From NCBI RefSeq assembly GCF_003711515.1, contig NW_021167084.1, positions 2,273,932 to 2,337,931 on the forward strand: 64,000 bases of DNA, in the 5' to 3' direction. Made by a program: the position numbers and the translations under genes. Numbering within the stretch: position 1 is the stretch's first letter; every line of letters starts with the position of its first letter. Of the stretch, positions 1-64,000 are shown piece by piece. This stretch comes from Sodiomyces alkalinus F11. Lineage: Eukaryota > Ascomycota > Sordariomycetes > Glomerellales > Plectosphaerellaceae. Below the pieces are notes generated by a model. It was not told the origin of the DNA, searched no databases, and saw only the letters and a list, made by a program, of their open reading frames with translations.

Positions 1-3000
1 TCACGGGCCGACGGTTTGGTTCAGGTTTGTGTGTTGCCGAATGAACTTTTCCCAAGGCTGGGTTTGTCTAGGCTTGCAGTGGCCTGTAGCGCGATTAGAG
101 AGGTCAGTAAACTGGCAGCGACGACGGCTTTGACAAAGAGCTTTCAAAACGGGGAGGTTGCAGAGATACGAGGAGACGAATGCTCGGGATTCTCCATCGC
201 AAACCAGTCGAGACAATCCAGGTGTTCGAGCCATCGCCGATGAACTCTTCGGCGATAAGCCAGGGTTTGATTGAGCCTGGAGTTACCAACGTGGGGTGAA
301 GTGAAGCGTGATTGAGGCATAGCGCATGCGAGCAGGGGGGCCGAGCCAAGAGGTGGGGTGGGGTTTGCAAGCCTCGACAGGGGGTCAAGCTCAAAGGGGG
401 TTCAGGACTCGGGACATACTGCACTGTTCATCACCTCTACATGAATATTTGTGTCAGTGCTGGCATCCATGAGAATGAGGACAGTCCTGGAGTATCCATG
501 AGGTTCGATTCACTCACCTGAACTCGTAATGTGTAACGCTTAATGGACAACGAAGCTGTGTCCTGAGATAGTCTGGACACCATCGAGATACAATCCAGCG
601 GAAGTGGCCGCAATGAAATTCCCTCTGTGCGTAAAATGGTCTCAGCAGGTGATTGATTCCAAAGCATCTCAACTAGAAGGCGGGTGTAGAAGGGAATAGG
701 CGTACCTGGATCCAGTCACACATCCTTCTTCGCAAAGAAGGCCGTGGCTCGAGATGAGAATATCAAGGTGGCAAGTAGTAGCGGTAAGATGAGTATATGT
801 CGTATTAGGAGAGGCAGCTTGTTGAAGGCGATTTGACGGATGAGTAGCTCTGTGAAGATGGCAGAGACGGGCTGATATGATGAAAATGGAGGAACAGAAG
901 GGCCGCAGAGAATACTTCGTGAAATACCTTAAAGCAACCGGTATACAATGCCCTGCAAAGTTCTCGTGGGGGCTATAATAAGAAAGGCGGCACGGCAGGC
1001 AGGTAATTCCCGCTTCACGGGGCGAGGATGAAAAAGAAAGCACGCCTGATGCAGGATTTTCGGGAAGAAGGGCGGATAAGTGTATTTAAGCTTCCGTATC
1101 CCCAGACGGGCAGACAAAAGTAGGATATGGGGTTGAGCGTGAGAGGGAGAGGGAGAGAAAACTAGGATCCCATGGACAAGTTGGTACGTGGTACGTTAAT
1201 TATGAATCATGACGAGACTTGTCTAAGGGGGAGAGAAAACTGAAATGTTCTCCAGTCTCCGTATTTAACCATTGGCAACCGTAAACATACTCTCGTTGTG
1301 ACCAAAAGGTCCGGCTAGCAGCTGGATGGTTCGCCGTTGGTACCGACAAGGACCAGGGCACTGGCGAAAAGAGACGGGCTTTCGTTTCCCATTCACAGAC
1401 AGACAAACAAGGGGGGAAGGAGAAGAAGAAAAGAGGTACGAAAGTACGAAGTAGGTAATTATAAAGGTACATCTTAGCGGCATCCGTTCTTGCCGTTCGA
1501 CTCTAACCACTTTTGTCAAGACTTATGGTAACGGCGAGCCCCTGGAATCGCGATCCCGAAGGTTTGGGGGAGGAGTCTTTGCTTCTAGGGGTGGGGGCCT
1601 AGCACCCAAACTGGCTGATGTGCCGTTTCTCCCCACTGTGCGTGTGAGTCGAAATGGTCCCAGTCCCAGTCCCAGCCCATAGACGGTGTTCTTGAAGCCA
1701 GGAACACATGACCGCCCAACAAGGGTCGCGGGATCTGCAGTGTTAGGCTTCAGCAAGACGCTCGGTATCTTATGTTGTACGGATACTTCAGACATTGTAT
1801 TCGTACAGTAAGGTAAGGTACGGATCGGATCCATTCTTTGGAGCTTGCTTTCTCTCCTCTCTCCTAACGGTCACGCATCAAGGCAGGCATCGACAAAAAC
1901 CATTTCCATTTCCCCGCACTTAACCAGTTCCTCCAGACTCTCGAGAAAAGTGCCAAGCTGAGTTTTTGTGTTACTCAAGTGGTGCCTGGAATTATATTAT
2001 ACGAAGTGCATGATATATCTCTGTGTGCCTTACGGTATAGTGGGTGTGTGTATGTACTGTACCCCGTATTCTGTACTAGGTACCTACACGCATGTACTAA
2101 TATATAGGCGGCCCGTACGTTGTATGGTGGAGAGTGTTTCTCCAGCCGCTGCGAATAACGCGTTGTACGATTTCGCTTGCAGTTTAGGGAATCAACAGGT
2201 GGGCAGAAAACGGTATCTTATTAGGTATAGTTCTCAGGCAGGTGGAGCGTTGATTAGACGCCACACAAATAATAGCGGTCGAGGGACGTCTGTCCGGTCT
2301 TTGGGTACCGGTATTCATATTCATATTCAGGGGGGAGGCCACGTGCGTATCCACGCTAAGACAAGCTTCCCAGAATATATACAACGTACATACGTTGTAC
2401 GACCGCCGTCGATTTTTCCACAGGCGTCTTGGCTTTACTGGTGTCCCGACCTAGATGGGCCCCTCTTACCCTGAACACGTTGTACACCCTACTCCGTAGA
2501 AGAACTAAAAATGCGACTTCGTCGTGGCCTGGAAGACTTAGCTTGTTCTTCTTGGTCAAATCTGAAGGAGATCAAGCTACTAGGTTTATAGGTTGGCTGG
2601 CCAATGTCGTACTACCCGGGCCCATTGTCGCACCTCTTTCCCCAGTTTTGGGTCAGGAAATACAACTACCGAACCAAAAACGGCCCGAGTCCGAGTGGAG
2701 TGAGTGAGTGACTGTGACTTGACTCGGGAAGTCTCAGTTCCCAGCTGCAACCACAATCAGCTTTCATCCCGTGCCATCGCAGTTTCACGCCCTGGGACTC
2801 GCCCCAAGTGGCCAAGTGGTACAACGGACTTTTGTACATGCAAAACCACGTGGAAGCTATGTCGGCATATCATTATTTCGCCGTTGCCCAGCGTTCCAGT
2901 ATGATCCATCGCAGCAACAATGCACAGCATGGCAACGCAGCCGACACAGGCACGTCCTTGGGTGAATTGGCCGCAGGGACCCTTCGAGCAAAGGTGCATT

Positions 3001-6000
3001 CGCTTAGAACCGCTTCGAGGGGGGGAGAGAGAATCCTGCCGGCATCACGCAATATGTTTGTATGTATAGGTATAATTGCTTCCCTCCCAATATTCCTTCC
3101 TCCTCTTGTGGAGCTTCAGGTCTTTGAGTTGGGAGATGGTTCGTGCAGGGAAACCCGATCAACACCGTTGTTTCGAATACAGGACATGGAGACCTGTGCA
3201 TGGATGAATTAAATTGCTTCGCACAACGCACTTCGTCGCGATCGCAAGGTTCACCTTGGTAATAGGTAGCGCATCCCTCAACGAAAGGGGACATCTATCC
3301 GCCAGGCCATTCCCTCGGGACGAGGCTAGGGGGAACCACGGCCGTAATCCTGGGTCAGAGAAACGTACGGGTGTGCATCTTGGCAGCTCCTTTTGACCGT
3401 GTCTACACGTAGAGTGTCTAGAAATCGATGAAGAAGTGACGACCCCACCCACCCCCACTGTCGGTCAGGCCTCTTATTAAACAGAGCGCGCCGCCGAGCG
3501 AATCAATGGAGGAGGGAATGCCTTGCCAAGATGGTGGTCCAGGACTTGCTTCATCCTTAGCGGGGCGGCGGCGGACTAATACCTACATAGAACAGGAGTC
3601 GCGGCCATAGAGATCAGCCCAAGGAGAAAGTGTCGGTAATATCCGCAGGATGCACGGGTGTAGCTGTCACGGGAGAAAGACCAAGACAGGAAGAAAAAGA
3701 TTCGAAGGACAGGATTTACCAATTAGCGAGGGGCAAACGGGGCCATGTCCGTCTTGCCGCGATGATGACATTCCCATTCCGTGCCATGCGTGCGTATCCA
3801 TGGATCAGGGGGTTGCGAAAACATTTCGCGTGGCACCTGAACATTGTTCATTCTCTATGGCGCCCTCACCTCGTTGGTGTCGGTCTACTCGTCTACGAAG
3901 TGCGAAGCGATGAGTACAACGTACGGAATACCTACCTAAATTAGTCGCTAGAAGTTAGACAAAACGCTTGCGGTCGGTCGTTCCCGAAGCTGTCACGTAT
4001 CCGCATCCAGAAGTCCCCACATCCCACACACTCATCGAATGAATGCAAGGCTTTCCGTTCCCATTGCTGGGTCGGCCAAGGACCACCCACAGGATTCTTC
4101 AATGTCCACATATGTACATATGTACCTTAATTTCGATCGGATATGACACCGAAGTAAGGTAGGTAGGTACAACGTAACTGCGAAGGGAACAATGCCGTAA
4201 AAAAGGCACCCAGGTGCGAGGTTTTCCGGCGATTCATCCGAAGAACCCAAAGCATTATTTTTCCTTTGCCTTTGCCTTTGCCTTTGCCTTTCCATTTCCT
4301 TCAGCTGGGAACTAGGATTATACCTACTCCAGGTTGTATGGCGCGCCAATGGTCCGTTTCAGCGGCGCTCCGGCCGTCCCAACAGCACGGCGCTGGTATG
4401 TTTAGGGCCATCTGAGGAGCCGAGCTCGCCGAACTTGGGATCTGGAGCTAACCACTTGAAACTGCGGAACTGAACTCCACATGAACTGAAATAGTCGATC
4501 AGGCCAGGAATCAATAGAGAGGAAGAAGAGTCTTGCCACTTACATACGCCGTATGAACATTATTACTTGCTGGATTTATTGGATTCACGGTGAACGAGCC
4601 ATGTTGCTACCTATTGTCGAGGCCTCGCCTCGCGAAAACTGGAACGTGGGATCCCTGGCCAGAAAATATTAGCTGCAGGCGACTCGGCAAATCATCGCTT
4701 GCTACCTACTTCTTATCCATTCCCCTTGACATGAGCGAAGCCTGGGTGCGTGTGCCGCTCGTTCGTTCCCTCTTGGAAAACGCACGCAAAGAAAATGCGA
4801 ATGGATCACCTGGCATGATCCGACATTGGAAGGTTGTGGGCGTCGGATGCCTGCTCACCGGTCGAGCTGTCCCATTCTCGGGTGGAGATAATGGAGAGGG
4901 GGTGGTGTCTAAGCTGATCTGTCCACATCAGTTACATACCTACCTCTGAACCCCCTGACTACCGTAAGGTAAGGTATGCATTCCGAAATCCCCATTGAGA
5001 TTAAGTCCCTGCGACGGGTAGGTAGACCGGCAGTGATATTTTCGGGGCGCTGTACTCGGTAGAGGGCACATGCCTTACCTAATAAGGTACCCAAAGAATT
5101 GGAGAGAATTGGAGATTGTCGGTCGTCACATTGCAGATACAGTACCGCTACGTTACCTATAGGGCAAGATAAACAGGGGCAGCTGCGGCTCGTATCTGCC
5201 TTCCCAGAGAGGCAGGCTGATGAAGCCAGGAAGAGGGGAAGTGACTACTCGGGTTTCCAGGTCACTGGCCACAGGCGACAGACAGCAGGACACCACCGGA
5301 GCGCCAGAACACAATCCTTTGATGGTTCGTAGCTGTTTGTACCTTATGTACCTGCCTCCTGTGAAGTACCTGCCCTACCTTACGAAGCAAGGCTGATGAC
5401 TCATTGAGCCGTGACAGAAACGCTGACTTGCCAAGTAATAATAAGTACTATGCATTCCCAGACTCACTTCATCCTCTGCCTTGTTCGCCGAGACGACTCT
5501 TGAGCTCACTGACTACTGACTACTATCCCTAACGGGGCCACTATACAGGCGGCAAGCCTCTTGGAGCCGCTGGCCAGGTCATCCGTAGTGGGGGATTCAG
5601 CATGGCCAAATTATCGTGTTACACCCAACTGACACGTGTGATACAGGATGCTACTCACCCACACTGTCGGCTTGGGCGTCGACATGGCCGATCCGGACCT
5701 CATGCGGTGGCTCATGCGGTGGTTCAGGGCTGTCGACCGTGGAAGGGAGGCGTTGCAAAGGTTCCATGATGCGGAGCGGCGCCTGCAACGGTCGACGGTG
5801 GATATATCAGGATACAGGCACAGCCGCCGCTGTTATGGCCAATGTGGTTCCACACGGGGACGCCGTTCTGGAAAAGATGGACGACGAGCTCGAGAAGGCC
5901 ACAAGAACCGTGACGCCCCGGTTTCGGTATTACATTCAACCTACCATGGGGGGGAAGGCTGGCGCCCACGTGCCGCGAAGGATGTTGAAAACTCCCCGTC

Positions 6001-6008
6001 TTTGACCC
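1..6008. other. Long intergenic region without a supported gene
   Basis: I find no reading frame here with recognisable domains, plausible splice structure or sustained codon bias; the open frames are short and overlap on both strands. The stretch holds a short CTTTGC repeat near 4264, one TACTCCGTA motif (2490-2498), one GTACAACGTAC palindrome-like motif (3914-3924) and several AGGTAGGTA/TACCTACC runs (around 4158 and 5018). The last 400 bases (about 5616-6005) contain two short charged frames that cannot be joined by GT-AG splicing and run into the 3' end of the SET gene. I see no tRNA or 5S gene. Confidence 0.6.
4264..4290. repeat. Hexanucleotide microsatellite (CTTTGC)4
   Basis: Four perfect CTTTGC units followed by a partial unit, in intergenic DNA. 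It is one of several 6-bp-period microsatellites in the window. Confidence 0.85.
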
Positions 6009-7517
6009 TTACCGAGATGATGACAACGACGGCATCTCGAGCGACTCGAGCACGTTGATAAGCACATTCCTACACTGCGTCCGGTACACGTACGCCAGAC
6101 GCTGGTTTCTCGTCGCACCACTGCCTTCCCCCGCCTCCGCCTCCCCCTCCCCGTCGTCCTCGTCTTCGTCCTCGTCCAGCTCGAAATCAGACTGTTCCAG
6201 CTTTTCCAATTCCTGGAACGCCTTGGCCTGTATGATCGCCAATGTCCGCTCGAGCAAAGCCTCCACAACCGCTAATGCCGTCGTCTCCATCTCGCCCGTG
6301 AGCAAGGCGCGGAGACGTTCCTTATCGCCGTCCATGCCCTCCCCCGCTGCCGCAGGGAAGAGCGCCTCCCGCTGCTCCGGAGACGTCTGCATGCAGACGA
6401 GTTCCCAGACGAGCGTATCCTGCACGTGTCGGAAGCAAGGAAGGACCGAGTCCGGGTCGAGGGACGGGAGCGTGAGGCGTTTATGCGCCGTGACGGAGCT
6501 GGGATGCGTAACGGGGCGGAGGGAGAAGAAGAAGTCGTCCCGCGGCTTTGGCGGTGCCGGCGAAGAGGAGGAGGACGGTGCTGCTGCGCTCGCCGTTCTC
6601 AGCTGCAGGTGGACGTAGTCGTTGTGTAGCGCAGGCGACGCGGGGATCACGAAGCCGTAGGCGAGAAGCAGCTCGGCGTTCGTTTTCGGCCCGTAGTTGT
6701 TGAAGACCTGTTCCCCCGCCGCGTACGGCGTCCGCGTGGCAAGGACGGTAGCAGGGCCGTTCGAGGCCTTTTCGGCGCCACTTGCCTCGGATAGCACGTG
6801 CCAGTCCACCTCGGCCGTGGGGGAATGGTTCCCGACATCAAAGAGCGGCATGAGGACGTGGAAGTCGTCCACGGCGACCCCGTCGGGCAGGGGCAGGGCC
6901 TCCGGGTCCGGCACGACGCGGGACGGGCGGAAGCTGCGCGTGGTGAAGATGGTGTAGGCCCAGTGATAGAGCAGGCGGGAGTACTCGTGGCTTCTCCCCG
7001 CGAAAGAGGTCGCCTCCAGGGCCGCCGAGGCGTGTTTGTGCTCGCTCCGCAGACGGGCCTTGATCTCGTGCAGGGAGACGTGGGCGTTGGTCCCCTCGAG
7101 AAGGTCGATGTCGTCCGAGGTCCAGAAAGGAGGGAGGGCCCATGCAGAATGGTTGTCGGGCTGCGGGAGGGTGCGGATGTAGGGATACCAGAAGGATGCG
7201 CGGCCTAGGAGGTATTGCTGCATGAGGAAAAAGCGGGCGGTGACATGAGGGGCCACGGCCTTGAGGAACTCCCGTGGGAGAGGGTCGCCTGTGCGATGAG
7301 CCGGCGACGGGATACCGTGGGAGGTCAGGTCCTGGTCTAACGTGTTCAGGTAGGAGAGGGTGATGCTCAAGGGGCAGCTGACGATGGCGTCCCCGGGTAT
7401 GAGGGAGTGGCCCTCCCGGACGCGGAACGAGTGGCCGGTGACGGAATCATAGAAGACCTCGACGTCCGCGGAGAGATTCCCGCCGTTTTCTTTAGACCAG
7501 GAAATCAGTTCCTCCAT
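6009..7517 (-). CDS. SET-domain protein lysine methyltransferase (SETD3/RKM-like)
   Basis: Single-exon gene of 502 aa. The frame is open further upstream to 7556 but the extension starts only with GTG, so the ATG at 7517 (protein begins MEELISW) is chosen. The SET core is visible: a PLFDVGNHSP segment near residues 225-233 (the D-x-x-NH motif) and NNYGPKTNAELLLAYGF near 273-289, the classic NYG plus ELLLAYGF signature that forms the S-adenosylmethionine and lysine channel. Residues after about 310 match the position of the Rubisco-LSMT substrate-binding domain, and an acidic tract (ELDEDEDEDDGEGE) lies near the C-terminus. Proteins of this class methylate lysines on ribosomal proteins, elongation factors or other non-histone substrates in cytosol or nucleus. 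The exact substrate cannot be read from sequence. No intron or frame break is seen. Confidence 0.85.
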   Translation of the reverse strand: MEELISWSKENGGNLSADVEVFYDSVTGHSFRVREGHSLIPGDAIVSCPLSITLSYLNTLDQDLTSHGIPSPAHRTGDPLPREFLKAVAPHVTARFFLMQQYLLGRASFWYPYIRTLPQPDNHSAWALPPFWTSDDIDLLEGTNAHVSLHEIKARLRSEHKHASAALEATSFAGRSHEYSRLLYHWAYTIFTTRSFRPSRVVPDPEALPLPDGVAVDDFHVLMPLFDVGNHSPTAEVDWHVLSEASGAEKASNGPATVLATRTPYAAGEQVFNNYGPKTNAELLLAYGFVIPASPALHNDYVHLQLRTASAAAPSSSSSPAPPKPRDDFFFSLRPVTHPSSVTAHKRLTLPSLDPDSVLPCFRHVQDTLVWELVCMQTSPEQREALFPAAAGEGMDGDKERLRALLTGEMETTALAVVEALLERTLAIIQAKAFQELEKLEQSDFELDEDEDEDDGEGEAEAGEGSGATRNQRLAYVYRTQCRNVLINVLESLEMPSLSSSR

Positions 7518-8132
7518 TTTAAAGGTGTAAAAGTAGGGCAGGTGATAAGCGAGCACTTCAATTGCGGGAGTAAGAAGTTGGGAGGCTTTTTTTTTTTGCG
7601 GGTGCGAGAAAACTGGACGTTGCTACAGTGTGGGGCCGTAAGAACACTGTCATGGTACTGACGTTGACGGTGTTCGACGTACAGTTGTATTTTCCTTCGC
7701 ACTGTGCTTTCTCCCTCTGCGACCTCACCACCTTCACCATGATCAATTTCTCATCTCACACCCACACCACTTATGTATTTCCCCTCACCACAAAGTACAA
7801 CATTCACACAGACAAATGGAAAAATGGAAAAAATAATATAGCATAGTTGAATAATTATGTATTGCGTACATTAAGCATGATTATTTTTTAGTTTACTTTC
7901 CTCTTTACTTCCACACTTTACATTAACGACCTAGAGCAAAATGATTTCATTGTGAGAGGTGAGCGACTTCGACAAAAAAGGAACAATCCGACACATCATT
8001 AATCGCGAGAAACCCGGGCAAGTGAAAGAAAATCAACAACTTGAACACAGCTTTGTCGGCACCAGGACTCCATCCGTACCTTGACCAGCTAGGCATCCCC
8101 ACGTTCCGTCGCACACACTTGTGTGAAAACCT
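7518..8132. other. Intergenic: SET-gene promoter side and ccg-9 3' flank
   Basis: About 615 bases between two minus-strand genes. It is AT-richer than its neighbours from about 7800 to 8040 and holds a T9 run near 7590, in the leader or promoter of the SET gene. No frame with coding character. Confidence 0.6.
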
Positions 8133-10750
8133 CTATTCCCCATTTTCCCCATTTTCTGCCTTTTCTCCATCCTCACCGCGCTCCACCTTTACGACGACAA
8201 CCGGCCTCTCCTTCCTCTGCGTGAAATGTCGCGGCAGCCGGTTTTCACTCTCATTGTACGGCTTGCCCGCCTCTTCTCGAGCCATGTCATTGACCCATCT
8301 CTCATTGCCCGGCAGACCCGGTTTCACGCCGACCTCGGCCCACTTGGATGCCAGATAGAACCAGCATAGAGCGTTGCCCGCGGTGCCTACCTCGTCGCTC
8401 ACGCCCGTGGCAGCAGCGTGGCTCATCCTGGCGTGCAGCTCGTCGTCGGTGAAGAGGTCCATGAGGTGTTGGGCCACCGCCTTCCAGTCACCGGGCTCGA
8501 CAAGGAATCCGTTCACCTGATCCTTGATCTGCAGGGGAATGCCGCCGGCCCTGGACGCAATGACCGGCCGACCCGCATGGAGAGCTTCTGACACCTTGAC
8601 CTCGAAACCCTCGCGCGTGGAGAGCTGCAGAGTTACGTGGGAACTGCGGATCAGGGTGTTGAGGAGCTGGTCGTTGGGGTCAAGACGCATCACGCTGCAG
8701 TCATCAACGAGATGTGGATAAAACGTCTCTAGCTGGGTCATGGTCTCGTCAAAAATCATGCTGGCATCGGGGTCATCCACGGAACCATTGCCGCACACCA
8801 CGAGCTGCGGGGAGTCTTCGACCCCGGCCTCTTCCAGGAGCCGCCGGAACTCGCCATAGGCATCGATGACGGTCGGGATTCCCTTGGAAGGGTCAAACCT
8901 GGCAACCTGGACGATGTACTTCCGCGTCGGCCACTGCAGCTCCGCCATTCGCTGGTGGAGGCAAGCCGTGTTGTAGATGTGGCCGTAATACCCCATGTCC
9001 CATGTACTGAGCGGCTTGTTGAGGCCGTCTAGCCAATCTGTCGTGGCCGGCATGTAGGCCACCTTCTCGTGGGGCACATTGTGGGGAACGAATAGGGGAA
9101 TTGGATGACTAATGAACATGTCGGCTTTCTGGATGTTATTCCAGAGAAAGTCCCAGACATCGGCCTGCGGCGACCCGGCCATGGCCGTCAGGTCACTACG
9201 GATTTGGATATGCGACCGGTAGAGGACTGGTCGGTTTGGCGTGAGCTTCTTGATGAGGGGGATGAGACCAGGCATCTGAGGATCGTCAATCTTGACAAGG
9301 GCCCAAAGTTAGCATCGGGATGACGACCCAGCGGTTAGAGTGGGGGGGCATGCGGCAGTTGCCGATGACCTCCGCGTCCGGCGGGTGGGGACAATTCAGT
9401 TGCCAAGAACCGAAACTCACAATGACGACATGGGCTCCACCCTCTTCGACAGGGCGAAGGGGACCACCCTCAGACAACCAATAGCGATAGGCATTGTCCG
9501 TGATCCAGTCATGGATCGATTGTTTCTCTTCGGCCGAGATGCGCTGCTCGGGATGGCTGACACCTTGGAGGATGTTGTGCATAGTTTTGGTGATGCGGAA
9601 GACGCCAGGCCTCGGTTTGGGGACTACGAAGGATCGTCGCGGCGCCCTCGTATTAGCAAGTTTCGTCGTGCATTGGGGAGGGAAGGCCAGAAGACAGACA
9701 GGCAAAAACAACGGCCAAAATAACTTACCGTACCAGGTTAGGTCAACGCCCATGAGCCGTGCGAATCGTACGAGAGCATGTCGCATGAGGGCGACGCCAC
9801 CACCCTGAGGGGTACTGCTGAAGAAGGCGACCCTTATCTTGTTCCGTCGCAGCTTGGTTGCATAATGAGCCATGGAATCCCACGTCGGCCTGCCGCAGGC
9901 GTCTTTGTGGTTCTGGGGGGTCACGAGGTGAACCCGGAAGCCGGCATCGGTCTGCACAACGCCTCGAAAACCGACCTGCAGGTGGGGGACGAGTGAAGGG
10001 CCAAAGTTCCTGGATGGTTTGGCAGTGTTAGAAAAGGGGGACAAGAAGAAGGACACGACGAATGACACGAAGAAGAGAATGACAAGGAGAAGGGTGACAG
10101 GAACGGTAAGAAAAAAGAAAAAAGAAAAGGGGGGGTTCATGGCGGTGGACGCAGCTGAACCTACATAATACACTTGCGAGCCATGGAATCCGCCTGTTCG
10201 TCCACTCGTTTGATATCCCAAAAGTTCTCCCTTTTGCCGTCCTCATCTGGACGGGTAACAACCGGGACAATGTCCATGTCAAGCCAGAGACGAGAGCACA
10301 GCGTAGGGCTCATATACTTGAGCGTGATGGGCAAGCCGGCGCCGATGAACTTGGAGAAGTTATCGTGCTCGTACACCTCGAGCGTGGAAAGTACGTAGTC
10401 GGCAATGGCATCTTGACCCATGTGAAGGGCATCGCCGAGGACGACATGTTTGACGGAGTAGTCGATCAGGTAGACAGTGTCATGAATGGCAATGGCCACG
10501 ACGGCGGTTTGGTCATCGGCAAAGACGGCGGAGATACCGCAGTAGAGAGTCTATGAAGAGGGGGGCAACGACGAAGCCCGTGTCTTGTAAGTCTACCATC
10601 ACACCAGGGAGGAGATGGGGAGGATGAAGAGATGCTCACCGTCAACGACGGACCAAAAGTATTGCCCTGCTCATGCATGATGCTCATCTTCCTGAACCGG
10701 TAGGCCGAGGTGGCCACCGAGCTCCTGCGGCGGGACGGTGGAGGCGCCAT
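8133..10750 (-). CDS. ccg-9: Trehalose synthase, clock-controlled gene 9 type (GT4)
   Basis: Five-exon gene, 712 aa, modelled as exons 10750-10640, 10550-10165, 10009-9729, 9623-9421 and 9290-8133. Each donor (GTGAGC, GTAGGT, GTAAGT, GTGAGT) and AG acceptor keeps the frame exactly. The protein is a family GT4 glycosyltransferase: a Rossmann-type N-terminal half ending in the VPKPRPGVFRITK and DDPQMPGLIP segments, and a C-terminal nucleotide-sugar half with the E-x7-E motif (EGFEVKVSE) followed by GIPLQIKDQVNGFLVEPGD. Neurospora ccg-9 encodes this trehalose synthase, which makes the stress disaccharide trehalose and is under circadian and developmental control. The C-terminal tail is short, charged and repetitive. 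Length and domain order look complete. I see no operator that would show clock control. Confidence 0.92.
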
Positions 10751-13619
10751 GGTCGCAACGTCGATCTGGGACAGTCTAAAACGAGATAAAACGAGATTGC
10801 TATCGAAGACTAGGTAGTTGGAAGAAACTTCGAATAAACCGTTCGTTTCTAACAGTCTTTACGCTTTCCACCCTTGGACGGAGAGCCGAGATATCCGAAA
10901 GAGCCGAGGAAGGGCAAGTTTCTGAGCCGTGGTGGTTCTAATAGACTCTAGTCTCTTGATTAAGGTGAGAAAGAAGAACAAGTCAAAAGTCAACAGGAAG
11001 TTGAAGAGAACGAGGGGATTCGGGTACCTTACATAGGTAGGTAGATAAAGGTACGATGCGGTAGCCAGGGAGGAGAGGAAGAGAAAAACGAAGACCCTTG
11101 GACGCCAGACCGATGAAAAAAGGTTTGAAAGGTTTGAAAGGTTTTACATGTCTGGCAGATGGGAGGAGGACAAAAAGGGTGGAGGGGTGGAGGGTCGAAG
11201 GAAGGGGTGTACGTTTGGGGTTCCGTGGGCGTGTTAGACAGAGGGGTAGGAAGGGACTTACGATATCGTGCTTAGCCTCGTACCATTCTCCCCTTCGTAC
11301 CTACCTTATTCGAGGTCAATGCCCAATGTACCTGCGCCGTAGAGAAGAGGAAAGAGTCCGGACCACAGACCGGGTTCCCTTGAACACCCAGTTACCTGAA
11401 CTTCGTAAACTTCAAAGTCGGGAAACACACGGCCGGGCCAGAGAAGTCTGGTGACTCTGGTCATACCATCATTCATCATTGCATGGGGATTGTACACTAT
11501 TGATCGAGACACCACACGGGGGCACACGTCAGCCGTTGGCCAGGCCACCAGGTGGTACAGGTCTGTACCTACCTTACTGTTATGCGATTCCACAGATCAC
11601 GATCATGTTGCGCTAGATCCAGGGGACAAGTTAACACCAGGCCCTACTTGTACCTCCATTGTACCCGCCTACCCCCGATCATGAAAGGGAAGAGCAAGAG
11701 AACATGATGAGTTGATGACGACAGGATGGCAGGTAGGTCTGACCCCGTGGCAGTGACCATCATGACTAAGGTATGTAAGGTACCTTACTTAGGTAGATGT
11801 AGCTACCGTACGTTGTACATAGGTAAGGTACTGTATGAGGTTGTCAAAGCGGCACTGGACAAGATGCCTAGGTACACAGTGTCGTACGTATGTACCGCAT
11901 TGAAACCCGCAAGCTACCGCAAATGGCGGCATCTTACTGGCTTAAGAGCTGGTCAAAGCGGGGTGAAGATTAACGTGGGGGTGAAAAACAAAGAAAAAGG
12001 GGGAAATGCGGAGTAATAACTTATAAGCTTGCCTCCTCCAAAACATTGTATCATTCCATCAACAAACATCGTCGTTTGACCAATTCTTCCATCGACCTCT
12101 CTGTCCTACTCGCTTGAGACGAAAGTTATTTCTTCTGCCGCTGGTGGCAGAGATGAGATCAATCATCAGCCTCTATTTCTCGTCGAATCAACCACCATGG
12201 CTTCGACGGATGCACGTATCCAGAGGTCTTCTGTTACCACCTTCGTTTACCCGCTTCTTATTTTCATCTCGTTCAGCATCGTGTCTTCAAAGCTGGTGAG
12301 ACAGTGTACCACGTATGCGTATTCCACTTGGTGATACAAGTTCACCTTCGTTCAAGGGGCGTGGAGGGTCTGGATCATCCGAGTCTCTGGTCCCGCCTTT
12401 GATTCGGTATGACCAGCTTTCCTCCACAGGCTCTTTCTGCGACCAACGATCCGCAGAAGGTCACGTCGCCAACGTCCCCTCGGCCAGGCCGTCCCACGCT
12501 CATCGGCCCGAACAGTCATGTTACTGGGTCCATATTCTCTTGTAAGACCGAATGCTTCTTTAAAGGCTATCTAAAGCCATTAATCCTTAGCACATTGACA
12601 GTCTACTCCGTAGTCTGTACGGATACTGACACCAGTGTTTAGGAATGCCAACCCCTCCATTCTTCGTATCTAAGTACCTAGGTACGGAGTACCCACTTTC
12701 CCGATCGCCGAGCGGGGACCCACGTGGTCGGAGCCGAAGGAACCCTGGAGATCGGTCTCTCGGCCGGACCTCACCATCAAGAAAAAGTCAACCACTCCTC
12801 TGTTAGGTCTATGTCGGACAAAACTTCGCATTACCGCCTACGTGCTTCGAAGAGCAGCAAATCATCTCCGTAGCGTGGTAGATAAGGTATGTGTTGTACG
12901 ATTCGCTTGTCGGGCATCGTCGATTGAGCCGCGTTCTTTGACAGTCAACCGTTTCCCAGGCGCAGGGAAGAATTGTCCGCATCCTTGACGCGATGGCGAC
13001 AATAGGCTGGTACGCACCTCTTATCTTCTCCGGGGGCATCCCCTTGTCCGACGTGCTTATTGTTGATTATTTCTATCAATTTGTCTCTCATCCACACGCG
13101 TGTCCAGATCGGGACCGTCCGCCCAGCCCGTTTTCGGATCGAGTATCAGTGGTACACGTCCTCTCTCGGGGACAAAAATTCACAAAATCATGTCGATACG
13201 GAAGTGCAGGTAGTTCCCACAGATCTGCAAGTATGCAGGCCGACTCGAAGCTCCATTTCGCTTTTCATGGTTGAACGGATAAAAGAAGTCACCGTCGTAA
13301 CCAGCTTTTCCGCCAATGGTGCTCTGAGACAGCAGAGACCCCGGAGGCACCCTCGCCGCGGCCCATGTTTAGAAATCATGTCGCAACCCCCCGCTTCCTG
13401 GAGCCGCCCAGTATAAAGCAACGACATAAGGCGACGTACACGAATTGGGGTGAGAGGGGGGGGGGGGCGGGGGTCTGGCCGATTGATCGTCTCTTGGGTC
13501 TGTTCCGATCGATCTGTCTGTTGCTTGGGCGCCACACCGTCTCTCACACCCTCACACCCTCACACCACCATATTCCCAGCACCCCAAATCAGGTAGTCAA
13601 CACGACGTCTCACGCGACA
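10751..13619. other. Intergenic region, no supported gene
   Basis: Nearly 2.9 kb between the ccg-9 start and the GDSL esterase start; it must hold both promoters. Two TACGGAGTA-type motifs lie close together (12604-12612 and 12683-12691) and a GTACGTTGTAC motif at 11808-11818. Several GGTAGGTA runs occur near 11036 and 11300. Short frames around 12.1-12.6 kb have no recognisable domain or start context, so none is called. Confidence 0.55.
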
Positions 13620-14734
13620 ATGGCTCCTTCTGCTCTGTCCCTGCTCGCCGTCGCCGCTGGCCTGGCCTTTCTTCCTTCGAGTCTGGCGCAGACCAACTTC
13701 TTCGTCAACTTGTAAGTATGGAATATGGAATATGGGGAAATCTCCTTCTCCTCCAGTCCCTGGAGACGGCACAGCAATTGGATTCGAAAATGGTACTGAA
13801 CAGATGCGCAGCGGCGACTCGTACTCTCAGACAGGCTTCAACATCGATGGCGCGAAGCCCTCCCCGTCGAACCCCATCGGCAACCCTCCCCTCCCCGGCT
13901 GGACGGCAAGCGGCGGACTGAACTGGTCCGGGTTCATGCCAACCCACTACAACGCCTCGACGCTGCTGACGTACAACCTCGCCTACGGGGGCGCCACCAC
14001 CGATGCCGACCTCGTGACGCCGTACAGGCCGGACGTGCTGAGCTTCGAGGACCAGGTCGACGTCTTCACGTCGTCCCTTGGCGCGGACCCCCGGCCCGAC
14101 TACGCCCCCTGGACGGCCGAAAACACGATCGTCGGCGTGTGGATCGGCGTCAACGACGTCGGCAACACTTTCTGGCTGGGGAACAAGGAGGAAGTCATCA
14201 CGAATGTTGTCGACCGCTATTTCGAGCTCGTGCAGGACGTGTACGATGCCGGTGCCAGGAACTTTGTTCTTCTCACCGTGCCGCGTGAGTGATCCCTGCC
14301 TGCCTTGTCCCCCCTTTCCTTTTACACCAGACCGCGGACCGCGGACCGCCGTCTTTACACAGCTAATCAGACGAAACGCCTTTACAGCAACCGACAGGTC
14401 CCCCATGTTCATCGCCAACAATGGCCACCAGCTCGACGTCATCATCGAAACAATCGACCTGTACAACGAGCTCCTCGAATCTCGCCATGCGGACTTCCAA
14501 GCCGCCAACGAGGATGCCACGACCTGGCTCGTTGACACGGCGGGCCCGTTCAACGAGGCCCTGGATCACCCGACCGAGTACGGCTCGCCGGATGCCCTGT
14601 GCGAGAACTCGGACGGAACGAGCTGTCTCTGGTTCGATTCCTACCATCCCGGTGTGGCCATTAACCGGCTTGTTGCCGAGGAGGTCGCGAACGTTGTCGG
14701 GGGTCCTTTCTTCAAGGGCCCCTTGGGGTGCTGA
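13620..14734 (+). CDS. Secreted GDSL-type esterase/lipase (CE16-like acetylesterase)
   Basis: Three exons: 13620-13711, 13812-14284 and 14388-14734, about 303 aa. Introns are GTAAGT...GCGCAG and GTGAGT...TTACAG, both in phase. Exon 1 encodes a hydrophobic signal peptide ([18 protein letters not shown]...) with a likely cleavage after SLAQ near residue 24. The spliced junction gives [12 protein letters not shown], the block I GDSL motif with the catalytic serine at about residue 34. Block III appears as IGVNDVGN and the C-terminal DSYHPG supplies the catalytic Asp and His. This pattern fits fungal CE16 acetylesterases and related SGNH hydrolases that remove acetyl groups from plant polysaccharide fragments outside the cell. 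The substrate is inferred from family only. The gene converges on the MFS gene, whose 3' end is 278 bp away. Confidence 0.88.
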
Positions 14735-15012
14735 ATTACGATGTCATGATACCATATACCGCGGTCCCTAACACCTGGGCCACTGTCCTAACTCACTCCA
14801 CGGAGAAGGCGTGTCACGACATGTGGGAATGTGTTTGAGCAAATGTAATAGGAAGAAAAAAAAGAAAGAAAAAGGATCATGTCAGAGATCCCTTAGAAAT
14901 ACTGCTCAATACATATGTGGTTCTTCCCTTGCCTCTATAAGGTTCTGAAATGTACTCGGTTAGTCGTCGAGATCCCTTACCAGCCCTCCTTTACACGGCA
15001 ATGCAGCTCAGC

Positions 15013-15267
15013 TCAGTAGATATATCTCCATGTCACGGCGCGGTCTCCCTTGGCCGCGAGCTCTTGCTGCGTAAGCTTCTTGTCTTCGCCGACACGCATG
15101 AGCCGGTCTCTCTTCTTGTTGATGGTGGTGTACGTGAAGATGAGAATAAGAGCAGCGATGATGCCGCCGCAGATGAAACCGAGTTCGAGGGCGTGTCCGA
15201 GGATATACCGGGGGGAGTCCCGAGCGCGATAGAAATTGGACGCCATGGCCTACATTTTGTGTGAACT

Positions 15268-15313
<46 letters not shown>

Positions 15314-17208
15314 TCAAAGACTTACACCTCCGAGGTTTCCCACGCCGATTTGAATGGCCATACCCACGCTCCGCTTGTAGCTCCCCGCCAGGTTATTCGC
15401 AAGCCAGGTGATGACGCCGGGGAAGGCCGGGTAGATGGCGCAAGCGCTGAGGAAGACGCCTCCGTACACGACGCGCGGGTTACCGGTGGAGATGCACATG
15501 GCGAAGCCGACGATCATGATGCACAGGAATACGACGATGAAGGGGCTGCGCTTGCCGACGCGGTCGGAGAGGTAGGCGAAGATCACGGCCAAGACAGCGG
15601 CGGTGATGTACACGGGGACGGTCATGAGCTGGGCGGTGCTGGAGGTGTAGCCCAGGGTGCGGATGATGGTGGGGAGGAAGAGGCTGATGCCGTAGAGTGG
15701 GCAGACGATCTGCGATTTCCGGTCCTTAGCATTCCGTTCTCCATCTTGCCTCTGTGGCCCTTTGTCCTCTCTGGGAGGAAGGGGGCCCGGCCAAGGGTGA
15801 AGGACAGGGAGAGGGGCAAAGGGAAAAGAAACACGTACACCCCAGTACACAAAGATATTCACCCAAATCTGCCAATCTCGAAACGCATCCCACACATAAC
15901 GCCACTTGAACTCCTCCGCCTCGGGGACGGCGACCCGAGCAGGAGCGGCACCCACACCGGGTTCCCCCGCACCCCCGGCAGCGTTCAACTTGTTATTGTC
16001 GGCCTCGGCGTCGCGCTGGTCCTGGTACCGCAGCCTCCAGACGACAAAGGCGCGCTCCTCGGCGGTCAAGAAGCTGGCGGTCTCGGGGAAGTCGTGGAGG
16101 GCCCAGAAGGCCCAGGCGGCGACGAGGACGGTGGCGATGCCCTCGAGGATGAAGATCCAGCGCCAGCCCTCGAGGCCGGCGACGCCGTCCATGTGGGCGA
16201 TGCCGAAGGCCAGGAGGCCGCTGAACGCGCCGGCGATGGAGGCGGCCGAGAAGAAGAGCGCTTGGCGGAGTTGGATCTCGCGGCGGCAGTACCACATTGT
16301 TAGATAGTACTGTGTGAAGGGGGGTCAGGGGTCAGTTAGCCGAAAGAAGACAAGGAAAACAAAAAGGAAAGATGTCCAGGTAGAGATTCTCCCTTCGGTC
16401 TGCTTGGATCACCGTAGCCCGTAGCAATGGCTTGAGACCACCGTCCCCCCCAGTGCCGAGACGAAGGGAGAAGAAGAGGCAAACGTACCGCAACACCAGG
16501 AAATAAACCAGCCTCGGCAAGACCCAAGAAGATGCGGGAGATAAGAAGGCCTTCATAGTTCTGCACAATGCCCATGAGGGTCATGACGGTGCCCCAGGCG
16601 ACCATGATGATGGGAAGCCAGACGCTCGGTCGGAGCTTTTTCAAGAGTAGATTGCTTGGGACTTCGAAGGCGGCATAGGTGAAGAAGAAAACGGTCAGGC
16701 ACCAGTTGTATTGGTCGTCGGTCATGTTGAGGTCCTCTTGGAGGCCTTCGATTTTCGCGTTTCCGATGTTGCCCCCTGTTGTCGATGTTGGAATGAGTCT
16801 CTCTCCTTTTTTTTTTCTTCCCCCGTCGGAGTATGGGATGATGATGATGCAAAGGGAGTCGTGAGAATACAAGGAAAGGAGGCGGGACATACGATCTAGA
16901 AAGGAAAGGAGGTAGAGGAGGGCCAACATGGGGATCAGCCGCATGTCCATCTGGTAGCATCTCGATTAGCATACAATGCCCATTTGGAGCGTCAAGCGAG
17001 CTTTCAACGCAGAGAGAGAGAGAGAGAGAGAGAGATGACTGACCTTGCGAAGGACTTTCTTCTCATCCAGGTGGGCAAAGGCCTCCCCTGTGATAGTAGG
17101 ATCGGCTGGACTGGCGCCGCTATGGCCAATGTCGCTTCCACTATTGCCATCTTCGGCCTCGGAGACACCGGGCTTCTCCAAAGGAGCGGTAGTCGTGTCG
17201 GTCGCCAT
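15013..17208 (-). CDS. MFS permease, anion:cation symporter family (Dal5/allantoate-like)
   Basis: Six exons: 17208-17044, 16950-16893, 16775-16489, 16309-15839, 15709-15326 and 15249-15013; 533 aa. All five introns keep frame, for example KVLRK joined to MDMRLIPML and FLD-R joined to GNIGNAKIEGL. That second junction reconstructs the family signature (R-GNIGNAK, then EDLNMTDDQYNWCLTVFFFTYAAFEVPSN). Twelve membrane spans are expected. Family members carry organic anions such as allantoate, nicotinate, pantothenate or ureidosuccinate; the substrate here is unknown. The ATG at 17208 is chosen because the longer upstream frame is a phenylalanine-rich stretch unlike the family N-terminus. The intron at 15838-15710 is 129 nt and free of stops, so retention would insert 43 residues. 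Two introns carry CT microsatellites. Confidence 0.9.
15271..15310. repeat. (GA)20 microsatellite inside the last MFS intron
   Basis: Perfect 40-bp dinucleotide run. On the sense (minus) strand it is (CT)20, lying between the GTAAGT donor at 15325 and the TGTAG acceptor at 15250. Confidence 0.95.
17011..17034. repeat. (AG)12 microsatellite inside the first MFS intron
   Basis: Perfect dinucleotide run a few bases downstream of the GTCAGT donor of the first intron; CT-rich on the sense strand. Confidence 0.9.
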
Positions 17209-17484
17209 GACGGGCCACTTTGAGCCGCGAGGGAAGAATGAACGACGAGGAAGGAAAATGGAAGAAAAAGAGGAAGAGAAAAGAAGGCAGAAAAAAAGAA
17301 AAAAAGACAAATAATACACCAAGGAGGCTGTTGTCGAAGTAATACGCGAGATAGAAGCCACAAAGCTTATACGGAGTAGAGAAGGTCGGACAACACCCGA
17401 AGAAAGGCAAAATCATCCAGCATACTTGTAAGCGACGAGGAGACGCATTGCGTACGGGCCCTTTCCTTTCTTATGAGAAAAGTA

Positions 17485-17535
17485 AAGAGAAAGAGAAAGA
17501 GAAAGAGAAAGAGAAAGAGAAAGAGAAAGAGAAAA
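17485..17535. repeat. (AAAGAG)8 hexanucleotide microsatellite
   Basis: About eight near-perfect AAAGAG units, intergenic. Confidence 0.9.
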
Positions 17536-17916
17536 AGGAATGAACAACGAAGATCCAGCCGTTCCCCCACGAAGGATCGTCACACGTCGACGGGTAGAGC
17601 GAACCGTTTGTCCGGCAGCACGAGGCCCTCACCCCCTCACCCTCGACGTAACTTGGCAGAACCAAGAATTCATGCATGTCCCAACCTGAATCCCCAAGCC
17701 CCAGTGGGACGCCAAAAGCCAAAGCCAAATGCCGGCAGAGCGCGGCGGCGAATAGAAGCTTGTCTGGACGACCTGGAAGTGGCCGCGTGGGGATCGGGCG
17801 TGGTTGGTCCCCTGGTCTGTTGGTCGGTCTGTTTGTCCAGCACGGGAACGGCAGTGCACGGCATACGGACATGTAACTGAGGGACAGGACCCAGAATAAG
17901 CAAAAACATCCGAGCC

Positions 17917-17976
17917 GCAGACGCAGACGCAGACGCAGACGCAGAAGCAGAAGCAGAAGCAGAAGCAGAAGCAGAA
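17917..17976. repeat. Compound microsatellite (GCAGAC)4(GCAGAA)6
   Basis: Two adjoining hexanucleotide blocks differing by one base, suggesting a point change that later spread by slippage. Intergenic. Confidence 0.9.
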
Positions 17977-18448
17977 TAGAAGACCTTCCTTTTCCAGCCT
18001 TGGCCCCCTAGTTTCTCCTCTATTCGACGCATGCATTCACCCCGCACGCCGCCTGACACTTTGGACCGTCTCTCGTAGTCCGTTGGCTTACTACCCCCGT
18101 GGGGAAAGCCCGAAGGCATAAGAGCCGAGGTGGCCGGGGAAGACTTGTTATGTGGGGGATCAAGGGGGCGGGCAACGAGAAGACCGAAGACCCCCTGTCC
18201 ATTGAACGTCGACGTCGATCAATTTCCTCCGCCCGTCTGGCGTTGCGGCTTTTGAGGGGATCACTCGAGTCAGTAATAAAGCAACACGGCGAATAGAAGC
18301 GGATAAAGTCGGTAAGACGACTTGCATTGATCGTCAAGTAGTGTAGACCGCAAATGGCGTTTTTTTCCGTGGCGGACTTGTCACCGTCATGCTGAGATCA
18401 GTTCTCACATCCCGCATCTTTCTGCTTAAGTAGACGATAGATTCGATA

Positions 18449-18473
18449 GATGCAGATGCAGATGCAGATGCAG
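18449..18473. repeat. (GATGCA)4 hexanucleotide microsatellite
   Basis: Four perfect units, intergenic, downstream of the NRPS-like gene. Confidence 0.85.
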
Positions 18474-18898
18474 GGCCTGGTCTTCCACGGCCGGACACAC
18501 CCCCTATATTTTGATTGTGTCCCTGAACGGCCCCGTTGAAAAAGACGGTGAGCGTGCAAGTTGCCTGGTGATTCCCGCCATGAGGAAGAAGAAGAAGAAG
18601 AAAAAAAAAGAAGAAAAAAAGACAATGAGGTTTCCAAGAGGAGTTCATATATATAAATCCAAGGTATGCAAGAAATTCGGAATTTATGTGCAAGAGTATC
18701 GAGACTCATTGTTCCCTTTATGTCTCCCCCCATCCCCATTCGCCATGATAGGATCTTCCCGAATAAAAGCCTCCCGACATGTTAGAATAGAAGGCGCTCA
18801 GTAACGCCGAGAACCATCTCCAACGCCGGCTTCGAAAAAAGAAAAGAAAGGAAAAAAACAAAAAAAAACAAAACACATATATCATAGCCCCAAGAACC

Positions 18899-19475
18899 CT
18901 AATTAGTCGAAACACTGACGGGACTCGACCGTCCCATCCTCTCGAAAATGCTGCTGGCCTTCCTGCGCATCGAGCTGCTCTCCTTCGCGCCGCCCGCCGA
19001 ACCAGCCGCCTCCGTCTCACCGATGCCCGTCATCTTGATGAAGGAATACCCCCTCTTCGAAACCGGCGACAAGGGGCTGACCAGATCCGCCGCCTCCGAC
19101 TGTTGTTTTTCTTGCTGTTGTTCCTTTCTTCGCCCTTCTCCCTCTCCGCCTTCTTGTTCTTCTTCCTTCTCTCTCCGTGGGCCTTGGAGCGGCAAGACAA
19201 GGTCGTCATCATCATCGTCGTCGTCATCTTCGTTCTCGCTGTGACTCGTCGCAGAACCCATCCCGTCCAATCCGCCCCACACGTCGCCTTCCATGTAGTC
19301 CAGATTGAGAGCCAATAGAGGTGGTGTGTCCTTGCCCCTCCGCCGCCGAAGGAGCGTTTCCCCATCGACTTCGGGCACGACTTGCTCCCCGTCCTTCTCG
19401 ACAATAGGTTCCATGGCCGGTCCCACCGGTGGCGGCACCATGATCGGTGGTGCTGGCGTAGGTGCTGGGATACCG

Positions 19476-19511
<36 letters not shown>

Positions 19512-22500
19512 AGTTGTGGCTGCGGTGGCGAGTGCGACGGCGTCGACTGCGCCGACGTATTGTTGTTCTGCGTCGCCGTCTTTCCATTGCCATCCGAGTG
19601 CACCGGCGGCACGCGGTGCTGCGAAAACGGGGTCCTGTTCGTCGGAACGCACTCGGGAGACGACCGACCGCTCCCCGTTCGCCCCGGTCCCTTGTCCTTG
19701 ATGACCGAGCTCAGCCGCTTCAGACCTTTACTAAGGGACGACGTCCGCGGCCCGAACCCCGGCAGCCGCTTGCGCGTACGCTCTTCGCGGTCCCCCATCA
19801 TCTTCCTCGCCATGAGCTCGAGCTGCGCCATCATCGTCGGGTGCGCCACCACCTCCTCCATCGTGACCGTCACCTCCTCGAGACCCGGCACCCCCGTGTT
19901 GGGCAGCTCGCGGTTCATGTACTGCGCGAGCTGCGACGCCGGAATCATGCTGCCCCAGAGGTCGTAGAAAGCCGCGTTGTGCAGCTGCGACTCGGGCACT
20001 CCGAGACTGCGAGGGTCGAGAACCTGCGTCCACGCCGCCGCAATAAGGGCCTGGATCGCGTAATAATGCTCCGTCGGGATGTTGTGGGCGCCCAGCTGCG
20101 CCTGTGCAGTCTCCACTTCCGGCTGCGACAGCGGAATTTGCTTGGTCATGGCCGAAAACTCGCTACCCGACGGGACCAGCGGGTGCATCATGGAAACCGA
20201 CGTGAGGAGCTCGATGTTGGAACACAGCATCTTAAGAGTCTCAATCGCAAACGGCGTCGGGACACGGTGCTCGCAGAAAGTGAGCGACATCTCCGCCGTG
20301 TCCGGCTGCGGCTTTCTCGACCGGACGAGGACATCGAAGACATCTTGAACCGCCGATTCCTGGATGTTCAGCTTGCAACTCGCCGATCCGAGCTTGAAGC
20401 TCGATGTCGGCAGGCTGCTATCGTGAGACTGGTGATGGACCGCCGTACTGAATCGGGTCCAGTAAGGGAGCGCCGTGCAGTCCTGCACCATATCCAGCCA
20501 GCCCATGTTCTCGAACTGAATCCCCGTCACGCGCTGCCCGTGCACCACCGACATGAGATCCATCGGTGTCGTGTAAGAGTGGCCGAACCGGACGCGGACG
20601 GGGATCGTGTTCTTCGCCGGCCCCAGCACCCCCGACGCGTTGGCCCCTTCCGCCAGTTGGATATGCCGCCCCTCGATGATCTCGCCGAATAGAACGTCCG
20701 CCGACGCCGAGAGCTTGGCGAGCACCATGGCCCACGCCGACTTGACCACAGTGTCGAGGGAGATCCCTAGGCTGGCCAACGAGGTTATGGCGAGCGTCTG
20801 TCGTATCGTCTTGACCGACGAGCTGGTGCTAGCCGGCTTGCTGTGCGCAATCACCTGCGTCATGCGGGCCCCGTCCAACAAGCTCGCCCAGTACGTCCGG
20901 GCACCCCTGTGGTGGGCGAGCTGCGCCGATCGCACCAAGTCCAAGAAAGTCGGCCGCGGAGCTTGGCTCTGCGCCCCCGCGTAGATCTTCTTCAGATCCT
21001 GGATTAAGATGGCAACCGACGCGTCATCGTACTGCGCTTTCGAGAGGCGCATAATCAGCGTAGACTGCTTGCCCGACTCGAGGTAGAAGAACCGCGTGAC
21101 CGGCGTGCCCAGCGTGATGGGCTCCGTCTGGTCCTTTTTGATCAGTCGGTCCGCGAGGTGGGAAAGCCTCCAGCTAGGGCACTGAATCTTTCTGAATTCG
21201 GGTTTGAACAAGCGCAACGCGATCTGGTATACCTTGCGTTCGTGCACAACGAAGGCCGTCTGGAGGATAGGATGCATCACGCAAAGGCCTAAGCATGCCG
21301 CCTCCAGCTTCTTCGAGCTCTCGATTCCCGAGAAGCTAAAAGTGAGGTAGCTGATGTCGCCGCGGTCCTTGAGTAGTGCCAGCTCGAGAGATCGGATCTG
21401 GGGCGCCGTGGCTTCGGCAACGTCCTTGATAGCATCGCGCTCGACTTTGAGCCGTGGCAAAACGACCTCTTCGATGAAAGACTCGGGAACGAGACCCTCT
21501 GCCTCCTTCCGCGTCGGAGATTCCTGCGCAGTGGTAGCAGGGGCTTTGGTTTTGGGATCAACAGCGGGTTCCGGCGTCGCCAATGTGATGCCCTGGCAAA
21601 GCCCAGTCAGAGAAGCGCCCCCCAGCACGTCCTGAATAGACACCGTGAGCCCTTCCTTGCGGCAGGCCACCGCCACTCTGGCCGCTAGGTAGCCACTGCC
21701 CCCGAGTTTACGAAAGGTTTGGTTACCGTCAATGGTGGCCTCGTCGACTTCGAGGAACTTCGCCCAGATCGATCGCATGCGCTCCTCAACCTGCGTCAGA
21801 GGCAGAGGTTTGACACGAGAGTCCCGTGCGTGGTCCGGTGATGGCGCGTCGGAAATAGCCGACAAGGCTTCCCGGGATATGCCCCTCACCATCTTTTGAA
21901 GTTTTCGTCGGTGGACCTTCATCGCTGTCGTCAAGGGGAGGCGCCTCACCGGGATGAAGACGGACGGGATCATATGGGCCGGAAGCGTGTTGCGAAGAGA
22001 TGTCTCGGCAAAGTTCTTGGCCAGATAGGCTCGCTTCCTCGTCGTCACGCTCAAGTTGGTCACTTCCTCAGGTCCGTCAAACAGCTTGTCAAGCTGAATG
22101 AAGGCCGCCAGGAGCTGGGTGGAGCCCTCGAAGCTGATCGACTCGACTGCTACATCGACTCCCTGGCCGAGGCACCTCCGTAGGTGTTGCTCGACCTTGG
22201 AAGCAGCCACAACCTTCCCATCAATGGTGATGTCCTGCCGAGAGCTCGGCAGGAGTTCCATAGTACCGTCCTCCATGTCCCGGACACGCTGGCTTGTCTT
22301 GATGTACCGTACAAGTTGCGGGCCATCCTGAGAGGCGACGGCCAGTTGCTGCGATAGGGCCATGAGAGCCTGTCCAGGTACGAATTTTTGGGCGAGCGTG
22401 GGGCTCTCAATGCAAAGTTCACCGATGGCCCCTGTAGGCACAAGCTTGCTCGAGTCTTCCGGGTTGGCAATCCAAAGCTTGCCGAGGAACGGCTGCGCGA

Positions 22501-25500
22501 GGCGTTGGAGGTCCTCTGGCTTGGCCACTTCGAGGACGGAAATGCCAAGCGGGCAGATCTCCAAGCAGCCATACGCCAGTAGGACCTTAGTGGACCGCAA
22601 CCAGGGGGCGCAGGTGTCCTCGTCTAGACCACGAGTCCGGAAGCATGTCACCTTCAGAGACGGAAGCGATTCGGGCTGTAGTCTGCGGGCAAGGATGGGA
22701 GTTATGTAGGTCCAGGTCACTTCCATGCGCCGAATGGCCCCTTCAATGTCGCGCTTCCGTTCCTCTGCTGACGGGATACAGACACAACCGCCGTGCACCA
22801 GCGTCGCCAGTGTCTCAAATAACGATATGTCAAGGCTGAAAGAGGAGACTTGTAGCACACGGCTGTCCTGGTCAATCCTCAGGGGCCCGCCTTGAGCCAG
22901 AAAGGCGGTGGAGAGTGCGTTGTGCGAGTAAACGAATCCCCGGAGCTCCTTGGATCGGCCAGAGCCGGCCGGGAACAGGATGCAGGCGGCGTCGTTTTCG
23001 GAAGCTTTCCGCATCGGCGCATCAGAGGGGATCTGAGTCGAGAAAAGAGCCTCGTTGATCACGAGGACGCCGTCCTCGGGCAGATGCAAGTTGGGGTTGA
23101 TCATATCGGTTGCTAGAATGACAGGAGGAGCTATCTGCCTAATAACGGCCTCTGCCATGTTTCGGTCGTCACCGTCCACGGGGACAAAGCAACCGCCAGC
23201 CCTTTTAAGACGATGCAACTGTCAGCTGTGCCATGGTTGCAGAGGGTACCTGTGGTTGGGATGGACCGGGGACGGGGACGGGGACGGGGACGGGGGGGCG
23301 GACTCACTTCATGACGGCCAGCATGCTGACAATGGACCACCGGGTCTTGCCGAGAATCACCGGTACGGCCACGCCCGGCCGAACACCCCGTTGAACAATA
23401 TGAGTAGCCAAGCGTTGCACGAGACGTGTGAGCGTTTTATATGAGAAATCGCCGTCGGCAGCACAAACCGCCTGGGCGTCAGGCGAGGCCCTGGCTCGAT
23501 TGGAGAACAAAGAATGAACGCAAGGTTCGAGCAGCTCGATCTTGGTCGACCTAACAAGTGCGCCATTCTCCTCGACTGAGAGATCCAGGCCCCCCACCGA
23601 AGTGGTCGGGTTGTTGAGGATCGACCTAAGAGCCTGGCCGAAGGCTCGTGTGACACTCCAAGCCTGCGTCAAGCTCAAGATGCGATGCGAGATGCCACAG
23701 GCAAGTTGTCCGTTGACGAACATGGTGAGGAAAGAGATATCGTAGGCAAAGGTGCTGAAAGATTCGGCGCATGAGAGGGACAGCTGAGGCCGCGTGCTGG
23801 TAAAGCGGCTCTTCAACTCGGGAGGATCCTCGACATATGTCATACAGGTGTTAAACAACTCCTCATCCTTGAGACCTAGAGCGTGTTCAATCTCGGCGGT
23901 GGAGACATGCTGATGTTGGAGGCAGGCCCTGAAATCTTCCTCGGCGTCTCGCACGACGGCTTCGATGGACTGGTACGCCCAGAGGTCCATGAAACAGGGA
24001 ATAGTGTTTTCGAAACACCCAATAGATTGATGAAGGCCGTGTGGTGCGCCTTTTCCATCACGCCCAGGCGTACGGTAACCAAAACAAACACGGTTGGATC
24101 CAGTGAAGGCACGAACGACGAGAGCCCAGGCCAGGCGCATGACGGTGGCACGACTAGTGGCATACTGGCGGCAGAACTCGTCCATCTGCGAGGCAGTAAT
24201 GTCAATCGAATAATATGTCTCGCGTGTGTGCTTCTCGTTCGTAGTCAATAGTCGAGGAAAATAACATGGGTGGACCTCACGGAGCCGACCATGCCAGAAT
24301 GCTAGGCTACCTTCGCGTCGTGCCGAGTAGAGGTAGTGCATGCAAGCCGTGTGGGACGGGTCGAGCAGGCTCATCGGTGTCTTGCCAGAGTTGTAAATTC
24401 TCTTCAGATCCGCCATGAGAAGCTGGAGGCTGGGCATCTGAAAGAAAAGGTTAGACGCAGGAACAGGAGGAAAGAAAGGAGAGAAAGGGAGAGAGATGAG
24501 CCCCGAGGGGGGGGGAGGGGGATCAACAAAACACTCGACTAAAGATGACAAACCAGATAATACTCACATCGCAGAGAGCCTGGCTGGCCTCGAGTCTGAG
24601 GTAGGTGCCCGTGGGGGAATCGCAGACGGAGAGCCGATGGCGGGGTTGGGCTGGGTTAGCGGGCATAGGAGGTAGGGCCCTGAGAGCCGTGATGGGATCG
24701 TCTCCTGTGGCGGCGTCGAAGAAGAGCATGGTTGGGGAACACCTGCGCAAGATGACCTGGTCGAACAAGCCATCCTCGGTGATGCTGTCGATGAAGACGG
24801 TTCTGAGGGCCGGGTATCGGGTCACAATCTGTTCCCAGACAGTGCAAAGGAGGGCCTGATCTGCTCGCACCCCGTTGAGCACGGACAACTCGTAGATGCA
24901 CGTGTTGTGGCCGACGTCGAGAGACTGTATTTGGCTGATCAGAATACATTGTTGCGACGCCGTCACCGGAAGAACGTCTTCGATGTCTCGCGCACTGGTG
25001 AGGCCCAGAGCGAGCAGCCGATCGGTGTTGAGCTTGGCTAGGCCCTCATACGTGGTGTTCAGGAGCGGAACGTCGGCGAGCGTGAGTTCCTGGGCTCGAT
25101 ATCGCAGCTTGCCGATGGCTTCGTACAGGACATGCTCATAGGTATGTATCCAGTCAGCGATCTTGTCTTGGTATCTGGAGTGGCGGTTGTAGAGAACGTG
25201 GACGTTGGCGCAGCCGTGGTCGACGGTCACAGAGACTTCGAAGAGTGCCATCCTGCTCACCGAGGGTCCGTGATCGGAGAAGGCCGACCCCAACGCCCTC
25301 ACGGGCATCTCCATTTGCTGTAGGGCGCCGTTCTCTCGCTCGAGCTGTTTTGACGAACCGGCATAGGTGAAAAGAATCTCAAAAGGCCACGCCTCGGAAC
25401 ACCGCGTTTCGGCATAGGGCCCGAAGCACCTCGATGCGAAGTACTTCCATCCGCGATGGGACGTCGACCTCCTCGTATCTTTGAGATCGCGCAGCATGTG

Positions 25501-27576
25501 GAGACAATCCAGGTTGTACGGCTCCTCACTCCGGAGACCAATGGGACACAACGAAGTGAACCAGCCTACTGTTTCGGCGATGTCGATTTCAGGACTCCAC
25601 AGCTCCCGGCCATGCTCTTGATTCCAGATGGTCGGCGGGGGTCGGTTGGGAAAGGTCTGGATGAAGGATAGAAGAAGGGCGGTCAGGTAGATGTCGGCAG
25701 ACTCGGTGCGGAAGACCTGGTTGCAGGTTGTGTGAAGAATGGATGTAAGCTCGGAGCTGATACGGAAGCCCGTCTCGGCGGCCTCGTTGTAGGTATTCAG
25801 TGAATCTTTGAGGCCCCAGGAGTCCGAATCACAGCTCCGGAGCGAGAAAGGGATGGTAGCGTCGTCGCTTGTCCTCTCGAAATCTTTCTCTTGTAGCTCG
25901 TTCCAAGTCTGGAAGGGCATCGAACGCTGGGAGAACAAGATGCCTTCACGCAATAGCTCGTCGAGGTCGTGTATAAGAATGCGCCAAGAGAGGCGGTCGA
26001 TGACCAGCTGGTGGGCCACGAGGAAGACCATCTGCTGGCCATCATACATGTGGAATTGGTCGACTGCAAAAACAGGACCATGCTCGATGTCGATACGAGC
26101 CTGGGTTTGTTCCATGACCTTCAAGACTTCGTCGTAGCCGGTAACATCATGATAGCCAAAGCCAAAAGATCCTTGGACGTCCGGCAAGATGCGCTGAGTC
26201 CATCCGTCTGGGCCGAGGTTGAAGCGGGACCTCAACATGGAATGATGGCCTACGGTCGTCCGTACGGCGGCGTGGATGTCCTCGAGGGTAGCGCTTCGGG
26301 TGACGCGTAAGAGTACGCTCTGGTTGAAGCGGTAGTTGCCGTCGGCTTTCCTCCTCTCGTCTGTCCGGCTTCCGGTCGGGGTATCGAAATAGAGCTGCTG
26401 AATGGGCGACAGCTTGAAGCACTCGAGGGACTCCTCGTTCCAGCGGCTGACCGAGTCGCCCTTGTGCGAGGCCAGGGAGGCGACCTGCGAGAGCTTGGGG
26501 CTATTGAGGACGTCCTCCGGGCGGAGGGAGACGCCCTGGGTCCGACAGGCGGCCACGAGGAGCATGGTTGAAACCTCATCGCCCCCGAGCTGGGCGAAGG
26601 AGAAGTTCATGCCAACCTGGCTCTCGGGCAAGCGAAGAACTCGACTGACAGCCTTTTGGATGGTCCGCTCCATATCGGTCAGGGGTTCCTGGAAACGCTC
26701 GTGAAACTCGAGACTGGTGACCTGGCGATACATGTCCTCGTTCATATTCTGAGCCCAAGTCTGCAATTTGCGGCGGTCCACCTCACCCTGTTGGTTGGTG
26801 GGCATCTGGTCGAGGACGATCCAATTGTTTGGTGTCGCGAGTTGGCGGTCTGACTGCTCGAGGGCGAGGCGGATAGCTGCGACTTGGCTCCCGGCATAGT
26901 GCATCTGGGATTGAGAAATGACGTGGACGTTGGAGAGGCTATATGAGGACACGTTGGGGTTACTCAGGCTGATGAATGCAACAAGTTTGTCCTCGAGCCA
27001 CCCCGCCTTGGGCCTGATGAGAGCTGCGCCGGACACCTGAGGCGTAGAGAGGATGAGATTCTCGACGGCCTCGCGGTCGGCGAATGTATGGGACGGGGGG
27101 CGGTGTGGTTGGGACTCTGGATCTGGGGAGTGGGCGGGGTCGTCGCCGCTCGGTCGAGGTGGGTCTGGGATTGGGTCGGCGGGCGCATCGGAGGGATCGT
27201 TATTGCTATGGTCTGAGTCGGGTTCTTTCGATGCGATGGGAACAAGACGGGTCTGGAGTTCGGTGATGGTCTGGCAGCGGAGGATGTCGGTGGTCTTCAG
27301 TCGTAGGCCCATGGACGCACATTTGGAGCTCAAGGCACGGGCCGATTCTTTGTTGCCGCCGAGGTGGGTGAACGAGTCCAGCAGATCGACCGAGTCTTTC
27401 GGAATGGCAAGTATGTCGGCAATAGCGGAGAGTAGGCGCTCCTCGTCTAACATTTCTGCAGTGGGTTGTTGTTGTTGTTGTTGTTGTTGTTGGTCGTCTA
27501 GAGGTGCCTCTGGTGGATCTGGGTGGTCGGGAGCGCCCTCGGGCAAAAAGGGTCGTAGGATGGGAGACTCGGCCAT
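18899..27576 (-). CDS. Degenerate nonribosomal peptide synthetase (probable pseudo-enzyme)
   Basis: Three exons, 27576-24568, 24437-23308 and 23201-18899, 2813 aa. Order: carrier-like T1 (41-110), C-terminal A subdomain alone (163-290), T2 (300-370), E-like domain (384-840), C1 (865-1290), A (1295-1820), T3 (1845-1915), C2 (1955-2370), disordered tail with polyQ and poly-Asp. Spliced junctions rebuild family motifs (ALCD-MPSLQLL in C1; VMK-AGGCFVPV, motif A2). Key residues are missing throughout. The carrier loops read LGGNKES, LGGDEVS and LGGSGYL, so none has the phosphopantetheine Ser of LGGDS. The E-like HH motif is HQLVID, C1 has SQALCDM and C2 SKAQYDD, so each lacks the catalytic His. 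Motif A7 TGD is TSQ. The frame has no stop or frameshift over 8.4 kb of coding sequence, which suggests retained protein function without peptide synthesis. The NRPS fold family is certain; the role is unknown. Confidence 0.85.
19480..19509. repeat. (CTG)10 trinucleotide repeat encoding polyglutamine
   Basis: In the C-terminal disordered tail of the NRPS-like protein; reads as CAG on the sense strand and encodes about ten glutamines. Confidence 0.95.
23268..23291. repeat. (GGGGAC)4 microsatellite in NRPS-like intron 2
   Basis: Four perfect hexamers lying inside the second intron (23202-23307), 11 bases from the donor. On the sense strand it is a (GTCCCC) run. Confidence 0.9.
27465..27491. 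repeat. (GTT)9 trinucleotide repeat encoding polyglutamine
   Basis: Near the N-terminus of the NRPS-like protein; CAA on the sense strand, encoding a Q9 tract at residues 29-37 ahead of the first carrier-like domain. Confidence 0.9.
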
Positions 27577-28980
27577 GACTCAAACTAGATAGCGAAAGAA
27601 GAAGAAGAAAAAAGGGTAAGAAAGTGAGGATAGAAAGATCGGTAAGGCGGCTGAGAAGGCGGGGTATCTAGAGACAAAAAAATGTACGAGAGGCAATCGC
27701 CGCAGCACACAGCAGTCAGGCCGAAGGTGCAGAGCCCGACAGGTGAACGACCGAACACCGAACCAGGACTCCAACGCTGACACGCAAGTGGTGCAAAGCA
27801 GACAGCAGTATTAAGCCTCTTCAGGGTTGAGGCAGGCAAGCGGACCCATTGAGGGCTCGATGCTGCTTTCGCGAAGATGGGAGTTCGAGGTCGAGATCTG
27901 AATTGTTGTTGCGGCTGTTATAGTTGTTGTTAGACGGCAAGGGGGGAACGGAGTTGCCGTTCGCGTGTACGTGGATGGGTGGTCGTCAAGGCTATACTCG
28001 TATTATCGTCAGTGTCTCCTTCTGCGCTATCATCGGTGGGTACTCGGTCATCAGTTTGTGCGAGGTGGGCGCGTCTCACTTCGTAATGATGGGACAGAGG
28101 ACGAAAAAAAAGAAGAAGAAAAAATCAGGACAGAGTATCCTCTTCGAGGAGACACGGCGTGAGTGGAGGTGAGAGGGCGACGGAAGGAATGGATCAGGAG
28201 GGTAGAAAGAGAGTGAGGTGGGAGAACCGAGGCGAATAGAGGGAAGAGACGAGCAGAAGAGGAAGGAGGACGAAAAGACGAGAAGAGAGGTTAGAGTGTG
28301 TACGAAAGTAGTGCAGCAGGGCAGTCAGTGTGTTGTGCGTGGGTTGCGTTCGTAGGGACAGGGGTGTGCTCCCGGAGAAGACTGGTGAGCTGCAAGATGG
28401 CCCGGGCTTGGAGGAAGGTGTACGTACTGTATCTGGAGAAATGCGTACCTAGGTACTTTCGTACTTTGTAGGCTGAAAGGAGGGAGGGGTGGATCGCGGC
28501 AGCTGTCGCCTTTCCACCTCACTTCTGTAACAGGAAGATTATGCACAAGATTCGCGTATTCGTACCTCGTACTTCGTAGGTAGGTGTACTCGATATGTAA
28601 AAGGCCGGTGGTTTGATCGCTTTGATAGTGCTTCGTGCGAATACCCATCTCTGGTGCTAAAAGATGGTCGGTAACATCTTCAGGCCATAGGTAGGTCACA
28701 CGTTGCCAACGGTCAGGGAGCTTCTTCTACCGTTTGGGACGAGATTAGTGGGGGTCGAGAAGAAAAGGCTCAAGATGATGAGATAGCCCCTATACCTGCC
28801 TACCCCCCGTGGAAACCTCCGGGATGGGGTCGGGATGTAGGTCGCGGCAAGGAGATGGGGGGCTAGTGTGGGAGTAGTGTGGGAGGAGGAAGAGTAGCGT
28901 AGCCGTCGCCAGGAGGCCGGTGTAAGTATGTATGTAATTCATTAATTCATTCAGGCACCACGCGAAAGCGAAAGAGATTG
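27577..28980. other. Promoter region of the NRPS-like gene up to the transposon edge
   Basis: 1.4 kb between the NRPS-like ATG and the target duplication of the RIP-mutated element. Composition is normal and purine-rich on the plus strand, with AGGTAGGTG near 28577. No TATA box or operator can be named with confidence and no coding frame is supported. Confidence 0.5.
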
Positions 28981-28985
28981 CCCGT
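28981..28985. repeat. Left target-site duplication CCCGT
   Basis: Immediately outside the left inverted repeat; identical to 37256-37260. Confidence 0.75.
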
Positions 28986-29017
28986 TACGGCAACGCACAG
29001 AAGGCACTGTAACAACT
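28986..29017 (+). repeat. Left 32-bp terminal inverted repeat
   Basis: Starts TACGGCAACGCACAGAAGG and ends GTAACAACT. Its reverse complement matches 37224-37255 at 31 of 32 positions. Sequence similarity stops on the inner side just after AACT. Confidence 0.9.
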
Positions 29018-29554
29018 TCTAAAAATAGTAATCAGAGGGTTCTACGTACACGCTAATCGTAGGGATAGTAATTCCTCATAATTAAATATATGATGATAAT
29101 TAAATATATACGTAAGGGTTTATATACTATTACTTAAGTGGACACGGCGTATAAAAAAAGACTTAGAGCGTACGCTTAAATAAAATCCCACACTATAGCG
29201 TACTATTATTATTATTCCTTCCTAATTACATACGATATATACGAAATTCTATACTACGCTATATAATCCGATATAATAGCGTCTGGCGGAGACTTAATAT
29301 ATCCTATCTTAATAATCGATTATACGGTTATATTCTCTAAGAATTAATAGCTAATAAGCTATCCCGCCTATTAAGCACCTAAGCCTAGTATTATACGCGT
29401 TAAACGCGAAGATACGTCTACGTAGTCGGATAAGTCCGTTATTAATCTAACGGATAGAACGCCTCCCCGTAAAGAGCGGGGCCAGGACGTCTCGTATATA
29501 AGTGCACTTTAAATTCCGGGTATAGAAGCTCGCGCGCTAATCTATACGCTTAGA

Positions 29555-30379
29555 GACGGCGAGGCTAAGCGTAAAGTCAGTATTACGCAGACGAAAAGAA
29601 AGAAGTAGCCGGCCCCTATAAGGGATATTAGTATTATACTATTTAGTTATAAATACACGGAAAAGATTATCAGAAGCGTGCCCTTTTAGGAGATTAAGAC
29701 TATTACTAACTAGAAGGTTATTAGCCGAGTCGCTATTTTACTCGACCTCCCGTACTCTAGCTATTAGTATCTAGTTCGATATATTATCGCCTAGTTTAAT
29801 ACGTAGTCGGTCTAGTTCAAAAAAGACCTTACGCTGTTTCCCCCTAATAACCGTAACCCGAAAAAGATTCCGCGCTACCGCGATAAGACGTATAACACTA
29901 TTAGCCTCCGCGCGCTTCTATATAAGTCTAGACTAGGAGTTCTAAAAGATTATTATCTTAACTTCCTTCGTATAACGTAGCTCCCGGCTAAAAAAATTAA
30001 TACTAATATTTCACGGAAACGCCCGGGATAAAAACTAGCCGCGTAGACTAATACCGATCTAGATAAGGCCGTGCTAATTATAACGAAAAAGGAAATTCTT
30101 CTCGTACCCCGGATAACCTAAAATAAGAAAAAAAAGGATAGTATAGTAACTATAGCTATTACGCTAGAGGTAAAGACGGAGGACTTTAAGGATATAAAGG
30201 TTAAGTAAAAGGTAAAGGTGGAGGAAGAGCTAGACGGGGAAAAGAGAACCCGCGCTAGTCGAAAAGTGGTTATATCTTTACTAAGTATAGACCTTCGCGA
30301 CCGTATAGCTTCGGCCGGGGCTAAACGGAAGCGTATAATCTCTAAAGTCGACGGAGAGGAGAATAAAAAGGAAGAGTAA
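29555..30379 (+). pseudogene. RIP-killed reading frame encoding a basic protein
   Basis: One frame runs about 275 codons with roughly a dozen in-frame stops, every one TAG or TAA and none TGA, as expected if CAG and CAA glutamine codons were turned into stops by C-to-T change. Between the stops the translation is rich in Lys and Arg with sensible residue use (for example the segment IPRYRDKTYNT), and it ends in an acidic-basic tail before a terminal TAA at 30377. It is probably a remnant of an element-encoded DNA-binding protein. I do not recognise a transposase catalytic motif. Confidence 0.5.
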
Positions 30380-33300
30380 ATAGTATTAGGTAGATATTAC
30401 TCGCTATACTCGCTATTTCTAGTTTTTACTTCTAAAATATTATTATCCGTGCCTAAAAGTGCTTCGTTAACTACTACACCCTCTTACTTGAAGAAGTTCT
30501 TAATTAACGTAATTCCTCCGTAAGGAGTAAGGAGTAGCGATAGTGATAGTTAGGTTTTCTTATAATCGTATAAGGTTAACCTCTTCCGTATATACTTATA
30601 TAATAGTAAACCGGGATATTCGCGGCCCTATATAAGAAGAATTAGTAATAAATCACTAGCCGACTTTTTAACCTCTAAGTAAATTTATATAACCTCTTCT
30701 AGAAGGTATACTTCTAGCTTTATAAGATCCTTTATAAGAATATTTTCCACTATACGAAGCCGTGTATCGTCGACCCGAATTTAGTAGTCCGGAGAAGTCT
30801 GGTTATATAGAACCTAAGGCTTACCGGCTATAATATAAGGTCTAGACTTTTATACGCGAATTTTATAGGCGTTATACACTTATATAAAATAGGCCAAGTC
30901 TATACGAAGGAGAGGTATATATATATAGAGTAGCGTAATCCTATTAATCAGCGAGCGTCTATTAAAAAGGTTATATTCGGTAAAGTAGATAAAAAACTCC
31001 TATAGTTAGGTTAGTATACTAATATATAGAAAGAAATAAAGGTGTATATACCCGCTAAAACGCGGACCGAGATTAGTAGAGTCTATTCTACTAAGATTTA
31101 ATCCGCTAATTATAAATACTCTTACTAAATACCTAGCAGTCTTTAAACTTAATCGGAACCTCCTGCCTAAGAGCGTTCTTCTTCGTACGGGAACCTTATA
31201 AGAGATACTAGTAAATACCGGCCGTAAGAGTTATTTCCTTTCCTCGGTCGGATCGTATAGACCGGGGCAGATAGCTAAGTTATCGTGGCTCTTATATTAA
31301 TATAGCTATAGCTACTCTAGGCTAGTAATACCGTGTAGAGCTATAGCCTAGGCTTAAACGTAGATATCTATTTACGATATCTATTTAACTATACTAGTAT
31401 TAGCCTAAGAGTATATAAGGCTTATATAGTACCCCCTCCTTAGTTTAAAAAGGGCAGCGATTATTCTAATTCTTTAAGACCACCTATATTCGGACTAGCT
31501 ATAACTATTACTTAATCTACGTCTATTTACTCTCTAACTCTCTCGCTATTACCTGTTTACTCCTTATAACTACTTACCTAATAGATAGCCTTTTCTATAA
31601 TAATAATAATACCTCGCTTTTACCCGTAATAATAGCGGTAACGCGATTTATAATAATAGTAATAGTATCGTCTATAGTAATAGTAATAGCCTTTTCCGTA
31701 ATAATAGCAGTGCCGTTATAGTCTTCCGACTTAAGATTAATTTACTTACGGCTATACCTTATAAGATACGCTATATATAAGCTATTGTACTATCAGATTA
31801 AGTACTATAGATAGATTATAGACGTTTACTACTTTATTTACCGATACTAAGGCTTATAGTATCTTAATTCTACTATTAAAAGTCGTATCTTTATAAAAGA
31901 TAACGGCTTTCATAGTAATAATATATATATTAGGTATAGTAGCTATATACAGAATCTATTTAAGGAATAGTATCTAATATAATAGCTAATTTACGCCTTT
32001 GGTTCTAGTCTTTATAGGCGGTTTCTTTAAGCTTAGATATTATATACTTTTATAAAGAATCTATAGCCGTATATATATATATATAAGATAAGGCTAATAG
32101 CTGTGTAGGCCTTTATACGACGTTTTCTACTTATTTAAATAGTATAGGGTTTTATTATATAAATAAAAAGTAGTTTTAAAGATTTTAGACTAAATAAATA
32201 TAGGTAGATTAGCTTTGATCCTTATAGCCCTCGCTCTTCTCTTAATAATACCTTTAATCTATTCTATAACGCTATTTAAATCCTCTAAATATAATATAGA
32301 TAGCTAGCCTCTTACCTCCTAAGTAACGAGGAAAGTAATAACTTCTAGTTACTAAACTATCTCTAAATCGGTCTATATAATATATCGCTTAAGGTTAAAT
32401 TAGCTTAGTTAATAGAAAGGAATACTCCTTATTATAATCTTAATTATATATTCCTAAAAGGGTATACTACGTCTTCGGTAGGATAGAATCCTAGCCGCCC
32501 CCTCGCGGAGGTATTAAAGTCTAATACCCTTATAGGGCTAAAGCTAATACGTGCGTCTTTTATTATTATTACGGCTAGAGTAATAGGTATAATAGGTATA
32601 GTATTATAAAACTAATCTTATTAAGACACCTTCTTTACCTTACTCGCTATAACGGACTCTAATCTTTTTTATATCTCGCTCTCTACGATCTTTATAATAT
32701 CTTCCCGATCACGCTAGCTATAAGGGTATATATCTAGCCTTATAAAGTAATAGGTAGGGGTAGTATAGGGGCTCTTATAGATCTTATAAGGCCTCCTTAT
32801 TATAGGAGGGATAGTCTTTAAGGATATATCGCGGGAGGGATAGTATTTATAAACGTATCACTATATAAGCGCTTCTTAATATCTTTATTATTAGTAATAG
32901 TATCCTCTATATTAGGGAGGTGTCTAAGAGTATTAAAGGTGCCTCTCCTAACTCTAGACTTTATAGTAGTAGATTAAAGGCGTCTTATATTATTAAGAAT
33001 AGCCCTTAAAGCCTTTATAAAGTTCTTTATCATTAGTTTATTTTCCGTACTCTTATCGTAGTTATTTACTCGGTAGTTATTACTCTATTTAGGGGCGATA
33101 GGTCTAATAACTCTTAATATATCTTTAACCTACCGGTCTACGCTTATTAGCCCTAAAACGTATATATATTTATAGTATATTATCGTTATTTTCTAGCTTA
33201 TAACCTACGTGTTGATATTCTTAGGTATCGCCTTTATAAATAAGGTATACTATTAATATAGCATTAGAGTATTCTTATAAAGGTTTATAGGGGTTAGTCC

Positions 33301-35963
33301 CTATTACTTATAAAAAAGAATATCCCACGCTTATAGGCTATCTACGTCTTTATCTTATAGCTATATAAGAAGATTATATAACGTACTATAGATTATTACT
33401 AAGATAAATAAGTATAATTTATTAAGCTCTTTTTACTACACGTCGTAGTTATCGTTTCCCTTATAATATACGCGGCGATCTTATAGGTTACGTGTGCGTC
33501 CCTATTCGGAGAGGTCGCTAATAAATATAAGAATCTTAATTAGTAGTTCCTTTATTACGGCTATAGTCTTTTTACGAGTAGTTATTATTAATATTATTAT
33601 TAAATAATATCTAAGTATATTTTATAATTATATATAAGCCTTTAGCTTAATACCAGAGCTCTACTATACTATAGCTATACTTATCTTATACTTAGATATA
33701 TCCTTGCTTTATATATAAGACTACCTTATATATTAAATATCTAATAGTCTACTATTAAGTATAGTATTATATCGTAGTATAACGTAATAGACTATATCGT
33801 ACGACCACGACTTTACTACCTCCGTTTAGGTTAAATATAATACCCCGAATCTCAGAATCTATTCTTCTTTTTCCTTATATAAGTTATATACTACGAAGGA
33901 ATCTATACTTCTTCGTTCGTAATAATCTAAGTTATTAATATTAATTCTATTTCTATCTTAATTATCAAAAGTTATATCTTTTATACCGGCGGCTATAATA
34001 ATAATAATAGCCGCAGTAATAGTAGTAATAGTAATAACCGTAATAGGGTTTTAGTTTAAGGGATTAATAGCGTTATCGCCTTTTATTATAATAGTAGAAG
34101 ATAAAGTAGCCTCCTTAGCCGCCTTAAAGTTAACGATAAGGGCTTTATATTTATAAATATTAAGCAGTATAGGCTTAAGAAATAGATACGTATTAGCCCT
34201 CTTATCACTTATCTTTAGATTAAGATAGTTATTCTAGTAGGTACTAGATTTACTATATATCGCGCGCTCCTATATTACCTAATCCCTTTAGTTAATAGAA
34301 GTAGTAATAGTTACCTTTTACTTAGTATTAGATACATTATAGGATATCTTTTCTTACTTATATATCGATTACTTAATAGGTCGGTAGGTTAATTAATAAC
34401 TTAATTACTTTAATTACGTTAATAGCAGTTATTTAAGAGTGCTTAAAAATACAATTACTTTTATAGTCAAAGTATAGAATAGCCTAGTACTATGTATTAT
34501 TTATATACTATACTATAAACCCGGCTTATATCCATTACACGTTTAGATAGCACGTATAAAGTAATCCTAATAAAGCAGAAATCTTATATATATATTATAT
34601 TAAGTTATATTTATATAAATCTCCTATACCCTTAATTTAAGTGGTAAAGACTTTATTATAAGTATTATATTATTTAAATAAGGACGAGTATAAAGGTTCT
34701 CCTCGGGACACCGGGTTTTCTCCTCTATAGCTACTCGTAAAGGGCCGTATAGCCTAAATAGGCTCTTATAAATTAAATATACTAATAAAGTATTATAAAT
34801 TTATAAATATATATATAAGCGTGCCTTTTAATTACTTAGTAAAGGTAGAATAATTAAACTGCCGAAACTAGGTATAGGAGGTAAATATTAGTAGGATTAT
34901 CGGGTATTAACTTTACCTTCTTTACCTTTACGTTATACGCTACTTTACGGCTTTTATATAATATAATTAATTTAAAAACACTTAACTTTAACTCGTTTTA
35001 TTATATTATACTTATATTATATCAAATATAAGATACTTAGTCTTTATAGTATACTGCTATATAAGACTTTATAGTCTAAATTTTATTATATTGACTTATT
35101 TTTACTATAAATCTTAGCTAAAGAATACTCTACTTATTAATATATTATAGTATTATTTTAATTATAACGATAGTATACTTATAGAATATAGGGCCTTTGT
35201 ATATGATCTATAAGTAAAGATATTAGTTATTTAGTATAATAATCTATATATAATAGTAATTAATATTATTACCTTAATAGTTATAAATAGTATATAGGAA
35301 AGTATACTATTTTTTATATAACTATATATATATCTTAAGAGTAATTAGCGTAGCCTATTCTTTATAGTCTTAGTATTATAGATAGTCCTTATATATATTA
35401 GATAGCTTAATAATTAGACTTTATTATAGATAGTAATTTTATAGGCTATAGTTATAATTGCTATAATAGCTATACTAGTAATAGATACTTTTTAGTTATT
35501 CTAACTAAGTAAAGCCTAATTATTACTATTAAGTATAATTAGTTTACTAATTAATATATTGATAGAATAGTATATAAAATATATTATTACTTATAAAGCT
35601 AGCCTTATATTCTAAAATATACGAGTTATATAGCTTTTAAATAATTAGGCTTATATATTTTATATACTTTATTAAATAAATATAAAATATAAATAATATA
35701 TATAAATAATATATTTCTATTTTAATATATATTTATATATATTATATATATAATATATCTACGGTTTTTATATTATGAAAATTTAAATTAAAAGAAGAAA
35801 AGGTATTATTATTAAAGCGGTAAAGAAAAGCCGGCCGCTACTATACGAAAAAGCAAAAAAAAAAAAAAACTCCTACTACTCCTCCTTAGTAAGCTCCTCT
35901 TTATCCGACGGCACTAGTATATATATTAGTACGCTGGCGTATATTAGGGTGTAGCGTTAATAA

Positions 35964-36158
35964 TCACTTACTATCTTTCGCGGCCGCGATTAACGCCTTT
36001 CTAAGGCGCCGAATATAGCGTTTAGGGATACCCTCTAGGTTAATCGTGAGGGCGGTGTTAGTCTTAGTGGTGGGGGTATCGTCGGGGCCACGTTTACGCT
36101 TATTCGAGGGCGTCTTCTTGTTCGTATCTGGTTCTATTAGTACGTTATCGTATAGCAT
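35964..36158 (-). pseudogene. Surviving 64-codon frame near the right end of the element
   Basis: The only open ATG frame over 60 codons inside the element. It begins MLYDNVLIEPD, carries a nuclear-localisation-like NKRKRGPDD segment and ends in RRLRKALIAAAKD. A GTAAGT donor-like sequence overlaps the stop, so this could be exon 1 of a gene whose later exons are destroyed. The surrounding island (about 35,800-36,400) is less AT-rich than the rest. Function unknown. Confidence 0.35.
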
Positions 36159-37223
36159 TATAGATAAACTTACTAACTAAAAAGTAACTAGATAAGCCCG
36201 CACTAATCGTATAATTACCGTAGCCCCTTTTACCGAAGACTTTTAGGACTACGTATGAAGTTAACATGCCTTTTCTCGCCGCGTATTTATCGTAACGATA
36301 CTTGCCTTATCGCTTATCGCCGTATATCTACGTAAATAAGCCCGAAAGGGCTTACGGGCACGTTATATTAAAATCGGGGAATTTAACGGCGGCCCCCTTC
36401 TAGTACTTACGGCGTATACTAATCCCACATTAAATCTATATATATATTAGCGTATATTATTGTATAGCGATATAGTAACACGTATAATAGAATTATTCTC
36501 GCTAACATACTATAAGACAGTACTAGCACACTTCTTTTATAACACTATATATTAAATCATTAGTAGCTAGCTATATAGAAGCGTGTACAGGAACGTACGG
36601 TCAAGGATAAACGCGTCTAACTCCGGCGAACCTAGTATTCCCTTTAGCTATATATCCGGCAGCGGAGGCAGCTCCTGACTATTAATACGTTAGGGCTATT
36701 AGTACTATTCGGATACGTTTATAGTGCCACGGGAATACTTACTTCTATTCTTATATAAATAGGGCTATTTATAACTATTCTTTAATATACTCTAATAGTA
36801 AACCTATCACGATACACGTTAGTATTAATCTAGAACCGTGCTACGACACTTTCCCCTATATAGTATAGTATAACCACTAAAACTTACTTTTCGCCCGCGT
36901 AAAATTAAAATCTTAGCCTTCTAAACCCGTAGAGTCGAGCCCTAATACTAGAATTAAAGGATCTATAGTGCGCGGAACCGTGGGTGGGGGGTAACTTACT
37001 AGCCTATAGTTATCTGGAGAGGGAAAAATAAGATTACCTCTAACCGTGGCGTTATAGTTATAGTAGTGAAAACTTTTTCCTTATAGCTGATTAGTCGATT
37101 CTATCGTTATAGACTTTTTATATGGTATAAGAGTATATAATTATACGACACTGTACGATGGTTCCCGGGTGTGTACTCTATTGCTTATGGTGTGTGTCTA
37201 CTAATTTTTTTTATTTTTTTACG

Positions 37224-37255
37224 AGTTGTTATAGTGCCTTCTGTGCGTTGCCGTA
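37224..37255 (-). repeat. Right 32-bp terminal inverted repeat
   Basis: Inverted copy of 28986-29017. The one difference is TA here where the left copy, read in the same orientation, has CA: the kind of change RIP makes. Confidence 0.9.
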
Positions 37256-37260
37256 CCCGT
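37256..37260. repeat. Right target-site duplication CCCGT
   Basis: Immediately outside the right inverted repeat; identical to 28981-28985. Confidence 0.75.
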
Positions 37261-39897
37261 CTCTGGTTCGAGAGCTGGAGTGTCATGTCAGTTGGCATCC
37301 ATAAGGTGGCTTGCAAGACATGAGGGGATTCATCGTTCTGTACCTTAGGTATCTTTGGTACAGCCATGCAATACCAGGGGTACCTGGAGCAAGGAAGAAG
37401 TTACCTACCTTACCTAGGTACTCAGTGACCTGACAGAGTCGTGACGGGGAAATGGGGGAACGACCAGCCCTACACTCCCCCCACACCACACCGACACCGC
37501 CGCACTGCCCCAGTGGCCTGCGCGTCCCTGATCTGGGGGTGGGTTGGCGAGGTAATTAGTTACTCCGCTCGGGACCGGGACGAACAGACGAATACGGTGC
37601 TCATACTCACATGGCTGTCGTCATAATTTGTACGGAGTACAAGATAACTTCCAGGTTGGCGGGTACCGGTTAGGGAGGTAGGTAGGCTGAGAGGCGCCCG
37701 GAAGAGAGGAGGCGTAAAACGGTCAGCAGAAATGGTTGGCTCAGAGGCTCTGAAGGATCTGGTGGAAGCGCGATGGATGGTCGGACGGGCTTCGGATTGG
37801 GGGGTTTGAAGACGCATCCAGGCGCAGGATATAGTGGTGCAGCTTATATCTTGCGCGGTAACTGCCGTACAACGTACGGATCGAGGTCCGGTCAGTCAAA
37901 TGGATAAATTCGAACGGTGGGGAGGAGGAGTTGAGCATTCGCAGAGTTCCGGACATCCGTCAGTACAAGGGCAGAGAAAAGGGAGGAAAGGGGAGGAAGA
38001 AGAAATCAGTCAGGGAAAGGGAGGAGAACAAAAGATCCGGGAAATGAAGACTTTCCCCAAGGTACCTAAGTTACCTACCTTACCTTACCAGACCAGACCA
38101 GGCAGGCGCAGTACTCCGTACCTTCCTACCTGACGGGTTGGAAGTAAAATTTCGTTTCACCAGACGAAGGGAGGACTACAGTATCTATAGGTGTTCATAC
38201 TGTGTATGTAAGTACCAACCACAAAATGTCCCCCACTAATGATCCCTCAACACACAGTGTGGCTCGGTTCCTTCCATCCCGCGTATAATTATAGGTTACA
38301 CGAAGTAATTAAGTGCGCAGGACATATGGACATGACTTCTTTTTTCTTTTTTTTTTCCCTCAAGGCCTCCCCTCCCGTCCAACGTCAAGCTTCTCTGCAT
38401 CCAGAATCGCAACACAATTACTACTATCGCCCTCCCAACAGCATCGATCAGTCACGCCCACGAAGCCCCCACTGCCCCTATTTGTCTCTCTTACAGATAT
38501 ATCATCCGGACATCCATCCAGTTTAACACCAGCACATCCGTCATTCTTCGATGGTTAAGGTAGTCTACAATGCTCCATGCTCAGGTGTGTTCAGGTGTGT
38601 TCAATGCCCAGTTACAAAAATACGCTTCAGACCCTTCGCCCCAAAAGAATCCCGAGGGTTCTGCGTTCCAGGAGTCTTTGATTCCACTCCTCCACCAGAC
38701 TACGACCTAGCGGCAGACCACCCCCCAATACGATAGGATATATAACCAACCAAACCCCCATCCCGAAGGATCATCCATCGGTGTTAAAATGCACCCCAAG
38801 CCCTCCAGATACATGCACGTAGCCCCAATAGTGCAGGTAGCCCCTGGAAAGGACGCACAAAGCGCAAAGATTACCTCGTTCGCTTGTTCCAATGCAACAG
38901 CATGGCACAACATAAACCGGGTTCAACTCGGTTCGACATGGCCCGCATGGCTGACCCGATCTCCCCAAGCTCGGCGATGCACGTGGCATCGAGAAAGACC
39001 ATGCCGCGCAACCCAAACTACACCCGCCCGCACGGCGGACCATGTTGGCGATGACGACCGCTTCTGCAACCCTTTGCGCGCTTGTTCTGTGGACATGTGT
39101 CGAACTATGTGATTCCCCAGATGAAACCGCACATCATAACAGAATCGCGAGATGTCCGGACACCAGCTATGTAATGCCGAGCATAAGGAGAGAACAGGCC
39201 CCCCCTGACATGCGGGATATGGGATCTTGAACAAGGAATCAACAGCCGCTCTTGCGGAAGGAGAAAATCCATCGTCGCTTTGTAAAAGCGAACCGCAGTG
39301 CTCCGCAGTATCTCGAGAGACCCACGGGAATTCTATTACGACCTCTTCTTCCAAGACGAAACTGCGTTCAATTCAACGAATGCCGGGAACCAAAGATGAA
39401 GCAGTGGGGCGGCACGTGCTCCTCCTGCGGTGTGTGTCTCCCCTTGTCTCCTCCGTGACAACATGGAGGTCGGCAGCGATCATTGACCATTGACCCGATG
39501 ACGATGACGGCTTGCCAGTGTACCTCAGGTGAGGGTTCCTTTCACACATTCGGCCCCTTCGCCTTGCTACTTGTCGAGAGTTTGGTATTTCGCAATGTGT
39601 TAAGGGTTTTTTCTATTTTTATTTTTTATTTTTTAGCCTCTTCCTGTCTACAACCTCCCGTGGCTGGTTTCGGCCAAAACCCAAAGAGTGGCCTCGGCTT
39701 CGTGGGTTTTATTCTAATCAGTGGCTCTTACATATGCCGGTCTGTTATTAATGGATGAACCAACCCCTGTCCCTGCTTTATCAGCCCATTTTGGGGACTT
39801 CTGCTCATCAGATGGACATGCCAACTACGAATACCCACGATAAATCGAAAAAGCAACCAATCTCAGGGGTTTCGGATGTGACGACCCTGGAGACCGG
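37261..39897. other. Intergenic region, no supported gene
   Basis: 2.6 kb of normal composition between the element and the hydrolase gene. It contains two TACGGAGTA-type motifs (37631-37639, 38112-38120), a GTACAACGTAC motif (37867-37877), and runs of TACCTACC (37405, 38075). Frames of 90-140 codons at 38.7-39.4 kb overlap on opposite strands and show no domain, start context or splice logic, so none is called. Confidence 0.5.
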
Positions 39898-41265
39898 TCA
39901 CCGGTCGGCGTGCCCCCACACCGTCCGACCCAACCATGTTCCCAGCTCGTCAATCATCTTGACGGCCTTGGCATTCCCATCCCTTACCGTCTCGCCGTCC
40001 GACACCGCGGTAGACATGTCGTGCAAGTCGAAGCTATGCACCACATCCGGCACCAGCAACCATCGTACCGACCCTACGCCCGTGCTCTTCTTACTCGTAC
40101 CGTCTTCTTCTTCTCCCGCACTCCGCTCCTCCACTGTCCAGGCGAACCGCTCGTCCCCAAGCTCCAGCTCCGACGGTGCGCCGCACTCTCCCCGACCCAC
40201 GGTCCCGGGACCGACCTGCCGCCCAGCCAGGCGGCTCGCAAACGCCCACGACTCCCACGCAAGAAAGTCCAGCTCGGCCGCGACGACGCACACGTGCTGA
40301 GGGAGCGTCTCGCGCGCGGCGAAGAACGGGCTGACGAGCGGGTCGCGCAGGTCCGTGCCATAGGGAACGTACCCCCAGTTGAACGCGTCGGCTATGAGGA
40401 GCAGGGGGTCGACACCGGCGCCGCGTATCCCTCCACGCAGCTGCGCCACGTCCTGCTTCCACCGTCGGCGCGCCGCTTTCCCTGCCGTGGGGATCGAGAG
40501 GTCGAGTGGTGCGTAGATGGGTATCGCTGCGCGTAGTAGCCCAGGCCACGAGGATGACGACGGGTCCTGTTCCCCCTCCTTCCGCCGCGCCGCAGCGTCG
40601 AGCTGCGAGAGGCCGAGTGCCAAGTTCCCGCCGGCGCTGAAACCCGCTACTGCCGTCCGGGTCTTGTCGATGGGGAGGTCGGCATCTGCGAGGACGGCGC
40701 GGAACAGGGCGTGGACGTCGTGCAGGCCGGTCGGGAAAGGGTGCGTGGGCGCCTTGGAATAATTGAGGCCGACTACGAGGACGCCGTTACGGTTCGCGAA
40801 GGTGTGGTTCCAGGCGTCGTCGTCTGCAGGTTCGCCGACGGCGAATCCACCACCATGTATGGTGAAGAGGACCGGCAGGGGATCGGAGGGTTGACGGCCG
40901 TCATAACCCGGTGCGAAAAAGATGCTGTTGTATTGGCGAGGTGATGACTCTGACTGTCAGCTGGTTCCTTTATCTTGTGGTCGTACGTTATAGGGGTATG
41001 GATATATGTACCGGACGGGCAGATGAGGGCGACACTCGTACGTCTTGACGAGGTCGGGATGCGTATCGCGCGGGCTTAAATAGCTCTTGCAGCTCTGGAG
41101 CCAGGTGCCCTGGCGGTAGGCGAGCTGGAGGGCCGACAACTTGGTGGCATAGTAGAGGCGCGCGAGGAGCGAGGGTTGCATTTGCCGTTGCTGGGGTATG
41201 TCATGATGCGCGTCTACGTCGGCCGTGGTTGCGATGGCAGGGTCATCTTGATTGACTGCCACCAT
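39898..41265 (-). CDS. Alpha/beta hydrolase (HSL-type esterase, fold-3 family)
   Basis: Two exons, 41265-41012 and 40924-39898, 426 aa. The intron (GTACAT...CAACAG) is in phase and joins the HLPVR segment to IFFAPGYDG. Hormone-sensitive-lipase-type motifs are clear: the oxyanion-hole HGGGF at residues 108-112 and the nucleophile elbow GFSAGG with Ser181. AELDFL is the likely catalytic Asp and the terminal VVHSFD the His. No signal peptide is seen, so a cytosolic esterase or lactonase acting on small acyl esters is likely; the natural substrate is unknown. The start is the first ATG of the exon after a long T tract (41301-41322 on the plus strand). An internal loop near residues 320-350 is Gly/Glu/Ser rich and probably lineage-specific. 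Not obviously part of the downstream catabolic cluster. Confidence 0.85.
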
Positions 41266-42485
41266 GATCCGGCAGTCGTGTCTATCTGTGGAGATGCCGT
41301 CCTTTTTTTTTTTTTTTTTTTTAACGCAAAGTGGAAGATGAGCACGCGCCGGCACCGACCTGGGTGTTCCTGATTTGCGAGTCGGGGGCCGGCTGCCGTC
41401 GAAAAGGTGAGATGTCGTGATTCAAGTTACGGGGTTATGGCGAGGAGGTGAAGGCTGATCACGTCTTTACTCCGCAAGGCCGTCGTCGCCAGTAGATGAA
41501 CTTTTTGGTTGTTTTTGTAAGGTCAGCCGAGCCGATACAGCTTGCTTAAGGAGCATGCATTGCCAAATTTAGACGGGAGGATTCCCCCATGAGTAGTGTA
41601 GTGCCCGTTCGCATCCTTGAATCCTCTGCCTGCCACTGGGCGGGAAGGACTTTGGTCCCCCGTAGGGTTACAACCAAACAGGGGGGAGAAGGGCCGGTCT
41701 CCATCTGGGGCCAAGGCGTTGCGCATGGGCTTTTTGATGGGGGGTGATCAGAGTCTAGGTAAAAACATGAAAGGCTTTATTGTCACGTAGACGGTGAATG
41801 AATCCCAAGTGGAAAATCGGACGTCCTGTCTTGATTGACTTACAGGCAGATAGAGGACGACATAGAGGACTAGAAGTACTGCAGAAGTTATACGAGAGAG
41901 CATGGCGGCAACAAATCAGATATTTTCGGCATTGGGAAAGTGCGGAAGTGTGACTGTTGCCAGAATCTTTCATAGAGAGAAGAGATGAACGTTGGGGATG
42001 AAACGGGCGAAGTTGGTAAAGTTGGACGTGAAGTTGGGGGGATGTTTGATGTTTGTTGAGTTGGGGGGGACAGGAGTAAGGTGAGTGAGGTAGGTGAGTG
42101 AGGTGAGATGGCTGCATCTTGAACCTTGCTTATATAACTGCTTACAAACCTCAAGGTGAAGACCAAACACTGCGTCCTCTTCACCGAAACAGCTCACTCG
42201 ACTCGGGGTTTAGAGGTAGGTTGCCGCACTCGTTCATGATCTATAGGATACGAACTGTAGATTTATTGTGTCCAGAATAAAGGAAGACATGCGGCAAAGG
42301 CAGAAAGAGAGTCAAGTTGTGAAAAGTAGAAAAAATTTCATTCGTTCCACCAAAGGGGGGTGGTGATGGTGATGGTGATACTCGCTTGACAACCATCTAT
42401 GTGCATGTACAAAAGAACGCCGAGTCCAGTCCATAGAATATTCCCCGTGCTTTAAAACGTCGGCGGGATCCTTCCTCGAATCCCG
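41266..42485. other. Intergenic region, no supported gene
   Basis: 1.2 kb between two minus-strand genes. Includes the T tract upstream of the hydrolase start and purine-rich stretches near 42,000-42,110. The overlapping frames at 41.75-42.2 kb look like chance translations. Confidence 0.5.
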
Positions 42486-43316
42486 TCACTCCCCCCCCTG
42501 AAGGCCGAGCCCATGCCCCTGACCCTCCACAAGCTCCCTAAGCCTGAACAACCTCAATGTGCTCGTCGAGCTAGACGCTCGGGTCCGGGAGCCCTGTAAA
42601 TGATGCTGCTGCTGTTGTTGTTGTTGTTGTTGTCCCATCGTCCGGCCCCTCATGCTCGTCGCCCGTTTCAAACTCGCATCCAGCGACAAAGCCGGCGACG
42701 ACGGCGTTCCTCTAGATCCCGACCCCCGCGATCGCAAATTTATCCCATTCGCCGTGGCCCGGATAGCCGCTGTCGAGTCCGTACTGTTGTTGTTACTGCC
42801 CGTAGAAGACGCAGTGTTGGTTTTGGACCGCATGGCAAAACGTGGAAACACCGCTTCTTCTTCTTCTCCCGGGGACGGAGGTGTCCGGTGCCCCAGCGCT
42901 GACGATCCGTCTGACATGGCCTTCGCCCTGCGGTTCAGCTTCATGGAAGACATGAGTTCCTCCGCTACCGATTGCGTGCGGCGGCCTGACGTCCTCGAGT
43001 TTATCTCCCTGTGCCGCGCGTGGCGATCGACTAGACCCCCGACTCGAAGGCGGCGTCGGGGGTCGTCTCCCCTGAGAGAGGAGGGGCCTGGAGACGGTCG
43101 TCACCTCGTCCGTTGCCCGCTCGCATGATGCTCGAAACTTAGCCCTTCGCCTAGAGCCGTGGTCGGTATGCCGATTAGGCGACGAACGGCGCGCATGTTG
43201 TTGTTGATGAATGTCGACATTCGCCGCGTCGCGCTGCCGTTCTCGTACGCCTCCATCGCAGAGGGTGCGTTCTCCGGTATCGTGGCGCGCGCCCGGGGGC
43301 GTTCATTAAGCTGCAT
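42486..43316 (-). CDS. Low-complexity protein with in-frame TGA or 33-nt mini-intron
   Basis: One frame runs from ATG 43316 to the stop at 42486 and is broken only by a TGA at 43103-43101. The TGA sits in AGGTGACG, and a CTCTCTCAG acceptor-like sequence follows, so removing 33 nt (11 codons) would delete the stop and keep the frame, giving about 265 aa; 33 nt is shorter than nearly all fungal introns. The alternatives are a nonsense mutation, stop readthrough or two separate short genes. The first 55 residues (MEAYENGSATRRMSTFINNNMRAVRRL) look ordered and helical; the rest is Ser/Arg/Gly-rich with a glutamine run. The continuous frame on both sides and the charged segment RTQSVAEELMSSMKLNRRAK suggest real coding sequence. 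No function is recognised. Confidence 0.5.
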
Positions 43317-43792
43317 CGTCGGGCTTCCGTTTCTGCCGGTGGGCGTGGGAGTAGTAGATGGTGCATTTTAAATTGTTTATCGTCGCACGCGGGCGGGCCA
43401 GACACTCTGGAGGTTTGAATAAAAATATAAATGATGGAAAGGCGAGTGAGAGCATCGGTGAAGAGAGAAGAGAGAAAAGAGACGAGAGACCGGGTACGTA
43501 CCCTGGTACACAGTAGGGCAACTCCGTCTATGACTAATCAGAACCCCCTATTTTAAACCGTTTATTAGGTAATACGCTTACGAACCGACCCGATGCTGGC
43601 CCGGCCCCGTTCAGCCGGCGGTCGGCGGTGAGGGACCCGGGGCCTCCAAGTCGGATTCCTGATACCGGCGCCGTCTGGTGCAATGATGCGGGCAGCGTGC
43701 AGGAGGGACGTAAAGACTATATCTGTCAATCGGGTCATCTCTATTGTCGAGACCAAGGTAGAGACTAGTAGTCCCATCTACAGAACATCTTA
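43317..43792. other. Intergenic: leader side of the low-complexity gene
   Basis: 476 bases between two minus-strand genes. Nothing beyond short chance frames is seen. Confidence 0.5.
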
Positions 43793-46348
43793 TCACATAT
43801 TCTCCAACGCCGCCGCAATAGTCATCGACCCCTTCTCAAACTCCCTCTTCACCGAAGTCGCCCCAGAAACCTCCTTCGGGAACACCTGATCCCTCCACCA
43901 CTCGTACCACGCATATACCTCCTCCAGGTTCATCTCCTCCAGTCCAAGCCACTCGCTCAGCTTGTCATGCCACAGCGGGAACACCTCGGCCACCATCACC
44001 TCAGCCAGCACCTTGGACCCCAGCACGCCCGTCCACTTCAGAGCCCCCGTCAGGATGGGTAGATACGGCTCCTGGTCGCTCGGGTCGATCCGGAAATGCT
44101 CCTTCAGATACCGGCCCATCCCAGGCAACACGTGTCCCATGACGAGCGGCCGCCACTGCGTCCCCAGCACGTCGCGCCACTGCTCCAACCCGGGCACCAC
44201 CCCGCGCTCAAACTCCCACACGTCGATGAGCTGCCCGAACTTGCGCCGCACGTCCGCCACGAGCCCCGTGCCCTTGGGCTCGAGGTGGTACGCCGGGAGG
44301 TAGGGCAGCCAGGGGAACAGCCACAGGTGCGGCAACCGCCTCTGGCTCTGGCCCTGGCCCTGGCTCTGGCCCTGCTGGTGCCGCTTGTTGTTGTCGTTGT
44401 TCTTCGTCTTGCTCTTGCGCGGGTTCCACTCGCCCACCGCCGCCTCGAGCTTGCGCACCACGCCGTCGACGAACTGCGCCCGCACAAACCCCGGCAGCAG
44501 GTCGTCCCACGCCTCGAGCACCGCCAGGAGCGCCCCCGGGTCGAACACGTCCCACGCGCGGATCGCCGTCATGGCCTTGGGGAACCAGAGCTTGTACATC
44601 ATCGTTTCGTACGCCGTGGTCGCCTTGTGATGGCGGCGGTAGATGTCCGTGCTGTTCAGCCCTCCGCTTGTGCTGGGATCCCACTTGCCGACGGCGCCGC
44701 CGTTGTTATTATTGGTATTGTGATCGCCCTCGCCCGGCTTCATCAGAAGACTGCGGAGGTCCTTCAGCTCGGTGGCGAACCGCGCCGGCTCCTCTAGCAA
44801 GGTCCAGTCGGGATCGCGGAAAAACGGATGTATGGCCGCCACCACAATGTCCGCCACCGCAATGTCCGCCACCTCAGCGCTAGGCGACACAATATGTTCG
44901 AGCGCCTGCTGGAGGCAGCGCATCACGTCGGACCATTCGATAGCATGGGGCAGCTCGTTGGTGACGACGTTGGCGAAGAGCTGGAGCTGGCCAAACGCCG
45001 ACGTCAGATCCGCCTCCTCCTTTTCGCGCTCGCGGAGCTCGTGATCGATCCAGCTCTTCCTGTCCTCCAGGTTCCTCCACTCTTCCGAAAACGCCGCCAA
45101 GTCGGCATGTGCTCGCCTGGCGAGCTTCCGTGCTTCCGCCACCTCGGATGATTCGGGAACGGCTCCCGACGTGGGAGTCAGCAGGCCCGACGTAGACGTG
45201 AGGAGCTTGTTGCCCGGCCCCGTCATGTCCAGGATGGGCGCGAACGCCTCTGGAATTTGTAGGCCGGGAGCCGTCTTTCTGAGCTCCTCTGCCGTCATGA
45301 AAGTGGTCTTGTGCCGCGCCGACGGAGTGCCGGTACCGCTGGTAGCCCCGCTACCGGAGGCCGCTTTCTTCTTCCTCTCTCGCTTCCTCTGCTTCTCTTC
45401 CTCGTCCGAGTCGATGACCGTCTCGCCCCGTAGTCTCGCTTGCCTTTTCTCTTCTTTCTTCTCGGCCTCGGACTTTTCTCGCACGGCACCGAGACCGACA
45501 CCCTGAGGACGTAGGTGCGCTTCGATGATGACGTTGCGGCCCTGCCCTTCCTTGCCCAGGCCCCGTCCTTCGACGTAGCCCATCTTGGCCATCATGCGAG
45601 CGCCAAAGGATTGGGGGTTTATTTTTGTCTTGTTGCCCTTGGCGGGGGCGAAGGCGCTGGGCCGCGCGACTTGGGGGTTCGGGGAGGCATCGTCGTCGTC
45701 GACCGATTCTTTCAAGACGGGTTGGTATGCTGACGAAGGGACGAACCCTCGACCGAGGGCGCTCTTGCCATCGAACTTGGTTTTCGGAAACGAGGGCCGT
45801 TGTCGGGTAGTTTGGGATTCTGAAGTGCCGCCACCTGTGTTGTTGTTGTCGTTGTTCTGCGCCGCTACAAAGGCCTGGCCCGCACGCGCAGCATGCGTGC
45901 TCCGAAAACCGAGTCCTACGCCCCGGTCTTCTTCTTCGTCTTCTTCGTCCTCCTCGTCTGATTCGCTTTCTCCGTCGACGGCATTGATATTTGCATCGCC
46001 CTCCTCGTCTGAGTACTCCTTCGCCTCCTCTTCCGGTTGGCCGTTGGATGCGGAACCGGTGGAAACAAAGTTCATGCCCTTGCCGCGGAGAGTCCTGGAT
46101 TTCCAACGCCTCCCGGGCCCGTCATCTTCGCTATCGGAGGCGAATATTCCTAATGCGGCGCGCTCCTTGGCGTTCCCGACGCGTCGACGTTTACGGGGAT
46201 TCGAGTCTCTAAAGTCATCGCCGGCGGAAGGGTCTACTTGGGGGATGGTGAAGTCGTCGTCTTCTTCTTCCTCCGATTCGGAGGAATACTGCGCTGCTGC
46301 AAAAGATTTGGTCAAGCGGGATGGATCGAACTTTGGATATTCAGACAT
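43793..46348 (-). CDS. G-patch/GCFC splicing factor (TFIP11/Ntr1 family)
   Basis: Single exon, 851 aa. The N-terminus is the TIP-N type acidic region (SSESEEEEDDDF, then a basic RKRRRVG patch) with a long Glu/Asp tract near 108-141. The G-patch lies at about 246-291 (INPQSFGARMMAKMGYVEGR, then GLGKEGQGR). The C-terminal half is the GCFC-like domain, ending in WLPYLPAYHLEPKGTGLVADV and a tryptophan-rich segment (LKWTGVLGSKVLAEVMVAEVF, then LEEVYAWYEWWRDQVFP). Ntr1/Spp382 proteins recruit and activate the DEAH helicase Prp43 to take apart the intron-lariat spliceosome in the nucleus. The length fits the family, although it stops soon after the GCFC domain (ALENM), so a short tail could be missing if an unseen 3' exon exists. 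Confidence 0.88.
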   Translation of the reverse strand: MSEYPKFDPSRLTKSFAAAQYSSESEEEEDDDFTIPQVDPSAGDDFRDSNPRKRRRVGNAKERAALGIFASDSEDDGPGRRWKSRTLRGKGMNFVSTGSASNGQPEEEAKEYSDEEGDANINAVDGESESDEEDEEDEEEDRGVGLGFRSTHAARAGQAFVAAQNNDNNNTGGGTSESQTTRQRPSFPKTKFDGKSALGRGFVPSSAYQPVLKESVDDDDASPNPQVARPSAFAPAKGNKTKINPQSFGARMMAKMGYVEGRGLGKEGQGRNVIIEAHLRPQGVGLGAVREKSEAEKKEEKRQARLRGETVIDSDEEEKQRKRERKKKAASGSGATSGTGTPSARHKTTFMTAEELRKTAPGLQIPEAFAPILDMTGPGNKLLTSTSGLLTPTSGAVPESSEVAEARKLARRAHADLAAFSEEWRNLEDRKSWIDHELREREKEEADLTSAFGQLQLFANVVTNELPHAIEWSDVMRCLQQALEHIVSPSAEVADIAVADIVVAAIHPFFRDPDWTLLEEPARFATELKDLRSLLMKPGEGDHNTNNNNGGAVGKWDPSTSGGLNSTDIYRRHHKATTAYETMMYKLWFPKAMTAIRAWDVFDPGALLAVLEAWDDLLPGFVRAQFVDGVVRKLEAAVGEWNPRKSKTKNNDNNKRHQQGQSQGQGQSQRRLPHLWLFPWLPYLPAYHLEPKGTGLVADVRRKFGQLIDVWEFERGVVPGLEQWRDVLGTQWRPLVMGHVLPGMGRYLKEHFRIDPSDQEPYLPILTGALKWTGVLGSKVLAEVMVAEVFPLWHDKLSEWLGLEEMNLEEVYAWYEWWRDQVFPKEVSGATSVKREFEKGSMTIAAALENM

Positions 46349-46733
46349 GGTCGGTGAGAAAGAAAGCCAGCTGGCTATTCAGCCACGATGATGTTGAATA
46401 AGTTGGTGAGTTGGTGAGGTAGGTGTGGATGGACTTTGAAAGCTTGGAAAGTTGGGGATGCTTCAGAAGCATAACGTAAGCTAAGAATTTATTATCTTAT
46501 CTACACGTGACTTAAGTATATTTACTACCTAATCAACATGGGGGTAAGGAAATAAGTACCCAGGAAAGATGAACTCCAGACTTCTTCTCACTGTCTGCTC
46601 CTTACATCAGTCGTGATGCGGCCCAATGCATCACATCTGGAACGAATCGGCCCGGAATGGATGATTATCGCAAAAGAAATACGGTATGCTATGCTGAAGT
46701 AAACTATCGTCCTCTCAAACTACACCACGACCC
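46349..46733. other. Intergenic: Ntr1-type gene promoter and TauD 3' flank
   Basis: 385 bases, AT-richer around 46,480-46,550. No feature can be named. Confidence 0.5.
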
Positions 46734-48062
46734 TCAGGCCTTAATGGCCGGAACCTTGACCTCCGGTTCAACAATCTTATCCGTCAAGACCGGGTTCAGC
46801 CCCTGCCTCACAGTCTTGTTGGGGTCGTTCAAGCCATGCGCCTCGGGTCCCATGTCGAAGCTGGTGGTCCGCCTCATGTCCCGGCGGTACTTGCCAAAGT
46901 AGCTCCCGTCGTAGACGGCGCGGTGCATGACGGCCGTGTTATCCCACATGATCATGTCGCCGTCCTGCAGCCACTCGACGCGGCAGATGTACTTGGGCTG
47001 GGACGCGTGGTCGAGGAGCTGTTTGACGAGCGCCTGCGAGTCCTCGAACGACATGCCGTCGATGTGGTGCACGTAGGTCGGGGTGAAGAGCATCTTGCGG
47101 CCCGTGGCCGGGTGGTTGGTCACCATCTTGTGCTTGGACATGGGGTAGTCCAGCGGCTCGAGGTCCTTGTAGTAGTCGGGCGCCGCGAGCTTGCGGTTGT
47201 GCCACATGGAGTTGTTGCCCACGAGGCCATCGATTTTCTGTTTCATTTCTTGGGGGAGGTCGTCGTATGCCTGTCGAGCATCCAGGAACTGGGAACGTGT
47301 TGTGGTTTGGCGTGTCAGTTTTTTTCTTTTTTCTTTTTTTTTTCTTTTTCTTTTTCTCAAGCACAGGTCACGGACGGTCCGATTTGTTCGCTCACCTCTG
47401 TATCGCCGCCGGTGCCCTTGGGAGGCAGCTGATGGCCTCGGAGAATGGAATAGCCCGACCGTCTCGAGTTGAACGCCAAATCGGAGTGCCACAGCGCGTT
47501 GCCCTTTGGTCCCAGTTGAGCCTCGTTAGTCAAAGCGCTTTCGAGGCAAGAGAGAGGAAAGAAAGAAACGAAAGAAGAAGGAAAAAAGAAAAAGAAAAAG
47601 AAAAACGGTACTGGGAACGAGGAGCCGAGGAGCGCGGCTGGACTCACCTTCATCATGGCAATTCGTGCTGGATCGCTGGTGGTGATCAGGTTGTCGTCCG
47701 GGTCGATGTTGCTAACATCAAACATCTCCACATCAGGAAGACGGAGCTTACGGCCCACCTTCAGATGCGGCGACATGTCGTCGAGCTCTCCGAAGAGAGC
47801 AGCAAAGGCGATATGACGCTTGTCATCGAGTCCAGTGTTGCGGAAGATCAAGACGCCATACTATCATTCTCCGTCAGTGGTCAGTCTTCCAAATATGAAG
47901 AGAGCCCAGTGCATGTGTTCAGGCGTATCGAGACGGGCTAACCTTGTCCATGGCCTTCTGGACTTGGTCCTTGACTTCCTTGGAGATTGGCTTGCTCCAA
48001 TTCACACCGCGGCACTCGGCCACGAAGGTATCGTGCTGGGGGATTAATTCAAGTTGCGACAT
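46734..48062 (-). CDS. TauD/TfdA family Fe(II)/2-oxoglutarate dioxygenase
   Basis: Four exons: 48062-47943, 47860-47648, 47503-47396 and 47288-46734; 331 aa. All introns are phase 0; the first uses a GTTAGC donor. Splicing joins ARIAMMK to GNALWHSDLAFN, giving the iron-binding H-x-D in a position typical of fungal TfdA-like enzymes. The distal histidine is in MWDNTAVMHRAVYD, and the arginine pair in DMRRTTSFD is the likely 2-oxoglutarate anchor. Family members hydroxylate sulfonates, phenoxyacetates or other organic acids using 2-oxoglutarate and oxygen, often releasing part of the substrate as an aldehyde. The substrate here is unknown. The gene is divergent from the cyclase gene across a 795-bp gap, consistent with shared control in a catabolic cluster. 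Confidence 0.9.
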
Positions 48063-48857
48063 GACGGCTTGGGCGGTAAAGATGGGCTATGATAGTTGAA
48101 TGAATGCACGATCTAGGTGCGTGGGAGTTTGGAAATCGGTGTCATTGGATTCATCCCAGCCCTCTCAATCCGTCGAGATGACCTCCATAGCCATCGAAGT
48201 AATGGCATAATATACTCTCGACCTGCATGTTGCCCCAGAATCGGGGTAGTCCAAGACAAAGGACGCACGATCTAGGATATACACATTCCGAATCCCGTCC
48301 TCGTGGATGCTGGAGTGGGCTTCATGGGTAATTCGTCGCCTGACAACAATGAAGCGTCTGCCATGCAAACAAAGGCGCCGTCCAATGCCAAAGTCCGCCG
48401 CCATCTTTGCGTTCCGGACTGGCTGTACTACACAGGCGCAAAAAGAAAGAAAAGAAAGAAAGAAAAACCAGTGTGGCTTTCTATGATAATGGCGGGACCT
48501 TTGTGTGTCAAGATGTCGGTCTCCATTGTCCGTGCCGGGGCGGATAATGAATAGCCTGCTCGCCGGCTCCTAGGCCCTGAGGGACGTGTTGTGCGCAAGC
48601 CCGGATATGTGGCGCTGTGAGATACAACTCGTCTCCTGACCGGCCCGTCGCAAGGCTCGAGACCAGTGCCGGAAGGCGTGAGTGAGTCGTGTGCGCTTAG
48701 AGCATCCGAGCGAGAAGCAGAAGACAGAAGAGGGGGCAACGGAGCCCAGATCTGAGATAATAAAAATCATGAATACAACTTGAATCCAACGGCATAATCG
48801 AATAATCAACCACATAACCGTCTCTCCCTCTCTCTCAGGAATCGTTTGCATGTAAAT
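48063..48857. promoter_or_regulatory. Divergent promoter between TauD and cyclase genes
   Basis: The 795-bp gap separates the two start codons and must hold both promoters. GC-rich CGG/CCG triplets occur around 48,535-48,575, the kind of half-site used by Zn2Cys6 regulators, but I cannot fix a spacing-defined operator. A CT-rich run (about 48,822-48,837) lies shortly before the cyclase start. Confidence 0.45.
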
Positions 48858-50349
48858 ATGAGATTCGATCCCAACGCCGACGCTTCTGCGTTGCCTAAAC
48901 GCTCCGAGCTGCCATTTATCCCTGGTGCGCCCCCCGGCGCTGCGTGGTTCTGGGGCCCAGAAGACCAACATGGCCGTCTGAACCTGTTGACGCAGGAAAG
49001 ACTTCTAAAGACAGTCGGAGAATGCGTCAAGACGGGACAGGTAATCAACTTGAGGTGAACCCCAGCCTTTTCTTGCTTTCTCCTGATCGTTGCCCCCCCT
49101 ACCCTAAAACCCGCACGCTGGTGCTGATCTGGACAACGTGGATAGCTTGCCATACGACATTCCCGGCCCGGCGCTTTTCAAGCGGGAAACATTCCACCAC
49201 AAGGTCATCAAGATGGCACCTGGGATTTACGATGAAGTGTTCGAGCTGAACCCCCAGTCGAGCAGCCAGTGGGACGGGTTCCGTCATGTAAGGGACATGG
49301 AGCCCCCGTTAAGACAACATGAAGAGAGAGTTTTCACCAACCTGATAGGGGTGATGCTAACTCGTGCTAGATGGCACATCCCGAGACAAAGCTCTTCTAC
49401 AACGGGGTAGGACTGTCTGCGATCCTGCGCTGCCGCTGCGCCGCGCACTCCGCCCGGACGAGAGCAAAATTGCTAACATCCTGTAGCTTACGAGTGAAGA
49501 GATTGACCAAGTAGATAAGAAGGGGAACCTCGTATCTCCTCGCTGCGGCGCAGGCGCATGGGGCGAGACCGGTATCGGTAAGGCATCCGGATTATGGCCC
49601 CCTTTTGACGCACCGTACACCCGCCCACTTTCTGGCTGACTCTGACTCTCTCTTCCTTCAGTCGGCCGAGGTGTCCTTCTCGACATGTACACCTGGTCGG
49701 GAGAGTCGTACGACCCTTTCACCACCCATCCGATCACGAGGGCAGACCTCGAGGCATGCGCCAAGAGCCAAGGCATCACCTTCCAGACGGGCGACATCCT
49801 CTTCATCCGCGCGGGTTGGGTGAAGAAGTACATGTCCCTGGATACCGCCGAGCGGGAGAAGCTGGCGGCTCTTCCGGGCGCTTTCGACCACACGTACGCC
49901 GGCATCGATGCCACGCCCCAAATGGTGGATTTCTTGCACGACCACTACTTTGCGGCCGCCGTGTCGGACCAGATCTGCTTCGAGATGTGGCCACCCAAGT
50001 CGCTGGGTGAGTCTGCGTTGTTGCCCCCCTGAGTTCAAAGTGAGTAAGGTAATGGTAATGGTAGCTAACAGTGGCCCGTAGCCGAGTCGCTCCACGCCTT
50101 CATGCTCCCCCTATGGGGCATGCCCATTGGCGAACTGTTCGACCTGGAAAAGTTGAGCGAGGTCTGCCGGACGGAAAAGAGATACACCTTTCTCCTGTCG
50201 AGCTCACCGGCCGTTGTTCGAGGTATGTGATGCGGCAATGAACCACATGGCATTGACCTTGACTTCTTACGTTCTGAATACTAATTTTAAGGAAACGTGC
50301 TCTTGTAGGAAGCATTGGCAGTCCAGCGAATTCTATTGCCATTCTCTGA
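48858..50349 (+). CDS. Fungal putative cyclase (kynurenine formamidase-like hydrolase)
   Basis: Seven exons: 48858-49054, 49146-49287, 49371-49406, 49487-49577, 49662-50006, 50082-50222 and 50309-50349; 330 aa. All junctions hold frame, including a 36-nt exon. The protein begins MRFDPNADASALPKRSELPF and contains NPQSSSQWDGFRH, the form that fungal cyclase-family members show where the bacterial metal-binding HxGTHxD motif would be. GVLLDMY and FQTGDILFIRAGW are further family blocks. Relatives hydrolyse cyclic imides, formyl-kynurenine or similar ring or amide bonds; with the bacterial metal motif altered, the chemistry is uncertain. It shares a divergent promoter region with the dioxygenase and is followed by the EthD gene on the same strand. 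Confidence 0.88.
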
Positions 50350-50955
50350 TCAAGTAAAGCCTCAAGCGCGACGGCGCGACGGCGCGTCGGGACTGCTCTG
50401 GGGGTTTACCCCCTTTTTCCCGCCCCAACCACATATAACACATCCATAATAAAGTGAATTCTTGAAACAATTGACAAATGTCATGTGCTGCACTACCTAA
50501 TTATCTGGTCATCTCGACCAATACCTGTGATCATCACCATCTGCTCGCACCCAGATGAAGTTCCAGCTGCGGGGCGGGAGGGGCTGGAGTAGCTGATTCT
50601 TAGGGCGTCGCGAAAGGAGTTGAGCTAATAATAAAGGGCCACTATCACCCCTAATACCTATCTATGGATACTGTGGGCAGTGGAGGGAGAACTAAGAACT
50701 ACATGTAAGGTAGACCGTAGTGCTCCCGTAGATGGGTCTCTTCGTTCATTTTCCCCTCGGGAAAACAACAACCGGCCGTGGGACACCGCGCGCGGTTATC
50801 TTCCCTTCATGTGAGCAGGAGTATAAAAGACAGGGTTGTTCATAGGGGAAAGCGTGAGGCCCCTCTCTCTCTCCCTCACACATCGTCATATTTACGGCCA
50901 TCGTTGCTTTCTTTCGTGATATTGACATACTGTCATCTCGCGGCTGGCCAGCACA
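50350..50955. promoter_or_regulatory. Intergenic with TATA-like box before the EthD gene
   Basis: A TATAAAAG sequence at 50822-50829 lies about 130 bases before the EthD reading frame and is the best TATA-box candidate in the window. The stretch from there to the frame contains no ATG at all. A CT-rich run near 50,862-50,876 fits a fungal promoter or leader. Confidence 0.5.
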
Positions 50956-51529
50956 ATATCGCAACAAAAGACCATCATCTACCGCATCACCACCTTCTTC
51001 AGGAAACGTCCCGACCTCACGGAACAACAGTTCTATGACCACTGGGGCAATGTTCACGGCCCGCTCGTCATACCCTGGGCTCTGAAGCATGGTGTCCTGG
51101 AATACACCCAGGTAACGTCTCAGCCGGCATATGGAGAATGGGGCGCGAGGAAAAGCAACATGAACATTACATTAAAACAAAGCCATCCAGTATCAAACCC
51201 CCGCCGAGCTTCGCACCCTCATAACCGCCGGCATGGACCCCGCCTTCGCAGCAGGCCTCGACTTCAACGCAGCCGCCGACTGGTATGTCGAATCGTGGGA
51301 AGGCTACCTCGCCGCGTACCACGACCCCTACTACCGACAGGTCATCGAGCCGGATGAGGACAACTTCGTCGACAAGGGCCAGACGGGCGACAAGGTGAAG
51401 GTGGTCAGGGCCGTCACCACATTGGGATACTGCCGGTATATGATCAGAGATGGCAAGCCTTCGACGGAGGTGTCGGAGGAAATCTGGAAGCGCTTCTCGG
51501 AGATTCAGGAGAGTAATAAATCGACATGA
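50956..51529 (+). CDS. EthD-domain protein without an ATG start
   Basis: Two exons, 50956-51111 and 51191-51529, 164 codons. The intron (GTAACG...CATCCAG) joins GVLEYTQ to YQTPAELRTL. EthD-domain features are clear: TIIYRITTFFRKRPDLTEQQF, then YDHWGNVHGPLV, and later GYCRYMIRDGKPS. EthD proteins are small ferredoxin-like-fold dimers; some fungal relatives act as dehydratases in pigment pathways and others sit in ether or aromatic degradation clusters. The frame is closed upstream by TGA, and the codon where a start is expected reads ATA (50956-50958, followed by SQQKTIIYR). No ATG lies between the TATA-like box and the domain. Either initiation is non-canonical, an upstream exon is unseen, or the gene has lost its start. 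Confidence 0.72.
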
Positions 51530-51643
51530 AGAGGACGGAAATAAAAGAGAAAACAATAAACGGAATCCATCAACTTATGCAACCCTATACCCTTGCTAGC
51601 ATTCGCTGCATGTGACAGGAAAAGGAGGAAAAGGAAAATCACA

Positions 51644-53564
51644 TCATTCCTTCTCCCCCTCCCCCTTAACGCCCTTCAAGTTCCCTCCATGCAGAGTGGC
51701 CGCAACCTTTTCCGTCATGAGCTTGTCCACATTCGGCGACAAAAACGCCAAAACGATAGAGACCACGCTGAACGCAATGGTCGAGTAAAACACCATCCGG
51801 TACGCGTGGACCGTCGCCCAGTTGAACGCATCCCTCCCCGCCGCGACGATGGCCTCATTCACCCCGGGCACCGCCGTCAAGTCGCCCGCCCCGGACATCC
51901 CGGCGAGGAAGGCCGGAACCGACGATTCCGGCAGTCCCGACTCGACCGCCGCCGGGCCGACCATGGCAGGGATGTTCTTCGCCAGTTCGTTCGCCAGGAT
52001 GCTGGAGTAGATGGCCGTGGCAATGGTGGCGACGCCGCCACGGACCGTCCCGGCGATGCCCACGGCCGAGCCGATGTCGCGCTGGTCTTGGATGCAGATG
52101 CCGACCATGGCGAGACCGATGCTGTCGAGATAGCCGGTGAAGAAGCAGCCGACTGTCATGAGGCCGGCCACGACGTTTTTGTTTGTCGTCGTAACACATG
52201 CCGCGGCTATAGAGGTTCGAGTTGGTTTTTCGCGGGAAAATAAGGGGCTGGGGGGACGGGGGGGCAGGGGAGGACACCCGGGGAAACTCACCACCAAGTG
52301 TTGCCGTGGACACAATCATGGAAAACACCAACTGCCATTTCTGCTTGCCAATATGGCGTCCCAAAGACGACAGCATCTGCCCAATATTTGTCCCGGCCCC
52401 GACAAGACAGGCAAGCCAGCCTCCATAATACAGATCATCCGTGTACAGCCCGAAGACCATCTGCGGCCACACAATGCTAAAGGCGTAGTACACCGAGGCC
52501 GAAAGGGCGCACAGAAAAACCAGCGCGACCCAAGCCCCGTTCTGAAAGAGGTGTATCGGGATCATGGGCGCCTCCAGCTTGGCAAACGCTTCCCACAAGC
52601 CAAAGGCGACCATCGCCGCGCCGCCGACGGCAATGGTGGCGATGACGTTGGGTGAATGCCAGGGATAGACGACGCCGCCCCAAGAGATGCCCAGGAGGAG
52701 GATGAGAAAGCCGCCGAGGAACAGGACCAAGCCGACATAGTCAAACCGCTTCGCCACATGCCGCTTCGACGTCGTCCCATGCAGCATGCGGAAGGTGGGC
52801 GGGAAGTAAAACAACACCCAGCAGACGAGGGAGAAGGCGTTCACGGCCGCGATGAGGTAGTAGCACCCGCGCCAGCCGGCCGATGTCCGCAGCACAAAGG
52901 CGTACGAAATCGCCGGCCCGATGCCCACGAAGGGAACCACGCCGACGAACACGAAGGCGTTGGCGAGGAAGCGGTGTTTCATCGGCACCAGCTCGCCCAC
53001 CACGTAGGTCACCGACAGCTGCGCCGCCGCGGCCACGCCGAGCAGCACGGTGCCGCCGATGAGGGAGGGCACGTCTTTCGCGGTGGAGCAGACGATGCAG
53101 CCCACGAGGCTGAGCAGGGTGCCGAAGATGAAGAAGTAGCGCCGCCCGAAGAGGTCGGATAGCCGCCCCACCAGCGTCTGGAAGACGGCCAGCGGGAGAG
53201 TGTAGGCGAGGGCGACCCAGGCGATTTGGGGGTTCGGTCCGATCTCCTGGTTGATGGTGCCGAGGAGAGGTGCTGCCAGAGCAAAAGATCCGACGCCCTG
53301 GCAAGTCCTGTGAGCTTCTTCTCTTCGTCTTCGTCGTCGAACTGCGAACTGGGGGAGGGAAAAGGGGGAGGGCGTTTTCTTCTTCCAACTTACTGCGGCC
53401 CAGGCAGATTGCGCCGCAAACATCGTTCCGATGAACGATGCCGATTTGAAGTAGCCCGACGGGAGCTCTCCAGTCTCCGTATCCAGGCCTACGGGGCGCT
53501 CATGATACGAGGTGACGACCTTCTCTTCATCGCGCATCTTGCTGGATCCTTGCGGGCTTGCCAT
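51644..53564 (-). CDS. MFS efflux transporter, TRI12/DHA2-like (14 spans)
   Basis: Three exons: 53564-53394, 53297-52292 and 52206-51644; 579 aa. Introns are GTAAGT...TTGCCAG and GTGAGT...CTATAG, both in frame. The protein shows the MFS loop-2 signature (GRLSDLFGRRYFF) and the TRI12-type order of spans (WRGCYYLIAAVNAFSLVCWV, GGWLACLVGAGTNIGQML, GGVATIATAIYSSILANEL). Members export toxins, siderophores or drugs, and some import; TRI12 itself exports trichothecenes, but nothing else here suggests trichothecene synthesis. The position between the EthD gene (convergent, 114 bp) and the aldolase gene (divergent, 648 bp) suggests it moves the substrate or a product of this cluster. Confidence 0.88.
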
Positions 53565-54212
53565 GTTAGTGATGTGTTTCTTTTCGAGAACAGCGAACAG
53601 CGAGAGATGCCAACTTTACTTGGCAAAATACTCTTCGGTTCCCGAATTGGCACTGCTTGCCACTTATACCGCAACACAAGCGCTCCAAGGCCAGGAGGCT
53701 CACGATCCGATGCTTTGATGTTTGACCTTGCTTTCCTTGCTGCTTCCCGGAGGACGCTTCATCTCTCGTGACCTCTTCAACCGAGTCCCTGGGAGTCTAA
53801 GCTACAGCACTAAAGCTTGTGTTGGTCTAGACCACTTCCACCCGGACTTCCCCAAATGCAGGGTCTTGCTACCGGAGCTCAGGAAAGCCCGGTTCTACGC
53901 CACGTCCGGGTCTCCTGAAGAAGAACCGCGGGGTAGCGGGGAGGCCCGGAAACCGATTATCCTAGCGTGGAGGGACGTGTTCAGCCTAACCAACCGCTCC
54001 CCCTCCGCCATCCCCCCCAGCCTACCAGTTGCGCTCGGACGAAATCCCCCTGAAGCGTAAAGGCAATTCATGGGCAGCCCATCTGACAATCATCACAAGG
54101 GTTCGAACCCACCGAAGAACTCGGCCACGACCTGTCGATATCCAAAGCAGCAACACCAAAACTCCTGCCAGAGACGTCGTGTTTCATCTACAACTCAAGA
54201 GAAATACACAGA
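53565..54212. promoter_or_regulatory. Divergent promoter between MFS and aldolase genes
   Basis: The 648-bp gap between opposite start codons. CCGG/CGG-rich stretches occur at about 53,888-53,960, a plausible landing zone for the cluster's Zn2Cys6 protein, but no spaced CGG pair is conclusive. A GGGTTCGAACCC palindrome at about 54,099-54,110 resembles a tRNA B box, but no tRNA fold can be drawn around it. Confidence 0.4.
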
Positions 54213-55007
54213 ATGGCGACCTTCGCATCCGCCTCGCCCTCGGCCCCCCTCCTGGGCTCATACCTCATGCTCTCGAGCACGCTCCTCGCCTACACCCTCG
54301 GCGGCGCCGGCTTCGACTGGGTCCTCATCGACATGGAACACTCCCCCCTGTCCCCCGCCGACGCCACCGCCCTGGTCCACGCCGTGTCGGTGGCCTCGCG
54401 CAACAAGACCGTCACCTTCGTGCGCACGCCGTCGTCCGGCGTCGAGTACGTCAAGTGGGCGCTCGACAGCGGCGCGAACGGCATCGTCGTGCCCATGATC
54501 CAGTCGCGCGAGCAGGCCGAGGCCGTCGTCTCCCACGCGCGCTACCCGCCGGCGGGTCAGCGCAGCTTCGGCCCCTTTTACGCGCCCTACGCCAACCTCG
54601 CCGGCGACGGGACGCTGACGGGCTATGCGGCGGAGACGGCGAAGGACGTCTCGGTGATATTGATGATCGAGTCCGCCGCCGGGGTGGAGAATGCGGAGGG
54701 GATCATGAGCACGCCGGGGATCAGTGGCATCTTCGTCGGACCGGTTGATCTTCGTCTGTCTCTTGGACTGTCTGGGCCTCATGGTGAAGAGGCGGCCTAT
54801 CTTCAGGCGCTGGGGAAGATAGCCCAGCTCGGGCAGCAGCTGGGCGTGAAGGTCGGGATCTTCGTGGCACAGCCTGACGTGATGCCCAGGTTGCAACGCT
54901 TGGGGTATTCCTACTTTCTTGTTGGAGGGGACGTTATGTTTGCCGGGAATGGTGCACGGGCTGCGTTGACAGCGGCGAAAGATGTCCTTCGGGATTCCAA
55001 GATATAA
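54213..55007 (+). CDS. HpcH/HpaI aldolase family protein
   Basis: Single exon, 264 aa, in GC-rich codons. The (beta/alpha)8 class II pyruvate-aldolase features are present: FDWVLIDMEHSPLSP near the N-terminus, the FVRTPS arginine strand, GANGIVVPMIQSREQAEAVV, the metal-binding glutamate in ILMIESAAGVENAEGI, and GPVDLRLSLGL with the second metal ligand Asp. Bacterial HpcH/HpaI cleaves 4-hydroxy-2-oxo-heptanedioate into pyruvate and succinic semialdehyde at the end of homoprotocatechuate degradation; fungal members probably act on related 2-oxo acids. It is divergent from the MFS gene and convergent with the transcription factor gene, whose 3' end is 175 bp away. The length is complete for the family. 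Confidence 0.9.
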   Translation: MATFASASPSAPLLGSYLMLSSTLLAYTLGGAGFDWVLIDMEHSPLSPADATALVHAVSVASRNKTVTFVRTPSSGVEYVKWALDSGANGIVVPMIQSREQAEAVVSHARYPPAGQRSFGPFYAPYANLAGDGTLTGYAAETAKDVSVILMIESAAGVENAEGIMSTPGISGIFVGPVDLRLSLGLSGPHGEEAAYLQALGKIAQLGQQLGVKVGIFVAQPDVMPRLQRLGYSYFLVGGDVMFAGNGARAALTAAKDVLRDSKI

Positions 55008-55182
55008 CGGTCAATAGCAAAAAAGCGTGATTCGCATGTAGAGTGAGCAAGAACACACCCGATGAAAGCGTGATCTGCCGCAATTCCAGGACAGAATTAT
55101 AGCTCCTGGTAGGCATAGGCATTATTGAGCGTGCAACCTCCTTCCCAAAGCCTTCAGTAGACAATAATTTCCGGCAAAAAAC

Positions 55183-57503
55183 TCAAGAATATACCGATGC
55201 GTCTTCGGATGCTTGCGTCAACGGGTTCTGCGTTATGGCTGCCCCCAACTCGTCCTGAAAACTCGCAAAACAACCCGGGACTTCCGAGGCGTCGTGGAGA
55301 CTCTCCCCAGTCTGATCTTGCATGAAATTAAAGTCCGCCCACGGCAGCGCCGGACCCGGGTCACTCTCGTCCTTGGCCGTATCCCCGGTCTCCAATCTCT
55401 GTAGCATGAGCTCTATGCTCTCGCTGGTGGATCTGTAGGCTTCCCGCGCCGGCGCGAAGGTTGTGGTCATCTGCTTCAGGGTACGGTTCAGGCTCTGCAG
55501 ATGGGCTACGCCTTCGACGAGCTCGTTGGCGGGTAGCGTCTGGAGGTGATTCGTCAGGGCCTGGGCGGCCAGCGTAGCCCACTGCAGGCCGGTTGACTGC
55601 AGCTGCCGGATGTCCTCTCGGTGACGAAGCATCTCGAAGATCTTTGCTATTTGGACGGCAGCAGAGGCTACCGTCTCCCGAGACCTAGATCTGCCCGATG
55701 CCTCTTCGTCGGCGAAATCCGACGCAGGATACGAGTCGGGCGAGTCATACATGTTCGGAGGGAATGCGCGATGTCGGTGCAGGACGATCTGGGTGACGCT
55801 GAGGTGGAGATGAAGCACGAGAAGGAAGTAATATTTGTCGCCTCCACCACTGCTGAACGGACCCCTCGCGATCCTCTCGGGGAGTCGGGAGAACCAGTTT
55901 TTGATTCGGTGGTCCAGCTGGTCGATGGTCGCATACATATTCGACGTCGGCCGAGGGGGTCCGGATTCGTAAAGGGCGTCGGTGACTTCGCGCGCCAGTT
56001 CCATCAGGTCAAGGAGCGACTCGTGCACCTGGGCCTCAAACGACGGCTCAGCAGAGATTACGGCGGCGGAGCGAGCAAAGGCGGCAGCCAACCGAGACAT
56101 GCCCAGAACATGTGTCTTGATGGTCAAGGGTCGTTGTAGTAATATGGCCCCTAAAAAAAGCAGAGTGAGCTCTAATCAGATGATGTTGGAAACTCGCTCG
56201 GGTTATCGGTATTTGACTTTTGACTTCACTTACAGTATTGATCTTGCACGGATGCAATCCACGTCAGCCAGTGGCGAACCTCGATTTGCTCGTCGGTCAA
56301 TTCGGTAGTCGAGCACGATGCAAGGTCGAGCGAGAGCTCGAAGAGAAGCTTGGAGGCCATGGACGAATAGATGAAGCCAGACATCTCATTGCCCGAGTCG
56401 ATTTCGACCTCTGCAAGGATGAGGAGAGTCTGAACGGTAGAGATGTCTCGGGAGTACACCTCGGATTCGAACGCCTTCTTGGCGGCCGTGGCTAGTACAT
56501 TCTCGCCATCAGGCCGAATATATGCTGTGATGACCTCTGACCGAGTCGCGTACCGAAGGGCACCAGCCAGAACAGCGAGCAGAAGAGAGCGGGGCGGAGG
56601 GGTTTCGCCGGTCGTGGGGTCCATTCCGGCCATGAATTCTCTTTGCGATATGAATTTCAACATGAGCTGGAACTTGTGGAAAAAGAGGCCAAGCAGGTAG
56701 TCGACAACTGGCGGAGGAACGTTGAGGGGGTCCAATTCCTGCCCTGAAGATGTCGGACGGAGCATGAGCGAAGAAGGAGGAGGAGGATTCGAATGAGGAG
56801 AATGATGAGGCGGAGGATTCGACGCTGCCCATTTGAACGACGAGTTGTCGTTTGTACCAGACGAGTGACCCGAAGGTTGGGAAGGTTGGGCGGCCGTCGG
56901 CTTTGGGCCGCTGGCCTCTGCACTGTTGAGCGACTCGAAAGTCAGACTCAGACTGGTGCCGCTAGGGCAGGACAGAGCGGCGGAGGAGAAATCGTCGACG
57001 ACTTCCGAGAGTACGGACGGATTCGAATCAGGCATCGGATGCAGCCACTGGGTGGAAGTGCGGTCCATAAGACTAACGGGCACTTGCAAAGCCGAAAACG
57101 ATGATGCTGTGGCTTGGCCCTCGGCTAGAGCGACTTCAAGCATTTGAACTCTTCTCATTAGAGCCTCTGCTTGGGGTTTGTAATGACCCCTGAGATGGTG
57201 AGCAAATACGGCCTCTATGCACCCACGGAACCCGCAGTCTCCGAGTAGAAAAAAAGGAGAAGGAAAAAAAAAAAAAAAAAAAAAAGCCATCAGTGCATAC
57301 CGGTTGCGTTTCTTGCTTGGCATCTCGCACTCAATCGCTCTCTGCTTGCATTGTGTGCAGGACCGTTGGCCAGGCAGACCATCACATTTGGACCTCTTCG
57401 CACGGCAGTGATTACAGGCGACCGAAGCTCGCACGCGTTTTCTGCTGGCGATGCTGCTGGGTGCCTGTGTCTCTTCGGGTTGCGGTTGCGGTTGTTCCGT
57501 CAT
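55183..57503 (-). CDS. Zn2Cys6 transcription factor with fungal-specific TF domain
   Basis: Three exons: 57503-57301, 57189-56234 and 56150-55183; 708 aa. The zinc cluster is complete with Cys at 30, 33, 40, 49, 52 and 59 (spacing 2-6-8-2-6), preceded by a basic RKRVRASVA. Splicing across a T-rich first intron joins KKRNR to GHYKPQAEALMRRVQMLE, the linker and short coiled coil that set dimer and half-site spacing. The middle domain includes PPVVDYLLGLFFHKFQLMLKF and the third-exon junction DQYWAILLQRPL, both typical of the fungal-specific TF domain. Such proteins bind CGG half-sites and respond to small inducers. Lying at the edge of the catabolic genes, it is the natural candidate for their local activator. 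The C-terminus is acidic and probably activating. Confidence 0.9.
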
Positions 57504-60020
57504 GATGGGTTGGAAGCAGGCAAAAGTTCGAGTTTCGGTGGTTGGACAACTGGTCCATTCAGGGAGAAAACTCCCCGTAAAAGGTGAAGATGTCCATCCA
57601 CTCCACGATATAAAAGAACCCCAATGGCCTCATCACAGACAGCCCCATGAAACCGGGAGACGTCAGCCGGCCTGGCGTGCAGCACGATGCCGATGCAGTA
57701 CAAAGCGTAGACGGTGAAGTTGTTAGTTCCCAAGGAATGACTCCACTAGAGGACGAAGACGCAGGGTGCCAAATGCGGGTTGGGGGGGGGGCGTTGCGTC
57801 GAGGCTACCATGGGGGGCCACTGGCAACTGGCTAAGGTACTGTAAACAGTTAGTGCTCGTAGTAGTCTCGTAGCGAACCCAGCCACCGCGCTAGTGATCT
57901 CGTCCAGAGACAGGGGTCCATATGACCAGCTCGTGAACTAATGAGGTAGGTAGGAGATGTGACCAGTCTGGGAGGCCGGGGTGTGAAGGGGCGTCAGACA
58001 TCCCCTGGACCATCGCAGCTTCGTCAGGTCATTGAGGAGCGTGGATTCCAATCCACCACTGGAACAATATTAGTCCCAGAAAATAGCACTCTTCACAGCC
58101 AACGACCTGACCTAGAAGGTGTAGGCTGTTTTTGTTTTCATTGGAGACTCCGTTTGGATTGTGATTCTCTCAGTTGCCTGAAAGGTAGCTGAATGGTGGG
58201 GATAAATTCCAGTCGAAGATATCCGCAGGCCCTGGAGCGGACAGCAAAAGAGGGGGGTTTTGTCATTACTAATTTTAACACCTGCCGAGATCTTTGTTAC
58301 GGACAAAGCTGAGTACGTAATCAGGGCAACACGTGTAATTATGTAATGACGATTTGGTTACCTTAGGTGCCTATTCTCGATACCTCTGATAAGGGCAGGA
58401 GATTTTCGCCGTCTTATCTCGTCTTACCTAATTCGCGCCTTGTGCTTAAGGTAGACCGTAGGTACACACCTATGGATCCTTGACGCACTACGAAATAATT
58501 ACGAAGTAACGCCCGACAGAGAAAGTCACCTCCCATCAGTCATTAGTCATCAGATCTGTTGCGTGGCCCCAGGCTGAAGAAAGAATTCCGAGGTTGGGAC
58601 TTGGGATCCTCCATCCAACGATGAACCGTAGCATAACCCTCAACCCTTTTAGAGCCATTCACAACCTTCGCCGTATACTCCGTACCTTAATTAGCATTGT
58701 GTTCCAACCGACCACCGACCACCGACCGCCGACCATCGACCTCCGTCGTCCCTTCTCCAGTCGAGTCGGCGCCACCTGTCGGAGGACCCGCATCTTCACC
58801 CTCCTCCCCTTTTCCCTCCTATGACTCGATGCGTGTCATTTGACATTCCTTCCACACACCCACTCGACGAATACACTTCCAAAACACTCGTGACGACGTC
58901 GCCTCTACGAATACAACCGTAGAAAAGAGAACCGAACTGAACCGAGCCGAACCGAGCCGACGACGAAACTCCTGCCTATTCGTATACTCGGATCGATCCT
59001 GACTGCAAAAACGACGTTGACGTCGACGTCAACTTCTCACTGCCGGTTGCCGACGACGCCTTCGCTTCTGGCCAAGTGATCCATGGCAACAACGATTCTT
59101 ATTGTACAACACAGCTTTCCCATTTGTACGTATGCCTGCAAGGGCTCTTTTTGTTTTCTTGTTGTTGTTGTCGTTGTCGTTGTCGTTGTTGTTGTCGCTG
59201 TCGTTGTTGTTGTCGCTGTCGTTGTTGTCGCTGTCGTTGTTGTCGCTGTCGTTGTTGTTGTCGCCTGTTCTCTCTGAGCCTCCACATCTCCTTGTCTGGC
59301 AGTTCCCATATGTAATTTTCCTGTTTCCATGCACTAGTGGTATTGCTTTAGCTTTGGCCTTGAGGGTGAGCTATGAGCTTTACTTTGGCCTGGTGTGGGC
59401 ATTTCACTCCTCCACCTTTGGGCCTTGCCTATAATGACAATCGCAAAATCACCACCACAGCGCACATCACTCAATGGTTTTTGCTTCCCCCTCTCCTCCC
59501 TTCCTGCTTCTTGCATGCACCTTTTCTCCCCTTTTCCTGCTCTACGGATTGTTGCCCTGCCTTTCGGAGTACACTCCCCAGCAACGCCAACAAAGGCAGG
59601 CAGTCGACCGGCTAATACTTTAAACCACATGACACTCTATGCTCTATTTTGCCTCACTCACTGCAAGCTTCAAACGTGTTCTACTTCCTGCCTCTTCCAG
59701 AGCTGTTGCTGACCCCAACCTTCTACCATGCATAGCCTTGATCTCGGCCCACGAAGCGCTTTCGATACCCACGACTCCTTTTTTGCCTTTGCCCTGTTTT
59801 TCGGCGTGAACCTATAGACAGCCTTCCAACTCCCGCTCTTTCGTCAGTCCCTTCGCCAAACCACGCTTCGAGCTTCGCATGGTCGACTGTCCACCCGACT
59901 GGTTGGAGATACAATTGTCTACCAAGAGAAAGCGCAGGCACGCGTTCCCTGCTGCCGTGACGTAGCCCTACCCGAGTCGACAGATTCGACAGGCGCAGAA
60001 GCAGACGCGAATCCGCAAAC
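57504..60020. other. Divergent intergenic region between the TF and SAPS genes
   Basis: 2.5 kb holding both promoters. It has a TACTCCGTA motif (58676-58684), GGTAGGTAGG near 57945, a G9 run near 57782, and a trinucleotide repeat block at 59161. Frames at 59.0-59.3 kb are translations of that repeat. No gene is supported; the last several hundred bases are pyrimidine-rich and probably the SAPS leader. Confidence 0.55.
59161..59264. repeat. Imperfect GTT/GTC/GCT trinucleotide repeat block
   Basis: About 104 bases of three-base-period repeat with a higher-order unit of GTTGTTGTCGCTGTC that recurs with small length changes. It lies about 760 bases upstream of the SAPS start and does not belong to any called frame. 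Confidence 0.85.
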
Positions 60021-62895
60021 ATGTTCTGGAGATTTGGCGGCTACGCCAACATTTCCCCCATCGACACCATTCTCGAGAAACCCGATTTTACCATCGAAGA
60101 CCTCCTCGACGAGGGCGAGCTCATCCAAGAACTCAAGTCACATAATGCCAAGCTCATCGACTACCTCCGCCAGGACGACGTCCTCGCAAAGCTGCTGGAA
60201 TATGTCGTCGCTCCCAAGCTAGAGCCTGTTGCATCTCCTGGGAACGATGGCGATGATCAAGATGGCCAAGAAGAGGGTAACCAGGGTAAGAGCCTCCTCC
60301 GGCCTTTTTCGCGGCCCCGTGCCTCGTCCAGGGAATCTGATGCCAGCGCCGACGAAGAGCAAGAGAGGAAGCGCAATCGGTACGCCTACATCGCTGCCGA
60401 GGTCCTATCCTCCGACACTTGGTCTATTTACGACGCTCTGCTCGAGAATGAACCTCTCATTCGCCGATTCTGGACCTTCCTCCAACAGCCCACGCCACTC
60501 GATCCTCTACAAGCCAGCTATTTCACCAAGGTCAACGAAGCCCTGTTCGACAAGAAAACGGAAGAGATGGTGAACCTTCTCAAGTCGCTGCCTGAAGCCA
60601 TTCCCCATTTAGCACGCCACGTCGAGAGTCCCATGATCATGGATCTCCTTCTCAAGATCGTCGCCTTGGACCGCACCGAAGGTGGCCAGGGCATTGTCGA
60701 GGTAAGGCCCTCTGCCCCAAACCATTTCCTTTTTCCTGTCCCTCCCTCCATCCATCTCCTTGCGCTCGGTCTCTGCAGCAAACTCATCCTAATCATTCTC
60801 GCCTTTTTTTTTTCTTACAGTGGCTTTACTCTCAAGACCTGGTCCCGACTCTCCTTGCCTTCCTCAGCCCCGAGAACAACTGGGTTGTTCAGACAGCAGC
60901 CGGTGACTTCATCAAGGCCATCATCACCATCTCAGCCAACGCATCGCAGAACGACCAACAATGTATCGGTCCCAACGAATTGACGAGGCAGCTGGTCTCC
61001 CAGCCATGCATCGAACAGCTCATCCAATTCATGCTGCATGGTGGCAATCCCTTGACCGTGGGCGTGGGTATCGTTATCGAAGTCATCAGGAAGAACAACT
61101 CGGACTATGATCCCGATGTCGGCAGCGAGGCCAATTCCGTTCCCTCCAGTCGCGACCCTATCTATCTGGGCACCCTACTTCGTCTCTTCGCCCAACATGT
61201 CCCGGATTTTGTCAACCTGATCATGCGCGCCCCCGCCCAGACGCCCAAGGCCGTGTCCACCTTCGGCAACAAGATCGAGCCGCTCGGCTTCGACCGCTTC
61301 AAGACCTGCGAGCTCATGGCCGAACTTCTGCACTGCAGCAACATGGGTTTGTTGAACGAGGTCGGCTCCGAGGAGTTGATCGCCGCCCGCGATGCTGAAC
61401 GCCATCGTCTGAGAAGAGAAGGGAGGCTTTCACCTAACCGTGGCGAGGAAGCTCATTCCACATCAGTTGACGACATGACGCTGCACATGAGCCAGTCGTC
61501 GCCCGAGGAGGGTCGGAGGTTGGAAGTCACCAATATTTCTGACGACGACGGTTTCGAGCAGGTCGAGCCCAGTCGCGAGATGAACGAAGACACCTCCCAC
61601 GAGTTTGTCAAGGCCGAGGAAGAAATCCCAGCTGCACCTGCTCCTGCTACATCGTCGTTCCTCGACAAGGACGACGGCGATTTTGTCGACGAGCCGCTGA
61701 GCTCGCCGAGGCTTCATGTCAGCGACGCCAAGATGACCGAGCAGGAATTTGAAGATGCCGATCTCATGGTCGCGCCCCTGTCGCCCACCAAACAGAAGAC
61801 CCCCAGTTCCCAAGACCCGGCTGAAATCAGGGAGCCGAAGCCGGAAGCGCCGTCGGATCTCGCAGCTAAGAACGAGAACGAGGGGACTACCCGGGAACCT
61901 ATGGACATCAAGACGGAGTCGGAGCCCGACACAAAGGCCTCTGTCCAGCCCAACGCGACCGTGGTCACGGGGAGAGTCGACGCCGCTGGTGACACAAAGT
62001 CGGAGACCAAACCGACGGAGGAGAAGGACGGCGACAAGGCGAAGGATCTGGGTTCTTCGGCTGTGAATCCCCCGTTTGTCGCGGAACCAAAGCCGGAACC
62101 AAAGCAGGAACCAAAGCCGGAACCGGAATCGGAACCCAAACGAGAACAAAGCCCTGAGGAGAAACCCGTTGCTGCAACTGAATCTAAGCCCAGCACAGAC
62201 ACCTCGATTGTTCCGCCGGCTGGGCCTGAGGTCCCAGCGCCCCTCTTTTCCGACTCTTCTGCACCCGCCGTTCAGTCGCACGAGGATGAGAAAAGTACGG
62301 ACAAGAAGACACCTACGCCGATGGCGGTCGATACCCCCGACGTCTCCCAGACGACACCAGAGGCCCCGGGCAGCAATTGGCTCCCTGTGGTCCACGAAGC
62401 TCCGAAGGCGGCAGAAGCCTCAGTGACCGCTGAGCCTTCTGCGATCTCTGGAGCCCCGAAGACACAGGAAGCCTCAGCCAGCACCGAGTCTCCTGCGGTC
62501 CCCGGAGCCCGCACAGTCCCGGAAATTCAGCCCGTCTCCCAGGGATCGGACGCTCCTCAAGTCCCTGAAGTGCCTGAAGTGCCTGAGGTTTCATTTGTTC
62601 CTGAAGCCCCCGAGGTGCCTGCCGCACCCGAGCTACCCGAGGCACCCGAGGCACCTGAGGTGCCTGAGGCGCCTGAGCCCCCTCGAATGACTTCCAAGGA
62701 TGGCGAAGATGCTGCAGTATTTTCTGGTCCTCTTCCATTGGCCCCCGAGGTACCGGAGGCACCAGATGTACCGGAAGTCCCGCATGCTCCTCCGGCTCCT
62801 CATCCTCCTCCCGCAGTGGTGGGTGATTACTTGAAGATGCAGTTTGTGGAATACAACGTAGTCCCAATTATTCTTGTACGTTCAACCGACTCGGT

Positions 62896-62937
<42 letters not shown>

Positions 62938-64000
62938 CCCGTCTCCCTTTTATTTGGCGTGGATGAGCGTGTCCTAACAATCTGATCAGTCCTTCTTCTT
63001 CGCCTACCCCTGGAACAACTTCCTGCACAATGTGGTCTATGATATCGTCCAGCAGGTGTTTAACGGGCCCATGGACAGAGGATTCAATCCGACCCTGGCA
63101 GTATCTTTGTTCGAATCGGCGGACATCACAAAGGCTATAATCGATGGGCAGCTGGCGAGCGACGAATCGCAGGCCAAGAGGAAGACACGCATGGGATACA
63201 TGGGCCACTTGACGCTGATTGCCGAAGAGGTGGTCAAATTCACGGAGCGCCACCCGCCCGAGCTGCTCTCGGAGACGGTCCTCGACCGGGTTATGGACCA
63301 GAGCTGGATCAACTACGTCGAAGGCGCGCTGGCAGAGACGAGGGAGCGGGATAATGCCATCCTCGGCGGGGTCCGGCCCGAGGTCGCTCTCGGCGGGCGC
63401 GCAGCTGCCATGCCCGGCGGGGGTGGCCTCCCGTCAGCCGGGTTCTCCGGTCTGGGCCCATCGTTTGGCGGGAGCTCTCAGGGCGGTGGTGGCTCCAGTG
63501 CGCTTGCCGAGGCGGGTCTCAACGGTGGCATGGACCTGCCGGAGAATAGCGGCAATGGCAATGGTGGGATCGGGCCTTTCGCTATCAGTGCCGGCACGTT
63601 GATGTCTGGGTTTGGCAGTTCGAGCGACGAAGATGACGACGACACGGAAGACAACGAAGAGGATGTGAACAATGAGGTGAGTAGCGCATGTCCCCTCACG
63701 TTCCTTCCTTCCCATCTTCCTGTTTTTGCCGTTTTGCCGAGCGTGGTCCGGATCAACTGACACACTATCCAGTTCCGAGCATACACCGAGCCTCTCAACA
63801 ACCAATCTTCGTCGACTTCCATGAACCCGCCGTCCATCCCTCCGCCGCCGCCGCCTCCTCCACCTCCACTGAACATCCCCCCCTCCCGTGCTCGCATGCA
63901 GCTTGCGGCGCGACTGGCGCTGCACCAGAAGAATCAGCATCATGCTAGTGGCGGCGATGCCCAGGGAGGCAACAGCGGGGGGGCCGGAGATGATAACCGG
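60021..64000 (+). CDS. SAPS-domain SIT4 phosphatase-associated protein (5' part)
   Basis: Exons 60021-60701, 60821-62875, 62990-63676 and 63773-64000 (open at the window edge); at least 1217 codons. The N-terminus MFWRFGGYANISPIDTILEK and LLDEGELIQELKSHN are the SAPS family hallmark, followed by helical repeats (EPLIRRFWTFLQQPTPLDPLQ and later DVGSEANSVPSSRDPIY). SAPS proteins (Sap155/185/190 in yeast, PP6R in animals) bind and direct the SIT4/PP6 phosphatase in cell-cycle, TOR and stress signalling. The middle of exon 2 is a long acidic, proline-rich spacer (KPEPKQEPKPEPE, then PEVPE repeats), after which FFAYPWNNFLHNVVYDIVQQ resumes the conserved fold. That spacer is a probable lineage expansion. 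The protein is truncated only by the window. Confidence 0.92.
62545..62815 (+). repeat. Degenerate PEVPE/PEAPE repeat in the SAPS spacer
   Basis: The codons CCTGAAGTGCCTGAGGT and variants repeat about every 6 to 9 bases, encoding Pro-Glu-Val/Ala units. Nucleotide-level similarity between units suggests slippage expansion within the coding sequence. Confidence 0.8.
62903..62934. repeat. (CT)16 microsatellite in a SAPS intron
   Basis: A perfect CT run on the sense strand, about 27 bases after the GTACGT donor of the 62876-62989 intron. A CTAAC branch-like sequence and the CAG acceptor follow. Confidence 0.95.

What the first reader, a model, noticed from the sequence alone, without database searches (positions are those of the whole stretch)
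18899..27576. A 2.8-kilo-residue NRPS in which every domain has lost its key residue, yet the frame is intact
Seen: three carrier domains have LGGNKES, LGGDEVS and LGGSGYL where the phosphopantetheine Ser of LGGDS is needed; the E-like domain has HQ for HH; the two C domains have SQ and SK where SH is expected; motif A7 TGD is TSQ. Established: these residues are required for thiolation, epimerisation, condensation and adenylation. Inference: not one domain should work, yet no stop or frameshift interrupts 8442 coding bases. Neutral decay would not spare the frame while hitting each active site, so this looks like a protein kept for a non-synthetic role (scaffold, carrier decoy or regulator). 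I know of no described family of this kind, but could not search.
Basis: partly seen in the sequence, partly recalled or inferred. Interest (0 to 1): 0.88.

Follow-up and report, generated by a model that had tools for sequence, protein, structure and literature searches.

The report
Conserved dead peptide synthetase in fungi
This fungal gene encodes a giant peptide-making enzyme whose catalytic sites have been lost, yet many related fungi keep the same dead protein, so it probably does some job other than making peptides.

Summary
The gene (27576..18899, minus strand, 3 exons, 8442 coding bases, 2813 aa) equals SODALDRAFT_185845 of Sodiomyces alkalinus F11. It is no one-species pseudogene: 189 of 191 retrieved relatives form one family, whose named members I place in Sordariomycetes, and a 63-row tree follows the accepted order-level relationships. 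Family-wide, Ser is rare or absent at the carrier sites (T1 4/165, T2 14/156, T3 4/188, T4 0/186); the P-loop (1/188), TGD (1/189), C2 His (0/188) and E-domain Glu (0/177) are gone; no row has both P-loop and TGD. Yet 301 columns stay at least 90% identical in 170 near-full-length rows. Aligned canonical relatives and all 32 other carriers found in this genome keep the residues. P0233, a 5480-aa NRPS, carries in its last two modules an intact relative (36% identical), except for its terminal carrier. So this is an NRPS descendant that seems dead for synthesis and is kept as a folded protein, with a disordered tail bearing recurrent phosphosite-like motifs. A scaffold or regulatory role is inferred, not shown. 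HQ in the E domain is a minority state: 155 of 175 rows keep the second His.

The parts
18899..27576 (-). whole gene: three exons (27576-24568, 24437-23308, 23201-18899), 2813 aa, pseudo-NRPS
   Evidence: splice and translation; identical to P0001 = SODALDRAFT_185845
27232..27444 (-). T1 carrier, Ser position K76 (LGGNKES); residues 45-115
   Evidence: Ser in the column in 4 of 165 rows (P0114, P0119, P0120, P0151, reading LDSDSS where shown), LGGxS in 0 of 167; AF2 blocks at pLDDT 93-96
26707..27081 (-). remnant of an adenylation domain: C-terminal subdomain only, A10 Lys replaced by E265; residues 166-290
   Evidence: AF2; Foldseek matches to NRPS A-PCP structures with low whole-model TM
26461..26679 (-). 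T2 carrier, Ser position E334 (LGGDEVS); residues 300-372
   Evidence: Pfam PP-binding; Ser in the column in 14 of 156 rows, LGGxS in 13 of 147
25012..26424 (-). E (epimerisation) domain; HQLVID (H523 to Q) and EGHGRE Glu to Gln653; residues 385-855
   Evidence: Glu in 0 of 177; second His in 155 of 175
23547..24993 (-). C1 condensation domain, catalytic His is Q999 (SQALCD); residues 862-1300, spans intron 1
   Evidence: Pfam; His in 13 of 176, all Colletotrichum rows
21791..23519 (-). A (adenylation) domain; P-loop lost (LFPAGSGRSKELRG), A7 TGD is TSQ; A10 Lys and A5 Glu kept; residues 1310-1850, spans intron 2
   Evidence: Pfam AMP-binding; A7 Asp in 1 of 189 and P-loop pattern in 1 of 188
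21566..21778 (-). T3 carrier, Ser position G1883 (LGGSGYL); residues 1855-1925
   Evidence: Ser in the column in 4 of 188 rows: P0011, P0016, P0055, P0073
20081..21445 (-). C2 terminal condensation-like domain, catalytic His is K2101 (LSKAQYDD); residues 1966-2420
   Evidence: His in 0 of 188; AF2 of C2-T4 pLDDT 88.5, pTM 0.87; best fold hits are TqaA CT structures
19796..20038 (-). T4 terminal carrier-like domain, LWGSMIP, Ser position M2465; residues 2435-2515
   Evidence: Ser in 0 of 186; helical bundle in the model; WGS also ends P0233 and P0299
18902..19795 (-). C-terminal tail (2516-2813), taken as disordered from its composition, with SKGLKRLSS (19706-19732), DLVSPLSP (19064-19087), MRRKASSIFERMG (18932-18970), poly-Q and an acidic run
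   Evidence: motif counts against shuffles; positions
24438..24567 (-). intron 1, GTGAGT..CAG, 130 nt
23202..23307 (-). intron 2, GTGAGT..AAG, 106 nt

Best explanation
A conserved pseudo-NRPS. An ancestral multi-modular NRPS resembling P0233 (motif order A-T-E-C-A-T-C-A-T-E-C-A-T-C-T) gave rise, before the Sordariomycete orders split, to a protein reduced to T-(A remnant)-T-E-C-A-T-C-T, in which phosphopantetheinylation, adenylation, epimerisation and condensation are each disabled by loss of key residues. The domain folds were kept, and a tail with recurrent short motifs is present. SHOWN by sequence: gene structure, residue losses, family-wide spread of the loss, an intact relative, kept folds (prediction and conservation). 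INFERRED: it makes no peptide; it was retained because its folded domains bind partners (a scaffold or regulatory protein); the tail is a site of control by kinases (RRxS/T-like, SP and acidic Ser patterns, recalled consensus).
For: Losses shared by 189 family rows, with scattered single exceptions; no row has both the P-loop pattern (only P0175) and the A7 Asp (only P0190). In 146 aligned segments of 115 canonical relatives the residues are kept, gapped cells left out: T2 Ser 134/135, E His 135/136, E Glu 138/138, C1 His 146/146, A7 Asp 139/146, T3 Ser 88/88, C2 His 86/86. Same-genome control 32/32 carriers. Tree of 63 rows: family separate from two canonical rows, orders in the accepted arrangement. 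P0233's last two modules are the best-scoring intact match (1503 bits, next 919), lie next to the family in an 83-row tree (96 and 98) and are intact but for the terminal carrier. 301 columns at least 90% identical in 170 rows. AF2 of C2-T4: pLDDT 88.5, pTM 0.87. GC3 0.719, neighbours' ORFs 0.587-0.772, and codon fit best in frame. Tail motifs: [SE][ML]T.G[ST] in 72 of 184 tails (shuffled mean 1.0), [VIL]SP[LMV][ST] in 106 of 184 (shuffled mean 2.6).
Against: No functional datum: no expression, localisation, partner or knockout was seen for a proven orthologue. dN/dS not computed. The E-domain HHxxxD is kept in 155 of 175 rows and the A10 Lys in 159 of 188. Ser stands in the carrier column in 4 (T1), 14 (T2) and 4 (T3) rows; in three Colletotrichum rows T3 reads LGG[QR]S[FY]L and C1 keeps its His, so residual chemistry there is not excluded. 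T1 and T2 have no column at 90% (0 of 71 and 0 of 73). The protein diverges fairly fast (P0001 is 35-46% identical to rows of other orders, Colletotrichum aside). Tail motifs are patchy: in the representatives tried, Hypocreales have basic 0/9 and [SE][ML]T.G[ST] 0/9, Xylariales VSP 1/7; tails are related sequences, so shuffles overstate significance. P0233's segment is itself most identical (42%) to the other half of P0233, the 83-row tree is rooted at midpoint, and P0233's higher score partly reflects its longer match.
Confidence: 0.8

Rival explanations
1. Trans-acting partner or decoy of an active NRPS: the dead carriers and C/E domains bind an intact synthetase (for example a siderophore synthetase) and modulate it, without any other cellular role.
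For: The domains keep NRPS-type folds, the natural partners of which are other NRPS domains. N. crassa has only four NRPS genes in one census (SID 1, AAR 1, EAS 2; PMC2823734 Table 1 passage), which limits possible partners.
Against: The tail motifs are not NRPS docking elements that I know of. No NRPS was seen among 20 other ORFs of the window. No interaction data.
Confidence: 0.25
2. Partly active enzyme: the E (or C1) domain still acts on something, with the rest as a scaffold, because HHxxxD is kept in most relatives.
For: E second His in 155 of 175, E Asp in 175 of 175, E Ser in 174 of 175; A10 Lys in 159 of 188; C1 His in 13 Colletotrichum rows, three of which also have Ser at T3.
Against: The E-domain Glu is absent in 177 of 177 (Q 155, K 10, R 10, H 1, S 1) and present in 138 of 138 canonical segments. 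In Sodiomyces the E His itself is gone. Few rows have any carrier Ser.
Confidence: 0.1
3. Ordinary decaying NRPS pseudogene that happens to be open.
For: Many catalytic residues lost; some lineages show further loss (the T2 motif is not recognisable in most Hypocreales rows shown; E second His lost in 20 of 175).
Against: 170 of 189 rows are 2350 aa or longer, and 301 columns stay at least 90% identical among them while catalytic columns vary; codon fit best in frame. Caveat: database rows are predicted proteins, which favours open frames.
Confidence: 0.04
4. Gene-model or assembly artefact.
For: None found.
Against: Spliced protein equals the public model; introns are GT-AG; an 87% identical copy in S. 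alcalophilus and many further rows from other genomes and metagenomes.
Confidence: 0.01

Closest known systems
P0233: unnamed 5480-aa four-module NRPS (metagenome contig, no organism given); residues 3083-5423
   Same: 36% identical over 2404 alignment columns to P0001 171-2525 (1503 bits; next best 919); same domain order; same WGS terminal carrier; next to the family in the 83-row tree
   Different: Motifs intact in A, C, E and four of five carriers (in its second E domain the first His of HH is Ser); two further modules upstream; its chain ends 110 residues after the start of VWGSLL, without the family tail
Pes1 / NRPS1 of Aspergillus fumigatus and NRPS4-type synthetases (ChNPS4 class)
   Same: Many named neighbours of the canonical outgroup P0106 bear these names; P0232 (A. 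fumigatus NRPS1) also ends in a carrier-like domain without Ser at the motif (LGGDVF)
   Different: By pattern counts intact; not the nearest relative (with the Neurospora core as query 689 bits for P0232 against 1509 for P0233). Pes1 biology is recalled, not read here
NPS6-type siderophore synthetases with a degenerate domain
   Same: Fungal NRPS with a degenerate A domain (dA-T-C), described in PMC2823734 (passage)
   Different: There one domain is dead inside a working enzyme; here every module is hit
Catalytically inactive X domains of glycopeptide NRPSs (recalled)
   Same: C-fold domain without catalysis that works by recruiting partners
   Different: One domain in an active line; no call of mine tested a relation
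VdNrps3 of Verticillium dahliae
   Same: One of three V. dahliae NRPSs, described as divergent with long branches and without characterised relatives (PMC6502550 passages); perhaps this gene
   Different: Identity with P0005 not tested; the paper calls the analysed clusters potentially functional
NCU04531 of Neurospora crassa
   Same: By elimination the likely N. crassa member (PMC9239088 and PMC2823734 passages; which other genes are siderophore types is recalled)
   Different: Not verified; the five GCP-family hits of this genome, the family I recall for its neighbour div-19, lie on other contigs

Membership tests
Functional NRPS | carrier with phosphopantetheine Ser | tested here: not met
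   0 of 4 carriers in P0001; family, Ser in column: T1 4/165, T2 14/156, T3 4/188, T4 0/186
Functional NRPS | A domain with P-loop and TGD | tested here: not met
   P-loop pattern 1 of 188 covered (P0175), TGD 1 of 189 (P0190), none with both
Functional NRPS | condensation His (HHxxxDG second His) | tested here: not met
   P0001 Q999 and K2101; family C1 13/176 (all Colletotrichum), C2 0/188
Functional NRPS | E domain His and Glu | tested here: not met
   P0001 Q523 and Q653; family His 155/175, Glu 0/177
Functional NRPS | NRPS domain homology and fold | tested here: met
   Pfam Condensation x3, AMP-binding, PP-binding x2; AF2 and Foldseek for two stretches
Conserved pseudoenzyme | loss of catalytic residues shared by orthologues | tested here: met
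   scattered single-residue exceptions
Conserved pseudoenzyme | fold under constraint | tested here: met
   301 columns at least 90% identical among 170 rows, by protein conservation only
Conserved pseudoenzyme | dN/dS well below 1 | not testable with these tools
   no coding DNA of another fungus was available
Conserved pseudoenzyme | demonstrated lack of activity and a non-catalytic function | not testable with these tools
   needs bench work
Pes1/NPS4-type or P0233-type NRPS | intact four-module line | tested here: not met
   about two modules remain, none intact

The most novel reading that the evidence does not exclude
A whole peptide-assembly megasynthase was converted, before the Sordariomycete radiation, into a dead but folded signalling scaffold of roughly 2,400-3,600 residues that is controlled by kinases through its tail: a zombie megasynthase family spread across the fungal class.
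Probability: 0.4. Interest if true: 0.9.

Novelty: new variant of a known kind. Interest (0 to 1): 0.76.

Why it matters
Genome surveys count such genes as peptide synthetases and look for their products. If the family is dead for synthesis, members in seven fungal orders (orders assigned by me from genus names) are predicted peptide lines that make nothing, and a widely kept fungal protein of unknown role awaits a first experiment. As far as my ten paper searches show, it would also be a first case of a complete multi-domain NRPS surviving as a pseudoenzyme, with an intact relative (P0233) for comparison.

Tried and rejected
Decaying pseudogene: rejected on family-wide conservation. Sequencing or model error: rejected. 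Fusarium NRPS12 as the same gene: rejected, because that clade belongs to the ChNPS12 group (PMC6480918 passage), and the label 'NRPS12' on some hits looks derived from A. fumigatus fmqA (one table row of PMC6737921 pairs nrps12 with fmqA; the rest recalled). Fusarium NRPS3 as the same gene: considered, not settled. Synteny with N. crassa NCU04531 through GCP genes: not found. Biosynthetic cluster around the gene: 20 other ORFs of the window scanned, no NRPS, PKS or P450 match; short exons could be missed. Family members outside Sordariomycetes: none named in the two lists, but each list was cut at 120 of 753 and 120 of 377 hits and many rows bear no organism, so absence is not shown. Papers: ten searches showed no description of a conserved dead NRPS; only openly licensed PMC papers are held, and I saw listings and passages, no whole paper.
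Full report
What is there. The window is G000:C6:2273932-2337931 of a 43.4-Mb genome in 22 contigs, and the protein match names the organism as Sodiomyces alkalinus F11. The gene runs on the minus strand from 27576 to 18899 in three exons; the splice gives 8442 coding bases and 2813 aa, equal letter for letter to P0001, the public model SODALDRAFT_185845. Pfam sees three Condensation-type domains, one AMP-binding and two PP-binding domains. Motif reading gives T1 - A remnant - T2 - E - C1 - A - T3 - C2 - T4 - tail.

Which sites are lost in Sodiomyces. All four carrier serines (K76, E334, G1883, M2465), the E-domain second His (Q523) and Glu (Q653), both C-domain His (Q999, K2101), the A-domain P-loop and the TGD Asp (Q1684), and the A10 Lys of the A remnant (E265). 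Kept: A10 Lys of the main A domain (K1808) and the A5 Glu (E1594). That these residues are needed for catalysis is established knowledge, recalled; the equivalence of columns is by alignment, checked below.

Same-genome control. PF00550 has 34 scored hits in the genome (a lower bound); two are T2 and T3 of this gene. I fetched the other 32: all 32 have the Ser, 27 by pattern and 5 read by eye in the output. PF00668 has 17 hits, three in this gene; of the other 14 I held 13, and all 13 keep the second His, 12 by pattern and 1 by eye; one was not held.

The family. Two protein searches, with P0001's sequence and with a Metarhizium member P0118, listed 120 hits each of 753 and 377, 191 different proteins together. 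I set aside two canonical synthetases (P0106, P0111) as outgroups and dropped no other row: 189 rows, of 1547 to 3589 aa, 170 of them at least 2350 aa. Rows whose organism is shown fall, by my assignment of genera, in Glomerellales, Microascales, Hypocreales, Sordariales, Magnaporthales, Diaporthales and Xylariales in the wide sense; many metagenome rows have no organism. Rows are 90%-identity clusters of predicted proteins.

Counts over covered rows. Ser in the column: T1 4/165 (P0114, P0119, P0120, P0151; the first three read LDSDSS, without GG); T2 14/156, of which 13 read LGGxS (P0055, P0067, P0068, P0074, P0076, P0082, P0083, P0084, P0096, P0099, P0101, P0102, P0113; none with the usual large hydrophobic residue after Ser) and one is P0135; T3 4/188 (P0011, P0016, P0055, P0073; the first, second and fourth are Colletotrichum with LGG[QR]S[FY]L); T4 0/186. 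A7 Asp 1/189 (P0190; H in 169, Q in 15). P-loop pattern 1/188 (P0175). E second His 155/175 (else Q 15, R 4, N 1). E Glu 0/177. C1 His 13/176, all Colletotrichum. C2 His 0/188. A10 Lys of the main A domain 159/188. So adenylation is broken in every covered row, and other steps in nearly all, with single residues standing here and there.

Control for the alignment. In 146 segments of 115 canonical proteins aligned in the same way, gaps aside: T2 Ser 134/135, E His 135/136, E Glu 138/138, C1 His 146/146, A5 Glu 145/145, A7 Asp 139/146, A10 Lys 132/145, T3 Ser 88/88 (58 gapped), C2 His 86/86 (60 gapped). The P-loop pattern was met in only 99 of 146, so that pattern is strict or the stretch imperfectly aligned; in whole proteins it is met at least once in 121 of 121 canonical and in 1 of 189 family rows. 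That call also found GGxS-type strings in 31 family rows; one search lists 33 of them, and by position I take none for a carrier site.

Descent. A FastTree of 63 rows (61 of the 189 family rows and two canonical) over P0001 residues 385-2421, 51 of 60 inner branches starred, puts Xylariales apart from the rest, then Magnaporthales (with Thyridium), Diaporthales and Sordariales against Microascales, Glomerellales and Hypocreales, which is the accepted order-level picture (recalled). Vertical descent from one ancestor is the simple reading, so losses present on both sides of the first split (T1, T3, A3, A7, E Glu, C2 His) are best placed before it. T2 and C1 are less certain: T2 has Ser in Xylariales-type rows, and C1 has His in Colletotrichum.

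The intact relative. A third search, with P0106, listed 120 of 1179 hits. Among them P0233 (5480 aa, no organism) matches P0001 171-2525 with its residues 3083-5423 at 36% identity, 1503 bits, against 919 for the next; part of that margin is its longer match, but identity is also higher (36% against 30%). There it reads LGGDSIT, SHLVIDVVS, EGHGREP, SHALTDGGS, TSGSTGEPKG, YGPTE, TGD, LGGDSII, SHAQYDG; only the terminal carrier, VWGSLL, lacks Ser. In a tree of 83 rows (17 family, 66 canonical segments) the sets family + P0233 and family + P0233 + P0299 have supports 96 and 98. Against a firm claim of sisterhood: midpoint root, a long family stem (0.51), a long P0299 branch, and P0233's segment is most identical (42%) to the other half of P0233. 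P0299, of Lobaria immixta, also ends in WGS; its five carriers, five P-loops and five C-type His are intact by pattern, but it shows no EGHGRE pattern. Motif order in P0233 reads A-T-E-C-A-T-C-A-T-E-C-A-T-C-T. The family looks like its last two modules; that T1 is the carrier of the module before, joined by a deletion, is inference.

Constraint. Among the 170 rows of at least 2350 aa, 301 P0001 columns are at least 90% identical, chiefly in E (82 of 471), A (83 of 541), C2 (53 of 455) and C1 (51 of 439); T1 (0 of 71), T2 (0 of 73) and the tail (0 of 298) have none. AlphaFold2 of C2-T4 gave mean pLDDT 88.5, pTM 0.87, best Foldseek hits TqaA CT structures. T1-A remnant-T2 gave pLDDT 81.7, pTM 0.53 with a low-confidence linker; its Foldseek hits are NRPS A-PCP regions with whole-model TM near 0.2. 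In the gene, GC at third positions is 0.719 (seven other ORFs of the window 0.587-0.772), while five stretches that I took as intergenic are 0.469-0.535 GC (one overlaps the end of a listed ORF); codon fit to three window ORFs is best in frame (0.699 against 0.573 and 0.547).

The tail. Of 184 tails of at least 60 aa (189 rows), [SE][ML]T.G[ST] is in 72 (200 shuffles: mean 1.0, maximum 4), [VIL]SP[LMV][ST] in 106 (mean 2.6, maximum 7), a basic [LFIV][RK][RK][LF][ASTP][ST] in 47 (mean 0.6, maximum 3), a C-terminal G[RK]M-like pattern in 46 (mean 12.3, maximum 22: weak). In 41 representatives the spread is patchy: for example Xylariales have the first in 7/7 but VSP in 1/7 and the basic one in 0/7; Hypocreales have VSP in 5/9, the basic one and the first in 0/9. 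Sodiomyces itself has SKGLKRLSS, DLVSPLSP and MRRKASSIFERMG. P0233's chain ends 110 residues after the start of VWGSLL, with none of these motifs that I saw; its gene model is unverified. Kinase reading of the motifs is from memory and untested.

Surroundings. Neighbours are a trehalose-synthase-like glycosyltransferase, MFS transporters, a GCFC/G-patch protein of TFIP11 type, an alpha/beta-hydrolase-like ORF (below its cut-off), a TauD dioxygenase, an HpcH/HpaI aldolase, a Zn2Cys6 regulator and a SAPS protein. No other NRPS, PKS or P450 was seen among the 20 other ORFs scanned.

Literature. Ten searches gave no described conserved dead NRPS; only openly licensed papers are held. Passages seen: PMC2823734 (census; NPS6 with one degenerate A domain), PMC6502550 (VdNrps3 divergent, long branches; its core gene expressed in culture and lower in planta), PMC9239088 (cluster of NCU04531 regulated in germination at 37 C and in sexual development; 126 mutants of cluster genes mostly without phenotype, whether NCU04531 was among them not seen), and PMC10455376, PMC6737921, PMC6480918, PMC3694855, PMC4198257 and PMC9495618, whose passages do not name this gene; PMC10967133 and PMC10455296 held no whole-word NRPS3. 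Identity of VdNrps3 or NCU04531 with this family was not tested.

Verdict. The protein belongs to a family, seen across at least seven orders as I assign them, of NRPS descendants that by known rules cannot run the NRPS cycle on their own, kept as folded proteins. What it does is open; binding partners through the kept folds, under control of the tail, is my best guess.

Noticed in passing
window 29500-37000: A strongly AT-rich stretch (GC down to 0.24 at 34001-36000) begins about 2 kb upstream of the gene; it looks like RIP-mutated repeats (inference). The gene's own GC is not lowered.
   Followed up: no
P0055, P0067, P0068, P0074, P0076, P0082, P0083, P0084, P0096, P0099, P0101, P0102, P0113: In these 13 rows the T2 carrier reads LGGxS, with Ser at the right place but no large hydrophobic residue after it. 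Kept or regained Ser is unexplained.
   Followed up: partly
P0009-P0014, P0016-P0021, P0073 (Colletotrichum): C1 motif is SHALCD, with the catalytic His, while the other covered rows have Q, T, A, E or single others; three of them (P0011, P0016, P0073) also have Ser at T3 (LGG[QR]S[FY]L).
   Followed up: partly
P0114, P0119, P0120, P0151 (Sarocladium-like): T1 column holds Ser; the first three read LDSDSS in place of LGGDS.
   Followed up: no
P0233, P0299 and P0232, C-terminus: Synthetases that look intact by pattern end in a carrier-like domain without the phosphopantetheine Ser (WGS in two, LGGDVF in A. fumigatus NRPS1). A Ser-less terminal carrier may be an old feature of this NRPS class.
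   Followed up: partly
Diaporthales-type rows of about 3450-3590 aa (e.g. P0080): These members have tails of 624-748 residues, about twice the Sodiomyces tail.
   Followed up: no
window 46734-57503: TauD dioxygenase, MFS (TRI12-type), HpcH/HpaI aldolase and a Zn2Cys6 regulator lie within 11 kb, perhaps a small catabolic cluster.
   Followed up: no
P0005 (Verticillium dahliae): One source's name for this protein begins 'Siderophore biosynthesis regulatory p...'; origin of that name unknown.
   Followed up: no
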